Assembly: GCA_944472155.2 (NCBI GenBank)
Contig: OX235275.1
Span: forward strand, 56,499,228 to 56,563,227
Length of the DNA: 64,000 nucleotides
From: Trichobilharzia szidati
Lineage: Eukaryota > Platyhelminthes > Trematoda > Strigeidida > Schistosomatidae
Direction of reading: 5' to 3'
Numbering within the stretch: the stretch's first letter is position 1; every line of letters begins with the position of its first letter. Positions 1-64,000 of this stretch are shown here, piece by piece. Below the pieces are notes generated by a model, which saw nothing but the letters and a program-made list of their open reading frames with translations, was not told the DNA's origin and ran no database searches. The translations under genes were made by a program, and so were the position numbers.

Positions 1-19
1 CAAACATCTGCTTTCATTG

Positions 20-510
20 CACTGCTGAAGAGTTCTAAGCTAGAAAGAATCTGATGTCCAGCTCCCTATGCTTTTCAATGATCCCCTAACTGTTCCCTAT
101 TCGTGATCTGACTTAAAATCAACTCAGTCCTTGCAAAGCAACAAGTGAAACTTAATGTGCTGCTCACCAGTGACTGACTACGGGATGAAAATGTCTGCAG
201 TTTTAATGAGAGATTGAGATCAGTGTGGTGAATCAAGTCAGATGTGGGGACAAATTATTGTTGATAACGTGAACTGGTGGTGGCTCTCTCTATTGCCAGT
301 CGGCAGAGATTAAAATTCATGGACCGGCCATTGGATTGCCTCACAGTGGCTGAACGGTCAATGAGCTCTTTTTGCTACCCGAAGATCCTGGATCAGATCC
401 TTAGTGAAGTTATTAATGAGCACTGCTGAAGATACCCAAACTATAATGAAACAGCTACCCATTTTCCCTCTTGTTTTCAAGGGTTCTCTAGCTGATATTG
501 ATTTACAATC
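20..510 (+). repeat. Family B hammerhead SINE, degenerate
   Basis: Positions 41-115 resemble the family 3' tail; a tail-to-body junction lies near 140-180, then the body (ggaccggccattggat near 319) and a second tail to about 500. A hammerhead-like core remains: CTGAAGA at 425-431 and GAAA at 448-451, with a weak stem II. The B box is decayed (gatcagatcc). Old copy. Confidence 0.6.
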
Positions 511-725
511 TACACTGTTCAAGTGGTGAAAATTCACCGTAGTGGTTTCTTTGGAAACCAAGTTATTCAGATCACCACAATATGTGATCTACTTGACTAC
601 TATACATGATAATCAAGAAATCAAGCACGAATGCATGATATTATATACTATTGATGGATTGAGATGAGTAGTAGTTTCACACCACTCATTTCAATCCACT
701 AGTAGTATATGGTCTTATGCAAACA
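495..725. repeat. Family E fold-back tail fragment
   Basis: The part at 535-600 resembles 41215-41280 (gaaac..., attcagatc, atgtgatct). At 640-715 a tail occurs first inverted and then direct (attgatggattgagatgag against ctcatttcaatccactag), so it can fold on itself. No coding potential. Family unclassified. Confidence 0.5.
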
Positions 726-814
726 TTTCGAACAATCTGATCGCAAAAGACGTATTTATCATTAGAATTTATTTGAAAAATATTCAAGCATTATGGTGTG
801 AGAGAAGGATAGAC

Positions 815-2127
815 TTTATTATTATTATATTATTGTTTTTTTTGGGTTCCAAGTGGAATATAGGGCTTCAACAACACATCCCCACTTTCTTCTATTTTCT
901 GTCATCCTCTTCAGCTGGGTCCACGATTGTCTAGAGTGTCTCATTTACTCCATATCACACAACATCCTCCATGTCACCCTCTCACCGACCACCCACTCGT
1001 CACTTCCCATTTGGATTCCACTCGAGCGGTGGCCTGCGTTGTGCGCGATGTCATGTGACGGTTTCCTCAACGTATGCCCGATCAGTCCATCTCCCTTTTG
1101 CTCTTACATATTTGTTGAGCAGTCGGCTCTCAGCTGTTGGTTTGTTCGCAGCCAGAGTTTCTTGTTACTAATTGCTTCTGGCCATTTGATTTTCAGTATG
1201 GAGCCAGTGAAGTGGGCAGCTGTTGATGAAAATCTGAAACAGGCTGTTGGAAATCCTTTTCTTGATACGCAGTGCAAGTTTCTGACCCGAATAGAAGAAC
1301 TCACCGAATCTTGTTCTTTATACTGCCTGAGTGCAGAAGATTTCCAAACTGATTTCAGTTTGTTGAAGTAGTATCTTTTCTTTTCGATTCTGACTGGCTT
1401 TGACATTTTTATCCGTTCCAACTGCCTGTATTTGAAACGATGCTTCCTCGATAAGTGAAGGAGGTAAACTCTGTTAAATCTCTCCCACTGATGGCGATTG
1501 GTGCTGGTTGTTGTAATTGCGGTTCGTTGGTTATCTTCATTGCCTCCGTCTTCTCTGTGTTCACCTAGAGTCCTGTCTTTCCTACCACCTTCTTCTACCA
1601 GTGTTTTGGTTTTCGCTAGCGTGTAAGTCTTCGAGTTTGTGTGACATCAGACATATAGCATCCATGCACGAAATCAAGATATTCTAGAGTCTTCTTATCG
1701 GTCAGTGCAGTGTATTCCTGTCTTCTCAGTCACTCACTTACTCCCAACTCACAGTCTGACGCATAATCCAGTTCACCACAATTAAGAATATCATCGGTGA
1801 TAATAGGCACCCAGACAATCGTGTCTTTCTTCAGTATTCACTTGGAATGCCTCGCTGAGTTTTCCGTTGTGGATCACCTGACACATGGCATTGTCATTTT
1901 AGCTAGCTGTTTAATGAGGTTGATAAAGACTTGAGGTGCGCCATAGTTTTCAAGTAGTCTCCAAATTACTTCTCGGTCAACACTGTTTGTCGAAGGCCTT
2001 CTCAAAGTCGATGAAATTGAGGTAGGGAGAGATTTGACTGCCATTCTATGCTTTGTTCTTTGATGACGATGTATAGACTTGCAATTTGATTAGCACATGA
2101 TTTGCTTTTCCTAAATCCAGACATAGG
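815..2127 (-). mobile_element. RTE (SR2-like) LINE fragment, 5'-truncated
   Basis: Read on the minus strand, the right end encodes a reverse-transcriptase stretch with the motif-A-like peptide FIDFEKAFD (near 1990-2030), preceded by a GFRKSKSCANQIASL-like peptide. The middle carries NLKSVWKSSA-type C-terminal RT sequence. The left end has the RTE 3' end (...ccctatattccacttgg on the minus strand) followed by an (ATA)n tail at 815-835. Frames are broken many times, so it is a dead copy. Clade assignment rests on the C-terminal pattern and the trinucleotide tail. Confidence 0.8.
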
Positions 2128-2834
2128 TCAAGTTAAAAGGGTATATTAGAAGTCAAAATAACTATGGAGATCAGTAAACCAAAGAAGACAGCAAGGCTGA
2201 GGCATTAAAACAGAATTTAGCAAGAGAGATTTTATGTGTTGGCAAACTGTTTGAAAAACTTATCATCAACTGACCTGTTTAACTACTTGTGTATATCCCC
2301 ACTCATTTTGCGGCTGATATTGCTAAAAAGCTTCAGGAATCTCAAGTGACATATTACTGATAACTCTGAAGCATCGATTTGGAAGGTAAGTGGTTCTTAC
2401 AACTTCTATTTTACACCCTTGATATGTGACTGTGTAAGACGTATTTGCCGATGGTTTAATGAATTTTGTAGGAAAGGTGTCATCTGAGGTTCATAACTAG
2501 AAAAATTCCAGCATGTCGGCTCTAACGATGATTTTACACCTGAGATAAATGCGTATATTTGACCTATTAACAATATGTCGAATAAGACTTCGCTTTTAAG
2601 CAGATGAAATAATTTCCCTATTGTGAATTTTGACGAGGTAATGAGGAGACGAAATTTATCTGAATCCTGTAGTGTATTTGCTCGAAACATTTCCTGCCAC
2701 ACATTAACTCTTTATTAATTTTCAGATAAATTCATATGACAAGTACGTGTGTTATCAGATAGTTCGAAAGGTGTTGCGTAAGTGCAATACGTGACCCAGA
2801 TTGTGGATTAATCAATAATCATGATAATAGTATT
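2128..2834. other. Non-coding stretch; short shared repeat at its left end
   Basis: Positions 2128-2205 (aggtcaagttaaa...gaagtcaaaataac) match 16829-16900, so this is a dispersed repeat of unknown class. The rest to 2834 shows no gene, tRNA or element that I recognise. Confidence 0.4.
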
Positions 2835-3290
2835 CAAGTGTTGGTTTGTAGGGATGTGATTTATTTGGTTACAGGATTTCATCATGAGCTGACATCGGTT
2901 ACAGAACTATTGGAAAACCTAGGAGTACTGGACAGCTGTTTCATCGGAGTTTTGGACTCTTCATCAATGTTCTGAAGACCAGTGGGTTACAATTGGTCGG
3001 GTGTGAGAACAATACTCGCCATCGATGATAATGGCTAGTGCCAGTCGCATTATATCGTGAATTGGAATAAGTTGAAATTCATGGACTGGCCATTAGATAG
3101 GGTCCCAATGGTCTACAATCTTGCCTTGTAACCGGAAGGTCCTAGTTTCGAATCCTGGATACGGGTGCGTGTTGCTGAAGAGTCCCAAACTAGATTAATG
3201 AAACACCTGTCCAGTATTTCGAGCTAGTTTTCGATTGTCCTCTAACTGATGTCAGCTCACGATGAAATCCTGTAACCATGAAAATAAAAA
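2835..3290 (+). repeat. Family B hammerhead SINE
   Basis: It starts with the inverted tail (caagtgttggtttgtaggga ... gagctgacatcggtt) and ends with the direct tail (gatgtcagctcacgatgaaa). The tRNA-like region around 3100-3160 has a B-box relative (gtttcgaatcc). The hammerhead-like core has CTGAAGA at 3175-3181 and GAAA at 3200-3203, and the flanking GTGTTG/CAGTAT can pair with wobbles. Stem II is degraded. Confidence 0.8.
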
Positions 3291-3304
3291 TAAATTTAGA
3301 AGGT

Positions 3305-3445
3305 AAGGCATACTATACATGGTTATATATAACACTGAATAGTCTTCAACATATTGTCATATGGATAACTCTGGTTTCCAAATGAAACTGAAGCGAAATC
3401 TCACCTCAAACTGTGAAGATTGAAAATCGCGAACTATTTCGCAAA
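3305..3445. repeat. Family E fragment
   Basis: Shares the 'tggtttccaaatgaaac' type segment and an adjoining 'tatacatggtta' tail with the copies at 495-725 and 5560-5690. Only a fragment; class unknown. Confidence 0.35.
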
Positions 3446-4490
3446 TTGCGAATTTAATCCGATGTGTTAACTTTCTTGAGCACACATCTGCTCTTGACTC
3501 TGTATCCAGATGCCTTTTGTTAAATAAGCTTTCCTTGATACAAACTGAGTCCTGGGCTGTTAACTGGTTGCATTCTTATTTCACAAATAGAATGCAGTAA
3601 ACTGTGTACAAGGGTGAATCTTCCTGTGCCTTGTTTCCTGAAGCTGGTGTTATTTAGGGTTACTCTTTCCTTTTCTTTTTTCCTTCTCCCTACATGACTT
3701 GCCTCTGTTTAATGAAATCAACTTCGTCAAACACGCTGATGATCTGACCATCTTGCTTCCTGTCAAGACCCAATCAAACTGTTGCAAACTTAATAGCTTT
3801 TTGTTGGACATCAGTTAGTGGTCTAATCAAAATGGTCTTTCGTTAAATCCCTCAAAATGCCAGACTACTGACTCCTCCTTTAGTTATAAACGCGATCCAC
3901 AACGACTGGGTGATATACATGATGCTTGTAGCATAAAGGGGACTGTCATAGAAACTAATTCTAACACAGAATACCTTGGTATAAATCTATCCTCTGACCT
4001 TACTTGGTCATCCCATATTTTATCGATCTCCAAGAAAATATTCTGTCTAAGCTACTACATTTTGAAACTAAGACTATCTGGAATCACTCAGCTTCTGTTC
4101 ACACAATTTGTTAACACTTCCACCTTACTTATCGTCCTTTACTGCCCCCTCCTTAGTGTTTCCTGGGCTACTCAAAAAGGGCTATGTCATATTGCGAAGG
4201 TTATTAACGGTTTTTAGTAGGGTAAGTTATGTGACACTTAATCAAATCGTTACTACTGTAGTCGACAGACACCTGAACTCATGTGAGAAATGGTCTAAAT
4301 TTTATATTTTCTTACTCTCAACACCCTCTCTGTTCACAACTCTCCCCTTCTTGCACCTTATCTAGTAGGACTAGAGATTAGTATAAAAGATTATGTGGTC
4401 GTACTACCAAGTATGGGAACTCAACAATGCCATATCTGGCCCGAGTTCTATGTGACAGAGACAATGTTAAGTGACAGAACTGCGGTTTAC
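3446..4490 (+). mobile_element. CR1-like LINE fragment (RT C-terminal half)
   Basis: Nucleotide and peptide similarity to the longer copy at 13065-15150: 'catctgctcttgactctg', 'aagctttccttga', 'gggctgttaactggttgcat' and, further on, peptides like KYLGLVLSSDLSWSSH (here YLGINLSSDLTWSSH) and FPGLLKKGY. Covers the RT palm end and thumb region. Multiple frameshifts and stops, so non-functional. Confidence 0.8.
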
Positions 4491-4521
4491 TATGCTATTA
4501 ACAAAATAATTGTCTTGATGA

Positions 4522-5012
4522 TATAAGATGGTTGAAGGCAATCAGCAGTAGGCCTTCGACACCAGCTAGGTTTCGTGCCAGTTAGCACTCACCAGTCAGC
4601 AAGGCGTATCTGCAACCTTGAAGGAACTTATGTCCCTTCTGAGATTCGAACCCGCACAGCCACTGCTGCAGTCAGAAACGTTACCATTGAGCTATTCAGG
4701 CTCGCAATTTACCTCCTGTAGGACTGTAGTGGATACTTTGATTGGACACTAGTAACTACTGTGATGTGTCTAGTCCTTCAAGTTTACAGAAACGCCTTGC
4801 TGACTGGTGAGTGCCAACTAGCACGAAACCTAGCTAGTGTCGATGGCCTCCTGCAGATTGCCTCCAACCATCTAATGTCACCAAATCAATGTGCACCGTG
4901 GTGGCGAGCTACCTAGAATGGCGGCCACATTGCAAACTTGACTGATAGAACTAAGTCTGCACGAAAGAAAGGACAGAGACACCACACTAGTTACTAGTGT
5001 CCAATCAAAATA
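4522..5012. repeat. tRNA-derived SINE (family D), inverted pair
   Basis: On the minus strand 4700-4522 has a tRNA-like head: box A-like tagctcaatggtaa and box B gggttcgaatctc. The tail part (gccttgctgactggtgagtg) recurs directly at 4790-4870, so two copies face each other. The right end (gtgtccaatcaaa) equals the end of the copy at 32104-32393. Confidence 0.75.
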
Positions 5013-5333
5013 ATTGTCCTTTTTTAACCTCTTCTATTTGTAATTTGTCATAATACTATTTTAATTAACTTATAATTCTAGCTATTAACATTATGACTAT
5101 CACCTTACACTTTTTGTACATTTTTGACTCATCCGTCACTCCTAATACTAATAAGCTGCTACTGTCAGTCCTGGTTACGTATACTCTGTGTAATATTACT
5201 TTTCCGTTTTCCTTTCGTTTTTGCTGTTGTCGACTAAATTAGGTGCAATATTGTACCAAATGCTTAGAATTCCACACTGTATCATACGTACTGTTTAGGT
5301 ATGAAGCATATCATTATTATTACAATTTCACAC
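5013..5333. other. No gene seen
   Basis: AT-rich, no open frame of note, no recognised repeat. Confidence 0.4.
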
Positions 5334-5690
5334 AAGTAGCTAACGACTACTCGCTTGGTTTGCACTGATTAGGCTATCTGAGCCCAAACAAACCGGGTAC
5401 ACAGCCGACATATTGGGCTCCAAAAGAGGGAAACGGCCGTCTGTTTGTTTAGGTCAGTTCACTGTCTAGCTAGTAAACATTAATGGTTGATATGATTAGT
5501 GTTTAACTACTCATATGAATCACTTAAGCAGTAGTATGTGGTATCATGTATGTTATGAATCAGATCACACACACTATGATCTCAGTAATTTCTGTTTCCA
5601 AAGAAAACTAAGATAACATTTCATCTCGAATGGTGTGCAATACAAAAGTGAGGATTTGATCCAGGGCATTTTGTGTCAGCATCCATACTT
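5334..5690. repeat. Family E unclassified repeat
   Basis: 5350-5430 is the inverse of 18040-18140 (actgattaggctatctgag against ctcaggtagcctaatcagt-like). A degenerate core 'gagggaaacggccgtc' at about 5426-5441 corresponds to the hammerhead-like segment of other family E copies. A tail with 'tagtatgtggtatcatg' and an inverted end (ctgtttccaaagaaaac) follow. Confidence 0.5.
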
Positions 5691-6495
5691 GGCTAGCAGT
5701 GATAACTTCTAGCTATAGAATTAATGTGCACCGTTTTTGGATATCCACAATGGGTCTTTGACAATGTGTCCGGTACCTCTACCCATTCTCCAAACATTAG
5801 TTAACCACTAACTATACTGAAATCATGACGGCGGAGGAATGAATGGTTGAAGTCATGATTTGAGACGAGTGCTTGTCAAGAAGAGCTTCGGACTAACCTC
5901 ATAGCTTATGGTCAAGTATTATCTCCTTCTGTGGTTTGCTAGTTGTAAAAAAAACAAAAACAAATTGATAGAGCGAACTAACACTAACGGAAGGGCAAAG
6001 TAAACTCCTGCACAAATCTCTTATGAATATAGAGATGAATCAAAACCACTTGTTTAAAACAAGCAACAAAGGTTAGTAAACCATGATTTAATGAATTCAT
6101 CAAATTTCAGTAGAACTCGTCAGCTAAATACTCTACATACACGGATATATATACTTTTGAAATTACATTGGGAGACATAAGACTGATAAGTAAGCAAAAT
6201 ACATTGAATTAGACATGCAGAAAGACAGGTGCGAATGTTTTCCAGGTCATGTTCAAATAGATGAGGGGAGAGAGAGTATGGGAGATCAAAATTAAGATAA
6301 AATCAATTACGCCTCAACTACATCACTTAGATAAACAATTAGACATTAGAGAATATAACAAGAATTGCAACCAGAGTAATATCAATAGTTATAGCTATAA
6401 TAATAATGATGAAGTGAGTAAACACAATCCCACTGATAAGGGATAGTTTTAAATGAATCAAGAATAATAATAATAAGAGGTAGAATAATAAGTAA
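5691..6495. other. No gene seen
   Basis: Low-complexity AT-rich sequence with AAT-type microsatellite near 6400-6480. A 61-codon open frame at 6261-6446 is asparagine-rich and reads as chance in AT-rich DNA. Confidence 0.4.
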
Positions 6496-6800
6496 AACGT
6501 ATTACCATGGTATATACAGAGTGACGACTATCTCCTTTTGTACACAGAGACCTGGTTTATAAACTCGAATTTTACAAGCCTCCTCTGCGATTGCCAGCAT
6601 CTTCCTGTTTCTTTGTCGGCTCTCTGATAATGGTGAATGACTTGACCGCGTTGATATCATGTCCGTAGTCCACAAGATGTTTTGTTATTGTTGAGGTTTT
6701 TGGCACTTTGCATTCAGCTCTTTTCAACCATTTTGGTAAATGCTGCATCATGCGAGTAGACAATCACCGGCCTTTCTGTACGAACTATGTATTCGCTTCC
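6496..6800 (-). mobile_element. Penelope-like element, 3' (GIY-YIG) fragment
   Basis: Minus-strand peptide HLPKWLKRAE...SSTITKHLVDYGHDINAVKSF-type matches the C-terminal part of Penelope GIY-YIG domains (the xHL...GH.ID/V..F pattern) seen in the other copies here. About 85 residues remain; no catalytic core. Confidence 0.65.
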
Positions 6801-6861
6801 CCAAACACACTCAAATCACTTGTTTTGTGTCAGTTAGATAAACTGGCATGTTGAAGTTTGG

Positions 6862-7090
6862 TTATGGTTTGAAATCAGTTAGAGAACCATTGGAAACCAG
6901 GGAGTACTACTTCTTCTTTGGGACTCTTCAGCATTGCGCAGCCATGACCCCACCCAGCAGAGGTCGAACCCAGGATATTCAGGTTATGAAGCCAGTTTGT
7001 TAACTATTCAGCCATTGAGATAGAACAACTGTCCAGTGACTCCTTATTTTCAGTGATCCTCTGATTGATATCAATCCATGATCAAATCTA
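6862..7090 (-). repeat. Family B SINE fragment
   Basis: Inverted tail (tcagttagagaaccattgga), decayed hammerhead segment (tttgggactcttcagcattg) and B-box relative (ggtcgaaccc read on the plus strand), followed by a direct tail (gatatcaatccatgatcaaat). Confidence 0.7.
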
Positions 7091-7104
7091 AAACCTACAA
7101 ACTA

Positions 7105-7815
7105 ATATGTTAGAGAACCACTGGAAAACCCCGAGGGGGGGGTACTGGACAGCTGTTTCGTCAACCTAGTTTGGGACTCTCCATCAGTACTCACCCACAC
7201 TACGTGGTTCGAATCCAGGACCCCCTGGTTACAAGGCGAACTCGTAGACTATTGAGCCACTAGGACCAGATCCAATGGTTTTTGAATTCTTACTTATGCC
7301 AATTCACGACATAGCGCGACCACTAACCAATGTCTTCTTCGATAAGTTACTGCCTCATCTTCAACCTACTGTTACCCTACTGGTCACGGCTTCCTACTAG
7401 AACCCCAGGTCACTGCCTGAATAGGGCCAGTCACTAGTGAGCATCAGATTAATTTTCAAGTATTGGTTTTGTAGGGATTTTTGTTTGATTGCATAGAGGA
7501 TTTCATCATGAGGTGACATCAGTTAGAGAACCACTGGAAAACCTGTCGTGAAATGGCAGAAGTAAGAATTCAAGGACCATTGGATAGGTTCCCGGTGACT
7601 GAATGGTCTTCGAGCTCGTTAACCTTGTAACCAGAAGGTCCTGGGTTCGAACCCCGTAGTGTGGGTGCGTACTGATAAAGATTCCTAAACTAGAACGAAA
7701 CAACTTTCCAGTACTCTCAGCTGTTTTTCCAATGGTTCTCTAACCAATGTCAGCTCATGATGAAATCCTCCATGTAATCAAACAAAAATCCCTACAAAAC
7801 CACTACTTGAAAACT
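7105..7815. repeat. Family B SINE, long palindromic pair
   Basis: A nearly complete minus-strand copy (7105-7480, B box on the minus strand near 7205) runs straight into a plus-strand copy (7485-7815, box B gggttcgaacccc near 7641). The hammerhead cores are decayed: CTGATGG on the minus copy, 'ctgataaag' on the plus copy. Flanks show an imperfect match (aaactaatatgtta / aaactaatgtgttg). The transcript could form a hairpin of over 250 bp. Confidence 0.8.
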
Positions 7816-8106
7816 AATGTGTTGAATATGTGTAAATATCAAACTCCTTGTCATTTGAACCTGTATTTCAATCGGTCATGATATGTGCTGTTCAGAACAT
7901 TAAAAATGAACCACGCTCTTTGTGTATTGTGTGTTATTAACTGCACAGAAACACTTAAATAGATTGAATTTTATGCCATTCCTTAGATACATTGAGCTAT
8001 ACTTGAACTTAACAACAGTGAGTTTCTGTAATAATCTCAGGTTACTCAAAAACTGATGAGTAGTCTGTTGAAAATGAACAAAACCAGCGAAAGTATACGA
8101 GTTTGA

Positions 8107-8284
8107 CGACGGATTGATATAAGTTAGAGAACCATTTAAAAACCAGGGAGTACTGGACAGATGTTTCATCCTGGTTTGCGAACCATCAGCAGTACAAACC
8201 CTACGCCAGGGTTCGAAGCCAAGACCTTCCGGCTACAAGGCAAGCTTGTATACCATTCAGCCACTGGGACCCGATTCAATGGTC
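8107..8284 (-). repeat. Family B SINE (subfamily 2), 5'-truncated
   Basis: Ends with the subfamily 2 tail (acggattgatataagttaga), hammerhead-like segment on the minus strand (CTGATGG...GAAACATCTGTCCAGTAC) and a B-box relative (ggcttcgaacc on the minus strand). Stem I GTACTG/CAGTAC is intact; the core has one change. Confidence 0.75.
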
Positions 8285-8560
8285 ACTGCTTCCTAACTAT
8301 GAGGAATTCGGTCATCCAGTTTATTAAGCTGACTTTGATACCAGGACTTTCCAACTTCATGAGTAGTCTTTTGTGAGGAGCTTTATCGAAGGCTTAACTG
8401 AAGTCTATGAAGCCATGCTATGCTCTGGATAATAAGTTATCGTTTTCCAGATAAGCCATATATTCCCTATTTTCCTACATACATTCTGAGCAATTTATGA
8501 GGGCAGTCAATAAGTTATAAGGCTTATCTTATATTGCCTCACTTCCTGTCTTAGATTTCC
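8285..8560 (-). mobile_element. LINE reverse transcriptase fragment (CR1/Rex-like)
   Basis: Minus-strand translation gives GFIDFS(stop)AFDKAPHKRLL then MKLESPGIKVSLINWMTEFL, which is the motif A region (DFSKAFDKVPH-type) of CR1/Rex/Jockey-like RTs. About 90 residues, with an in-frame stop. It differs from the CR1-like family at 13-15 kb. Confidence 0.7.
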
Positions 8561-9035
8561 CCTGATACCCTATTTTACCAGTTTTATATTTACTGATATA
8601 GGGTGGGATAGACTGAAATTCAAATATCTTTTTGAATGTATACGTTTTCAGTAAGCCATAGTGTTGAGCTTCCCATCAGGTAGAAGGTATTTGGTAGTAG
8701 CATAAAAAGGAAAGAAGCTGGGAAGTGAAATACTAGTGTAACGGGATAAGTGACTTATTAACACACCTGCATTAAGGAAAAACACACTGTATTTAAACAA
8801 ATCAAGAACAACAGTGGGTTTTGCAGAATAAAATGGTACAGTCATTGTTTATTTCATTGGCTTCTCATCAGCTGCCTCCGACCCAAAGTCATTATTGAGT
8901 ATATCTACAGAAACAGTTTTAACGTACTTGCACGGAGTTCATTTTTAAACAAAAATCAATCAATCAATATATGCATACAATAATAATATATGCAATAATA
9001 ATAAACAATTTATCCCGAACAATTATGATCATACA
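8561..9035. other. No gene seen
   Basis: AT-rich; no recognised repeat or frame. Confidence 0.4.
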
Positions 9036-9735
9036 CAATGGAAAATTTCGGCATTAGGTAACGAGATGAAAAAGAGGGTGAAGACATCCAGTTACCAGGC
9101 AGTGCAAGGAAAGACTGGTAACCGCTTCTTTCTGAACACATAAATTGGGTTTCAGGAGCTTAATGGAGACTGCCTCAGCAGACTTCAGGAGAACTGAACT
9201 CTTTTGTCTATTAATAATTTTGAACGATCTTGAGATGTCCATCTGATGACCCGTGTCAAGGAGATGTCTGGCGATGTCACTGTTTAAAGTGTTTGTTCCC
9301 TTAAGACATAGGCTTTTTGGTACATGTTCAGAAAGTCAAAGGTATGCCCTTCTTTTTGTTCTTCCAATGTAACTGCTACCGCAGATATATGTAAATTTGT
9401 GTACACAGCTGTAGTTAACGTGAGAAGGATATCTATCAACTTTTGATTGCACCAAAGAGCATGCTGTCCGATAGACGAGAACCAGCTTAGCTGAAGGAGA
9501 GGCTCTGGCTGGTGGCATCCCCAATCTTCTGTTGACAATTGCTGTAATATTTTCACCTTTAAAATCAAGTTGAATTTAGATGGTCTTTTTTCACACTGAT
9601 TTATTTGACATTTGAGCCTTTAGATCTTCCGTACTTGTTAATGAACCTTTGAGGGTAACCGTTGCTTTTCAACATCTTTTCGGGAAACATAAATTCTTTC
9701 TCTTATTTTTCTGTAGAGCATATTCTCCTAGCTAT
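9036..9735 (-). mobile_element. Penelope-like element, RT end and GIY-YIG domain
   Basis: Minus strand: an upstream peptide like 'KSNGYPQRFINKYG' (connector) near 9640-9700, then HKFTYICGSSYIGRTKRR (the GIY-YIG core region, near 9350-9420), then RHLLDTGHQMDISRSFKII and a C-terminal tail ending near 9060. Frames are interrupted by frameshifts between segments. GIY-YIG nuclease plus RT is the Penelope layout. Confidence 0.8.
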
Positions 9736-10139
9736 ATACTATAGAGTTTTGACTAATGTTAGTTTAAAGCTATTTAGACAAAAACTATTGACATGTAGGT
9801 ATTGTCCATACGTCGTATTTATGTATTCTTAGCCATATTAAAATTCAGCTAGGTCAGAACAAATTTCTGTGATTGGTTAGAGATTACCTCAAGGTCAAAC
9901 AAAGGGACGCAAAGTTGTCCAATGAGATTGCCTTAAGGCCACAACGTAAACTAAATTCAAATTTTCAAAGGATAAACACTTCTACCTCTGTAGCCATCAA
10001 CTTGAAATGTTGATTTCAGTTTTAGTTGCTTCCTATCGACCTTATCACGCCACACTAGTACTTAAAGATAACGCACACAGATAAGCCAATATATTGATTT
10101 CAGTTCATACTACCCTAGATGAGTAAAAGTTGGATTAGT
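9736..10139. other. No gene seen
   Basis: No long frame and no repeat recognised. It sits between two Penelope pieces, so it may be element-derived non-coding DNA. Confidence 0.35.
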
Positions 10140-10294
10140 GAAATGGTTAAGTAGTAGGGCAAAAAGGTGAAATAGAACCAAGTTTCTAAGTTGTATAGTT
10201 ACACTTTAGTGATATAATTGTGAACAGTAAATTGTGTTTGAAACTTCATCATTCAGTAAATAATAACACTGTTTCACTGTGTGATATATCTAAC
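10140..10294 (+). mobile_element. Penelope-like element 3' end
   Basis: Non-coding 3' terminus similar to 21380-21510 and 22160-22290: 'aagtttctaagttgt', 'gtgtttgaaacttcatcat', 'ataacactgtttcactgtgt', 'gatatatctaa'. The SINE at 10308 is inserted just after it. Confidence 0.7.
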
Positions 10295-10307
10295 AGAACA
10301 CGATTTA

Positions 10308-10831
10308 TTGGTTAAAGGATTTCATCATGAGCTGATATTGGTTAGAGAACCATGATGAAATCCTGTAACCAATCAAACAAAATCCCTACAAACCAATACG
10401 TGAATATCAATGAGGTGCTCACTAGCGACTGGCCCTATTGAGGTAGGTAGTTACCTGGGTTTCTAGTGGGACGTCGTGACCAGTAGGGTGCTGCATCAGG
10501 TCGGGTGTGAGGACAAGCACTTGCCACCGAAGACATTGGCTAATTGTTGCGCTATGTCGTGAATTGGCAGAAGTTATTATTCATGGACTGGCTGGCCATT
10601 GGATCGGGTCCCAGTGTCTTAATGGTCTACGATTTGGCTCGCCTTGTAACCAGAAGGTAGTGGGTTTGAACCCCGTGGTGTGGGTGCGTACTGTGAAGGG
10701 TCCCAAATTGTGCAGACGAAACAGCCATCCAGTACTCGCCGCTGTTTTCCCATTGGTTCTCTGACCGATGTCAGCTGATGACAAAGGACTCCTGTAACCG
10801 GTCACTCAAATCCCTACAAACCAATACTTGA
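10308..10831 (+). repeat. Family B hammerhead SINE with 13-bp TSD
   Basis: Flanked by perfect 13-bp direct repeats agaacacgattta at 10295-10307 and 10832-10844. Order: inverted tail (10310-10351), first direct tail (10352-10405), body with A-box-like cttaatggt and B-box relative gggtttgaacccc near 10671, decayed hammerhead segment near 10690-10735, second direct tail to 10831. The two direct tails are about 426 bp apart. The core reads TGTGAAGGG, so ribozyme activity is unlikely. Confidence 0.9.
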
Positions 10832-11029
10832 AGAACACGATTTAAGCTAAGTACGTATTTTCGGTGAATTCTCATCAGGCTTTACACAATTACATAGTGA
10901 AATATCAGTCATAGGCATTTAAATTAGTGTGATTAATAAGATATATAGGATCAAATTTCAGGGATCTGAATTAGTGGTTAACAACAATCGAGGTGATCAT
11001 AATAATAATAGTAATAACAAGGATAAATT

Positions 11030-12270
11030 CATCAATCCAATTTTTAGAGGAAATCAAAAACATTCAAGTTGATGACAATGAAATAATGGTGTCCTTTGAT
11101 GATGTCACAGCATTATACATACTTCAGTTAGTCCAAAACTAGCAACAGAAACTATGCAACAATTACTCTATACTGATGAAAACATAAAAACACAATGATG
11201 TTCAACTTGGATAGAATTCATAAAATTATGCCTTACAACATACTTCCTATTCAATACTCAAATATATGAGCAAATAAAAGGAACATCAATGGTATCATCT
11301 CCCATATCAGGATTAATAGCTGAAGCCGTTATGCAAATATTAGAATTAATAGCTCTACCTATAATTAAACCGAAAATCTGGGTACGTTACATTGATGATA
11401 CATTTGTAATAATTAAGAGAAATGATTTAGAATATACCCATAAATTAATAAACAACATATTTGAAGACATCAAATTCACAAGAGAAGAAGAATTAGATAA
11501 CAAAATCCCATTTTTAGTTGTCTTAATCACGAGAACCAACACAGGAGATTTAGAAACACAAGTATATAGGAAATCAACGCACACAGACAGATCAAATACT
11601 CAACTATACTAGCAATAATCCAATTACTCACAAACGAAACTGTGTGCAGACATTGTTAAAAAAAAGGGTTCAAACACACTGTAGCACTCCAGAGTTGAAA
11701 AGAGTGGAAGAAAAATACCTACAAACGATCTTCAAAAAGAATGGTTATCCACAAAATTTCATCAAAAATGTGTTTAAAATCTAATCATAACACCAACAAA
11801 GAACCATCAGCAAAGACCACAAGAAAATTCATCCTACCATAAGTGAGAAATATCACTGAAATAACAGCTAGAATACTGAAACCGTTTGATATAGATACAG
11901 CACACAAGCCAGTCAAATCGCTTAATTCGATATTATGCAAACCGAAAGATCCAACAGAAAAAGGGGATAAAATTAATACCATTTACAAAATAAATTGTAT
12001 GAACTGTAACAGGCATTACATCGGCCAAAGTGGGCGTCCCCTTCGAATTAGAATCCAAGATCACAAATCAGCCGTGAAAAGACACGATATATATTCTTCA
12101 GTATCAATGCATATAGACAATTATGGTCATCAATTTGATTGAGATAATGTCGAAATCTGAGATAGAGGAAACACCAAAAGTGCAGTCAGGGAATTCCTAG
12201 AAGCCTGGTAATCAAACGAATATGCAATTAACAAACACGTTAATATAGACCAAATATACCATTAATAAAA
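11030..12270 (+). mobile_element. Penelope-like element, RT plus GIY-YIG, frameshifted
   Basis: Starts in the RT (NEIMVSFD-type then a frameshift, 11060-11130), continues with SMVSSPISGLIAE (the xGxxMGSPLSP-type motif) and the catalytic YIDDTF near 11390, PFLVVLI and YRKSTHTD. After stops a GIY-YIG part follows: NCMNCNRHYIGQSGRPLRIR at about 12000-12050 and MHIDNYGHQFD. Several frameshifts break the ORF. This subfamily is AT-richer and diverged from the copy at 28 kb. Confidence 0.85.
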
Positions 12271-12525
12271 AGCAATTCAGGTGACCAGAAAGTTAAAAAT
12301 CCAAGTCAATAATAAAAGTGATCCATACATATGTAAAGATGGTTACCAGGAGACGCAATTATATCACTCATGAAGAAATTTAAATCATTTCACTTTGCGC
12401 TAAAAATTGCGCTGAAAGGGGATGTTGTCCAGGACGACGAAAGCTCCTCAACTAAACCAACCAGCTCAGAGAACACTATTAGTTGCAAATCATCCATCTG
12501 AGCTACAAATCTTCTCTATTATTTC
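12271..12525 (+). mobile_element. Penelope-like 3' non-coding part
   Basis: Segment 12400-12510 (aggacgacgaaagctcctca, gctcagagaac) is repeated inverted at 42160-42285, next to other Penelope sequence. It is therefore probably the 3' region of the element ending here. Confidence 0.55.
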
Positions 12526-12800
12526 AATAAGATAATATTTACAGTTATCTGTTGTCACCTGAAGAGATAACTATTTTAGGTTGGGGTTGAAGGCCAAGGG
12601 AGGGGTAGAGACTGAAAGAAACTTTTTCTGAACACAGAGATTGAGTTGAAAAAAATCATTATGGCGACTGCCTCAGCTATTGCTTAGCGACCTAAGACAT
12701 ACCAACTTAGGGAGTTGAGGTGGCACCCTGCATAGAATTGTGAAAGCTGAATTTTTGTCACTATTTTGCTTGCTATCCCGTTAGGTCTGACAGGATGGAA
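12526..12800 (-). mobile_element. Penelope-like GIY-YIG tail fragment
   Basis: Minus-strand peptides like AVAIMIF-NSISVFRKSFFQSLPLP end with the 'LCVQKKFVQPLSL'-type tail found in the copies at 9 kb, 55 kb and 60 kb. Strongly decayed. Confidence 0.5.
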
Positions 12801-13064
12801 ATTCTGATTGATTTTACGACTCCTTTCCTGAAGCACGTCGGACAGAGCTCCAGAAGACCATGGTGGGCTTGCCGAATCGTTCTATTTATGTAACACTGAA
12901 GTGGCTAGGCCCAGTAGCTTATCCTTCACCTACATTGGAATTATACAACGAGTGGTGAATTGTGAACACAATGTTGTGGGTCAAAAAATGATTTAGCTAT
13001 TATTTTTCGAGGTTTCTATGCCAGCAATTCAGTTGCTGAGACTCCTTTAAACGGTGAAGTCATG

Positions 13065-15150
13065 TATATGCGTTTTTAAAATTTTTAAATCATATATCTA
13101 ATGAACAAATTAATATGGAAAGCCACACCAGAATAATATGGAAAGCAACCAATGACTTATTCAAATCACAGCTGGGTAAAAACCACAGTGAGTGCCATCA
13201 AATATGACCTAGCTATCCGTTGGACCTCATACTCCAGGTGGAACTGTAATTCAGAAGCTCAGATGCATACTGAAAGACACTACCTGGGACTTATTTACAG
13301 AACAAACATTAGATGACACAATTACAAACATTACAGATTATCTTAAATTCTGTTTCGAAATATGTTGTCCTAAAGAAACATTATTCATTCGATTGGACCG
13401 TTTCTCTTCTCCACATCTCAAAAAGCTACGTAGAGATAAAGAACTGTTGTTCAAAACAAATGACAATTCAGGTGTAAAAAAGTCAAATACCCTGATAAAA
13501 CTCGAAACGCAAAGACTAAATGTTTTATATAACCAAAGATTCTTGTCATGTAAAACCCCTTCTAGTTTGCAGAAGCTTTTCAAAGAAATTACTAGCTGTA
13601 AGCGATGTACTTCTGTCCCATCTCTTAATGTTGATACTCTTAATAAGTCTTTCATACGCTCTTCTGTCGATATCCTTCCTAATGATACAAATCATATAGA
13701 CAATAATTTTAGTGGTTTTAATACATTTGATGTGCTTAAGTGTCTCCGGTCTCTTAAGCCTTCCCAAAGCCTTGGTCCTGATGGTGTACCTGCCATTGTC
13801 CTCAGGAGCTGTGCTGATATTTTATGTTACTCTCTTACTAACATTTTCAATGCTTCCTTTTCCAGTAATGTTCTACCTTTTGCATGGAAAAACATTAAAG
13901 TTATCCCTATAAGAAAACAATCTTCTGGTACTGATATTGAATTTAGGCCTATTGCAATTACTTCTACCTTTTTAAAATTGATGGAAAAACTACTTTTACT
14001 TCGTCTTGAACCTTCATTGAAACCTTTTAATGACCCTAAGCAATTTGCACATAAACATGTTAGATGTACCTTGGATGCTGCGGTTGTCTTATATTATAAA
14101 GTTGTTTCTTGTTTAGACAAAGGTGCCAAATATGTTCGTGGTGCTTTCCTAGACTACACATCTGCTTTTGACTCTGAACCTTTTATTAAATAAGCTTTCG
14201 TTGACGCAAACAGGATCCTGGGCTAAGAGTTGGTTGCATTCTTATTTTTCTGATAGAATGCAGTATACTGCATACAATGACAAATCTTCTTCTGCTTTGC
14301 TTACAAAAGCCGGTGTTCCTCAAGGTGCCGTCCTCTCTCCTTTTCTTTTTTCTTTCTTCCTTCATGACTTGCCTCATTTAAACGAAACTTTGTCAAATAT
14401 GCTGATGATCTCACTGTATCACTGCCTATCACTTCCGAATCTGACTGCTCCAAACTTAATAGCTTTCTGTTGGACATCAGCAAGTGGTCTAAGTCAAATG
14501 GTCTTATGTTAAATCCTTCCAAATGTCAGGTAGTTAACTTTACTTTCAAGCATCAACGTAACATACATGAACTAGTTAGTTCCCATGATGCCTGTGGCAT
14601 AGACGGCACTGAAATTGAAACCAAGTCAAGCATTAAATACCTTGGATTAGTTCTTTCCTCTGACCTTTCATGGTCATCCCACATCTTAACAATCTCTAAG
14701 AAAATGTTTCGTCTTACTTTTTACATTAAAATATTTAGACAATCAGGTATCAACCAACCTTTAATTCTGCAATTTTTAAACTCCTGTATTTTACCTATTG
14801 TACTCTATTGCTCTACATTAATCTTTCCTGGGCTTCTCAAAAAAGACTATATCATATTACGAAGGGTATTAAATGCTGTGAGTAGGGCTTGTGGCTTGCC
14901 ACTGCGTGAGCTCGCCAATATTATAGTCGAGAGATACATAAATTCCTGTACAAAACGGGAACAGTCCCGGAAACCATATTCCAGTTACCTCTGTTATTTT
15001 TTGTTCATATCAATTAATTTCTTTCAACTACTATCAAGGTCACTCAGTGACCTTGAATCATTGAATAAGTCCAATGGACCAATGATAAATTCTACATTTA
15101 TTAAAGTGCAATCTATATTGATTTCAAACAAGTAATGGTTTTATGAACCA
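13065..15150 (+). mobile_element. CR1-like LINE, near-complete RT region, frameshifted
   Basis: Largest LINE copy in the window. A linker (QKLRCILKDTTWDLFTEQ, from about 13250) runs in frame into the RT at 13393-14193: SLGPDGVPAIVLR (near 13770), FRPIAITSTFLKLMEKLL, and LDYTSAFDS (motif A, near 14150). After stop/frameshift at 14190 the second frame gives AGVPQGAVLSPFLFSFFLHD, then YADDL-like sequence at 14395 and the thumb region KYLGLVLSSDLSWSSH with FPGLLKKDYIILRR (14470-15135). The upstream endonuclease is missing. Two main frame breaks, so inactive, but fairly young. Confidence 0.9.
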
Positions 15151-15418
15151 ATCAATTAAGTCACTTGAAAAAAGTTTTTAATCTTATGACTGAAAGTTCA
15201 AAGAATTTGAAAACAGAGTTAACAATTTTACAAAATTACTCATTTGTCTGTATGAATTTAATCACATGGTGAAAGAGAAATGTCAGATGAGCACCAGTGT
15301 TGTATGAATGAATTCTAGATAACCAGTCTGGAAACGATTGTGGATTGTTGTTTCAGACCGATTCTGAAAAGTGTTCTGTGTAATAATAATAAAAAACTAA
15401 GCAAAGGATATTCTTTTT
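15151..15418. other. Short non-coding stretch
   Basis: No frame or repeat recognised, apart from AAT-rich sequence near 15385. Confidence 0.35.
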
Positions 15419-15865
15419 AAGTGTTGGTTCGCGGGAATTTGATTTGGTGGGTTACAGGATTTCACCATGAGCTGAATAGCTATTTCGTCCCATTTTGAGA
15501 CTCTTCAATGCTACGCATTCACCATCGGGGTTCGAAACTAGGACGTTCCAGTTACACGGCGAGCTAGCTCGTAGACCATTCAACTACTGGGACCCGATTC
15601 AACGACCAGGCCATGAATTCCAACTTCTGCCAATTCACGCATGATAAAGAGCTACTGGCACTAGCCGGTGTCATCGATGGCGAGTACTTCTCCTCACAGC
15701 CGACCTGTTGTACCCTACCGTCAACAGCTTGGCACTAGAACCCAGGTAACCAGCCACCTGAATAGGGCCACTCACTAGTGAGCATCAGATTGATGTTTGA
15801 TGTGATTAGTTACAGGTATTCATCATGAGATAAAATCAGTCAGAGGACCATTGGAAAATCAACTG
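15419..15865 (-). repeat. Family B hammerhead SINE
   Basis: Minus-strand copy: B-box relative (ttcgaaaccccg complement near 15530), full body to the tail-body junction near 15780-15795, and a second inverted tail (aaaatcagtcagaggaccat) to 15865. The hammerhead segment is decayed (TTGAAGAGTCTCAAAATGGGACGAAAT). Confidence 0.8.
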
Positions 15866-16265
15866 GGAGTTCACTCTGCAGCCTTCTCACAGTGTGTGCT
15901 AGAACCATTTCATTTTCTTTTGCATAATTGTTCAGCAGTAGGTTCTTGATTCGTCTGTCGCCTATCAGAGCTCTTTGATGCCAATCATTTCTGGCCATCG
16001 GACGTTCAGTATAGAGCCAGCGAAGCCAGCTGTTGAAAACTGGCCGCAGCCTGTAGTGAATGGTTTCCGTGAAAGCTCACGCCAAGTCTGTGACTTATAG
16101 AGAAGCACTAATTGATTTGATACTAATAATAAAAATTCGAAACGTGTTCTTTACAGTAGGGTCAAAGTTTTCCTTGCTATTCAGATCCTGGTTTTGACGT
16201 CATCATCTGTGCCAGCGTCTGTAGTTGAAACGATGCGGCCTAAATAAGTAGAAGAATCGAATTCC
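15866..16265 (-). mobile_element. RTE (SR2-like) LINE fragment
   Basis: Similar to 1040-1480 and 20670-21000 (for example 'ctggccat...ttcagtatagagccag' and 'gttgaaacgatgcggcctaa'). This is the C-terminal RT region read on the minus strand; frames are broken. Confidence 0.7.
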
Positions 16266-16480
16266 TTTAAAGTTAAAATTCATGAGCCGGCCATCGGATT
16301 ACGTCCCACCTGCTGAATGTTCACTAAGCTCGCCAGGTCAACTGAAGACTAGGGGTTTGGTCTCTCTCTCTCTGGTAATGACTGAATGCTGCTTAAGAGT
16401 TCTAGAATACGATGATACAGCTATCTTATATTCCCTGGTTTTCAGCGGTTCTCTGACTAAAGTCATTTAGTGATTTAACT
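16266..16480 (+). repeat. Family B SINE fragment
   Basis: Body start 'aaaattcatgagccggccatcggat', decayed hammerhead segment (taagagttctagaatacgatgatacagct) and tail (ggttctctgactaaagtca). The tRNA-like part is partly lost. Confidence 0.6.
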
Positions 16481-16649
16481 TGAGAAGAATACTCTTTGTT
16501 CACCAAAACAGCAGTTTTGAAATCTATAAAAGTTCATCTTAATTCAAATTTACAGACTCTTAATAAACAATTTGTACCCAATTTATATATGTCCAAACCA
16601 AGTTCACTTTTAACAGTTTGAAAAAAATTTGGGTATTGGGTATATGATA

Positions 16650-17930
16650 TTTATTATAATAAAGGTTTTTGTATTTCCCAATGAATGAAAAACAAAACGA
16701 TATTGTTTTTACTGACGTGTCGCTATTTAATGCTAATAGCTTTATCAAAGCAGTATTGTTGAACCGGAATTTACAAAATCTCAGCATATATATATAACAA
16801 AGAGTTAAGAGGTGAGAAAATAAACTTAGGTCAAGTTAAAGGGACACAATGAAAGTCAAAATAACAATGAAGATCACTAAAATAAATAACAAAGGCAATA
16901 GTACATCTGTTATGGTATCAAAACAAAGTTTACTAACTTGATCATCGTTCGTTAGTCTGGGGTCATTTTTCGTTGTCAAGTTAGCCAATTGGTAAAGATA
17001 ACAAAATCAAGTGTAGATTGTAGAATTTGATCAGTGTGTAACATTATAAAAGCAGTGTGTGTTTACATAGTGAACTTGCTTATCACATTCGTGTTGATTT
17101 TGTAATTTCATGGAGGATGGGGCTGGGGTGTTGTAACCAGGTCAAATTCTGTTTTATCCCATCATTCATATTCAGACAATTTGGATCCCATTTGATATGA
17201 AGTGCTTCTGATTATATGAGACGCTCTTTGTGATTTCTGAAGTGCTTTTTCTGGATTATTTCATTATTGTCAAAATCAATTTTGGGGTCTGATTCTATAG
17301 CGTGCGATTTTTCAAGTTTTTCTAGTTCAACTGGATTTCTCTGTGGTCGAACAGATGCTTTAGGGTGTTCATTTTTTCTGATTTTGATTTCTCGAGATGT
17401 TCGTCCGATGTATGTCACATCACATTCCAGGCATTTTATTTTATAGACACAGTTAGATAAAGAATCTTTAGGGATTTCGTCTTTTATATGGACACGGTTG
17501 TTTCGTAGTGTGTCAGTCTGATGTTTTGAAGAAAACTCTAATGTCGAGGTGATTGAGTACTCTTCTGATATCATCTGACGTCTCTGCTCTATGTGGAATG
17601 ACGACTGTTGATGTCCATGTTTTCGGAATGCGTTTTCGGCCATACTTAATGTCTGAGTTGATTTTGTTGATGAAGTTCCTTGGGTAGTTGTTTTGCTTGA
17701 GAGTTTCAGTAATGTTTGATATTTCTTCTTCTTTTTCTTTCTTGTCGGTTATCAGAGAGTGTGTTCGCCTTAACTCTTTGTTATATATACATATGCTGAA
17801 ATTTTGTAAATTCCGGTTTGATAATACTTTGATAAAGCTAGCTATTAGCATTAAATAGAGAAATGTCAGTAACAACAACAATATCGTTTTGTTTTTCATT
17901 CATTGGGAAATAGAAAAACCTTTATTATAA
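16650..17930 (-). mobile_element. Penelope-like element flanked by inverted repeats
   Basis: Minus-strand ORFs at 17899-17513 and 17643-17212 give an RT-end/connector and a GIY-YIG domain: NCVYKIKCLECDVTYIGRTSREIKIRKNEHPKA-type core near 17390-17460, followed by a GH-less KIDFDNNEIIQKKHFRNHKERLI end. The two frames overlap by a frameshift near 17560. The left flank 16655-16815 is an inverted copy of 17760-17925 (cccaatgaatgaaaaacaaa against its complement), an arrangement known for Penelope elements. Confidence 0.85.
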
Positions 17931-18014
17931 TGAATTTGTACCCGAGTTAGTAGATTGGAATCCTATAGTTCTTTTCCTCATCACTTGTTTCAATCTTCTA
18001 TGTGGCATATTAAC

Positions 18015-18440
18015 ATCTAAAATGCATTGAAATCTAAATGCTCACCGTTTCGCTTGTTTGGAGCCGAGCTGGTTAGCCGTGTACCTGGTTTGGCTTAGTT
18101 CAGGTAGCCTAATCAGTTCAAACTAACCGTTTTATGGTTAAGTACTTGGGGCAGTTGTTAAATTCATAAATCACATTCGCGATATACACAGTATGAGGTG
18201 GCATTCAACCACAGTTTCCCCTTCAAACCGAAATTATTCGTATGACAACCATATTTGACCTGATTAATACCATTAAATAGTAATCAGGAAAGTAAGCATA
18301 TTTGCTTAAATGACTCGAAAACTTGGGCTGAGTCAAATTGGGTACACCAGTGATGAATTCGGCCTCAGACGAGTGAAACAGCCGTCCAGTGGATCTGGCT
18401 ACCAAACACTATCGGTTGCTGATGTGAGCAGTATTCAACT
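18015..18440. repeat. Family E unclassified repeat with hammerhead-like core
   Basis: Left part is the inverse of 5350-5430. The right part has gtacaccagtgatgaattcg followed by CAGACGA (18366-18372), GT, GAAA (18375-18378), CAGCCGTC and CAGTGG, which parallels 41430-41475. One core base differs from CUGANGA. Confidence 0.55.
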
Positions 18441-18467
18441 GCTTATTTTAATCAATCAGAAGGGTAA

Positions 18468-19190
18468 ATTCAGGTGTTGATTTGCAGGGACTTGATTTGA
18501 TTGGTTACATGATTTTATCATGATCTGATATCGGTTAGAGAACCACTGGGAAAACAGCAGCGAGTACTGGATGGCTGTTTCGTCCCTAATTTGGTACTCT
18601 TCACAGTACTCACCAGCACCAAAGTTCGAACCCACTACTTTCCGGTTACAAGGCAAGCTTGTAGAACATACAGCCACTGGGACCCGATCAAATGGCCAGT
18701 CCAGGAATTCCAGCTTCTGCCAATTCACACACGATATAGCGAGACTGGCACTAGCCAGTATCACCAGTGGCAAGTATTTATCCTAACACTCGACCTGCTG
18801 TACCCTATTTGTCAAGACTTCCAACTAGCTCACCAGCACTTAGACCTACTCAGATGGATAGTTATCTGGGAATTCATGACCAGTGGGGTACAGCAGGTCA
18901 GGTGTGAGGAAAAATGCTCGCCAACGAGATGCTGGCTAGTGCCAGTCTCGCTATATCGTGTGTGAATTAGCAGAAGCTGGAATTACTTGACTGGCCACTG
19001 GATCATTTCCCAGTGGTTGAATGATCACCTTTTAACTGGAAGGTCCTGGGTTCGAACTGTTGCAGTGGGTGTGTACTGTAGAAGAGTCCCAAACTGGGAC
19101 GAAACGGTTGTGTCCACTACTTGCTGCTGATTTCCCAATTTCACTCTCACTGATGTCAGCTCATAATGAAATTCAATAGTACATAGTTTA
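18468..19190. repeat. Family B SINE, head-to-head palindromic pair
   Basis: Minus-strand copy 18468-18835 (B box near 18625) meets a plus-strand copy 18836-19190 (box B gggttcgaactgt near 19048). Each arm holds the tRNA-like part and the hammerhead segment. Cores: minus GTACTG-TGAAGA (one base missing), plus CTGTAGAAGA...GGGACGAAAC. Arms are about 350 bp. Confidence 0.85.
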
Positions 19191-19361
19191 ACGCATATAT
19201 ATACATGATTTCTTGATTAGCAATTATGGTGTCAAGTAATTGCGCGACATCCTCCCAGTGTTAAGTGAATTTCACTTTTCCTACACTTTGGATTTTTATT
19301 TTAACTCTCTAAAATGCAAAGATGTTCAAAAAGAATGTGACTGAGTTTTTTTCTCTCTCTT

Positions 19362-19835
19362 ATACTTATTTCCCACTACATTAGGTTATTTATGCACAGC
19401 ATGGAATACACAAAGTATTGATCGTTAACAGATAAGATAGTATTTTAAGGACAGGCGTAATTTGATTGGTCAGCGAATAACAGTAATACTAGCTGTAGCA
19501 GTAATAGTATCGATCAATAATCACGTGCCTTCATTGCATCTATCTAGCTATCTATCCCTTAATAATCAGTAAAATGGTTCATTTAAAATTTTTAAAAAAT
19601 CTTCTTCACTTTGAAATTTTGTGTTGTTTTTAACAGCTGAAAAAGTATTTTGTAGTGAGTGACCCGTAAAATTTAACTTCAAATTGTCTGGACATAGCTG
19701 AATTGAAAAACAGTGTATTCAAGGTTAAGAAATATATCCGTGTAACTATTTGAAAAAGTTAATCAATTCTGTCTGTTCACAGTTTAAATACGGGTTATAT
19801 AATAATAATAATATTATTATTCCCTTGCCTCCTGA
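19362..19835. repeat. Unclassified repeat, inverted partner at 30300-31385
   Basis: Inverse of 30300-30690 plus 31332-31385: for example tagctgaattgaaaaacagt here against actgtttttcaattcagcta there, and gatagatagcaagatagatg there against its complement here. The left edge borders a conserved 'tgtgcataaataa' region. Both copies meet an RTE 3' end at the same point. Non-coding. Confidence 0.8.
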
Positions 19836-20104
19836 GTGGAACACTGGCCTTTAACAGCACATCGCCTCTTCATCCTGTCCACTGCAGTCTTATTTAGCTA
19901 GCTCTACGTTTGCCGATCAGCCCCTATCTCCTCATCCTCACAGAATCTCCACTATGTCACCTTCGAAGCCCGACTCAACGGTTTGCATTAGGATTCCACT
20001 TGATGACCCAACGAGGGCTTTCACTCAACGGTTTCCTTAGTGTGTGTCTAAGGCGTCTCCATTTTCTTCGGGATGTATGTTGGGTAATAGCTTACTTTTC
20101 AGAA
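19836..20104 (-). mobile_element. RTE (SR2-like) LINE, left part
   Basis: Starts at the (ATT)n tail (19800-19825) with 'cctgagtggaacactgg', the minus-strand RTE 3' end. Interrupted by the SINE pair at 20105; the same element continues at 20668. Confidence 0.75.
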
Positions 20105-20667
20105 ATTAGTTTGCAGGAATTCTGTTTAATCCAGGTTAGATCACGGACTGATATCAGTTATAGAACCACTGAAAACCAGGGAGTACTGAACAGCTGTTTC
20201 ATCCTAGTTTGGGACTCATCGGCAGTACGCAACAACTGGGGTTCGAACCCAGGACCTTCTGGTTACAAGGCAAGCTTGTATACCATTCTTGAAAATTAAT
20301 CTGACGCTCGCTAGTGACTGGCTACAGATGGAAGTCGCCTGCTGTCCCAGTGAGAAGTCGTGACCAGTGGGGTCCACCCTGTTGGGAGCGATGATGGGGT
20401 TCCCACCGGTGACATTGGTTGGTGCCAGTCACGTTATAAAACACGAATTGGTAGAAGTTCGAATTCATGGGCTGGTGATTGAGTCGGGTCCCAGTGGCTG
20501 AATGTTCTACGAGCTTGCCTTGTAGCCGGAAGGTGCTGGGTTTGAACCCTGGTGGTGGGTGCGTACTGCCGAAAAGTCCTAAACTAGGGGGACGAGACAG
20601 CTGTCCAGGACTTCCTGGTTTTCAATGGTTCTCTGACTAATATCAATCCGTGGTCTAACCTGAACTA
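20105..20667. repeat. Family B SINE (subfamily 2) pair inserted in an RTE LINE
   Basis: Ends are inverted: aggttagatcacggactgat on the left, tcaatccgtggtctaacct on the right. Minus copy 20105-20290 has hammerhead-like GTACTG-CCGATGA-GTCCCAAACTAGGAT-GAAACAGCTGTTCAGTAC, with stem I complete and one core change (U4 to C). Plus copy 20291-20667 has box B gggtttgaaccc near 20538. Confidence 0.85.
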
Positions 20668-21055
20668 GTGGCCTATTCGTTGGTCCGTTGTCTTTCAGAG
20701 TTCCTTCTTGCTTATCTTTCCGGGTAGAGTATCTGATGTTCACTGTCGAGCCAGCTAAGGCAGCTGGTCTGTTGGAAATGTCCTTCGTATCGCCACAAGT
20801 CTCTGAACCTTCCAAAAGAAGTGACTGATTTAACATTGGTGTTGAAAATCTAAATCTCGTTGTTAGTCCTGAGTGCAGGAGATTTCCAAACCGATTTCAA
20901 GTTAACGAAGGCTTGTCTTGCTTTTCCAATCAGGACTCTAACATCCTCATCCACGCCGCCTGTAAAGATTTCTCCTAGATGAGTGAACGATATAACTTCC
21001 TTTAAATTCCTTTCGTCGATGATAATTGGTGTTTTTGTTTGGTGGTGAGGTAGCC
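20668..21055 (-). mobile_element. RTE (SR2-like) LINE, right part
   Basis: Continuation of 19836-20104: 'cagagttccttcttgct', 'gatgttcactgtcgagccag', 'gcaggagatttccaaaccga' parallel 1150-1360. Minus-strand C-terminal RT, broken frames. Confidence 0.75.
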
Positions 21056-21060
21056 TAATA

Positions 21061-21187
21061 TTAGATGTTTGGAGGCAATAGGAAGGAAGCTTCGGACCTG
21101 GAGTTTTGTGCTAGTTGGAACTCACCAGTTAGTAAGGTGCATCTACAACCTTGAAGAAATGCATGTATCCTCCTAAACTTGAACACA
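21061..21187 (-). repeat. tRNA-derived SINE (family D) fragment
   Basis: gatgtttggaggcaatagg...tagttggaactcaccagt...aaccttgaagaaat matches 32104-32240. The tRNA head is lost. Confidence 0.6.
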
Positions 21188-22330
21188 GCCATACAGTAGG
21201 ATGATGGGATAGGATGACAGTCTTAAAATATAATTTCACAGGGTGGGGGAGAGATTGATAACAGAAGCTTTGTTTATCGAATCAGCTGCGAACACTTATA
21301 ATAGGAATGATTCAAAAACTGTCCCAGACATCTGGAAAAGTCTACTACACCTACGACAAATAGGAGAGAACAAAGAAAACTATAAAACTCAAGTTTCTAA
21401 GTTGTGTGATTATAATTGATGATATGATTATGAACAAACTTCGAGACTTTGTTATCCATTAAGTAATAATACTGTTTCACTCACTGTGAGTGATATATCT
21501 AATAAACAAACTAATAAGAAATTACTTACTACCACAGCGCCCAAGTTCTACACAAATAATAACAGTCTTGCTGTCATTTAGTTTGTATTCTATGCACTTA
21601 GATCATTCAGTGACTTCTGGACCACAGCTCTGTTTCTCATGAATACTTATCATATCAGTCTCGGAAGCCTTACGCAGAATTCTTAATAAGGCAGGGATAA
21701 AAGTGGCTGGCATTCAAACCCACAAACTCAGTTAGAAACAAGCTTTGTCGGTTAAAGGATCCTGTAGAGCCTTTGAGACAAAACAATTTAGTTTATCTCA
21801 TACCCTGCTGGAATGATTGTCAGGTCAAATACATAGGTCAAACTAGTAGAACAGGGGCAGTCAGACTAGCTGAACATAAAAACCTAGCAAAATCTAGATT
21901 GGTTGACCCGAATAAGATAAGAAATGTAGAGAATAGTTTAGCTATAGCACTACATGCAGTCACACACAACCATACAATAGGATGGGATAGGATGACAGTT
22001 TTAAAATCTCATGTCACAGGGTATAGGGAGAGATTGATAACAGGAGCTTTGTTTATCGAATCAACTACAAATACATGTAATAGGAATGATTCATCACCTG
22101 TCCCCGATATCTGGAAAATTCTACTACCCATACGACAAATAGGAGAGAACAAAGAAAACTATAAAACTGAAGTTTCGAAGTCGTGTGATTATAATTGATG
22201 GAATGATTATGAACAATAAATTTTGTTCGAAACGTCATCCAGTAAATAATGCTGTTTCACTGTGTGATATATCTAATAAACAAACTAATAAGGAATTATT
22301 TACTACCATAGTGACCAAGTTTTACACATA
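21188..22330 (+). mobile_element. Penelope-like element with tandem direct 3' segments
   Basis: A GIY-YIG ORF at 21773-22198 is open for 141 residues: YLIPCWNDCQVKYIGQTSRT core, then NSLAIALHAVTHNHTIGWDRM and a TVPDIWK-type tail. Upstream 'KPTNSVRNKLCRLKDP' reads in the same frame from about 21715. Segment 21188-21555 is a diverged direct repeat of 21968-22325 (3' coding end plus 3' terminus with 'ctgtttcactgtgtgatata'). Tandem terminal repeats are typical of Penelope elements. Confidence 0.85.
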
Positions 22331-22384
22331 TATTAATATGTCCAGTACTCTCTTCTTTCCAATAAATTCCTATTATTATAATTA

Positions 22385-22790
22385 TTCCCTGTGGCTCTGA
22401 GTGGAACATAGAAATTCAGCAGCACCCCCCTGCTTTGTCATGTTCTCCACAGTCCTCTTCAGCTGATCCCACGATTTCCCATAGACTTTCATCTGCTCCT
22501 CACACGACTTCCTTCATGTCAACCTTGAAGCGACACCACTTCTGTCATTCCCTATTTTTAGCTACCACTTGAGGGCCTAGTGTGCGCTGTCATCCAATGG
22601 TCTCCTCAGCATGTGTTCGAACCATCGCCATTTTCTTCGACAAATTTATTATTAAGCAATAGGTTCTTGGTCGGTTTGTTCCCAGAGTTTCTTGTTGTTA
22701 ATTCGTGTCTGGTCATTTGATCTTCAGTACGGAGCCATTGACGGTAAGTGTTAGAAATGTTTTTTCTCATGATGTGCTAAGTTTCTGCGC
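22385..22790 (-). mobile_element. RTE (SR2-like) LINE 3' fragment
   Basis: Begins with a short TAT/ATT tail and 'ccctgtggctctgagtggaa', then C-terminal RT region on the minus strand ('gttcttggtcggtttgttcccagagtttcttg' as at 1118-1160). It directly follows the Penelope copy. Confidence 0.75.
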
Positions 22791-23394
22791 CACATATATA
22801 GTAGATGTCTACGCATGATACAATGTGAAGTTAATCAGGTTCCTTCAAACCAACCCTTGAGAATTTAATCCTTGCTTGGAATCTTCGAGTAAAATAATCA
22901 TGAATAACATTTCATCCAAAGGAACATTTTATGCTGTCTGAATCCTTTTCCAGTAACCTTCTATTTCCTTTGAAATAATCACTGTAGAATACTGAAACTT
23001 CCACTGTGGGTAAAATTTAGTTCGATAAAGTCTCACAGTGTTATCCAGTAATATTTAATGATAGCCATATTTCGACTACAATTTATTACTAATAATCAAA
23101 TCAAGATACTCACAGAACTTTCCAGCTTTGTTAATTTAATTCCATCATTTTTCATCTCTTATATGATTGGTAGTAGTATTTTCCATAATTCCGGTATGAG
23201 TGATGAGTTATTCCTATTGCATGTGTTGGGTGTAGATTATTCGATGAACCAGGATTCAGTAATCAACCTCTCTCGCTCTCCACTTACCTATATTACTTTT
23301 TAGAATTTTAACCCTCTCCCACCTTATTGTGTGATTGAGTGTTAATGCATGAAGTGCATTCTCTGAGCTTTTTTATAAATTACTTATCTTTTCA
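22791..23394. other. No gene seen
   Basis: AT-rich with no recognised repeat. The 81-codon frame at 23058-23303 has no motif or splice context that I can support. Confidence 0.4.
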
Positions 23395-23720
23395 GGTGGG
23401 GTCAACCATTCTCACCTTAGCTAAATTCGTATTTTTTGACAGACAATCTGACCACCACCGATCTGTTGGTTTGACCTATGTAGTTGACTTAACTCACAGT
23501 CATTGCAAGGTATTTTTTAAATTATGTTATTTTGTCTAATTGGGTCCACTGGGTCCTTTAGTCTACAGAGCTTGTCCTGTTTGAGTGAGTTTGTAGGTTT
23601 GAATGCCACTCTAACATAATCAGTAAACATTACTGTGTAACACTGTAAGAATTTATCAACATTAATTTTACCCACAGTGGAATTATGATCTACCACAGTG
23701 CACAAGTTCTATTCTTATAT
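23395..23720 (-). mobile_element. Penelope-like connector and GIY-YIG start
   Basis: Minus strand: FKPTNSLKQDKLCRLKDPVDPIRQNN matches the same stretch of the copy at 21.7 kb, followed after a stop by IPCNDCE and a YIGQT-like sequence. Truncated on both sides. Confidence 0.75.
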
Positions 23721-24002
23721 CAATGTTGAAACTTATTTGAAATTGACGGCAGGTAGAGAGTGCGATTGGAAGACGCAATTGAATGATTAAAACAACAGGA
23801 AATAGAGTAAATGGGAAGCACTTTGATGGATAGGAAATGAAGTAGCTTAGTGATTTAAGCAGACCGCCAGTTGAAAATAAAACGCTACACTTCAGTCCAG
23901 TGAACACACTAAAGCTGAGTTCAATTTCAAATTATATAAACTCACGCATATTATAAAAGGACTTTTTCAGAGAATTCGTTCACTTATTTTTACAAGCGTG
24001 AT

Positions 24003-24945
24003 AATGCGACGGACTGCCGGAAACGACGAGACTGGCATAAAATGGACCTACACAAAATACTTGGAGGATCTAGACTTCGCCTATGATATATGTCTGATTT
24101 CCCACAAACTGTAAGATATGCAAGTGATGTAAAGCCATAAGTTGGCAGAAGAAGCATGAAAGCTAGGCCTTCAGGTGAACAAAGAGAGAACAGAGTTGAT
24201 GAAGATTCCTTGACACCAGCAACAACAACGGACAACAACCAGCGTAAATGGGAGAAATCTGAAAGAAACAGCATACTTTACTTACCTGGGAATCATCATT
24301 TCAACTACAGGCGGAACTGACGAGGAGATCAGAGCAAGGATCAGGAAAGCAAGGCAAGCTGTCATCACTCTCAAGTCTGTGTGAAGGTCAACACTCAATA
24401 CTCATCATGAAAAATAAGATCTGGATTTTCAACTCCAATGTGAAGTCAGTGCTACTTACTATGCGGATCAGAGACTTGACACCGCGCCGCTTCACGAAGG
24501 GCACTTCGAACGAACTACAGACCTTCATCATTGACAGCTAGCTGTCTTTTCTCAATACTATTCAAGATCAGATGGCTGGCCGGAAAAGATCAGCTACAGG
24601 AAGCGAGCCAACCAGGAACTAATTGTGCATCAAATATGCAAGAAGAGATGGAGGTGGATTGGCCATAGTCTGAGAAAACAAACCATCAAGTGACTGACAT
24701 CACATGCCAGGCCACAGCTCGAGTGGAACCCGGCCGAATGGGTAGCGGTGAGTTGGTCGTCAGTGCGAGGGTGAAAAAATGCAGGAGGTGATGCGAGGAG
24801 GAGATGAAGGCATGTGGACAGACGTGGAGCGAGGTGAAAATGTTGGCGGAGAACCGAACACAGTGGCGACGTGCGGCTAAAGCCCTATGTTCCTCTAGGA
24901 ATTGAAGGAAACAATAATAATAATTATAACTGTACAAGAGTAACT
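24003..24945 (+). mobile_element. RTE (SR2-like) LINE, RT C-terminal half with 3' tail
   Basis: Plus-strand peptides YLEDLDFAYDICLISH (motif C region, FADD changed to FAYD), FTYLGIIISTTGGTDEEIRARIRKARQA, then IFNSNVKSVLLT-type and RKRWRWIGHSLRK. The end is aaagccctatgttcctctag followed by an (AAT)n tail at 24918-24935. Stops and frameshifts are common. Confidence 0.85.
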
Positions 24946-25657
24946 ACTTATAATTAATGTTTCATGTCTGTGTACACAATACAAGAATAAAAATGAGTAT
25001 AGGTTATTGTTTATAGCAAAATATTTCAAAACTGTGATGAATAACCAGAGTTGTAACTATTAGGGAGTGGGTGGGCGAAGATTAGTAAGTTTAGACTAAG
25101 GTTACGTAATACGTAGTTCACTGAAGACCATGGAGGCAAGTATCAAAATCAATTATGTAGCAGGTGAAGAGAGCAAATAGAAGGTTACGTAAGAAAGTGG
25201 TGATAATAAATGTCATGAGAAAAATGCACAAAATAGTATTAATAACAAAACATTTTATAATAACTGAACTTAGAATAATGCCCAAGATCGAAGGTGTGGA
25301 TCTATAAGTTTCTTCTGTGTACATAAATCAAGGGTTTCCATCCAAATTGCTAAGGTGTCAGCATTGCAAAGTATATGAAAGCTTACCTTTTTCACTAGGC
25401 TTCTTTTGACTTTATAGATAACTTTGAATGAACTCTACTTGCACATTGAGTGGCTAATGTTGAAAATATGTTCAATTATGTAACTCCTAATTGATAGATT
25501 GTGGCCTTTTCTGTAGCCAATAGGGATAGTGTTCCTTGACTATTTTAGAGAAAACACACACTGAAGAACCGATAAATATCTCGCTGCTCATGAGGAAGTG
25601 AATTGGTAGATACACACAGAGTTAATGGAGAACACTGAGTGGGAAGAGGATACCAGT
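24946..25657. other. No gene seen
   Basis: No element or frame recognised. Confidence 0.4.
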
Positions 25658-25669
25658 CGTAATGTAGAA

Positions 25670-25909
25670 TAAATATATTTTTGTTACTTTGCGTTCCAAA
25701 TGGCACATAGGACTTCAATCCAGAGCTTTTAAGTTTCGGTAGCAGTGGTTTTATTTTCACTGGGTGGGATTGCTAGTCTCAAGCCCAGCCTTACCTGTTC
25801 GCCAGGCTGATCACTAGCTAAGCGAAGTTTGGAGATGCGTCGGTCGGGGATCAAATCGCGCACCATCTGGGTGGCTGGCGAACATTCTACCTTTGAGCCA
25901 TCGACGCAC
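25670..25909 (-). repeat. tRNA SINE (family C, RTE-tailed) with 12-bp TSD
   Basis: Perfect 12-bp direct repeats cgtaatgtagaa at 25658-25669 and 25910-25921. Minus-strand head starts gtgcgtcgatggctcaaagg (tRNA-like, box A region) with box B relative gatttgatccccg, and GCGTCGA/CCGACGC can pair as an acceptor stem. The 3' end on the minus strand (gaagtcctatgtgccatttg) resembles the RTE 3' end. Confidence 0.85.
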
Positions 25910-25921
25910 CGTAATGTAGAA

Positions 25922-26579
25922 GGTCGTCTAATATTCTCTTCTTTAAGGCGTCACATAGAAGGTCACCTTGTAACGCCACATTCATGTATGGCGTCTTCTT
26001 TGACACTGAAATGTGGTTTTGTCTATGAAGCATGGGTGGTTGCCATTTTTAATTAGTGTCTTCCTCATAAAAGCCATCTCTTTATCTACCGAATCAGTAC
26101 TGCAGATACTTCGGATCCTCATCGCGAAAGATATCATCAAGTTTCGCTTGCGATTTAAGGGACGCGTGGGGGTTACCCAACCCGTCCCACATAGGTTTTC
26201 TATATACTGGTCTGTTCAAAGTCTAATCAGACTTCTTTGTTAGTTGGACATTTAGAAATGGAATTGTCTATCTGGTTTCTCTTTCAACTGTTGATTTGAT
26301 GACTGGGTGGCAACTACTGATAACCTGTAGGACCATAATTATACATCACATACATTATCACTATTTGAAAAAGTACTTTGATGGTTTGAACAACATTCTA
26401 CACTAATTTTTGTTCTTGTGTTGTGTACGCGGAAGCACGAAAATAATTATATATAATTACGATTGTACAGCTAAGTAAATGAATTAGCCAAAAAGAGACT
26501 CTTCTCTAAACTGTTTGTTCTTACATTCATGTCTGTTCGAGTAATTTTCGTGTATTATAAAAGGCTACAATAAATCTAG
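25922..26579. other. No gene seen
   Basis: No recognised repeat or exon. Confidence 0.4.
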
Positions 26580-26592
26580 TATTCGATTTGAA

Positions 26593-27153
26593 TGGTTACA
26601 TAATTTTATCATGAGCTGACATCAGTGCGTGGGACTGCAAGGTCTTCCAATGGTTCTCTATAGCCGATATCAACTCATAATGAAATCCTGTAACCAATCA
26701 AACAAAATCCCTACAAACCAATACTTGAATATCAATGAGATGCTCACTAGCGACTGGACCTATTCAGGTAAGTAGTTACCTGGGGTTCTAGTGAGAAGTC
26801 GTGACCAGTAGGGTACAGCAGGTCCGGTGTGAGGACAAATACTCGCCGAAGACACTGGATAGGGGTCGCGCGATATCATGAATTGGCAGAACTTTGAATT
26901 CATGGTCTGGCCATTGGATCGGTTCCCAGTGAGTTGCTTAATGGTCTACGAGCTAACTCGCCAGCCTTCTAACCAGAAGGTCCTGGGTTCGAACCCTGTG
27001 ATGTGAATGCGTATTCATGAGGAGTCCCAAACTAGGCTGATGGAACAGCTGTCCAGTACTCCCAGGTGGTTTTCCAATGGTTCTCTGACTGATGCCAGCT
27101 CTTGATTAAATCCTGTGACCAATCAGTCAAATCCCTTCAGAGCAATACTTAAA
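26593..27153 (+). repeat. Family B hammerhead SINE, full-length, 13-bp TSD
   Basis: Best model copy. Perfect 13-bp duplications tattcgatttgaa at 26580-26592 and 27154-27166. Layout: inverted tail (26593-26625), first direct tail (26647-26733), body, tRNA-like segment with gggttcgaaccct near 26985, hammerhead segment near 27003-27060, second direct tail (27073-27153). The two direct tails are about 426 bp apart. The core here is decayed (CATGAGGAGTCCC...GATGGAACAG). It ends 100 bp before the first junctophilin exon. Confidence 0.9.
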
Positions 27154-27255
27154 TATTCGATTTGAAGTTTACCTCCTAAATTGTATGTTATGATGAAACC
27201 TTCGTATAATTCCAGGCATAAATGGTTGTTTGTTCTCTTTTTTGTTTCTTTCTAG

Positions 27256-27956
27256 GAAGTTATGCAGGTGAATACAAAAATGGTGTTCGTGAAGGACTTG
27301 GTGTCCGCCAATCGATACCATACGGTGAAGTGATAAATTTCTTTCCTGAAGAAGCTGCAATAGCCGCTGAAATGGCACTGGATATGAAAAAGAAGGCAGC
27401 TCTACAAAGTCTTTTAAATTCAGCTCATCACAGTCATGGTAGTCATCATCAGCATCATAATCAGCAACAGCAACATCATAACTATCAGAATGATAATCCC
27501 AACACTAACAGTGGTACACGTCGAGGAAGTTTAATTAGTCAGAGATCAGGTGATGCAGCTGAATTAGAAGATTTTGATTTAAGCGGACAAGATGATAATG
27601 AAGAGGAGCCGTATTCAGGCAGACGTCCAAATCCATCCGCTGGTCATGCCAGTAAAGATTTCAAGGATTTACGTATGTCATGTAAATTCAAATGTGGCTT
27701 TGTCTTATCCTCACAACGTAGTGAATTAATGTTAAGACGTCAACAAAAGTTGAATCACAGTGGGAGTGGATCATCATTGGCGCGGAATAAAAAGGAGGCT
27801 GGTCGGCGGGCAAAATCACTGACAAATCTTTTCAATCGATCGCTTAGTAAAGAGTCTATCGCTTGTGTACGACGTCAAGGCAGTGTAACAGAACGTTCAG
27901 CACGTGCTGTTTCAAAATTTCAACAAACACCTGAGTCAGTATTCACTTTGGATCAG
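27256..27956 (+). CDS. Junctophilin exon: end of MORN block and joining region
   Basis: Internal exon, 701 bp. The acceptor is ...tttctttctag before 27256; the donor gtaggc starts at 27957. The first codon is split (two bases here) and the exon ends in phase 0. Right after the acceptor it encodes SYAGEYKNGVREGLGVRQS, a MORN repeat with the junctophilin GVRQSxPYG signature, then the joining region: a helical stretch (EEAAIAAEMALDMKKKAA), a His/Gln-rich run at 27421-27486, an acidic part, and a basic Ser-rich part (RAKSLTNLFNRSLSKES). In known junctophilins the MORN repeats bind the plasma membrane and the C-terminus sits in the ER/SR, holding the two together for calcium coupling. The N-terminal MORN exon(s) were not found in 1-27255. 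Confidence 0.92.
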
Positions 27957-28129
27957 GTAGGCTAACCATGGGGTCATATTTTAGCGGTTTTTAAAACTAC
28001 TATTTTTTTGAAAATCAGGGCTTGAAAAAGTCACTTGAAGACCAATTGTACTACTAGTGTGTTCAAATAGTGCAAAATTAAGCTACGAAAACTAAATGCA
28101 GGCTAAGATTATTCAGAAAGTTGGTTAAA
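27957..28129 (+). other. Start of the 12.6-kb junctophilin intron
   Basis: Runs from the donor at 27957 to the acceptor before 40519. This first part shows no repeat; the rest is filled by the elements listed below. Confidence 0.7.
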
Positions 28130-29580
28130 GGTATCAGACTAAAAGCATTCTGAATGCACAGGTCCGGTTTCAGATCTCGAATAGCTAATGCTTCAGCTAT
28201 GTGCAGATGGCGTATGCTAAGTCCGTTTGTTCGATATTGTGATATTGTGTATCACTGTGAAGCATTCATGTGGGGGTGCTCGATGTCCGATGTCGCCTCT
28301 CTATTCACAAGCATCCCCTGACCGAAAAAATATGCTTCATTTGTAATTACATCGAAACTAACAACATAGAAGTTCCTTTTCCCATAAACTATCTGAATGA
28401 ACTACTTCTCAGATGTGCGTCCAATATCCAGTTTAAATTCAATGAACAGTTTTATGTACAGAAAGATGGGGTAGCCCTGGGGTCTCCTCTCGGTCCACTC
28501 CTAGCCGACTGCTTCATGGCGAGTCTCGAAAACAACATCCTCGATCCCTTGATAAGTCAACTGCACTTATACAGGAGATACGTAGATGATACGTTCATAA
28601 TCTGTGATGAAAAATCTGATTTAGATTCTCTCCTCAAAACCTTTAACGCAGCGCACTCATCAATAAGATTCACCTTAGAACGCGAATCCAACAACGCATT
28701 TCCATCCCTCGATGTACTACTCACCAGAAGACACTACTGTACGATCCGAAGATCGATATATCGCAAGCCAACATGGACTGGACAGTTTATCAACTTCCAG
28801 AGCTTTGGCCCACTGATCAGAAGGCGAAACCTGGTGCGTACATTATGTTTAAGGATTAGAAAGATCTGCTCGAAAGACATGGTAGAGAAAGAATTAAATT
28901 TTTAACGTGAAACCCTACTAGAGAACGGGTATCCACCAAGATTCATTGACAAGAACATGGAAGAGAAGCCTCCGTCGCCAAACATCGCAACGGTTCCTAA
29001 GAAGACTCTCTTCATGAACCTAGAATTCAAAGGTGACATCGCAGCGGAAATTCTCAGAAACCGCCTTTCTAAATGTTTGAAGAAGACATTTCCAGCAGCC
29101 ACCTTACGTATCATATTCTCCTGCAGAAAGTTAACCCGTCTAAGTTTAAGGATAAGATACCGCTTTTGGCCACTTCATTGTGTATTTATCAATTTACTTG
29201 CTCGTATGAAGCAAAGTATATCGGCCGTACTCAACGTCAAGTTCACAAACGTATTCCGGAACACTGTCCAGCTTGGTTAACCAGAGGAGAAAAGAAGAAT
29301 AGCAGCAGCTCTATCCTCGAACACCTTGTCATCGAGCACCTCCACATGAGTGCTTCACAGTGATACACAGAGTCCCTCAATATCGTACAAATGGACTTCG
29401 CATACAACATCTGTACATAGCTGAAGTATTAGCTATTCAAGTTCTAAAAGCATTCTTTCCCACAGTAGTGAGGATAATCAAGTGTGAATGCGAGGTCATG
29501 TTGAACAAATCGGAGAAATCATTCTTAACCTATAAATGCGATAACAGCCTTATAAGTTCTTTGAAGTAAAATACTATTAT
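28130..29580 (+). mobile_element. Penelope-like element, RT plus GIY-YIG, with inverted 5' piece
   Basis: ORF 28270-28905 (211 codons) is most of an RT: VPFPINYLNELL, QKDGVALGSPLGPLLADC (motif near 28465), YRRYVDDTFIICDE (catalytic, near 28580), FPSLDVLLTRR and YRKPTWTGQFINF. After a stop and frameshift the GIY-YIG part follows at 29073-29363: CSYEAKYIGRTQRQVHKRI. 28222-28295 is an inverted copy of 29325-29400 (gtatcactgtgaagcattca against its complement). It is one of the best preserved copies. The same subfamily lies inverted at 38.5-40.3 kb. Confidence 0.9.
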
Positions 29581-29934
29581 TTAATTGAATTTTAGATTTT
29601 CCCGTCGATTGATTAGACCGAAGTGCTCGGTCTCAGGTTGACATGTCGGCTTCTTGTGCAGATGCTTCAACGATGTCTGGGCATGTAATTAGAAGTTAAT
29701 TGGTGGATGGTGACTAGCAGTGGAATCCAGGATAACGCACATTTCGTCCTATTTGGGACTCATCAGCCGGATCTACCTACATTCCGCAGTGAGTGATGAT
29801 GTTCCCACCAAGTCTCGAAACCAGTGCCCATAGTTTCAAACGCATCTGCGCAAGAAGTTAACATGTCAATCTGAGACCGAGCACTTCAGTCCAATCAATT
29901 GACGGGAAAATCTAAAATTCAATTAAATAATTAA
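29576..29934 (-). repeat. Family A (Sm-alpha-like) element as a fold-back unit
   Basis: Inverted ends of about 85 bp: left ttgaattttagattttcccg at 29583, right cgggaaaatctaaaattcaa ending near 29925. They enclose, on the minus strand, the end of a tRNA-like head (actggtttcgagacttgg) and a hammerhead ribozyme. Smα-type retroposons of schistosomes are known to encode hammerheads; the long inverted termini are what I see here. Confidence 0.85.
29722..29774 (-). ncRNA. Hammerhead ribozyme with intact core
   Basis: Read on the minus strand: stem I 5' strand ATCCGG, core CTGATGA (29760-29766), stem II GTCCCAAATAGGAC with a 4-bp GTCC/GGAC stem, GAAA, a short stem III region TGTGCGTT, cleavage triplet ATC, and stem I 3' strand CTGGAT. 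Stem I pairs fully with one G-U. Compared with the other two copies it has three extra bases before the triplet. Best candidate for activity in the window. Confidence 0.8.
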
Positions 29935-29939
29935 TATGA

Positions 29940-30165
29940 CCCGTTGCACAAGAGGCAGTAGCTCTCGTGGCCCAAGTGATCTAGTGGATAACTCTTTGGC
30001 TGGTGTTTGAAACTGTGGGCACTGGGTTCGAGCCTCGATGGGCGCATCATCACTCAGTGACTGGGAAATGCAGGTACATCTAAATGACGAGCCCCAATTA
30101 GGACGAAATGCGCATCCTGGATTCCACTGCTAGTCACCATCCACCAATTAAAATACTTTTAAGCT
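29940..30165 (+). repeat. Family A (Sm-alpha-like) tRNA/hammerhead SINE
   Basis: tRNA-like head with box A-like gatctagtggataa (29979-29992) and box B gggttcgagcc near 30022, then the hammerhead and the 'ccactgctagtcaccatccaccaatta' tail. It lies directly beside the fold-back copy. Confidence 0.85.
30070..30130 (+). ncRNA. Hammerhead ribozyme, core mutated
   Basis: Core ATGACGA at 30084-30090 in place of CUGANGA, stem II gccccaattaggac, GAAA at 30105-30108, triplet ATC before CTGGAT. The C3 to A change removes a catalytic-core base and stem I's 5' strand (acatcta) is weakened, so it is probably inactive. Confidence 0.7.
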
Positions 30166-30274
30166 ATTAAGTATTTGCTTGGAGGGATTTCTTCTTTCCT
30201 AGCCCAGGACTCCTCATCAGTATTTGTTCCAGCTGGTAGAACTGCACAGAACAGGGTGAAACTATAATCTGTTG

Positions 30275-30689
30275 CTGCTGACGTATGTTCCACTCAGCAG
30301 GGAAGGCAATAATAAAAATTATATCAAGATAATTCACGTATTTAAACTGTGAACAGACAGAATTGATTAGCTTTTCAAATAGTTACACGGATAATTTTCT
30401 TAACTTTGAATAAACTGTTTTTCAATTCAGCTATGTCCAGACAATTTGAAGTTAAATTTTAAAGGTCACTCACTACAAAATACTTTTTCAGCTGTTAAAA
30501 ACAACACAAAATTTCAAAGTGAAGAATATTTTTTTTTGAAATTTTAAATGAACGATTTTACTGATTATTAAGGGATAGATAGCAAGATAGATGCAATGAA
30601 GGCGTGTGATTATTGATTGATATTAATATCATTTGCTGACCAATCAAACAAAACTTCGTAAAATGTAGCATAGGTGCAAACAACTAATG
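30275..30689. repeat. Inverted partner of 19362-19835 (first part)
   Basis: 30300-30690 is the reverse complement of 19440-19825, and at 30275-30320 carries the same RTE 3' end junction (gttccactcagcagggaagg then aataataaaa). The copy is interrupted at 30700 by a SINE pair and resumes at 31332. Confidence 0.8.
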
Positions 30690-30699
30690 TTCTGTGTAT

Positions 30700-31331
30700 C
30701 GATCACGAGCTGATATCGATTAGAGAACCATTGGAAAGCCAGTGGTGACTACTGGACAGCTGTTTCGTCCTAGTTTGGGACTCTCCACAGCACACCCATC
30801 GCCAAAGTTTGAATCCAGGACGTTCCGTTTACTAGGTGAACTGGTGGACCATTCAGCCGCTGGGACCCGACCCAATGATCCATTCCTGTAACCAATCAAA
30901 TCCTGGCAAATCAACGCTTGACAACTGATCTGATACTCATAAGCTACTGGCCCTAAACAGGAAGTTACCTGGGGTTCTAGTGAGAAGTCGTATCCAGTGG
31001 GGAATACTCAGTCACACAAGAGGACATTTAATAGCCTGTAAAAATGGCTGGCGGTTTCACTAAATATGTATATTTTACGGACTGGCAGAAGTTCGAATTC
31101 ATAGACCACGGGGTCGGGTCATGGTAGCCAAATGGTCTACAAGCTCTTCTCGTAAATGGAAGGTCCTGGGTTCGTACCCTTTGATGTGGGGGCCTATTGC
31201 TGAGCAGTCCCAAACTAGGACAGATGAAACAGCTGTCCAGCAATTCCAGCTATTTTTCCAATGATCCTCTAACTGATGTCACTTAGTGATGAACTCTATA
31301 ACCCATCAAATCCCTACAAAGCAACACTTGA
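30700..31331. repeat. Family B SINE pair with 10-bp TSD
   Basis: Flanked by ttctgtgtat (30690-30699) and ttctatgtat (31332-31341), one mismatch. Minus part 30700-30880 has GTGCTG-TGGAGA-GTCCCAAACTAGGAC-GAAACAGCTGTCCAGTAG. Plus part 30885-31331 has CTGAGCA-GTCCCAAACTAGGAC. Stem II and GAAAC are intact in the first; both cores carry changes. Confidence 0.85.
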
Positions 31332-31385
31332 TTCTATGTATTCCGTGTTGTGCATAAATAATCCAATGTAGTGAGTAGGAAATAT
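31332..31385. repeat. Inverted partner of 19362-19835 (second part)
   Basis: tgtgcataaataatccaatg continues the match to 19362-19400 after the SINE insertion, which shows the SINE came later than the duplication. Confidence 0.7.
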
Positions 31386-31435
31386 GTGAAACCAGTGAGA
31401 TTCTTGTCGAATATCTTTGTATTTTAGGGAGGTAA

Positions 31436-32035
31436 AATCAGTTATTATTAGTATTATTCCCTAAGGTTCTAAGTGGAACATGAACCTTCAGTAGAAAATT
31501 TACATTTTACTCTGTTTCTTGCAGAGTCTTTTTTGGCTTCAGAATTGTTTTCTAAGCTGTCGTCTCCCTCTCACACGACCTCTTCTATGTCAACCGCGAA
31601 GCCACACCTAACTCGCCGCCTCTCATTCACCTTTTTCTTGAAGGCAGCCTACATCCTCTTAGAAATGATTGTCATGACGTCCGCGCTAAGTGTCTGAACC
31701 ATATATAGAAACACTAATTCGATGTCCGTGTTGAATATATGGATAGTGTTTTTTTATGCCGATTGCAGGAGACTTCCAGACCGATTTCACATTAGTGAAG
31801 ATCTGTCTCAATTTTCCGATCCTGGTTTGTTTTGACATCCTCATCCATACAGCCTGCCTGTAGTTGAAAGAATGCTGCCTAAATGAGTGAAAGAAGTAAT
31901 CACCTTCCAATCTTAGTCATTGATAGTGACTGGTGCTTGTTACTGTTGCTTCGGTATCTTCATCACTTCTATCCTCTCTATGTTCACGTATCAGTCGTAG
32001 GACTGCTGAAACTGGAGAGTGTATCACACTAGTGG
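31436..32035 (-). mobile_element. RTE (SR2-like) LINE 3' fragment
   Basis: (ATT)n tail at 31441-31457 and 'ccctaaggttctaagtggaa', then C-terminal RT on the minus strand (WMRMSKQTRIGKLRQIFTNVKSVWKSPA near 31740-31850). Broken frames. Confidence 0.8.
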
Positions 32036-32103
32036 TCTACCTCTAATCCAATTAGTTGTAACTGTCTGTTGTACAGGTCAGCATACTGAAAGTCTCATAC
32101 TGT

Positions 32104-32393
32104 TAGATGGTTGGAGGCAATGGGCAGGAAGCCTTGGACACCAGCTAGGTTTCGTGCTAGTCTGAACTCGTCAGTCAGCAAGACGTATCTGCAACCCTGA
32201 AGGAACTCGTGTCCCTTCTGAGATTCGGACCCGCGTCACCCAGTGCTACCTGAGCCATCTAACTCATCAGATCAGTATGTACCATGATGGCTAGCCACCT
32301 AGAATGGTGGCCACATTGCAAACATGACTGATAGAATTCAGTCTGCACCGAAGTAAGGACTAGATACATCTCACTAGTTACTAGTGTCCAATC
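32104..32393 (-). repeat. tRNA-derived SINE (family D), complete, 15-bp TSD
   Basis: Perfect 15-bp duplication aaagtctcatactgt at 32089-32103 and 32394-32408. The minus strand carries a tRNA-like head with box B relative gggtccgaatctc (near 32220-32234) and box A relative tagatggctcagg. The far end is gtgtccaatca. Size 290 bp. Confidence 0.9.
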
Positions 32394-32629
32394 AAAGTCT
32401 CATACTGTATCAAAATTATATTGATTATTATCGATTTGTGTAGTTTATTTGGTACACCTCAAAACGGAAGGATGGGGTCACTTTCTTCCTTAAAACAGAA
32501 TGACTACAGACACCACAATATTGGAATAAAATCAACAATGATTGAAACAAAACTGGTAGAAACTAAAACGCTGAGTGTAACATACCTGCTTAAATTGGAC
32601 AGCAAGAGTAAGCGTTTATTTTCATTTTA

Positions 32630-32850
32630 TCACCTCCTGAGTGGAACGTAGCGCTTCCAGACTAGAAGTTTCATTAGTAGTGGTGATTTTCATTTACGGA
32701 GTGGGGTTTGCTAGCCTCCTACCAAATGTTCCCTTCATTTTTAGGCTTCTTGTCAGCTAGAAAACTAGGTGAGGTTTATGAATGCGACAGTAGGGAGTCG
32801 AACCTGGACCATATGCATTACTACTGAGCATTTACATTCAGATTCATTGT
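32630..32850 (-). repeat. tRNA SINE (family C, RTE-tailed), decayed
   Basis: Minus strand: head remnant with gtccaggttcgactccc, ending with the RTE-like end (gcgctacgttccactcagg). No clear TSD. Confidence 0.65.
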
Positions 32851-32981
32851 AAATGATTCGCTAACTCAATGATAAATTGTTTAGCAAGAGACTTTAGAGT
32901 TGAATAAAGGTGCTGTCTTAGAGATTTCGAAAAGACTTTTAATGAACAAAGAATATTCCTTCCAAGTAAGATAAAGAATTG

Positions 32982-33212
32982 CGTCGATGGCACAGCGGTA
33001 AAATGCTCGCCGAACACAAATGTGTTCTGGGGTTCGATCCCCTACCGACGCACTCCTTTACCTCGCTAAGCCAGTAATAAGACTGGTAAAGAGGGAAGGT
33101 TAAGCATGAAGCTAACAAACCCACCCTGTAAAAATAAACACCACTGCCAGCGAGACTTCAAGTCTCTAGCTTGAAGCCCTGTGTTCCACTGGCAACGTGA
33201 AGGAATAAAAAA
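32982..33212 (+). repeat. tRNA SINE (family C, RTE-tailed)
   Basis: Head gcgtcgatggcacagcggta with box B ggggttcgatcccc (33029-33042) and acceptor-like pairing GCGTCG/CGACGC. The tail is actcctttacctcgctaagc ... agccctgtgttccactggca then ggaataaaa. Confidence 0.85.
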
Positions 33213-33429
33213 AGACACCGAATTAACTTTAGTTGGAGAGCCATTGGTGGCGCTACCACCAACTAATGCCATCAATAGGTCATTGCTTCACACCCAACAT
33301 GGTTCAACCCTTGTCGGTCACGACTTTTCATTAGAACTTAACAGCATTCATTCTATAGCTACTAATGAGCTGAATTTTGAGCTAATTTCGATTAATTTCA
33401 CTGTAGATTTTGTTGTGAATCACTGAATA

Positions 33430-33490
33430 TCATGCAGTAGTGGAAAGTTATTTCGTCCCAGTCTGTGACTCTTCAACAGTGATTATCTTT
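33430..33490 (-). repeat. Family B hammerhead segment only
   Basis: Minus strand: CTGTTGAAGAGTCACAGACTGGGACGAAAT core remnant with GTAGTGGAAAG beside it. Very short. Confidence 0.4.
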
Positions 33491-33499
33491 GATTCTCTC

Positions 33500-33960
33500 T
33501 TTTAACATTTTTGCAGGTCCCATGTGATACTAAAAACTCCATAAGTAATATTCACACACTGTTACCTATTATCACCCGGCCTGTAAGGTTTAATTTGATG
33601 CTGCCCAAAACTAATAATCTTAGTGGAATATATGGTGATGTTAAAGTTCTTAAAACAGGATATCCCATTAGACGCATATTTAATTTTATAAATTCTCCTA
33701 CTTATGAACTGCCTGAGTGTGTGGTATAACATCCAATTAGAAACTGCTCGAAATCTAAACTTACTAATTCTTATGAACAGAAACATAGATTTAACAATTT
33801 AAAACTAGATATTGAGGGGGAAAATGCTTAGTTTTGCCATTATTAGTTTCTATACACAAATACCGATAAATATGGGTATAGAGGCAGTCAAGAACGAACC
33901 TATTTCTGACCAAAACCTTGAACTGTGAACCAAAGTGCCACTAGAAGATATCATTCTAGG
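33500..33960 (+). mobile_element. Penelope-like element, RT N-terminal part
   Basis: Plus strand 33511-33729: PKTNNLSGIYGDVKVLKTGYPIRRIFNFINSPTYEL, the Penelope 'YGLPKVHK..PxRPIV' type region with substitutions, then after a stop EQKHRFNNLKLDIEGENA. No catalytic YxDD here. Confidence 0.8.
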
Positions 33961-33964
33961 AGTG

Positions 33965-34145
33965 TGTCTATTGCTGCCTGTTCTACACACCTCGCTTAGC
34001 CAGTGGTGAGTCCGTTATTGAGGATTATTGAGTGCGAGCTTAGCAGATCCACTCCGTAAAGAATAAGCACCAATGCTAATGAAACTTCATAGCCCAAGCT
34101 TGAAGCCTTATGTTCCTCTTGGAACGCAAATAAATGAAATTATGT
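33965..34145 (+). repeat. tRNA SINE (family C) tail, head missing
   Basis: cacctcgcttagccagtggt ... agcttgaagccttatgttcc with AT-rich end (aaataaatgaaat). 5'-truncated. Confidence 0.65.
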
Positions 34146-34316
34146 AGATGTCAAATTTATAGTATTAAAAACACAAGATATAAATCCATTACACCGATTT
34201 AATTTTCAATATCACGGATACTATGAAATGTAAAAAGGGATGATGCATTGTTTAGGATAGTTGTATTTTAAAACTTGCTTCTAGTATGATGTCATGCATA
34301 GATCAAATTTCAGAGT

Positions 34317-34721
34317 TCGAGTATTGATTTGCGGGGATTCGATTGGTTACAAGATTGATGATGAGCTGACATCGGTTAGGGAACTATTGGAAAACCATCT
34401 GAGACTACTGGACAATTGTCCCCCTGTCCTAGTCTGGGACTCCTCAGTAGTGTGTCCCCTTTGGAGCTCGAACCCAGAACCAGAGGGGTACAGCAGGTCG
34501 GTTGTGAAAACAGATACTCGCCACCGATGACACTGACTGGTGATTGCGATCTATCGTGAATTGGCAGAGGTTGGAATTCATAGGCAATTGGATTGGGTCC
34601 CAGTGACGTAGCGGTCTATAAGCTCGCCTTCTAATCGGAAGCTCCTGAGTTTGAGTCCCAAACTAGGACAGAGGAAACATCTGTCCAGTACTCCCAGATG
34701 GTTTTCCAATTGTTATCTAAT
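34317..34721. repeat. Family B SINE, minus/plus fusion with 9-bp TSD
   Basis: Duplication tttcagagt at 34308-34316 and 34722-34730. A minus-strand piece (inverted tail, hammerhead segment, B-box region to about 34482) joins a plus-strand body and tail. The plus copy has lost its B box and half of the hammerhead. Confidence 0.8.
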
Positions 34722-34730
34722 TTTCAGAGT

Positions 34731-35624
34731 ATCTTGAAGTGTGCACACGGCATGGCAGGTACATTTGAAACAAATGCTAAAACAGTAATCATTGGTTTCA
34801 GAAGAATGTTTTCTTCCTAACATGTACGAACACTTTTGCCTTTTGAATAAGCTTCATTCAGAGTAATCTTTGGTCATTTCTTGACACTTTGGTTGTCTTT
34901 TCCAAATATCTAATCATCAATTTTTACTCATGTATATAAATGAAACAAGAAAGTTGTGTGAGTCATGTTTTGATATGATAATGAGCAGGGATAAATTGTG
35001 CTCGAAACGTAGTCATCAATAAATATGTGTATGATTTTATCAAAATAAAATTTTATTCATAGTCTTTAGGCCATGATGGAAATACTAATTTTCTATTTTG
35101 ATATCTGCCTTGTTCACGTGCACCATCCGGGAAATGAGTCATAATTAGTCATGATAGATTCTTATCTACAAATCCATGATGACTAATCATCACCACTGTC
35201 TCCTATTTCACCGAAATATTTTGTAATCGATTTCAGCCAAGCACGTTTGTCACACACTCAAATACGACTATTTATTTTGACACCCCATTACAACTAATCT
35301 GTTATTCTACGTTAAAAAATGTATCTGTCGCATAACTGGCCATTATTATTGTAACGGCAACAAGTATTATATTTTATAATTGTAAGAACCTGAAGAGGAG
35401 AAATTATTGAGTAGAATATTCTTCGTTCAGATTGACTTTTAATTCATGGGATATGGGAATATTTCACACTATTAAATATGAATGAATAACTAAGTAAATA
35501 GTGGTCAACTTAAAGTGTAAAATAGATGATTGGAAAATAAAGTACATTCGGAGATGTGAATATGTGAGAATGTAACATGATGGAGAACTGAATAGATGAA
35601 TGAAATGTTTTCAAAATAGTGGAC
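34731..35624. other. Mostly unassigned; Penelope-type 3' end at 34960-35040
   Basis: 34966-35030 has the hairpin gagca...tgctc followed by gaaacgtagtcatcaataaa, matching the 3' ends at 22190-22250 and 44935-44970. 35041-35624 shows nothing I recognise. Confidence 0.45.
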
Positions 35625-35637
35625 TAGATGTGAACAC

Positions 35638-35984
35638 TCAGATGGCCGGAAAGAATCACAAACAAGAAGCTATGGGAACAAACAAAACAAAAACCAATCG
35701 CTCAACAAATATGCGGGAGAAAGTGGAGATGCATGGATGGACACTCGCTGAGGAGGCCGCTGGGTGACATCGCGCGTCAGGCCCTCGAGTGGAACCCGAA
35801 AAGGAAGCGGCGAATGGGACGTCCAAGTGTGACATGGAGGAGATCGTGTGAAGAGGAATTGAAACAGTATGGATTAACATGGATGCAAGTGAAAAGTACA
35901 GCAGAAGACAGAAGCAAGTAGAGGCGTGCAGTTGAAGCCCTATGTTCCACTAGGAACCCAAGGGAACAATAATAAAAATAATAA
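35638..35984 (+). mobile_element. RTE (SR2-like) LINE 3' end with 13-bp TSD
   Basis: Perfect duplication tagatgtgaacac at 35625-35637 and 35985-35997. The frame 35733-35921 encodes the RTE C-terminus (LEWNPKRKRRMGRPSVTWRR...), followed by agttgaagccctatgttcca and an (AATA)n tail. A 5'-truncated insertion of 347 bp, fairly recent. Confidence 0.92.
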
Positions 35985-36365
35985 TAGATGTGAACACACG
36001 AGTGTCCTTGAGCTGACCAGTCATGAGAATGGGGAATATTTTGCATGGAAAAATGACGTATATTTACAAGAAAATGCATGAAAACACATTAAACAGGGTA
36101 TCTATCTCTGACATGACTTAAAAATACGTCCCAGTAATAATGAGGAGTATCAGTTGCTAAGTGAGACTGGTTTCTGTACATGTACATGCACCGAGGTGAC
36201 TGAAGATGAGCTGCTTTTTGAATCGTTTATCTCTGTTATCTTGTTGTGCAGTCCTTCCCAAAAGCCCTCGTTTGAATTACTATGATTTTCAGTAAGAGGA
36301 TCGACGACTACTTACCAGGAAAATTTGGATAAGAAAACAAACTAAAATAAATGACATCAACTCTA

Positions 36366-36470
36366 AATTTATCCCTAATCGTAACCTTAAACTTAATCGT
36401 GACCCTAACCTTAAACTTCACACTAACCGTATATAATCCTAACCCTGATCCTAATCCTAATCCTAAGCTT
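36366..36470. repeat. Interstitial telomere-like tract
   Basis: Degenerate repeats of CCCTAA/CCTAA type: ccctaa at 36373-36378, accctaacc at 36402-36410, and cctaaccctgatcctaatcc then taatcctaag at 36438-36467. The strand is CCCTAA, the complement of TTAGGG. About 100 bp, imperfect. Confidence 0.7.
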
Positions 36471-36850
36471 AACGAGCTATTGTCCAAACAGTACTTAAAA
36501 ACGTGGTCTGAGTGAAATTTACTGCTTAGTTGGTGAGTAGGGTTGATATTTCAGCTATGCTAATGACAGGTGCCGTCAACCAATGACTAGTATGCGTTCA
36601 AGGTCATTGAAGCTTTCATACTCCCTGGACGCTATTGTTGAACTTTGCCATTTTTATTTTATTTCACCTTTATAATTTTCCTTCCCTCCCTTATTCTCTT
36701 TTCCATTATTATTCATATGAACTGTGATCAAGATTTGACCGGATAGTTGCAAAACAATTGAGATTTTTTTACAAATATTATTCAATTTTATAAATTTGTT
36801 ATTCTCTCCATAAGAAGACGTAGACAATCGGGAATTTGATCAAGTGTGAC
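36471..36850. other. No gene seen
   Basis: No recognised element before the Penelope ORF; possibly its 3' flank. Confidence 0.35.
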
Positions 36851-37515
36851 TAGCTGTTGATACATATCCAATTTATTTATTAGTCAGGATTTGCCATGCA
36901 TCAGCTAAGATCACACCTTCACGTCTGTTCAAACTGTTGGGATTCACCCATATATGTAGGGCTTCTGCAGTCAGTCTTTCTTTATATGAACCAAAACCTT
37001 TCTGTAAAACCTTAGTCTTATCAAAGTCGACTTTGTGTCCCGTTTCTAACGAATGCAGTGCAATCGCTGAGTTGTTTTCTAGCTTCTTCAAGTCTGCAGA
37101 GGTCTTTGGAACCACCTTTAGACATTGTTTATGCTCTTTCACTCTTACATTTACCTGTCTGGAAGTTTCTCCTACAAATACGGCGTTACAATCCCCACAA
37201 TTGATCTGGTATACACAATTCTGCTGGTTTTCTTGTTCTATTTTATCCTTAACCTTAACCAGTAATGAGCGTAAGGTGTTTGATGCACGAAAATACACTC
37301 TTATGTTATGGTCGTTAAGGATTCCTTTTATTTCGTCGGATGTTTCTTTGCGGTAAGGAATCACCGCTGTACTAACCCAATTCTTAGCATCAGGTTTTGA
37401 TTCATCCTTATCTTCACATTTTAAGTATCTATTTATGAAGGTTTTTGGATAATTATTTGATTCAAGAGTGGATTGAACCAATTTTAATTCCTTATTATTA
37501 TTATTATACCTCACA
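36851..37515 (-). mobile_element. Penelope-like element, uninterrupted GIY-YIG ORF
   Basis: Minus-strand ORF 37514-36873, 213 codons with no stop. Order: connector with VQSTLESNNYPKTFINRYL, VSTAVIPYRKETSDEIKGIL, RVYFRASNTLRSLL, then CVYQINCGDCNAVFVGETSR (the GIY-YIG core with FVGE in place of YIGx), NNSAIALHSLETGHKVDFDKT and ALHIWVNPNSLNRREG. The RT part is missing, so it is 5'-truncated. It is the longest open Penelope domain here. Confidence 0.88.
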
Positions 37516-37699
37516 TACTGTTAGTTTTCTCAGGATTTCTGCAAATCGCTAAATCACAGTAGTTGAGTATTAATGACACTCAGTGAGGAGTGTTCAAACC
37601 AGTTACTTAGTTCAATATTATGGTTTACGCTTAGGTTAAATTTACTTACGTATTTGGGGTTTTCATGAAGTTTCCTTGTATTTCAACATCATTATTATG

Positions 37700-37984
37700 T
37701 TTTTACGAGTTTATCACGGATTGATATCAGTTAGCGAACCACTGAAAACCAGAGAGTACTGGGCAGCTGCTGTTTCATTATAGTTTGGAAATCATTGGCA
37801 GTACGCACCCACTGGGATTCGAACCCAGGACCTTCCGGTTACAAGGTAAGCTCGTATACCATTCAGCCACTGGGACCCGATTCAATGGCTCATGAATTCT
37901 AACTTCTACCAATTCTCTAACTGATATCAATCCGTGATCAACTCGTAAAAACATAACTAACCCTTACAAACCGAACTATAGAAA
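37700..37984. repeat. Family B SINE (subfamily 2), internal deletion, 12-bp TSD
   Basis: Perfect duplication atcattattatg at 37688-37699 and 37985-37996. Minus-strand tail, hammerhead segment, box B and body (to about 37915) are followed directly by a plus-strand tail, so the element is a large hairpin with the middle missing. Ends are acgagtttatcacggattga and tcaatccgtgatcaactcgt. Confidence 0.9.
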
Positions 37985-38188
37985 ATCATTATTATGCCTA
38001 GATGTTTATAAGTGTATTAATTCTACCATAATAACATCAACTGTTTTAGAAAAATTCCTACAGTTGACGTAATCACAGGCAGTCATATTGCTCCAGATGT
38101 CACCAAATCAAATAAAAAAAACATTTATCATTGTCTGTAAACTATTGAAATATAATAATAATTCATTAATTTGATCTATCCCACAATG

Positions 38189-38385
38189 TTCAAGTATTGG
38201 CTGTGTAGGGATTTTGTTTGATTGCATCGAGGATTTCATCATGAGCTGACATCAGTTAGAGAACCACTGGAAAACCACCTGGGAGTACTGGACAGCTGTT
38301 TCGTCAGCCTAGTTTGGGACTGTTCAGCAGTACGCACCCACGGGGGTTCGAACCCAGGACCTTCTGGTTACAAGGCGAACTCGTA
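38189..38385 (-). repeat. Family B SINE, 5'-truncated, 11-bp TSD
   Basis: Perfect duplication atcccacaatg at 38178-38188 and 38386-38396. Minus strand from acgagttcgccttgtaacca through box B gggttcgaacccc, hammerhead segment GTACTG-CTGAACA-GTCCCAAACTAGGCTGAC-GAAACAGCTGTCCAGTAC and full tail. One core base (G8) is C. 5' truncation with TSD indicates target-primed reverse transcription. Confidence 0.92.
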
Positions 38386-38529
38386 ATCCCACAATGCACA
38401 AACGGTTTACTGACATTGGCTTAATAATGATGGCGGTATATTTTTTCAAATTGATCCTCATTTATTGTTCTCACAATGTTCATGTCGTTGTGTGTATTTA
38501 ACCCTGAAACGAAATTTTATTTTAAAAAA

Positions 38530-40345
38530 TGACGTTAACAGCGAAGAAAATTTTCTTTTCGACGATTCAATCTCATTCATAAACTGCTGTACAATAATCG
38601 TAATTATATTTAACAAAGAAATCATAAGACCAATCAGATATTGGTAAAATTTGTCTACGAAAACGTATTACGTCATGTAAGGTATGACCTAGAAAAGGTG
38701 ATAGAAGTTGACATGACGTAATAGATGTGAGATAAAGACTAATCAATAATATTGTGTAGAATGAACAGGAACTAGTGCAAAGACGATAAAGTGTTTTTAT
38801 ATAAAATCTGTATGAAAAAGCAATGTTATTAATAAGCAGTAATCGAGTGATAATAAAATATGGATGATAGGAATAGTAATAATAACAATTGTAAACTTAC
38901 ATAGTAAAAGGAGACAAAATTATAGTGAGAACGCTACTCTGGCTACAGTAGGACAAGAGCATGTATGTTACGCTTTTGAATGCAGAAGTCCGCTTTCAGA
39001 TCCCGAATAGCCAATGGTTCGGTTATTTTATTTTTATTTTTTAAAAATTTTATTATAGCTTGATTCCACGCAGTATTTTTGGTACAAGTATGAAATTTTC
39101 AGCATTTGAAATCGGTAGACCAAATTTAGCAGGCCGACCATAGATATCAGGTGTGCGTCGGTGGGGGATTGAACCTCGGACCATGTGCATGGTCGGTGAG
39201 AGTCCTAACCGCTGTGCCACCGACGCACAGAGGGTGTATTCGAAGTCCCTTTGTACGATATTGAGGGACTTTGTGTAGCGCTGTGAAGCATTCATGCGAG
39301 GAGTGCTCGATATCCAGAGTTGATAATGTGTTCGAGGATGGAGCTACTGGTATTCTTCTTTTCTCCTCTGGCTAATCAAGCTGGACAGTGTTCCAGAATA
39401 CGTTTTTGAACTTGACGTTGCATATGGCCGATATACTTTGCTCCACACGAGCAAGTAAACTAAAAAAATTTACAATGAGGTTGCCAAAAGCGGTATCCTA
39501 CCCTTAAAGTTGGACTGGATTAACTGTCCGCTGGAGAATGTTGTACATAAGGTGGCTGCCTGGAATTTCTTATTCAGACATTGAGAAAGGCAGTCTCTAA
39601 GAATTTCCACTTCGATGTCAGCTTTAAATTCCTGGTTCATGAAGAGAGTTTTCTCAGGAACAGTTGTGATTTTTGGAGACTGAGACCTTTCCTTCATGGT
39701 TTTGTCGATGAATCTCTAAGGATACCATTTTTCTAGTAGCGTTTCACATAATGAATTTAATTGTTTCTCTATCAAGTCTTCCGAACAGATTTTTCTAACC
39801 CTTGAACTTAATGTGTATACCATGTTTTGCTTTCAGACCAGTGGTACGAAGTGTTGGAAGTTTATAAACTGTCCCGTCCATGTTGGCTTGCGACATATTG
39901 ACTTTTGGATCGCGCAGTCTTGTCTTCTGGTAATTAGTACATCCAGGAATGGAAATGCGTTGTTCGACTCATGTTCTACTGATGGGTGTACTGCGTTGAA
40001 GGTTTTGGGGAGATACTCTAAATCATGTTTTTCATCACAAATTATGAACGTATTATCTACATATCTCCTGTATACGGGCAGTCGACTGATCAGAGGATCG
40101 AGGATGTTGTTTTGGAGACTCGCAATCAAGCTGTCAGCTAGGAGCGGACCGAGAGGAGACCCCATAGCTACACCATCTTTTTGTACATAGAATTGTTCAA
40201 TGAATTTGAATGGGATAGGAAATGTGCATTTGAGAAGTAGGTCCTTCAGGTAGTTGATAGGGAGACTTAGTATGAAAATTGTATGAATAACAATGTTTGC
40301 AGATCATTCAGCTGACGAGTTCTGTCGATACTCATGAATTCATGA
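38530..40345 (-). mobile_element. Penelope-like element with nested SINE
   Basis: Inverted relative of 28130-29580. Minus strand: RT at 40165-39833 with GSPLGPLLADSLIASLQNN, YRRYVDNTFIICDE (catalytic DD changed to DN) and PFLDVLITRR; connector 39697-39470; GIY-YIG remnant near 39400-39470. 38930-39020 and 39236-39310 carry the same inverted 5' piece as 28140-28295, split by a tRNA SINE. The 3' end at 38535-38640 (gcgaagaaaattttcttttc) recurs at 50535 and 59425. Confidence 0.85.
39022..39235 (-). repeat. tRNA SINE (family C, short-tailed) nested in Penelope
   Basis: Minus strand: gtgcgtcggtggcacagcgg head, box B gaggttcaatcccc, CCGACGC closing the acceptor-like stem, then acctgatatctatggtcggc and the A/T-rich tail ending in TAAAAATAAA-type repeats. 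Confidence 0.88.
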
Positions 40346-40518
40346 AATATTAATGCTATTTTTTCCCACAGTTATTGTTGTTGTTGCTCGTTTTATATTT
40401 ACTATGGAAATGAAATGTCTTCAATATTTAAGTTATATCCTATAATCATCACTATGCTTTTATTTTCACTTCATTCTCTCTGTCTTTCTCTACTATTTAA
40501 TTGTTTTCATTTATCCAG

Positions 40519-40862
40519 GTGGATGCAATTGATCCTGAAACAGTCGAAACATTTTCTGGTCAATGGGAAGCAGATTCACGGCATGGCTACGGTGTATGTG
40601 AACGATCCGATGGTGTTGTCTATGAAGGTCAATGGGTTAGAAATCAACGACACGGTTATGGTCAAACACACTTTCCAGATGGTGCATGTGAACAAGGCAG
40701 ATATCAAAATGGAAAATTAGTATTTCTATCCTGGCCTAAAGGCACTAAACCACATTTATTTTTATATAATTATCATATAATGCGTGAGGTAGCCAATGCT
40801 GTGAAGAGAGCGAGGAATATCGCCGAGGATGCACAGATCAAGGCTAAAGAAGCTAGAGAAAA
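40519..40862 (+). CDS. Junctophilin exon: two MORN repeats and start of helix
   Basis: Internal exon, 344 bp; acceptor ...ttatccag, donor gtaagc at 40863. It starts in phase 0, fitting the end of the previous exon, and ends with two bases of a codon. It encodes VDAIDPETVETFSGQW, then two MORN repeats (FSGQWEADSRHGYGVCERSDG and VYEGQWVRNQRHGYGQTHFPDG), EQGRYQNGKL, and the beginning of the alpha-helical region (ANAVKRARNIAEDAQIKAKEAREK). These correspond to the last two MORN motifs of junctophilins, separated from the first group by the joining region. The repeats keep the G-W and HGYG residues. The 12.6-kb intron before it is the largest in the window. Confidence 0.94.
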
Positions 40863-40981
40863 GTAAGCGACTAGTGTTAGAAAGTTTACTTCCGGGTTTT
40901 GTCATGCGTTTTGCTTTTTTTTCCAGTGAATTTCTTTATTACATAATGACTATTCTCAAAAGTTGCATTACTAGCATCATA

Positions 40982-41170
40982 GTACCCTGGTGGTTCAGAA
41001 GCAGAATTCTCGCCAGCCACACATATGGTCTGGTTTCGATTCCCGGCAGACAGGCTCCTAAATCTCACTTGGCTTACTAACTAGGAGTAAGACCGGAAAT
41101 CAGGGAAGACTGGGCTAGCATGAAGATAGAAACCCCACCCTGTTAGATAAACAAAGCCACTGCTTAACCA
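40982..41170 (+). repeat. tRNA SINE (family C), diverged
   Basis: Head ctggtggttcagaagcagaa with box B relative ggtttcgattcccg (41032-41045), then a tail like the RTE-tailed subfamily (ggcttactaactaggagtaa ... cccaccctgttagat). No RTE-like end remains. Confidence 0.65.
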
Positions 41171-41184
41171 AACCTGGAATTTCC

Positions 41185-41575
41185 ACAGTCCACTGAGTGA
41201 AATTTTCACCACAGTTTCTTCTTTGGAAACAGAAATGATTCAGATCCTATACAGCATGTGATCTGCTTGGTATCATAATAATATTAATTGAGAAATCAAA
41301 TTTTAATGGATAAAGCTATATGCTACTGATTAACTGTGATGAGTAGTTGCAGGCCACTCACACCAACCAGCAGTTCTCGGATGGCTTGAAATGATTCAGT
41401 TGTGTTGGGTTGAGTCAAGCCGCGTACACCGATGATGAGCTCGACCCCTGAAGAGAGAAATAGCAGTCCCCAGTTTATGTCACCTCGATTTGGCTCGCAA
41501 CCACTACTGGTTGATGTGACTAGCATACAATTACTCATCTTAGTCGGTTAGTAGTACATGGTTTCAAACACCACC
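41185..41575 (+). repeat. Family E repeat with reduced hammerhead-like core
   Basis: Contains CTGAAGA (41448-41454), GA, GAAA (41457-41460), then TAGCAGTC and CCCAG. This is a hammerhead core with almost no stem II. Preceded by gtacaccgatgatgagctcg as at 18326. The tail ctcatcttagtcggttagta at 41535 matches 58697. Confidence 0.6.
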
Positions 41576-42069
41576 GCTACTAAAACTTTGTACTTTGAAG
41601 CCATATGTTCCATAGGGAAAGCAAAGAGTTAAAAGAAATCATGATAAAAGACAGCCTCTCTTAAATTATAAACCAGTCTTAATGTAATGAGTCGCTTTGT
41701 AATGAAGAACATCAAGGTTCCAAGCATACAAAGAACTACATACACCACTGGGAAAATGAAGAAGATAAAGAAGAGTGACCGAAGAAATGATTGTTTCAGT
41801 AATGACGTTAAGGCACCCTTCAGTCTGAGTTTTTATAGGAAAAAATGAAGTTTTAACCAATAGATCAAGTTTATTATTAGTAACGAACTCTGTTCTGAAT
41901 TCGCTTAAAAGATATCATCGGGGTAAGTGGCTTAAATTTGAGCCCAAATCAGTAGTTCCTAATCCAACTATCACCTCTAAATAGCAGACACTTTTGTACG
42001 GCGCATGGTGTAGGATAAGACAGATCTACTGTTTGCTTAGTCGGTCAGTATTCTGTCAACCAGCTGCTT

Positions 42070-42071
<2 letters not shown>
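41576..42071. other. No gene seen
   Basis: No supported frame. 41581-41622 (tttgaagccatatgttccat) looks like a detached RTE/SINE 3' end. Confidence 0.4.

Positions 42072-42100
<29 letters not shown>
42072..42100. repeat. (TA)n microsatellite
   Basis: About 14 uninterrupted TA units. Confidence 0.95.
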
Positions 42101-42129
42101 TGAAATTTCATATTTCAATTATGATTTTA

Positions 42130-42285
42130 ACTCACTTTAGTTCAACAGAGATGAAATTTGGAACAGCTGAAGGCAAGACACGGAAGCCAAGGTATATTTA
42201 CAAGTTATCAAACAGCTTTGCAATTAGTAATGTTCTCTGAGCTGGTTAGTTTATTTGAGGAGCTTTCGTCGTCCTTCTGAAGATG
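42130..42285 (-). mobile_element. Penelope-type 3' region
   Basis: Inverse of 12370-12510 (tgaggagctttcgtcgtcct, gctggttagtttatt). Non-coding. Confidence 0.5.
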
Positions 42286-42357
42286 TGCATAAAAATCTAT
42301 AACTGTCTCTTGATTTTCTCAATAAAGGATCTGTTGCCTTGCCTTTGTCTTCTGTCG
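42283..42357 (+). repeat. LTR 3' fragment
   Basis: tgattttctcaataaaggat (AATAAA signal) through gcctttgtcttctgtcgtta matches the end of the solo LTRs at 44.8, 59.8 and 61.8 kb. Confidence 0.65.
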
Positions 42358-42369
42358 TTAGAGTCACGT

Positions 42370-42645
42370 CTCAAACTGAGTGAAGAACTAGCTGCACGGC
42401 ATTAGTTACTAACTGGTGTTCAACTAAAGTATCTATTACAGTTTTACAGGAGGGTAACCAAGCGCCTCAATAGCTCAGCGGTAACATCTGTGATTGTAGA
42501 ACTAAATGACAGCTTTGAGTTTTAGAAGGAATATGTTTCCCCTGCTGACTGGCTGGTGAGTGACAACAAACAGGAAGCCTAAGTCTGTAAGGGCTTGTTG
42601 CCGATCGCTTGCAACTACCTAACAGCAAGTAGACTATGTTAGAGG
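42370..42645 (+). repeat. tRNA-derived SINE (family D)
   Basis: Begins with ttagttactaactggtgttc (end sequence of the family) and has box A-like tagctcagcggtaa at 42471-42484. Box B is lost. Ends with gcttgcaactacctaa. Confidence 0.65.
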
Positions 42646-42924
42646 TCTAAAGAATGTTTGGCTTATTTCTAATTGTTGCAAATGTTATTATTAGTTAATG
42701 TAAGTGTAGAACTTGTGCACTGTGGTAGAATGTAATTCCATATTAGTGAGGTTTATTTTAAATATTTTACTCAGCGACGCAGTATTAACAACTGGATGAC
42801 AAGGTTTCTAGCATAAATTAATTGCCACTCATAATCATATCAATTTAGTCACACGTTTTCACAATTTGTCTGAACATATCACTCAATTCCTCACACATAT
42901 ATAAACTCAATAGAAGACGGAATC

Positions 42925-43925
42925 CATGGAATTCACTTCTGAATTAGAAAATGAACAAGGTGAGTTGGCTGTGCTGGACTGTAGAATAAAGCGAAACAAG
43001 ATGGTGGGTTAGATACTGGCTGGCATTTATAGGAAACCGAAACACACACACTCTAATAAATACTTAGACTTTAATTCATCCCATCCAGAGTCGCTGAAGG
43101 AGTAGAGGTTTAGGGCCAAAAGCCTAACTAGTAGACCAGAAGATTTAAGTAACAAAATCAAACGAATAAAGGAAATATTACTAGTGAATAATAACTGGCT
43201 TCCCACCAGAATTTATTGAGAAATATATGAAGAACCATAGGAAAACTAAGACTAGCAATAAAAGTGGCGAAAATAACGAAAATAATATAGAATTCAAAGC
43301 CTCTGTAGTACTGCTGTATAAAGAAAGAACATCAGACGCCTATGTAGAATCCTCAGTGACTCTGGAATTAGGGCGACATTTAAAGCAAACGACTTACTCA
43401 GAGATAAACTTTTTTGGCTTAAGGACCCAATAAATCCAATTAGGAAAACTCATATAATTCACCAAATACCATGTAATGACTGTGAGGTCAGTTACATAGG
43501 TCGGTCATACTAGCAGATTGGGAGTCAGCAAGATTACTGGGGCATAGGAATTTAGTTAGACCTAGAATAACTGACCCTGAATAGTTAGTTAAATAACCTA
43601 GAAAAAAGCTCAGCCATTGGACTGCACTCACTTGCATGTAATCACAAAATAGTGTGGGTTGGACAGGGTGAGAGTATTAAAAATTAATATAGTTAGGTGG
43701 AGACAAACCGAGGTTAATCACTGAAGCTTTGTTTATCGATTCAATACCGCACAGATGTAATCGGAATGACGCAACGCCTGCCTATACAGGAGATATGGAA
43801 AGTGGCAACAAACAACAAGGGAAGTTAGAGAGACAGAAAGAGAGAAAATATATGTGTAAGACAAATTGTGAAAACGTGTGACTAACATTGATGTGATTAT
43901 GAGTGGCAATAATTTATGAGGATTG
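42925..43925 (+). mobile_element. Penelope-like element, RT end and GIY-YIG, decayed
   Basis: LDCRIKRNKMVG and GIYRKPKHTHSNKYLDFNSSHP (RT C-terminus, 42975-43085), connector KIKRIKEILLVNNNW, then IHQIPCNDCEVSYIGRS (43450-43510) and SAIGLHSLACNHKIVWV. Ends with gtgattatgagtggcaataa, a 3' terminus like other copies. Stops are frequent. Confidence 0.8.
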
Positions 43926-44320
43926 ACCTGTAAGGATTTGATTTGTTTTCCAAATTTGACCACGGATTGATATCGGTTAGAGAACCAAATCAACCCTTGA
44001 AAATAAATCTGATGCTTGCCAATAACTTGCTACAGGACGGAGTTTGCTGGGGGTCTAGTGCGAAGCCGTGACGAGTGAGGTGCATCCAGTCGGGAGTAGG
44101 GATAGATTTCTCACCGTTGACATTGGGTTCTGGTCACGCTAAAATCACGAATTGGTAGAAGTCAAAATTCATGGGTTGAACATTGAATCCTGTCCCAGTG
44201 GCAGAATGGTCGTCAACGAGCTTGCCTTGTAACCATAAGGTCCTGGATTGAACCCTGAAGATGGATGTATACTGCCGATGAGTTCCAAACTAAGCTGATG
44301 AAACAGCTGTCCAGTACTCC
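43926..44320 (+). repeat. Family B SINE (subfamily 2), left part, split by an LTR
   Basis: Inverted tail (accacggattgatatcggtt), tail-body junction near 43990, body, box B relative ggattgaaccct near 44246, and hammerhead segment CTGCCGATGAGTTCC...GAAACAGCTGTCCAGTACTCC. It stops at the LTR insertion and resumes at 44866. Confidence 0.85.
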
Positions 44321-44865
44321 TGTGGGGAGAGCTGGCTGCAAGCCAAGACTGTAGACAACAATTTATGTCAATGTTACACCCCAAGTTGGGGTCACGAGAT
44401 AAAACAAGAACAAAGTCTTACCTTGAGGAACTCACAAACCAATCACAGCAGACTTAACGTGTGCAAATATGATTCGCAGGTATATGGCTTAACTTTGTGA
44501 GAAACGATCACAAGCAGTACAGAGTAGCCTTTGGCAAGAAAACAACCAATCAGAAGACATCGCTTCTCTGCTAAAAATAGTGCTAATAAAAATGGTGCGT
44601 CGGTGGCACAGTGGTTAGGACTCTCGCCGACCATGCACATTGTCCGACGTTCGATCCCCTGCCGACGCACACCTGATATCTATGGTCGGCCTGCAAAATT
44701 CGGGCTACCGATATCCATGCTGAAAATTCCATGCTTGTACTGAAAATACGGTGTGGCATCAAGCTGTTATTAAAAATAAAATAATAAATAAAAATAAATC
44801 TGTAATTGTCTCTTGATTTTCTCAATAATAGATCTGTTGCCTGTCCGTTGTCTTCTGTCGGTACA
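44321..44865 (+). mobile_element. Solo LTR inserted in a SINE, with its own nested SINE
   Basis: Starts tgtggggagagctgg, ends cttctgtcggtaca (TG...CA). Flanks ctcc (44317-44320) and cttc (44866-44869) form a 4-bp TSD with one mismatch. No internal gag/pol. A family C SINE sits inside at 44594-44793. Confidence 0.85.
44594..44793 (+). repeat. tRNA SINE (family C, short-tailed) nested in LTR
   Basis: gtgcgtcggtggcacagtgg (box A), gttcgatcccc (box B near 44650), with a perfect 7-bp acceptor-like pair GCGTCGG/CCGACGC. Tail acctgatatctatggtcggc and TAAAATAAATAAA-type end. Not a functional tRNA: D and anticodon arms do not fold normally. Confidence 0.88.
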
Positions 44866-44935
44866 CTTCCAGCTGGTTTTCAATGGTTCTCTAACTGATA
44901 TCAATCCGTGGTCAAATTCGAAAACAACAACAATA
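44866..44935 (+). repeat. Family B SINE (subfamily 2), right part
   Basis: cttccagctggttttcaatg through tcaatccgtggtcaaattcg completes the tail of the copy at 43926-44320. Followed by a Penelope-like 3' end (tgctcgaaaccttgtcatcc) to about 45000. Confidence 0.85.
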
Positions 44936-45126
44936 ATTTATGCTCGAAACCTTGTCATCCAGTTGCTAATACTGCATCACTGTGGGATTATTGAGATAAA
45001 CTTATCCAATATATAGAATAGTGTATCAATTGTTTGATCCAATTTAAACTTGATTATTTCACTGTAATAGATGAACTGAAACAAAAGCTTTTCTTTCTCT
45101 CTCTCTCTTTCTGTCTCCTTATCTAG

Positions 45127-45245
45127 TCTGTCTAAAGTTGAAAATGCTGTCCAGCTGTCAAAGAAAGCAGCAGAATTAGCCAGAGATTATTCTTTAGAAA
45201 CACGTGAATTAGTTAAAGAAATGTATCCAGATTTTGAACAACCAG
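45127..45245 (+). CDS. Junctophilin exon: alpha-helical region
   Basis: Small internal exon, 119 bp; strong pyrimidine tract (ctctctctctttctgtctcc) then atctag, donor gtaatt at 45246. The first base completes the codon split by the previous exon (aa + t = Asn), and the exon ends with one base of the next Gly codon. Peptide: LSKVENAVQLSKKAAELARD then YSLETRELVKEMYPDFEQP. The ARxLxxExxPDFxQPG pattern is the conserved motif of the junctophilin helical domain that bridges the cleft between plasma membrane and ER. Confidence 0.94.
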
Positions 45246-45479
45246 GTAATTACCTTTTTTATTTTTATTTCTATTTTTTTTTGTTATTTTCTCTTCAATT
45301 GCAATTGTTCTTTGTGTTTCGATAGTCGTGTTTTCCCGCTTATCAGATAGGTGGTTCCAATCTATAGTTTTAATTCTTTAGATGTATGCATGTATGTATA
45401 AAACTGGTCAGTTGACATGTGGTTAACGTGAGGTGAAAATCATTTTGAAAGCTATTCATTCAAAAAAAACTTTGTACGG

Positions 45480-46765
45480 AAATCAGCTGAAAAAGGACGA
45501 TGCTTCAGTAATGTGACTTCCGTTGATTCGTTTTTGCCGAAATCGAAACGCAGAGACAATATATCGCAGTAATTGAGGCACACTGTATTCGAAGTGACGG
45601 TGAGTTGTCATCTGGAGTGATGACAACCAGGATGGTGTCTGTCAGAGATGTACACCGTCTCCTTTTGATGTTTGATTTTATCGTGGATGTGCTAATGGAA
45701 TTAACCCCTACTGGCATCAGTGACTTAGGGATTGGAGTGTTAACAGGGAACAGGGAGTAGTCTTGTTGATATATTTCTTCTCCTAGGTGAAGACACTGAT
45801 GAAATGCACAGTCTTCTGAACACCTTGAGGAGAAGCAACCTTTAGATGGTTAGCCTGAGGCTCCTAGAATAAATATAGAGAGTGAAGTTGTACAGCTTGT
45901 TGACCATTCCACTTATGTAGTAATTTGCGTCCTTACCAATGGATTGATTCCTGAAGAAATATGAGCATGGATACAGAAAGGCTTCTGTGGCATTTACCAG
46001 CCTGCATCACCTCTGGTTTGGATGTGATATCCAGCTGTCGACCAAAAGACGTGTGTACTGCTCAGCAGTTCATTACTACCTCCTTTATGGCTGTGAGACA
46101 TGGCTATTAAAAGTAAAAAGATATGAAAAGGCTAGTTGTCTTTGATCATAAGTGACTGTGTTCTATCTCCCGTGTTAGGTGGCATAATAGGGTGAGTGAT
46201 ATTGAGGTTAGATGTCGAGGGTTAGGTGAGGAGGGAAAATCAGTCTATGGGGTTGTCCATCTCCAGCAATTGAAACGGTTAGGACATGTATTACGCATGC
46301 CTAACCTATCCATCGCCTTCCTTGACGGGTAGTGTTAGCTGACATTGAATTAGGTTGGGAAAGAGGTAGTGATAGTCAAACCAAGACATGGCATCAGTTC
46401 ACGAACGAAATCTATGACAGGTGGTTTGAGCTGTGTAGGGAGGTGTAGACTGCCAGTCCGGCTGGGGTCCTCGGGATTCTAAAAACCGATGGCAAGTGAC
46501 AATTGGTAATATGGTTCAAAATCGTTCTCGATGATGGTGCTGATGCATTCACTCTCTGTAATCTGCCATATCCAAAAACAAGCCTATTGTTTTTCTATGT
46601 TACTATTCTTTCTTCCTCATATTTCTGCTTGTCATCGTCCTTCTGAATCTCGTTTCTTCTCTTTTGACTTCCTGTGGCGTGCTACATAGAGTGCGACAAC
46701 TCGAACTGCTGTACTTCTATGCAGAGTTCTATATTGAGACCAGTCAATCAGTCAGTTTTTGTTAA
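45480..46765 (+). mobile_element. LINE remnant, RT palm end and C-terminus
   Basis: Plus-strand peptides: GEDTDEMHSLLNTLRRSNL (45785-45840, the region after FADD in RTs), VQLVDHSTYVVICVLTNGLIPEEI (45890-45960, a YLGS-type region), YYLLYGCETWLLKV (46065-46110), then LGHVLRMPN-type (ttaggacatgtattacgcat at 46279) and a W..F..EIYDRWFEL end. This is a third LINE family, distinct from RTE and CR1-like copies here. Heavily mutated. Confidence 0.7.
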
Positions 46766-47025
46766 ATCGAAATGTCCGGTCTCTGTTTAACATATCTGCT
46801 TGTCCTAGTACGGATGCTTTGATGATATCTGAGGGTGATGGTGTTCCTACTGAGAATCGAATTCAGTAACCATCGTTTCGAATATCAAAGAGTTATTCAT
46901 TAGGTTCCTGAGCTACCACTAAACAAATCACATCATATCAGTCCTCAGATATCATCACAGCACTCGCACTAGGAGTCGACATACCATTCAAAGTCGAGCA
47001 TTTTAGTCCAATAAAAACCAAACAA
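46750..47025 (-). repeat. Family A fold-back element without hammerhead
   Basis: Inverted ends: 46770-46825 (cggatgctttgatgatatct) against 46940-47005 (agatatcatcacagcactcg). Between them, on the minus strand, a tRNA-like head like the one at 29970 (aatgaataactctttgatat) with decayed box B (ttcgattctcag). The hammerhead is missing. Confidence 0.6.
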
Positions 47026-47191
47026 TAAGAAACACAAAATACCCTAGGGGAATAGCAAGTGATATCTGTTAAACAGGAGGTGATTATAGTGACCGAGTGG
47101 ATTTCGGTTCCACAACCATCCACATTCAAACAAATGACGAGAAGTTGAAAAAAGACAACTCAAAGGATTTCAGAATGTAATTATATGCTGA

Positions 47192-47429
47192 GGTGCGTCG
47201 GTGGCATAGCGATTAGGACGCTCGCCAACCATGCACATGGTCCTGGGTTCGATCCCCGGCCGGTGCACTCCTTTACCTCCCTAAGCAAGAACTAAAAGCT
47301 GGTGGAGAGGAAAGATTGGGCATGTGGCTAGCAACCCCATGCTGTAAAAATAAAAACTGCTACAGAAACATCAAGCCTCTAGCTTGAAGCCCCATGTTCC
47401 ACTGGGGACGTGAAGGAATAAAAAAAATC
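47192..47429 (+). repeat. tRNA SINE (family C, RTE-tailed) with 9-bp TSD
   Basis: Duplication atatgctga at 47183-47191 and 47430-47438. Head gtgcgtcggtggcatagcga, box B gggttcgatcccc (47246-47258), RTE-like end agcttgaagccccatgttcc, ggaataaaaaaa. Inserted into a family B SINE. Confidence 0.9.
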
Positions 47430-47840
47430 ATATGCTGACATTGGTTAGAGAACCATCGGAAAACCAGCTGGGAGTAATGGACACAGCCGTTTCGTCCACC
47501 TATATTGGGACTCTTCATAAGTTTGCAGTCACGTCACGGGGTTTGAAATCACGACCTTCAGGTTGCAAGGAAAGCTAGCTCTCAAACCATTCAACCACTG
47601 GGACCCGATATAATGGCTAGCCCGAGAATTCCAACTTTTGCCAATTCACACGATACAGCGCGACAGACACTATCAAATCTCATCGGTGGCGAGTATTTGT
47701 CGTCATATTTGTCCTGATATATCATACTGGTCAGGACTGTTCAGCACTCTTAGGTTTTCCACTGGTTCTCTGATCAATATCAGGTCATGGTGAAAACCTA
47801 AAACCAGTCTAATCCTTGCAAACCAACACCTGAAGGATTT
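47430..47840. repeat. Family B SINE, fold-back copy
   Basis: Minus-strand tail (gacattggttagagaaccat), hammerhead segment TATGAAGAGTCCCAATATAGGTGGAC-GAAACGG, B-box remnant near 47538, body to about 47750, then a short plus-strand tail (ggttctctgatcaatatcag). The family C SINE lies in its left end. Confidence 0.8.
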
Positions 47841-48477
47841 CATTTCAGCCTATGGTCATGGTAGTAATTAATGCTTTGAAACCTGATGTTCCCTGATGCA
47901 CAGCTCTGTTTCACAGCTGTATACAAGGATGAGACAGTTATATCCTTGATAATAAATCTTTAAAAGTAAACCACATCTTGACTCATCTTCTTGTGTAAGA
48001 AGTGTGAAACAGTCACTCGTTATTCAGTTTAAAATACTCTCATAATTTCTGCATGTATAGAATTGGTTCCTCTGAGGCGCATTAAGTTAGGTCTTTAATA
48101 ATTTCCCTGGAGTTTTAGAAATACACGTGTAGAGTAAATCAAGTATCCATAAATATTCAAGGCACAAATCACTGTTTCTATACTTGGAAGAAAGACCTTG
48201 TGAGAGGAAAAGTATTTGATCCGTTAAACTCACCTGTTGTAGGTGAAAGTGGTTTCATTTACCAGAGAAGTATAAGTCGGTAAGTAACGAAAAACACGTT
48301 GAAGCACTCTATCAGTCGATCGAATTTAGCTAGTCAGTTTATATAAATGGTTAGTAGGTTTTATGACCAACAATTGTGAAGCTCTATATTTAAAGTTCGG
48401 TAGTAGGGATTCGACTCAAAGCTCACCGAAGTCTCTCAAATAAAAACAGGCAGTCTACTACTACCTGTGATCTTCTT
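47841..48477. other. No gene seen
   Basis: No recognised repeat or exon. Confidence 0.4.
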
Positions 48478-49290
48478 AACTGTGATAGACTGGATAATTC
48501 AGCAGACCATGGGGACCAAGAAGATGGATATACATTGGACTGACAAAAAGACGCCCAAGAGATCTGAATTTCATAGATGATTCGTATCTTATATCAGTAT
48601 ATAACTGAAAACTGATATATTGGAACAAGAAGTAGCAAAGATGGGACCTCAAGTTAACATAGAGAAGACGGAAGTGACCAAGATACCCTACGACCAACAA
48701 GAAACATCAAACATTATCAATGGGAGAAATCTAAAGGAAAGTAGTCATCTCTTTCACTTACTAGAACAAAAAAGTTTCAACTACAAACTGCATGGATAAT
48801 GAGGATATCAAAGACGGTCAAGACAGAGAACGCAAGACAAGCGTCCATTACAGTGTTTAACACGAATGTCAAGTCAGTCAGTAATTGTATATATATTTCA
48901 TGTTTTTATCGGCAACTTCATTCAGTCGACTCTGAAGACTGGATAGCCAGAAAGAATAAGCTACAAGGAAGTCTAGCAATAACCTATTGCCTAACCAATA
49001 TCCCGAAGGAAATAAGGATGGACTGGATGCATGCTGAGTAGCCTGGTAAGTAATACTACACGCCATGCCCTCCAGTTGAACACGAATTGGAAGCGAGGAG
49101 CTGAGCGTGGGTCTGTGGAGATGCCATTCAGAAGATTGTGTGTGTGAAGAAGAAATGAAAATCTGTGGGCCTTTCGTCGAGTCTGCTAAAATTGATGGTA
49201 CAGAATCAATTGGAAGGGAGATATGCTGTTGAAGCGGTATATTTCACTCAGGTCGCAAGGAAGGATAGATAACCACTATAATGAGGAACC
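48478..49290 (+). mobile_element. RTE-like LINE fragment, decayed
   Basis: Plus-strand peptides DWIIQQTMGTKK, KMGPQVNIEKTEVTKI (48640-48690), ARQASITVFNTNVKSV (48835-48875), then kwgw-type ...EIRMDWMHAE and ...NTNWKRGAERGS and ENLWAF near the end. These follow the RTE C-terminal order. Many stops. Confidence 0.7.
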
Positions 49291-49413
49291 AACAGCCTAA
49301 TATTCATACTGTAAACTCTCCAATAAGTCTTGAAAACATGTGAATTATACTGATTACCAGCCCGACAGTCAGTTCTTTGCCTCCTAAATTATCTTTTTTA
49401 AACCGAAAGAGTG

Positions 49414-49818
49414 ACTGGTCCTATTCAGGCGGGTAATTACTTGGGTTCTGGTGGGAAATCGTGACCAGTAAGGTACAGAAGGTCAGGTATAAGGCCAATT
49501 ACTCGCCATCGATGATATTGGCTAGTGCCAATAGCTCTTCATCGTGCGTGAATTGGCAGAAGTTGGAATTCGTGGGCTAGCTGGCCATCGGATCGGGTCC
49601 CAATGGTTGAATGGTCTACGAGCCTGCCTTGTAACTAAAAGGTCGTGGGTTCGAACGCCGTGATGTGAGTGAAAACTTTTGAATAGTCCGAATCTGGGGG
49701 GGGACGAGACAGCTGTCCATTGGTGCCAGCTGGTTTTTCAATGGTTCTCCGACCGATGTCAGCTCATGATGAAATCCTGCAACCAGTCAAATCCCTACAA
49801 GCCAACACCTGAATAACA
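49414..49818 (+). repeat. Family B SINE with 8-bp TSD
   Basis: Duplication gaaagagt at 49406-49413 and 49819-49826. Body from gactggtcctattcaggcgg, box B relative gggttcgaacgcc near 49647, hammerhead segment decayed (TTTGAATAGTCCG...GGGACGAGACAGCTGTCC), tail to 49818. No inverted tail at the left end, so it is one monomer. Confidence 0.88.
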
Positions 49819-49826
49819 GAAAGAGT

Positions 49827-50099
49827 TTTTTTAAAATACAGGGAGATATTCTATATGTTATTTTGTCCAATACCAGTGTATGTAATTTGACACCATAGTG
49901 ACTTTATTCAGTCCCCAAGAAAACTAAATCTCCAACTTCAAAAACAAGTTCTAAGTGGGTTTTTAATGTTTATCGATAAATATTGCCAATTGTTCAGAAG
50001 GACTTTGAATAAAAGTAAGGACTCACCAGTCTCTGAGAAGTTCTCCTTATCTAATAACGAAATCTTACATTAACATGCTTACACTTGATTTTTGTTTAG
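49827..50099 (+). other. Intron end before exon 4
   Basis: No repeat recognised; ends in the acceptor tttgtttag (50091-50099). Confidence 0.5.
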
Positions 50100-50452
50100 G
50101 TATAAAGTATTTAGAAGATATGGTACGTCTTATGAAGGTGACAAAACGTGGCAATCAAGCCTTTGATACTGCACTTCAAGCAGCTAAAGATGTTATAGCC
50201 GGTGTGGAGGCGAATTTAGCCGATCAGGCAGAACAGCAGAATCAACAACAACAACAGCAGCAACAACAAAGTGAAGAGAACATGCGTTCATCAATGAACT
50301 TGGATGTATTAAATTCACCAAAGAGTAAGACACCAGTATCTAGAGCCGGCTCATATCGTTTAAAACGACGCGGTAAACATAAAACAGCCAATCAAAAGGC
50401 TGGTAAAGATAAATCACGTCACGGAGGAGATGGGAAAAATGTTGAATTCTCT
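50100..50452 (+). CDS. Junctophilin exon: helix end, poly-Gln and basic linker
   Basis: Internal exon, 353 bp; acceptor ttttgtttag, donor gtaagt at 50453. The first two bases complete the Gly codon, and it ends in phase 0. Begins GIKYLEDMVRLMKVTKRG, continues the helical domain (FDTALQAAKDVIAGVEANL), then a Gln-rich run at 50233-50270 encoded by mixed CAA/CAG, and a basic linker (YRLKRRGKHKTANQKAGKDK) before VEFS. The helical start follows the QPG motif of the previous exon as in other junctophilins. The Gln run and the basic part look lineage-specific. Confidence 0.92.
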
Positions 50453-50534
50453 GTAAGTTTTGTTTTATTTGTATTTTTAGAATAGTTTTGGTTGTCTTCC
50501 GATAATATCATAGTATATACTTATTAAAAAGACA

Positions 50535-51860
50535 ATTTCAGTGAAGAAAATTTTATTTTCAACGACGTCATCAGCTAGACTGTACATTCATGTTTATATA
50601 TTGTTAAGGGGTAAGGAAGTATCAGAGCTATTTCCGGTCAGCATTCGGATTGTAATGAATAATAAGACTACAAATAGAGATTAAAAATATTCGAATAATA
50701 ACTACTGAGAAAACTAGCTATGGTAAAGAAAATGGTCGCCCCTACTTCTTTTGGATACACAGTGTTGGCCTGGACTTCTGCATCATTATTACTTCAGCTA
50801 CTTCCACATGTCCTTATCTCACTCCCCTTGAGAGGCTTGATCAGATCTTGTATAAGACTTTGAAGGACTTTTCAAATGGGCCTGAGTGTCCTAAGTTCTC
50901 CCTTTCCTAGCCAGGTTGAACAGTGTTCTTGAGATAGTTCAACAAGCGATTAAATGATACGGCCGATGCTTTCAGGTCCGCAGGAGCAACTAAACCGTTA
51001 TCTGCATGTTGATGTGACCCAATCTAACAGTGCTGGTCAAATGGTTCCTTGAGAGAAAACTTTATCCTTTGGCTGGTAGCGAATTATGTGCGTCGGTGGC
51101 ACAGTGGTTAGGACTCTCGCCAACCATGCGCATGGTCCAGGGTTCGATCCCCTGCCGGCGCACACCCGATATCTATGATCGGCCTGTAAATTTGGGCTAC
51201 CGATATCCATGCTGAAAATTCCATACTTGTACTAAAAATACGGTGTGGAATCAAGCTGTAATCAAAAATAAAAAAATAAAATACTGAGACATTTTGAAGG
51301 CTGTTTTAGGATAATTTCTGCTTCAGTATAACTTTTAGATTTTAGATTCGGCAGAGGAATATTTCTGGGGGTGACAGGTACCTATTCATCAGCTTTCTTT
51401 GGTTTCAGGCTCTTGACGATAAGTCTGAGGGGGAAACCATTTTCCATCAAGATTCTTTAGAGATTTTGTAGCCCTTCGTTAACAAATTCTTCAGCGCATA
51501 TTTTCTGGATTCTTGAGTAAAGAGAATAGACGAGATTCATTTTTCTGCTTAAAGGAAGAGAATTTTGGAAATCAGTCACCGGTGCATTCCATGTGGGTTT
51601 TTTGTAGATAGACCTCTTCAGCTAGCTGTCAACATCCGCGAAAGGGAACGTCGAGTCAGATTTAACTTTCACAGTGAAGTTGATGCTTGCACAGACATTA
51701 ATGGCTGTTTAGAACAGGTTTTCTCTCTCCGAAATCTCGTCACAATTAATGAAAGTATAGTCGACATATTTCTTGTAGAGATGAAGTTCATTGATTTTTA
51801 GCGGTAAGGAACTGTTCGCGAGGCTAGTCATAAAGCTGTCGGCCACAAATGTTCTTAGAA
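50535..51860 (-). mobile_element. Penelope-like element with nested SINE
   Basis: Minus strand from 51850: FVADSFMTSLANSSLPL, YKKYVDYTFINCDE (catalytic DD changed to DY), FPFADVDS and YKKPTWNAPVTDF, then ICAEEFVNEGLQNL. After the SINE at 51088-51285: GLVAPADLKASAVSFNRLLN near 50985-50930. The 3' end at 50535-50600 (gaagaaaattttattttcaa) is shared with 38535 and 59425. Confidence 0.8.
51088..51285 (+). repeat. tRNA SINE (family C, short-tailed) nested in Penelope
   Basis: gtgcgtcggtggcacagtgg, box B gggttcgatcccc (51141-51153), closing CCGGCGC (one change from the acceptor partner). Tail acccgatatctatgatcggc, ending in AAAAATAAAAAAATAAAA. Confidence 0.88.
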
Positions 51861-51889
51861 GAAAACTTAGTTACAGTTTACAATTTATT

Positions 51890-53465
51890 TAGGATAGTAG
51901 GGTATATGCCTGTGTTAATCCTTTCGATTTGTTACACACAGGAGGTCCAATCTCGCCTTGAATGAATCAACGGATGGCGCTGATACGACGTGTTCCGGTA
52001 GGGAGTTCCAATGGTTCACAATCTCCAAACGCAGACGATTCGACCGTGGTTTTTGAACCTTGAGGTGATATCCTCGCAATTGGTTGGTGCTAGAAGGAAG
52101 AAATAAATTAGATAAATTTGCTCCAAAATCATTTCTTAGGATACGGTATGCTAGTATTAGGTCACCCCTAAGTGGTCTGTATGACAGTGGAAATAAACCC
52201 AGTCGACTTAACCTCTCTTCATATGAGAGGGTTGAGAAACCCTTTATTAGCTTAGTTCCTACTCTTTGCACCCTTTCTAATAAGTCTATTTCGTATTTGA
52301 AACACGGGCTCGCTGCCTGGATCCCATATTCCAAATGAGGTCTCATATAAGTCGGATATAATATACGAAATATTTCGTCGTCAAAATTCGCAAAAGCCTT
52401 GCGTATGGCCCATAATATTCGAAAACCCTTAGTGGCTGCAGCTCTACAGTTTGTTGCTGCTTTCAAGTCATGCTGCACAACCACTCCTAAGTCCTTGTAC
52501 TCAGTGACCACTGGGAGAGTAATGCCATTCATTGAGTAACTGTGCACGTGACTATGAGATACATGCATAACTACACTCTTGCTTAAGTTAATCTCCAAGG
52601 CCCAGTGCTTACACCAATCACTTAACAAGTTTAAATCTTCCTGCAAAGCAAGTTGGTCACTGTCATCGTGTTAAGCCCTCCATATCTTGATGTCATCAGC
52701 AAACAGTAAGCAGGATGACTTAACTACCGATAGAATCTCATTAACATAAATCAGGAAAAGAAGTGGGCCTAGAATTTTACCCTGAGGAATGCCACTCTTA
52801 ACCGATTCCCAAGTTGATAAAACCCCGTTAACTCGTACTCTTTGTCTTCTGTCATTTAGAAAGTCTTGAATCCAGTCGGCAACCACTTTATTGATTCCCA
52901 GACTACCTAACTTTACTAGAAGACCTGAATGAGAAACCCTGTCAAAGGCCTTGCTAAGGTCGATGAATATGGCATCCACCGGTATATTAGCATCAGCTGA
53001 GCTTTCCCAACTTTCTCTGGCCAAAAGAAGGTTGGTCAAGCAAGAATGACCTGCTCTAAAATCATGCTGTTCCACAGCGAAAAGTTTGTTCCCTTCAATG
53101 AACTGAATGATAGCATAACGAATTATTCTTTCTAGTAGTTTAACAACAATACAGGTCAAACTAACAGGACGATAGTTCTGAACTAAGTTTCTAGATCCGG
53201 TTTTGAAGACCTCACTAATGATGGCATCTTTCCAGTCTCTTGGACATTTAGATTGGTTCAGAGACATATTGAAGATTACCGACAATGGCTCGGCTATGTT
53301 TCCAGCCAATGCTGTTAATATACGTGGGTGGAGTTCATCAGGGCCACTGGACTTACCAGGATTGAGCCTTAGAAGCCACTTTAGGACAGTGTCCTTTCCA
53401 ATGTATAAGGGTGCCATTTTCAAGTTACCTTCTGGTATAATACTGGTCATTGTTATCTCACTTTT
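51890..53465 (-). mobile_element. LINE with nearly intact reverse transcriptase, one stop
   Basis: Minus strand, one frame from 53450 to 51915, broken only by a TAA at 52671-52673. Motifs in order: LNPGKSSGPDELHPRIL, NYRPVSLTCIVVKLLERII, AIFIDLSKAFDRVSHSGLL (motif A), SGIPQGKILGPLLFLIYVNE (motif B), LLFADDIKIW (catalytic FADD, just before the stop), then the thumb YKDLGVVVQHDL, MRPHLEYGIQAASP and a VNHWNSLPEHVVSAPSVDSF end. About 511 codons. The endonuclease is missing, so it is 5'-truncated. The C-terminal pattern is that of CR1/Rex/Jockey-like LINEs. Only one nonsense change, so a recent insertion. Confidence 0.93.
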
Positions 53466-54163
53466 TTCCCAGTCTTACTCTAACCACCATCTTGAACTCC
53501 TTTACACAGTATGTTTTAGCATTCACGATATGTGTTACAATATAATCGTCAGAAGGAGGTTGACGAACGAATTAACTTTAACTAAACAACCCTAAAGATA
53601 AAGGTAGTTTATCCTCTTCAAGACTAGTCAGCTGGTTGTATCTGCTTCTCAGTGAGTGATGCTGCACTTGCCAAAGCTATATTTACTGTGTGATGACAGG
53701 CACTCAGTACTCAATGGACACTTACCGAATTCAAATATCAGAGGGAATATTATTTATTATTCACTGAGGAATAGGTCTATCCAGCTGACAAGCTCCAGTA
53801 AGGATAAAATATCTGCATTCTGGATTCTGCTTCTAGTCACTAGCAAACAAGTAAAGTTTTGAGTGAGTTATACTGGAGCTATCGCTCAGGAAGCCTATAT
53901 GCTGGAATTAGGCAGGTTATTTCAGTTCAGATGTACCACCAGGAGGCCAAAACATGGGTAAATGATTAAAAAACCAGTATATTTTTTATGCGGCTGGCTA
54001 AGAAACAGTGTCACAGAGAAACTTATTATGTAGGATATTTGTGACTACCTCAGAATTTTCAACTTTAGTGTCTATTTTTAAATCCCCATTTATGCATTCA
54101 GAAAAAAACAAAAAACTGAGTGAAGAAATACATTCCATTTCAGTTAGTTCCTATCATCGGCTT
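53466..54163. other. No gene seen
   Basis: Unassigned intronic DNA. Short frames at 53656-53862 and 54008-54193 have no motif. Confidence 0.4.
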
Positions 54164-54175
54164 TTTAGTTTTTTT

Positions 54176-54687
54176 TTACGAGTTGATCATTGATTGATAT
54201 CAGTTAGAGAACCATTTAAAACCAGCATTGGAGTACTGCACAGCTGCTGTTTCATCCTAGTTTGGGAATCATCGGCAGTACGCACCCACTGGGATTCGAA
54301 CCCAGGACCTTCCGGTTACAAGGCAAGCTCGTATACCATTCAGCCATTGGGACCTGATTCAATGGCTAGCCCATGAATTCTAACTTCTACCAATTCGTGA
54401 TTTAGCGCGACCCCAACCATTGTCGTTGGTGGGACATCCATCCACACACGTGACATCTGATTGGACCTCACTGGTCACTTCTCACAAGAACTGCAGGAAA
54501 CTCCATCCTGTAGCAAGTCACTAGCGAGCATCAGATTAATTTTCTATAGTTTGGTTTGTAAGGGTGAAACAGCAGCTGTCCAGTACTCCCTGTGGCTGGT
54601 TTTCAATGGTTCTCTAAGTGATATCAATCCGTGATCAACTCGTAAAAAAAACATAACTAACCCTTACAAACCAAACTATAGAAAATC
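54176..54687. repeat. Family B SINE (subfamily 2), fold-back, 12-bp TSD
   Basis: Duplication tttagttttttt at 54164-54175 and 54688-54699 (T-rich, so less certain). Ends acgagttgatcattgattga and tcaatccgtgatcaactcgt are inverted. Minus copy has GTACTG-CCGATGA-TTCCCAAACTAGGAT-GAAACAGC and box B gggttcgaatccc; a second direct tail follows the tail-body junction near 54530. Confidence 0.88.
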
Positions 54688-54699
54688 TTTAGTTTTTTT

Positions 54700-55084
54700 A
54701 CATCAATAATTTTTACCAATCAAGTGGTTATGTTGGTCCATCAGTTTTAGGCTTAGGGAAGGCGGGGGAGGGATGAAATTAAGAGGTTAAAAGGCATCAA
54801 AAAAAAATTAGCAAATAGATGTTAGTAACAAGACATCTAAGATTTAAAGCAGGGGTGATGAAAATTAATTACGGAATTCAAGATCAGTTAATTCGCAGGC
54901 ATCAGCAGGAGGTTATTACATAATCAAGAAATCTGTAAAACACCGACGATGACTAAAAAGAATAGGATGATTCAGAAGAATTACGTAAAATACAAACAAG
55001 TTAATAGAATTAGCTAGAATTGAAGAGATTAACAAAGTCAAAAGACAGTTACAAGGGGAGAGGAAAAGTCGTTTATAAAAACTT
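54700..55084. other. Possible Penelope 3' flank
   Basis: Non-coding, directly 3' (minus strand) of the GIY-YIG fragment at 55085. No own motif. Confidence 0.3.
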
Positions 55085-55400
55085 AGTATATATTATGCAG
55101 TTGGCCATGCTAAAGAAAGCGGCTGCACAAATTTCTTTTGAACACACAGATTTGACATGTACAGAGAAATCCCGATTGACCATACTGCGTGCGTAAAAGT
55201 AGTACTCGTAGACCATGCATGCGAAAGGTTAGGTGAAATACGATAAATAGTTTTAAAAGCTTTGTTAGAGTCAACTTGATGTCCGGTGTCGACGAGATTA
55301 GCTAGTATTGAGCTGCGTGTAGCTTTATTCTGACCTTTTTCAAACCAAGATGGGAGGTGTTCAAACATTCGATGATGAACTTGCCTGATCGTACGCTCAG
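55085..55400 (-). mobile_element. Penelope-like GIY-YIG C-terminal fragment
   Basis: Minus strand: HLPSWFEKGQNKATRSSILANLVDTGHQVDSNKAF (GIY-YIG end), a small frameshifted segment, then SNLCVQKKFVQPLSLAWP. About 91 residues open. Confidence 0.78.
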
Positions 55401-56085
55401 TGTAAATAGCGCCATACTAGCATTTAAACTAGTAAATACACATGCAAAAGGCTATTTTTCTAGTGTCTATGTTTCCCAAATTTTTAGTCAACGGAGGACG
55501 ACATTACGAAATCTATTCATCTCGTTATAAAGACTTAAATATTTAGTAAGTGTTCTTCACAATTATCGCAAAGATTTGTGAGTTATCCGGATTTTTCTCA
55601 CAGCTGAAACTGACTGAACTGTTCAGTGCTACAAGATTTCGACTGATAAAGTGGCCGGAAAAAATTCCCACTTAGAGATATGTATAAGAAAAAATGGTCT
55701 AGAGAAAAGACTTCTTTGACCGATTATATAATTTTTTAACTGTGCATCTTCATTTACATATCACTGTTTTCTTGTGTGTGTGCGTGTGTGTGGATTCAGA
55801 CGGTTTGTCAAGTACAGTAAACAGAAAAGGTAATCATTTTGCAATATCGTTCTCATCGTCAAAACATCTCAGATTAGCGAAGATTGATCAGAATGTGAGT
55901 TTTGCCTAAATACTCCATAAAACGAGAAGAAGACTGTTCAGAAATTTAGTTATTCTTAAGAAAAGCATAGAGAAAAATGTCAATGTAGCAGACGAACAAA
56001 TCAAACAAGAGGTCTTACATATAAGTAAATCAAACCAATGAGAAGAGTCCTTCCTTCCTCGTGGCCAGATGGGTCCATAATGTCT
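55401..56085. other. No gene seen; short (TG)n at 55772-55793
   Basis: Unassigned; a TG-rich tract with one C interruption is the only simple feature. Confidence 0.4.
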
Positions 56086-56089
56086 GGTT

Positions 56090-56360
56090 GAAACGGAAGC
56101 TCATTTATGGTATTGATTGGCCATAGCACTATATCTCGCAAACTGACAGAAGTTAGAATTCAAACTTCATTGAGTTTCAACCCAATGTCTGAATGGTTAA
56201 TCAGCTCACCTCTTAACTTTATTATTATTGTGGTTTCAATCCTGGGTGGCGGGTGCGGACTGATGAAGAGTCGCCAACTAAAACGAAACAGCTATTCACT
56301 ACTCCCGGGTTTTCACTAACTTTCTAGGTGATGTCAATCCTTGATGAGATCTAGGATGAA
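56090..56360 (+). repeat. Family B SINE, diverged
   Basis: Body 'gccatagcactatatctcgc' region, box B relative ggtttcaatcctg (56231-56243), hammerhead segment CTGATGA-AGAGTCGCCAACTAAAAC-GAAACAGC (56260-56293), tail gatgtcaatccttgatgaga. The core CTGATGA and GAAA are present but stem II does not pair well. Confidence 0.65.
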
Positions 56361-57209
56361 AGTCTTCGCCAGTTTTCGTTTCTTCTGAGATTTGAATCCC
56401 ACTTTAACTAGGTAAATTTTCCCATTGTTCAGTAGTAAACGATGAATTGACAACATTAAAGAATAAACACCACGGTTAAATGACCTTGAACCAACCAATC
56501 AGGTCGCCCAGTATTATAAATGAATGCTTTTCATATTCTTCATTGGAAGAATCATCCTGATTCAAGGCAGGGTTGTGGTTAAGATTAAGGTGAAACTTAC
56601 AACGAAGATTATGAAAAGCATCAATATGTAATTCTGAGTGATTTGATTGGTTGTTTCAATGTCATTTGAGTATGGTTTCTATTCTTTTCTGTTACCAAGG
56701 TATTATTATCATTGTAAAGTTTTACTTCTCTTTTCGGCGTGGTTGTGTTCTCTAGGTTGAGTAGCTCATTTGGTAAAGCTTTATTGTTCTCCTCCTAGAC
56801 AAATTCGCTTCAGAGCTTACTACAGTGTGGAGCGAATTGTTGTTTTGGAATTCTTCATGGATGGTGTGTAACTGTCTCTCGTGGTGACTGTGATTCTCTG
56901 TCTTCACAAGTTTTCGTATCTTTGTTTCTATTTGTATTGGTTTGTTCATCTGGTAGTTGACCTTCCAGTCATGTGACCTGTTCCACATTAATTGATAGAT
57001 TTGATTGATATGAATATGTCTGCTGACTGCAGAGTTTTTGGACTACCATGCCTATGACGTCATCATTCCTGCAGAATTCCTAAAGACTGATTTCACCAGC
57101 TGAAGATGTTGTCCCGAAGAAAAAGAACAATGAAGGCTTCTTCTCACTTTAGATTATCCACTGCTCAGATTAAACAATCACATCAAAGACATTCAGCTGA
57201 GCTATCAAA
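56361..57209. other. Unassigned
   Basis: A minus-strand 78-codon frame at 56752-56988 has no motif that I recognise. No repeat match found. Confidence 0.35.
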
Positions 57210-57465
57210 CCGTACAGGTTTGATTATGAGCTGACATCAGTTAGAGAACCAGTAGAAAACCATAAAGGAGTACTGGACAAGGTTGCAAAGCGACTTCGTA
57301 GACCATTTAGTCACTGGAAGGATCTGGGTTCGAACCCCTCTGGGTGTGTATTGCTAGAAAGTCTCAAACTAGGACGAAACAGCTGCCTAGTATTCTCAGG
57401 TTTTTCAGTAATACTCTAACACATGTAACCAATGAAACACCTACAAAGCAACACTTCTACTATTC
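57210..57465 (+). repeat. Family B SINE, internally deleted
   Basis: Inverted tail (gagctgacatcagttagaga), short body, box B gggttcgaacccc (57327-57339), hammerhead segment (TTGCTAGAAAGTCTC...GGACGAAACAGCTG) and short tail. 37 bp before the next exon's acceptor. Confidence 0.75.
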
Positions 57466-57502
57466 TTAATCTATCCCCCCCCGTCTTTTTTATATTCTTC
57501 AG

Positions 57503-57803
57503 CCTGGTGATGAAACAGGTGGGCCGTTAACTCTTCAAGTACCCCAATGGGGTACAAATGTTCCTGGTAATATTGATTCTTCATTTCATCAAACAGACAA
57601 TATGAATTCTGTAGATAATTTATTAAAGAAGCCTCATTTACATACATTCAGTTCTAATGGTCGTTATTTGTCAAATGAATATGAAGGGGATATGGATCAT
57701 AATTATGATGATGATATGTCGTATGAATGTGATTCAGTTGATGAAGAAACTCGTACAACACGAAGTTCATCTGAAGCATCCAATTATGTTATTCTACCAA
57801 CAA
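57503..57803 (+). CDS. Junctophilin exon: divergent region, part 1
   Basis: Internal exon, 301 bp; acceptor tatattcttcag, donor gtaagc at 57804. Starts in phase 0 (follows the previous exon's end) and ends with one base of a codon. Encodes PGDETGGPLTLQVPQWGTN, KKPHLHTFSSNGRYLSNE, an acidic Asp/Tyr-rich part (DMDHNYDDDMSYE) and TRTTRSSSEASNYVILPT. This is the poorly conserved divergent region between helix and membrane anchor, so identity rests on phase, splice sites, codon pattern and position rather than on a motif. Confidence 0.82.
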
Positions 57804-57917
57804 GTAAGCTTTATGTATTTAGTAATTTTTACTCTTATCCGATGCAAAATGTTGGCGGAGGACAGTAGACCATTGCTTAGCGTTTATGTATGATAAACTA
57901 ACAGAAACCATTTAACT

Positions 57918-58175
57918 GAATTTTAGATTTTCCCATCGATTGATTCAACCGAAGTGCTCGGTCTCAAGTTGACACGTTTGCTTCTTGTGCAGATGCTTCG
58001 ACGATGTCTGGGGATGTAATTAGAATTTGAAACTATAAGCACTGGGTTCGAGCCTCGGTGGGAACATCATCACTCACTGGGGAATGCAGGCGCATCCAGA
58101 TGATGAGTCCCAAATAGGACGAAATGCACATTCTGGATTCCACTGCTAGTCACCAAACACCAATTAAATTTTAAC
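57918..58175 (+). repeat. Family A (Sm-alpha-like) element
   Basis: The left end (gaattttagattttcccatc) equals the terminal repeat of the fold-back copy at 29.6 kb; a deletion joins it to the tRNA-like head's second half (box B gggttcgagcc near 58044), then the hammerhead and tail ccaattaaattttaa. No right inverted end. Confidence 0.82.
58088..58142 (+). ncRNA. Hammerhead ribozyme, one core change
   Basis: Stem I ATCCAG/CTGGAT complete; core ATGATGA at 58100-58106 (C3 to A); stem II GTCCCAAATAGGAC intact; GAAA at 58121-58124; triplet ATT before CTGGAT. Only the C3 change stands against activity. Confidence 0.75.
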
Positions 58176-58254
58176 GGAAACCATCGTTAGAAAAGGAGAA
58201 TTCTCTTTCTGAGTTAGTCAACGAATATCAGAGTATGATCAAAAGCTTAAGGCC

Positions 58255-58590
58255 TGGTAAAAAGCATTTTCAATGGGCCAATTCAGACTTTCATCAGAGT
58301 CTGCCTTCTCTAGATATTGAAGATTAGATAGCTGGTGAGGGAGGATGAGAATCAAGCAGCTCTGATAGACAGTCAACCAACCGAGAACCTAATACTCAAA
58401 AAATGTGAGGAAGGAAATAGGGATGGATGAGACACTTTCTGAGAAGACCGTTGAGTGAAATCACGTGACAGGTTCTCAAGTGGGAACTGAATGGGAAATG
58501 ACCAGTTAAACGTCACTTAGAGGATAACATGGAGGAGCTCATGTGAGGAGCAACTGAAAGTTTATGGGCTGTCTGAGCTGAGTCATATAG
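58255..58590 (+). mobile_element. RTE (SR2-like) LINE 3' fragment
   Basis: Follows the RTE end pattern: ctgagaagaccgttgagtga, caggttctcaagtgggaact, gaggagctcatgtgaggagc, aactgaaagtttatgggctg (compare 35745-35890). Frames broken, no tail. Confidence 0.65.
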
Positions 58591-58594
58591 GGTA

Positions 58595-58760
58595 ACTCAC
58601 TAGTGCAACCGACCCCAGACGAGCCAAACTACGGTGGTGTTTAGATCTGGCTCACAAGCAAGCACTACTCACTGATATGAGAGGTATACAGCTGCTCATC
58701 TAAATCAATCGGTAGTATACAGTTTTATGCATGTCAATGACAGTACTCATATTACTTTGA
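58595..58760. repeat. Family E fragment
   Basis: CAGACGAGCCAAACTACGG at 58628 is a decayed version of the core at 18366; the tail ctgctcatctaaatcaatcg with tagtatacagttttatgca matches other copies. Confidence 0.5.
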
Positions 58761-58831
58761 AACTTTGTTTATATGATCTGCATTATTTCTTATCCTATGG
58801 TTTTATTAGTAGCAAAGTTTTGTAAGTAAAT

Positions 58832-59132
58832 TGTTATCACAGGGACCAGGCAACAGATCGCTTATTCAGAAAATCAACAGATATTTATAGATTTTTTATG
58901 TACATTATTGTCAGCGGAGAAGCAACGTCTTCTGATTGCTTGTTTTCTTACTCAATGTTATTCTGTCATCTCTTTGTGGCCGTTTCTTCCGAAGGTCAGA
59001 CCATATATCTACGATTCGTATCCGCCCACGCAAAGTCTTCGTCCTTGTTTTTTTCATGACCAAGATTTGGGACGTAAACATTGACGTAAATTGCTATCTA
59101 CCAATTTTGGCTAGCAGACAGCTCTCATCACA
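58832..59132 (-). mobile_element. Solo LTR, decayed
   Basis: Minus strand from tgtgatgagagctgtctgct to the end (...ctggtccctgtgataaca). Same family as 59557-59849 and 61834-62188. No TSD visible. Confidence 0.8.
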
Positions 59133-59552
59133 ACCTTTGTATCATTCCTATCATACGTGTTAGGTGTAGAATCAGTGAACAAAAGAGGATTCAATGATTA
59201 ACCTTCTCCTCTAACCACCTTTATCACTTTTTGGAATTGTAATTCTGTTCCATCGTGCTGTGTGAATGTATGTTAGCACATGTACTGGCGATTGCTGTTT
59301 GTTCTCTTGGCTACTCATGTGTCACGGCAATTCATTCTATGATGGAATTGTACTTTATTACAATGTTTGAATTATATTCTTATGCCAGACTGCAAGACGC
59401 TACCGAATCATAAAGAAAATAAAAGAAAGATTCAGCGAAGAAAATTTTCTTTATCGACAAAATCATCTTCACAGACTGGCTGTACAGTCGTATTTATATT
59501 TACCAAAAATGTATAGTAGTCCATTCCTGAGTGATAGGAGGTGATATAATTC
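59133..59552. other. Mostly unassigned; Penelope 3' end at 59415-59515
   Basis: 59425-59510 (gcgaagaaaattttctttat, actggctgtacagtcgtatt) matches the Penelope 3' ends at 38535 and 50535. Confidence 0.5.
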
Positions 59553-59556
59553 ATAT

Positions 59557-59849
59557 TGTGGTGAGAGCTGGCTGCTAGCCAAAGTTGGTAGACAGTAATT
59601 GACGTCAGTGTTTATGTCCCCAATATTGGTGGTGAGAAAATAAGAACAAAGGTGGATACAGTTAGCATATAGATGATCTGACACAGCCACAAAGAAATGC
59701 AAAGTTAACTTTCTGTGAGAAACAACCAATCAAAAGACTATATTTTCTACTAACAATAATCTACAAAAATGTACATTAAAATCTATAAATATATGTTGAT
59801 TTTCCTTAATAAACGATATGTTGCCTGGCCCTTGTCTTCTGTTGTTACA
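59557..59849 (+). mobile_element. Solo LTR with 4-bp TSD
   Basis: TG...CA boundaries (tgtggtgagagctggctgct ... tcttctgttgttaca) and TSD atat at 59553-59556 and 59850-59853. AATAAA polyadenylation signal near 59808 fixes the orientation. 293 bp. Confidence 0.88.
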
Positions 59850-60109
59850 ATATAATTACTCAGAAGTGGCATTAGAAGTAAAGATAAAAGTTGTAAATCA
59901 CGTAGTACTCAACGACACAAAGGAAGAAAGCGTTAGAAACTTGATAAGGTTAAAATTGTTACTGACTGAGAAGAAAGGTGGTAGTTGAGTGTGTATTGAA
60001 CAAGTGTGAAGAGGGTGTGAGAATGACAACAGTGAATTAATCATTCAAATAAAAGTAAACTAAAAGTAAAATTGGAAATTAACAAATACAAAATAAAATT
60101 TTTTACAGG

Positions 60110-60325
60110 GAACGACTAGTGAAGATGTTAAGACCATAGTAGAATAAGAGGCTGGACAAACGTTTTTTGAATACAGAGTTCGGGGTTGTATTGACGAATT
60201 GCCAGCGCCTCCGCCATACACAAATGCCGAAACCTGACGCCCTTTGTACCATTTGGCCTCACTTGTAAAAAAGAAATTTTATTTTGATACGGAATCATGC
60301 TACGGTCTACGACAAGCAAAATATT
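60110..60325 (-). mobile_element. Penelope-like C-terminal fragment
   Basis: Minus strand: RPNGTKGVRFRHLCMAEALAIRQYNPELCIQKTFVQPLILL, the end of the GIY-YIG ORF as at 29385 and 55120. Confidence 0.7.
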
Positions 60326-60339
60326 AAGTCATATCATCC

Positions 60340-61385
60340 TGGAGAGACTAAAAGATGAATTGGATGCAGAACTCTGCCCACCGTGATCAAGCTGAATGGC
60401 AACTCTACGCATCATCATCATCCCAGGACAAAGCATAGAATGGCAGTCAAACCGCTCCATACCTCAATTTCATCGACACCGTTGACCAAGAAGTAATTTG
60501 GAAACCACTTCATAACCATGGTGCGCTGGAAATCTGGAAATCAACCTCATTCAACAGCTGGTTATATGACAATGTCACATATCAAGTAATCCACAATGTA
60601 AAACTCAGCGGAGTCTTTGAATTGAAGACGGATGTAATACAACGCTGCCTACAGTCATCGACAATATTCCTAATCGTGGTGGACTGGATTATTCCTGGGA
60701 CTGTGGGAAGTGAGATGACAGAAACAAACTTGACAGATAAGCAGACTGTAGAAGATATGGATTTCGCTGGCAGTTTATATCTAATGTCACACAAACTCGA
60801 TAACTTGTAGACGAAAACCAGCAAGTTAAAAGAAGAGGCAGTCAGCGAAGACAGAACTCCAGGAAGCATCATTTCATCTACAGGCGCGGTCACTGATGGA
60901 AATGTCAAAGTCAGCCAGGATCGTAAAGGCATGACAAACTTTCATCACTCTAAGACAAGTTCGGAAATCTTTTTCAGTCAGAAAAAAAGGGCAGAATTCA
61001 GATTTTGCAAAACATCAATATTAAGTAAGTCATTTCTTCTAAATGGGTCAGAATCTTGGTGCTTGAGCCACAAAAGACGTTTCCAATGGGCTACTGCAGA
61101 CATTTGTCAACAGCTGCCTTCGCTGCAGAAATAATTAGCAACAAGAAACTATGGAAACAAACGAATCAAGAACATATTGCTCAACAAATATTGAAAAGAA
61201 AATAAGGATGTATCGAACACATGCTAAGGAGACCGTCGAGTGAGATCCCGAGCCAGGCCATGGCTAGAGTGACAGATGGATTGGAAACGACTAGTTGCAC
61301 GTGACTTCGAAAGTGATATGGAAGGGATTGTGCAAGAAGTAGGTGAAAGACTATGGGTAGTTGTGGGACCAGCTAAAGAGAGACT
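60340..61385 (+). mobile_element. RTE (SR2-like) LINE fragment
   Basis: Starts at the motif A region (aatggcagtcaaaccgctcc, PYLNFIDTVDQEVIWKPLHNHG at 60460-60520), continues with NSWLYDNVTYQVIHNVKLSGVFELKTDVIQRC, VEDMDFAGSLYLMSH (motif C, FADD changed to FAGS) and the C-terminus to 61380. Frames mostly broken. Confidence 0.8.
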
Positions 61386-61387
61386 CA

Positions 61388-61540
61388 GAGAGACCTTCCG
61401 GTTACAGGGCGAGCTAGCTGTAACCATTAGGCCACTGGTACCGTATCCAATGGCCAGTCCATGAATTCCACCTTCTTCCAATTCACGAAATAGCGCGACT
61501 GAGACTAGCCAAGGTCATCAGCGAGTATTTTCTTTATTTT
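61388..61540 (-). repeat. Family B SINE body fragment
   Basis: gaccttccggttacagggcg ... ccagtccatgaattccacct ... aattcacgaaatagcgcgac matches the body and tRNA-like part on the minus strand. Tail and hammerhead missing. Confidence 0.7.
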
Positions 61541-61833
61541 TCTTCAATTATCTATTACGTAATGAACCTGAACGCTCACTTATTCCTCAATTACTCTTCA
61601 TTTTTCTAGAATTGTGCATGATACAATCCACTTGTTGTAAGCATTTTTACTCTTTCTACAGTGTGTATTAATTTTCTGCGTTAATTATCACTATCGTCTG
61701 ACATGTTGATACTAACTAATTATTGTTAACAAACATATCGCCGCTAAAGATTGGTAAAATGTTTTGTATTGTAATAAAAATGCTAATATATTTTAGAGTA
61801 TAGCCAGGCAGAGAAAGAGATGTGGATCAATAC

Positions 61834-62188
61834 TGAAACGACAGAAGACAAGGGCCAGGCAGCAGCTTATTTATTGAGGAAATCAAGAGATATTTATAGA
61901 TTTTATGTACATTATCATTAGCGTTACTGTTAGCAGAGAAGCAACGTCTTCTGACTGCTCGTTTTCCTGCTCAAGGTTATTCTGTCATCGCTTTGTTGCC
62001 GTTTCTTAGACAGTCCGATGATATGTATTTGTGAATCGTATCCGTCCACCTTAACTCTGCTGTGATTGGTTGTTGGGTTCCCCAAGGTTAGGCTTTGTCC
62101 TTGTTTTTCTGACAACCCCGATTTGAGACGGAAACATTGACGTAAATTGCTGTCTACCAATTTTGGCTAGCAGACAGCTCTCACCACA
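61834..62188 (-). mobile_element. Solo LTR with 4-bp TSD
   Basis: Boundaries tgaaacgacagaagacaagg ... gacagctctcaccaca; perfect TSD atac at 61830-61833 and 62189-62192. 355 bp, the longest copy. AATAAA on the minus strand near 61875. It lies 67 bp before the exon at 62256. Confidence 0.9.
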
Positions 62189-62255
62189 ATACTTTTGCCT
62201 TTTTAAATGTTTAAATGGGATTTTTTCTCTTTTTTTCATATCTCCCATACTTTAG

Positions 62256-62650
62256 TTGACATGCTTAAACCTCCATCAGAACTTCCAGTAGTCCCGCTGA
62301 ATAAATTAATGTCAAATACAGCAGTTATGGATGATCACTTTGGTCAATATAAAATAACACCGAAACGATCGCCTACTTTAAATGATGAAATTCAATGGCC
62401 AACAGAAAGACTCATACAACCTCGAAATGTAAACACTTTGAAGTCTTCTATGCACTCGCCAGATGCCTTCAACACAGAACTCTTAAGCGGTTATGATGGG
62501 AAAACATCAACATATCCGCATACAGATGAAATGCCTGAAACTGGCAGAGGACTTGTACGACGTAGAACATTACCAGGATTTTCAACACAACCTCCACTGG
62601 ATTTAAGTAAATGTTCTAATTTACCAACACTTAAAGAAAATGGAATAGCC
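62256..62650 (+). CDS. Junctophilin exon: divergent region, part 2
   Basis: Internal exon, 395 bp; acceptor cccatactttag, donor gtaagt at 62651. Two bases complete the codon split by the previous exon (a + tt = Ile) and it ends in phase 0. Peptide: DMLKPPSELPVVPLNKLM, DEIQWPTERLIQPRNVN, GYDGKTSTYPHTDEMPETG and RGLVRRRTLPGFSTQPPLDL. Proline- and Ser/Thr-rich, part of the divergent region; no membrane segment yet. The C-terminal ER/SR anchor should be in a later exon to the right of the window. Confidence 0.82.
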
Positions 62651-62704
62651 GTAAGTGTTGATAGTTTACGTTATTGTTATTATTATAGTTATTCTGTCAC
62701 AAAC

Positions 62705-62895
62705 CACCACCAGTTGGAGATCATTAAGGACCGGAGTGCATTAGACACCTGATTCGTATTATTTTGGGATTCTTCATCAGAGAGCACCCATAGCTCCTCC
62801 AGGGAGTCTGATCAGTAACCTTCAGCTTCCAAGGTGAATGTAGTTGACCATCCATTCATTTTGGGGTAAAATTCGATGACCAGTGAATTCTGACC
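62705..62895 (-). repeat. Family B SINE, strongly decayed
   Basis: 'ttttgggattcttcatcagagagcaccc' parallels the minus-strand hammerhead segment and 'cagtaaccttcagcttccaaggtgaa' the tRNA-like part. Low similarity. Confidence 0.4.
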
Positions 62896-62974
62896 ATTGA
62901 CTCCGATGGACAAGCACTTCACCCTGACATGTTGGACGCTACTAGCCACAACTTCTCAATACAGATTCAGGATA

Positions 62975-63770
62975 TCTATGCAATCACCATATGATCTAAC
63001 CATTTCAATGTCTGTTAACTCTCAACTTGACTGTATTAAGACAAACAACTTTCTATCAGAAATTAGCAAATGGTCTTCGTCTAACGGCCTTAAACTTAAT
63101 CCTTCCAAATGTCAGACTGTTAATTTCAGTTTCCGATGTAAACGAAAGTTAAATGAAGCCGTTGGTTCCTATGACCCTTGCAAAATCGATGATACTGATA
63201 TAGAAAGCAAGTCTGAAGTTAAGTATCTTGGATTAATTCTCTCTTCTGACCTATCCTGGTCCTCTCATGTCTTAGCGATTTCTAAAAGAAAATTTCGTTT
63301 GACTCTTTACATTAAGAAGTTAAGGCACTCAGGCATAACTCAACCTCTCCTCTTACAGCTTATCAACTCGTGTATTTTACCTATTCTTCTTTACTGTTCA
63401 CCCTTATTCTTTCCTGGATTGCTTAAAAAGGACTGTCATACTTCGTAGAACTCTGAAGAATGTCAGTAGGACGAGTGGTATCCCATTGGGCCACATCGTT
63501 GGCATTGTCACTGATAGGCATTTGATGTCATGCAACAAATTCGCTAAAGGAATTTTGTCAGACTCTGAGCACCCACTCTACCCGCAGCTCCAACCTTGTG
63601 TATCCTCAAGTAAAACAAGAAGTCTTTTCAGAAGAATTTATGCACGTACGTCTAAGTATAAAAATTCCACTATACCATATTTAGCACGTACTTTATGTGA
63701 TGAAAATAGAGTCAGAAATGAACTAACTAACCTTCTTAGCACTACTAAATAAACCATTTCCTTCGCACTT
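62975..63770 (+). mobile_element. CR1-like LINE fragment, RT C-terminal part
   Basis: Open at 62897-63448: MSVNSQLDCIKTNNFLSEIS, KWSSSNGLKLNPSKCQTVNF, VKYLGLILSSDLSWSSHVLA, RLTLYIKKLRHSGITQPLLL, FPGLLKKDC; then frameshift and 63486-63752 to the ORF end. Same family as 13065-15150 and 3446-4490. One frameshift near 63440. Confidence 0.9.
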
Positions 63771-64000
63771 AAAGCATCATACTTTATTGCTATTGTATTT
63801 CTTATATTTATAATCCTCTCAATGTTTTCGTTTTGTTTATTTTTTTCATAAGTGTGGACATAATTTTAAGCTGTATTATGACTGTTAATTTTGTAATTCC
63901 CCTCACTATACTATATCAACAGAACATTAGACCCAATAATCTCTAACATGCTAAAGTTCCCAAACTGAATCGACAATACCGTTTGAAACAAACTCACTGT
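63771..64000. other. CR1-like 3' flank and unassigned DNA
   Basis: Non-coding, T-rich; no further exon visible before the window end. Confidence 0.4.

Follow-up and report, generated by a model that had tools for sequence, protein, structure and literature searches.

Head-to-head copies of a retrozyme-like hammerhead family in Trichobilharzia szidati and their likeness to Penelope-type insertions

Elements of the window

The window, by which we mean the whole 64-kb stretch of Trichobilharzia szidati DNA analysed here, belongs to an assembly of 1,113,721,179 bases and carries 42 aligned pieces of one non-coding family, which we will call by the length of its unit the 394-427-nt family (Table 1). 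Another 16 pieces were found in 60 kb taken from six other places of the genome, where they make up about 6% of the sequence, a rough figure drawn from a small sample. An earlier note on this DNA had described about 20 copies built of tail, body, tRNA-like boxes and hammerhead, and this family was recovered with the same parts. The note had singled out two copies, at 26593-27153 and 10308-10831 (first and second copy hereafter), and had given each of them a 13-bp TSD; both are found, with 13/13 identical positions in each case, against a null from mismatched flanks in which a score of at least 12 was reached in 4/382 draws. The direct tails, which it had placed about 426 bp apart, start at 26641 and 27068 in the first copy, that is, 427 bp apart.

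Several other features accompany these copies. The first copy sits just before a MORN-like repeat exon at 27222-27962, whose MORN match is below cut-off, and a second such exon is seen at about 40501-40863; they may belong to a junctophilin-like gene, the second exon and the gene name being guessed from the reading frames. LINE-type RT pieces are found at 13213-15132 (+), 51918-53474 (-) and 62894-63749 (+), with an RVT_1 match of 1.1e-24 for 52674-53474, the others being assigned by their reading frames. Short telomere-like repeats, degenerate and made of TAATCC units, occupy 36376-36466, near the Penelope-like piece that starts at 36876.

Table 1. Coordinates of the features in the window
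Feature	Position	Strand	Remarks
Left TSD TATTCGATTTGAA, first copy (26593-27153)	26580-26592	+	13/13 identical to 27154-27166
Right TSD TATTCGATTTGAA, first copy	27154-27166	+
Short inverted arm, first copy	26593-26626	-	outer end near short end point (...TAACCA)
Direct arm, first copy	26641-27153	+	about 1.2 units; outer end near long end point (...CTTGAA-like)
First direct tail, first copy	26641-26729	+	second tail copy 27068-27156, 427 bp on
tRNA-like stretch, first copy	26939-26998	+	B box GGTTCGAACCC at 26986-26996; A box by alignment only
Hammerhead segment, first copy	27011-27059	+	decayed, 20.4 bits
Left TSD AGAACACGATTTA, second copy (10308-10831)	10295-10307	+	13/13 against right TSD 10832-10844
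Inverted arm, second copy	10308-10353	-
Direct arm, second copy	10351-10831	+	hammerhead 10688-10735, 20.0 bits
Copy with more than one lap	18-496	+	two tandem hammerhead-like segments, about 18-65 and 425-465
Head-to-head pair	2831-3285		2831-2966 (-) / 2977-3285 (+)
Head-to-head pair	7109-7824		7109-7545 (-) / 7544-7824 (+)
Head-to-head pair	18468-19172		18468-18849 (-) / 18845-19172 (+)
Head-to-head pair	20106-20665		20106-20287 (-) / 20288-20665 (+); hammerhead 20183-20228 (-), 41.1 bits, above RF00163 gathering score
Head-to-head pair	30702-31331		30702-30877 (-) / 30875-31331 (+)
Head-to-head pair	34316-34738		34316-34500 (-) / 34479-34738 (+, two pieces); 12-bp TSD, one mismatch (34305, 34719)
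Head-to-head pair	37694-38001		12-bp TSD ATCATTATTATG (37688-37699, 37985-37996)
Single truncated arm	38186-38385	-	11-bp TSD (38178-38188, 38386-38396); hammerhead 38285-38333 (-), 37.7 bits, above RF00163 gathering score
Head-to-head pair, interrupted by other sequence at about 44321-44854	43929-44930		12-bp TSD CAATAATTTATG at 43907 and 44931
Head-to-head pair	47427-47834		47427-47743 (-) / 47737-47834 (+)
Head-to-head pair	54162-54687		54162-54563 (-) / 54561-54687 (+); T-rich repeat-like TSD
Sm-alpha-type head-to-head pair	29579-30152		one long and one short tail; hammerheads 29725-29772 (-) and 30078-30122 (+), both above RF00163 gathering score
Sm-alpha-type head-to-head pair	57910-58174		hammerhead 58094-58138 (+), 57 bits, above RF00163 gathering score; 13-bp TSD, one mismatch
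Likely Penelope-like piece	17215-17899	-	GIY-YIG below cut-off in 17215-17748
Penelope-like element piece	28261-29277	+	RVT_1 above cut-off in 28261-28902
Likely Penelope-like piece	36876-37520	-	GIY-YIG match below cut-off
Likely Penelope-like RT piece	39836-40303	-	RVT_1 below cut-off

The unit and its hammerhead

Two circular consensus units were built, U (420 nt) from the aligned window pieces and Y (404 nt) from 25 of the 30 loci L031-L060, and both strings were used to find pieces; these loci came from a search that skips very common words and are thus not representative of the family. Counted from the hammerhead cleavage point in positions of Y, written y, the unit runs through the tail (y1-93), the body, the tRNA-like stretch and the hammerhead (y359 on). 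The family has no protein-coding capacity, frames being judged by length alone: the longest stop-to-stop frame round the circle reaches 53 codons in the 404-nt consensus of L031-L060 and 110 in the window consensus, and neither consensus unit contains an RT and GIY-YIG ORF. No poly-A or simple-repeat tail is seen in the aligned copies, whose tail ends are non-repetitive.

The Rfam type I hammerhead model RF00163 is passed at five places in the window, two of them in the 394-427-nt family and three in Sm-alpha-type elements (Table 1). The hammerhead proposed by the earlier note is a property of the family, in which two other copies pass the model, but it is decayed in both copies singled out there, with 20.4 and 20.0 bits for a cut-off of 34. 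In 20 other loci the model is passed at 27 places, 26 of which lie inside pieces of the family, the odd one being at L047 1266-1310. When twelve chosen hammerhead sequences are compared, six from the family and six from Sm-alpha, pairing in the stems holds for 95% of cells and covariation amounts to 0.413 versus 0.198 when shuffled (0/500), most of it being one difference between the two families; the pairs changed on both sides are four, not above shuffles (3.7). Stem III of the 394-427-nt family is the minimal palindrome CAGCTG, and minimal hammerheads of Penelope elements are said to act as dimers in the available text of PMC7761336.

The core is variable. Among 100 fully spanned hammerhead sites of the aligned sample, all 12 core residues are kept at 9, and a change of C3 to A is the sole core change at 29. 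C3 (y371) is the least conserved core column, with A 51, C 43, T 8, G 3 and 9 gaps over 114 aligned sites, and it is A at 18/28 sites in the least-diverged arms. Judging from these residues, many copies probably carry a dead ribozyme. In the whole genome, an intact-core 40-mer has 2,350 exact sites and its C3-to-A counterpart 1,633, reversed-pattern controls giving 0; a subfamily altered at an essential residue is still amplified. A hypermutation idea was also considered, and the A/C alleles of C3 are concordant within insertions at 0.64 versus 0.50 expected, the values for y34 and y35 being 0.75 and 0.73. The idea of a mostly dead ribozyme, suggested by L031-L060, was dropped when the exact-pattern count showed an abundant intact subfamily.

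The tRNA-like stretch

An A-box-like TGGCTTAATGGT is placed at y297 and a B box at y341 of unit Y, and the B box is exact (GGTTCGAACCC) in several copies of the family. ARAGORN calls no tRNA at the tRNA-like stretch of the first copy, and makes a call in 1/30 loci. The boxes are preceded by about 190 nt of body, and the layout of the family is not the classic one of a tRNA-SINE, with a 5' tRNA head and a simple 3' tail. Elsewhere in the window, tRNA-like sequences at 32981-33053 (-) and 51090-51163 (+) are possibly further tRNA-derived SINEs, the former with a below-cut-off match to a plastid 5'UTR family and the latter with a tRNA-Gly call.

How the copies end

The neighbouring pieces of the family are arranged in a strikingly one-sided manner: 36 are in the order -+, none in the order +-, 8 are -- and 2 are ++ (n=46). 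The -+ order corresponds to two arms joined head-to-head with their tails outward, and the tail-to-tail arrangement is met in 0/46. What the earlier note had taken for a fixed module, an inverted tail, is instead one arm of such a pair, with a length that goes from about 35 nt to more than one unit.

The outer ends of the arms are not scattered along the tail. They peak near y65 (TAACCA), with 34/130 at y60-74, and again near y93 (CTTGAA), with 29/130 at y90-99. Within a pair, one tail is long and the other short in 23 of the 26 scorable pairs (hand tally; binomial 4e-5, with a null of one half that is an assumption). This tally leaves aside 10/36 pairs with an outer end outside y20-120, and its long/short cut, y85, was chosen after seeing the histogram, 6 of the 23 pairs having an end at y78-85, near the cut. 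The pairs that break the rule are L038, the second pair of L059 and the first of L065.

TSDs of 10-13 bp (score at least 9) flank 9/36 pairs, for a null of 1.5% in mismatched flanks, and TSDs of 9-19 bp flank 5/38 single arms, for a null of 0.5%; single-armed copies with a TSD include 38186-38385, L037 and L046. This count is low, as the aligned ends used for it overshoot, so that TSDs are missed, including that of the first copy. The 27/36 pairs that stay below threshold are partly explained by these overshooting ends and partly, perhaps, by age.

The heads behave differently: the earlier note expected copies not to start and end at random points of the unit, which holds for the tail ends, clustered at two points, but not for the heads, which vary. 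An excess of heads is seen at the hammerhead's 5' edge (17/130 at y355-371 versus 5.5 expected), strongly in the selected loci (12/72) and weakly in the window and random DNA (5/58, 2.4 expected), and just 3' of it (10/130 at y4-15 versus 3.9 expected). There is no pile-up of heads at the cleavage point itself (6/130 versus 2.9 expected), and this lack of heads led us to reject a linear template whose 5' end would have been made by hammerhead cleavage. Snap-back self-priming of a single cDNA was also rejected, the short-tailed arm having the longer body in several loci.

Absent from the reading of the earlier note were this head-to-head geometry and the two fixed tail ends, which lead us to Penelope-type insertion.

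Sm-alpha elements of the same genome

The genome also holds elements which we take to be Sm-alpha, a name given here from their hammerhead sequence and layout. They were sampled in the 30 best hammerhead loci (L001-L030, of 74 scored), the window and random DNA, giving 71 pieces. Their neighbouring pieces are 32 -+ and 1 -- (n=33), and their tails end near u37 or u152, with one of each in 31/32 pairs, four of which count u47-54 as short. Some loci are the same places twice (L016/L017 and L020/L021) and L011/L012 look like a duplicated region; after dropping these repeats the rule holds in 28/29 pairs, or in 27/28 if L029/L030, which also look like copies of one event, are merged. A TSD with a score of at least 9 is found in 25/29, of which 14 have the modal length of 13 bp, for a null of 2.3% in mismatched flanks.

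The two families thus have in common a tRNA-like stretch and type I hammerhead, arms set head-to-head, tails of two classes and a TSD length of about 13 bp. Their hammerhead and tRNA-like parts can be aligned, the likeness of the latter being equalled in 0/300 shuffles, whereas their tails and bodies are unrelated, 244/300 and 251/300 shuffles doing as well. They differ in unit length (394-427 versus 327 nt), in the gap between the two end points (about 28-34 versus about 114 nt) and in hammerhead stems I and III. On sequence grounds, the 394-427-nt family is not a member of Sm-alpha, and the earlier note's proposal of a second hammerhead SINE-like family with a retrozyme-like topology is supported. 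Both families display two internal end points, inverted arms and a TSD, as Penelope-type insertions do.

Penelope-like elements as a reference

According to the available text of Frangieh 2024 (PMC11167929), a Penelope protein cuts and extends both strands, and reverse transcription starts at two internal RNA sites, the interval between them being the known genomic 'tail' of 30-40 nt; for the Anolis element in vitro, the two strands did not differ in start site. Arkhipova 2013 (PMC3846280) describes an inverted pLTR, a 31-bp extension on one inverted pLTR and TSDs of 8-10 bp. Penelope-like elements have also been proposed as the movers of retrozymes, from shared features and co-occurrence (PMC7761336, PMC7229834, PMC11722881).

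We searched the genome with one Penelope-like piece, which gave 61,752 first-look candidates, and several of the 150 scored have an open frame of 808-809 codons. All four pairs of neighbours separated by no more than 3 kb are -+ (by eye, in these 150), and pieces of the Penelope ORF have -+ neighbours in 6/6, some places being counted twice. Three autonomous Penelope-like pairs have unequal outer ends. In two of them the ends fall at points recurring among copies; in the third, one end lies between these recurrent points. Two of the pairs are flanked by repeats, of 14 bp with one mismatch and of 12 bp; for the remaining one, the first, the scored repeat is an internal palindrome and a 12-bp repeat was read by eye. 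The mismatched control, which includes element sequence, scored 9-14, and the three TSDs therefore stand without a significance test.

No partner Penelope for the 394-427-nt family was found among the elements compared, which include 12 Penelope loci. The tail of one Penelope family has a weak likeness to that of the 394-427-nt family (8/500 shuffles as good) and none to that of Sm-alpha (117/500). A Penelope-like copy in L076 has a minimal hammerhead-like sequence after its ORF (about 3052-3095, +), noticed by eye and with no Rfam match.

Laps, arrays and the source RNA

Aligned copies run up to 1.6 laps of the unit, and two hammerheads lie 399-408 nt apart within one insertion in 5/20 loci (L033, L035, L036, L040 and L043). 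These copies cross the cleavage site, which rules out as their template a linear monomer released by hammerhead cleavage. Together with the arrays of 394-bp step described below, they bear out the view of the earlier note that the template is longer than one unit.

The array data come from the first 100 of the 2,350 intact sites and the first 100 of the 1,633 C3-to-A sites. At C1:1661060-1686217, 64 exact intact-core sites follow one another at 394-bp steps over 24.8 kb, beside one inverted site; 4 more intact sites at the same step adjoin another inverted site, and 2 more are 394 bp apart, so that exact same-strand repeats of this step are found in 3/28 clusters of the first 100 intact-core sites. 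None was seen by eye among the first 100 C3-to-A sites, a contrast which is confounded by age and by the requirement that matches be exact. Some insertions of the aligned sample (L036, L042, L049, L051 and L059) do carry two C3-to-A hammerheads, so that laps can form when the core is not intact or can derive from older sources in which it was.

The origin of the two arms was followed through shared derived bases, as raw identity is uninformative (within-insertion identity exceeds all others in 1/32). The arms of one insertion share derived bases 158 times versus 50.3 expected from other loci (31 pairs), a 3.1-fold excess, and 12/31 pairs are in the top 5%, versus 0/44 in the control. Two laps of one arm share 0.204 of their derived bases versus 0.079 in controls, a weaker signal with 2/34 in the top 5%, and arms share 0.315 over the same region. 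Such sharing fits either a circle or a tandem transcript as source, and it speaks against two unrelated RNAs as the rule.

A probable Penelope-type insertion of circular or multimeric RNA, and its alternatives

We consider it probable, at roughly two chances in three, that the 394-427-nt family is a retrozyme-like, non-autonomous family reverse-transcribed by Penelope-type machinery from circular or multimeric RNA. What is observed is the geometry, the clustered ends, the one-long-one-short rule, the TSDs, the copies of more than one lap and the common source of the arms, together with the matching signature of Sm-alpha and a similar layout in the small number of autonomous Penelope-like insertions that we looked at; the circularity, the ligase and the partner enzyme are what we infer from them. 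In such a scheme, cleavage at the hammerhead would reduce multimeric transcripts to units of about 394-420 nt, which would then be closed to circles. By analogy with the Anolis element, a Penelope-type protein would bind the RNA on the 3' side of the start points; its RT-endonuclease would make a staggered cut of about 13 bp in the target. Reverse transcription would then be primed by both target ends, at two internal points of the element RNA, one giving the long and the other the short tail, and both cDNA arms would run round the unit, for up to 1.6 laps, before being joined head-to-head at variable heads.

A bolder version can be put forward tentatively, at somewhat less than even odds. Both hammerhead SINE families could be rolling-circle clients of Penelope-type enzymes, with a self-cleaved and re-closed RNA circle, an obligatory priming of one strand at each of two dedicated points, and anything between a single lap and dozens of them (one array has 64 units), so that satellite arrays would arise in one step. 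If this is true, the one-long-one-short rule would reflect a single RNA-protein complex that assigns different start points to the two strands.

The most serious alternative keeps the Penelope-type insertion and replaces the circle by a linear multimeric transcript of tandem copies, the hammerhead becoming dispensable. The many amplified C3-to-A copies, some with two such hammerheads per insertion, speak for it, as do the sharing between laps, lower than that between arms, and the Anolis Penelope, which does not need its hammerhead in vitro in the available text of PMC11167929. The 394-bp repeats seen among intact and not among C3-to-A sites weigh on the other side, with the confounders given above, and we regard a linear template as unlikely without being far-fetched.

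That the pieces should be decayed remains of the pLTRs of an autonomous Penelope-like element is quite improbable. Penelope pLTRs do bear minimal hammerheads and inverted ends (PMC7761336, PMC3846280), and the sequence in L076 points the same way, but complete units repeat here without a long ORF, their tRNA-like stretch resembles that of Sm-alpha, and in the 12 Penelope loci strong matches occur solely as neighbouring or inserted copies (L067 and L071).

Inverted 5' parts are known in LINE insertions. LINE-driven movement of an ordinary SINE, in which twin priming produces the 5' inversions, would account for them, for the tRNA-like boxes and for TSDs of about 13 bp; it is nevertheless very improbable, as the inverted arm repeats the tail itself, which implies that the same RNA region was copied from both target ends, and as the outer ends fall at two points with no poly-A or simple-repeat tail. 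The LINE control agrees with this, its 18 pieces, a small sample, giving one adjacent pair, ++, and no head-to-head pair. Finally, an inverted-repeat DNA transposon of the foldback type, suggested by inverted arms with TSDs, is barely credible given arm lengths and junctions that vary by locus, two end classes, single-armed copies with TSDs and the exclusion of snap-back copying where the short-tailed arm has the longer body.

Comparison with known systems

What is new here is how the copies end, and the finding of a Penelope-type layout on RNAs without an RT ORF, in the 394-427-nt family as in Sm-alpha. Insertion ends are read straight from the DNA and give direct evidence that can be counted, and any genome that contains retrozymes lends itself to the same test; the paired end-point rule, for its part, constrains the Penelope mechanism in a new way. 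In the literature searched, available in part, we found this insertion signature reported neither for retrozymes nor for hammerhead SINEs, though it may have been noticed earlier in Ferbeyre 1998, Cervera 2014 or Lunse 2017.

Among the traits by which a retrozyme is recognised, the family has a type I hammerhead, a tandem unit within 150-450 bp, no coding capacity and a TSD longer than 4 bp. It resembles in this the metazoan non-LTR retrozymes, described in the available text of PMC7229834 with a type I hammerhead, a unit of 150-450 bp, tandem copies, TSDs and no protein. Unlike their plain tandems, it is mostly found as head-to-head insertions of up to 1.6 laps in the aligned sample, and it has Pol III-like boxes, in contrast to retrozymes, which are described as promoterless (PMC7761336). 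The W-element families W25.2, W26.2 and W27.2 of Schistosoma mansoni, satellite-like units with hammerheads of which some are active in vitro (PMC8490949), can be likened to it by description. With Penelope-like elements it shares an inverted second copy at one end, an optional extension of 30-40 nt, a TSD and a minimal hammerhead (PMC3846280, PMC11167929). Unlike them, it has no RT-endonuclease ORF, and it is thus like a Penelope-like element in its insertion without being one.
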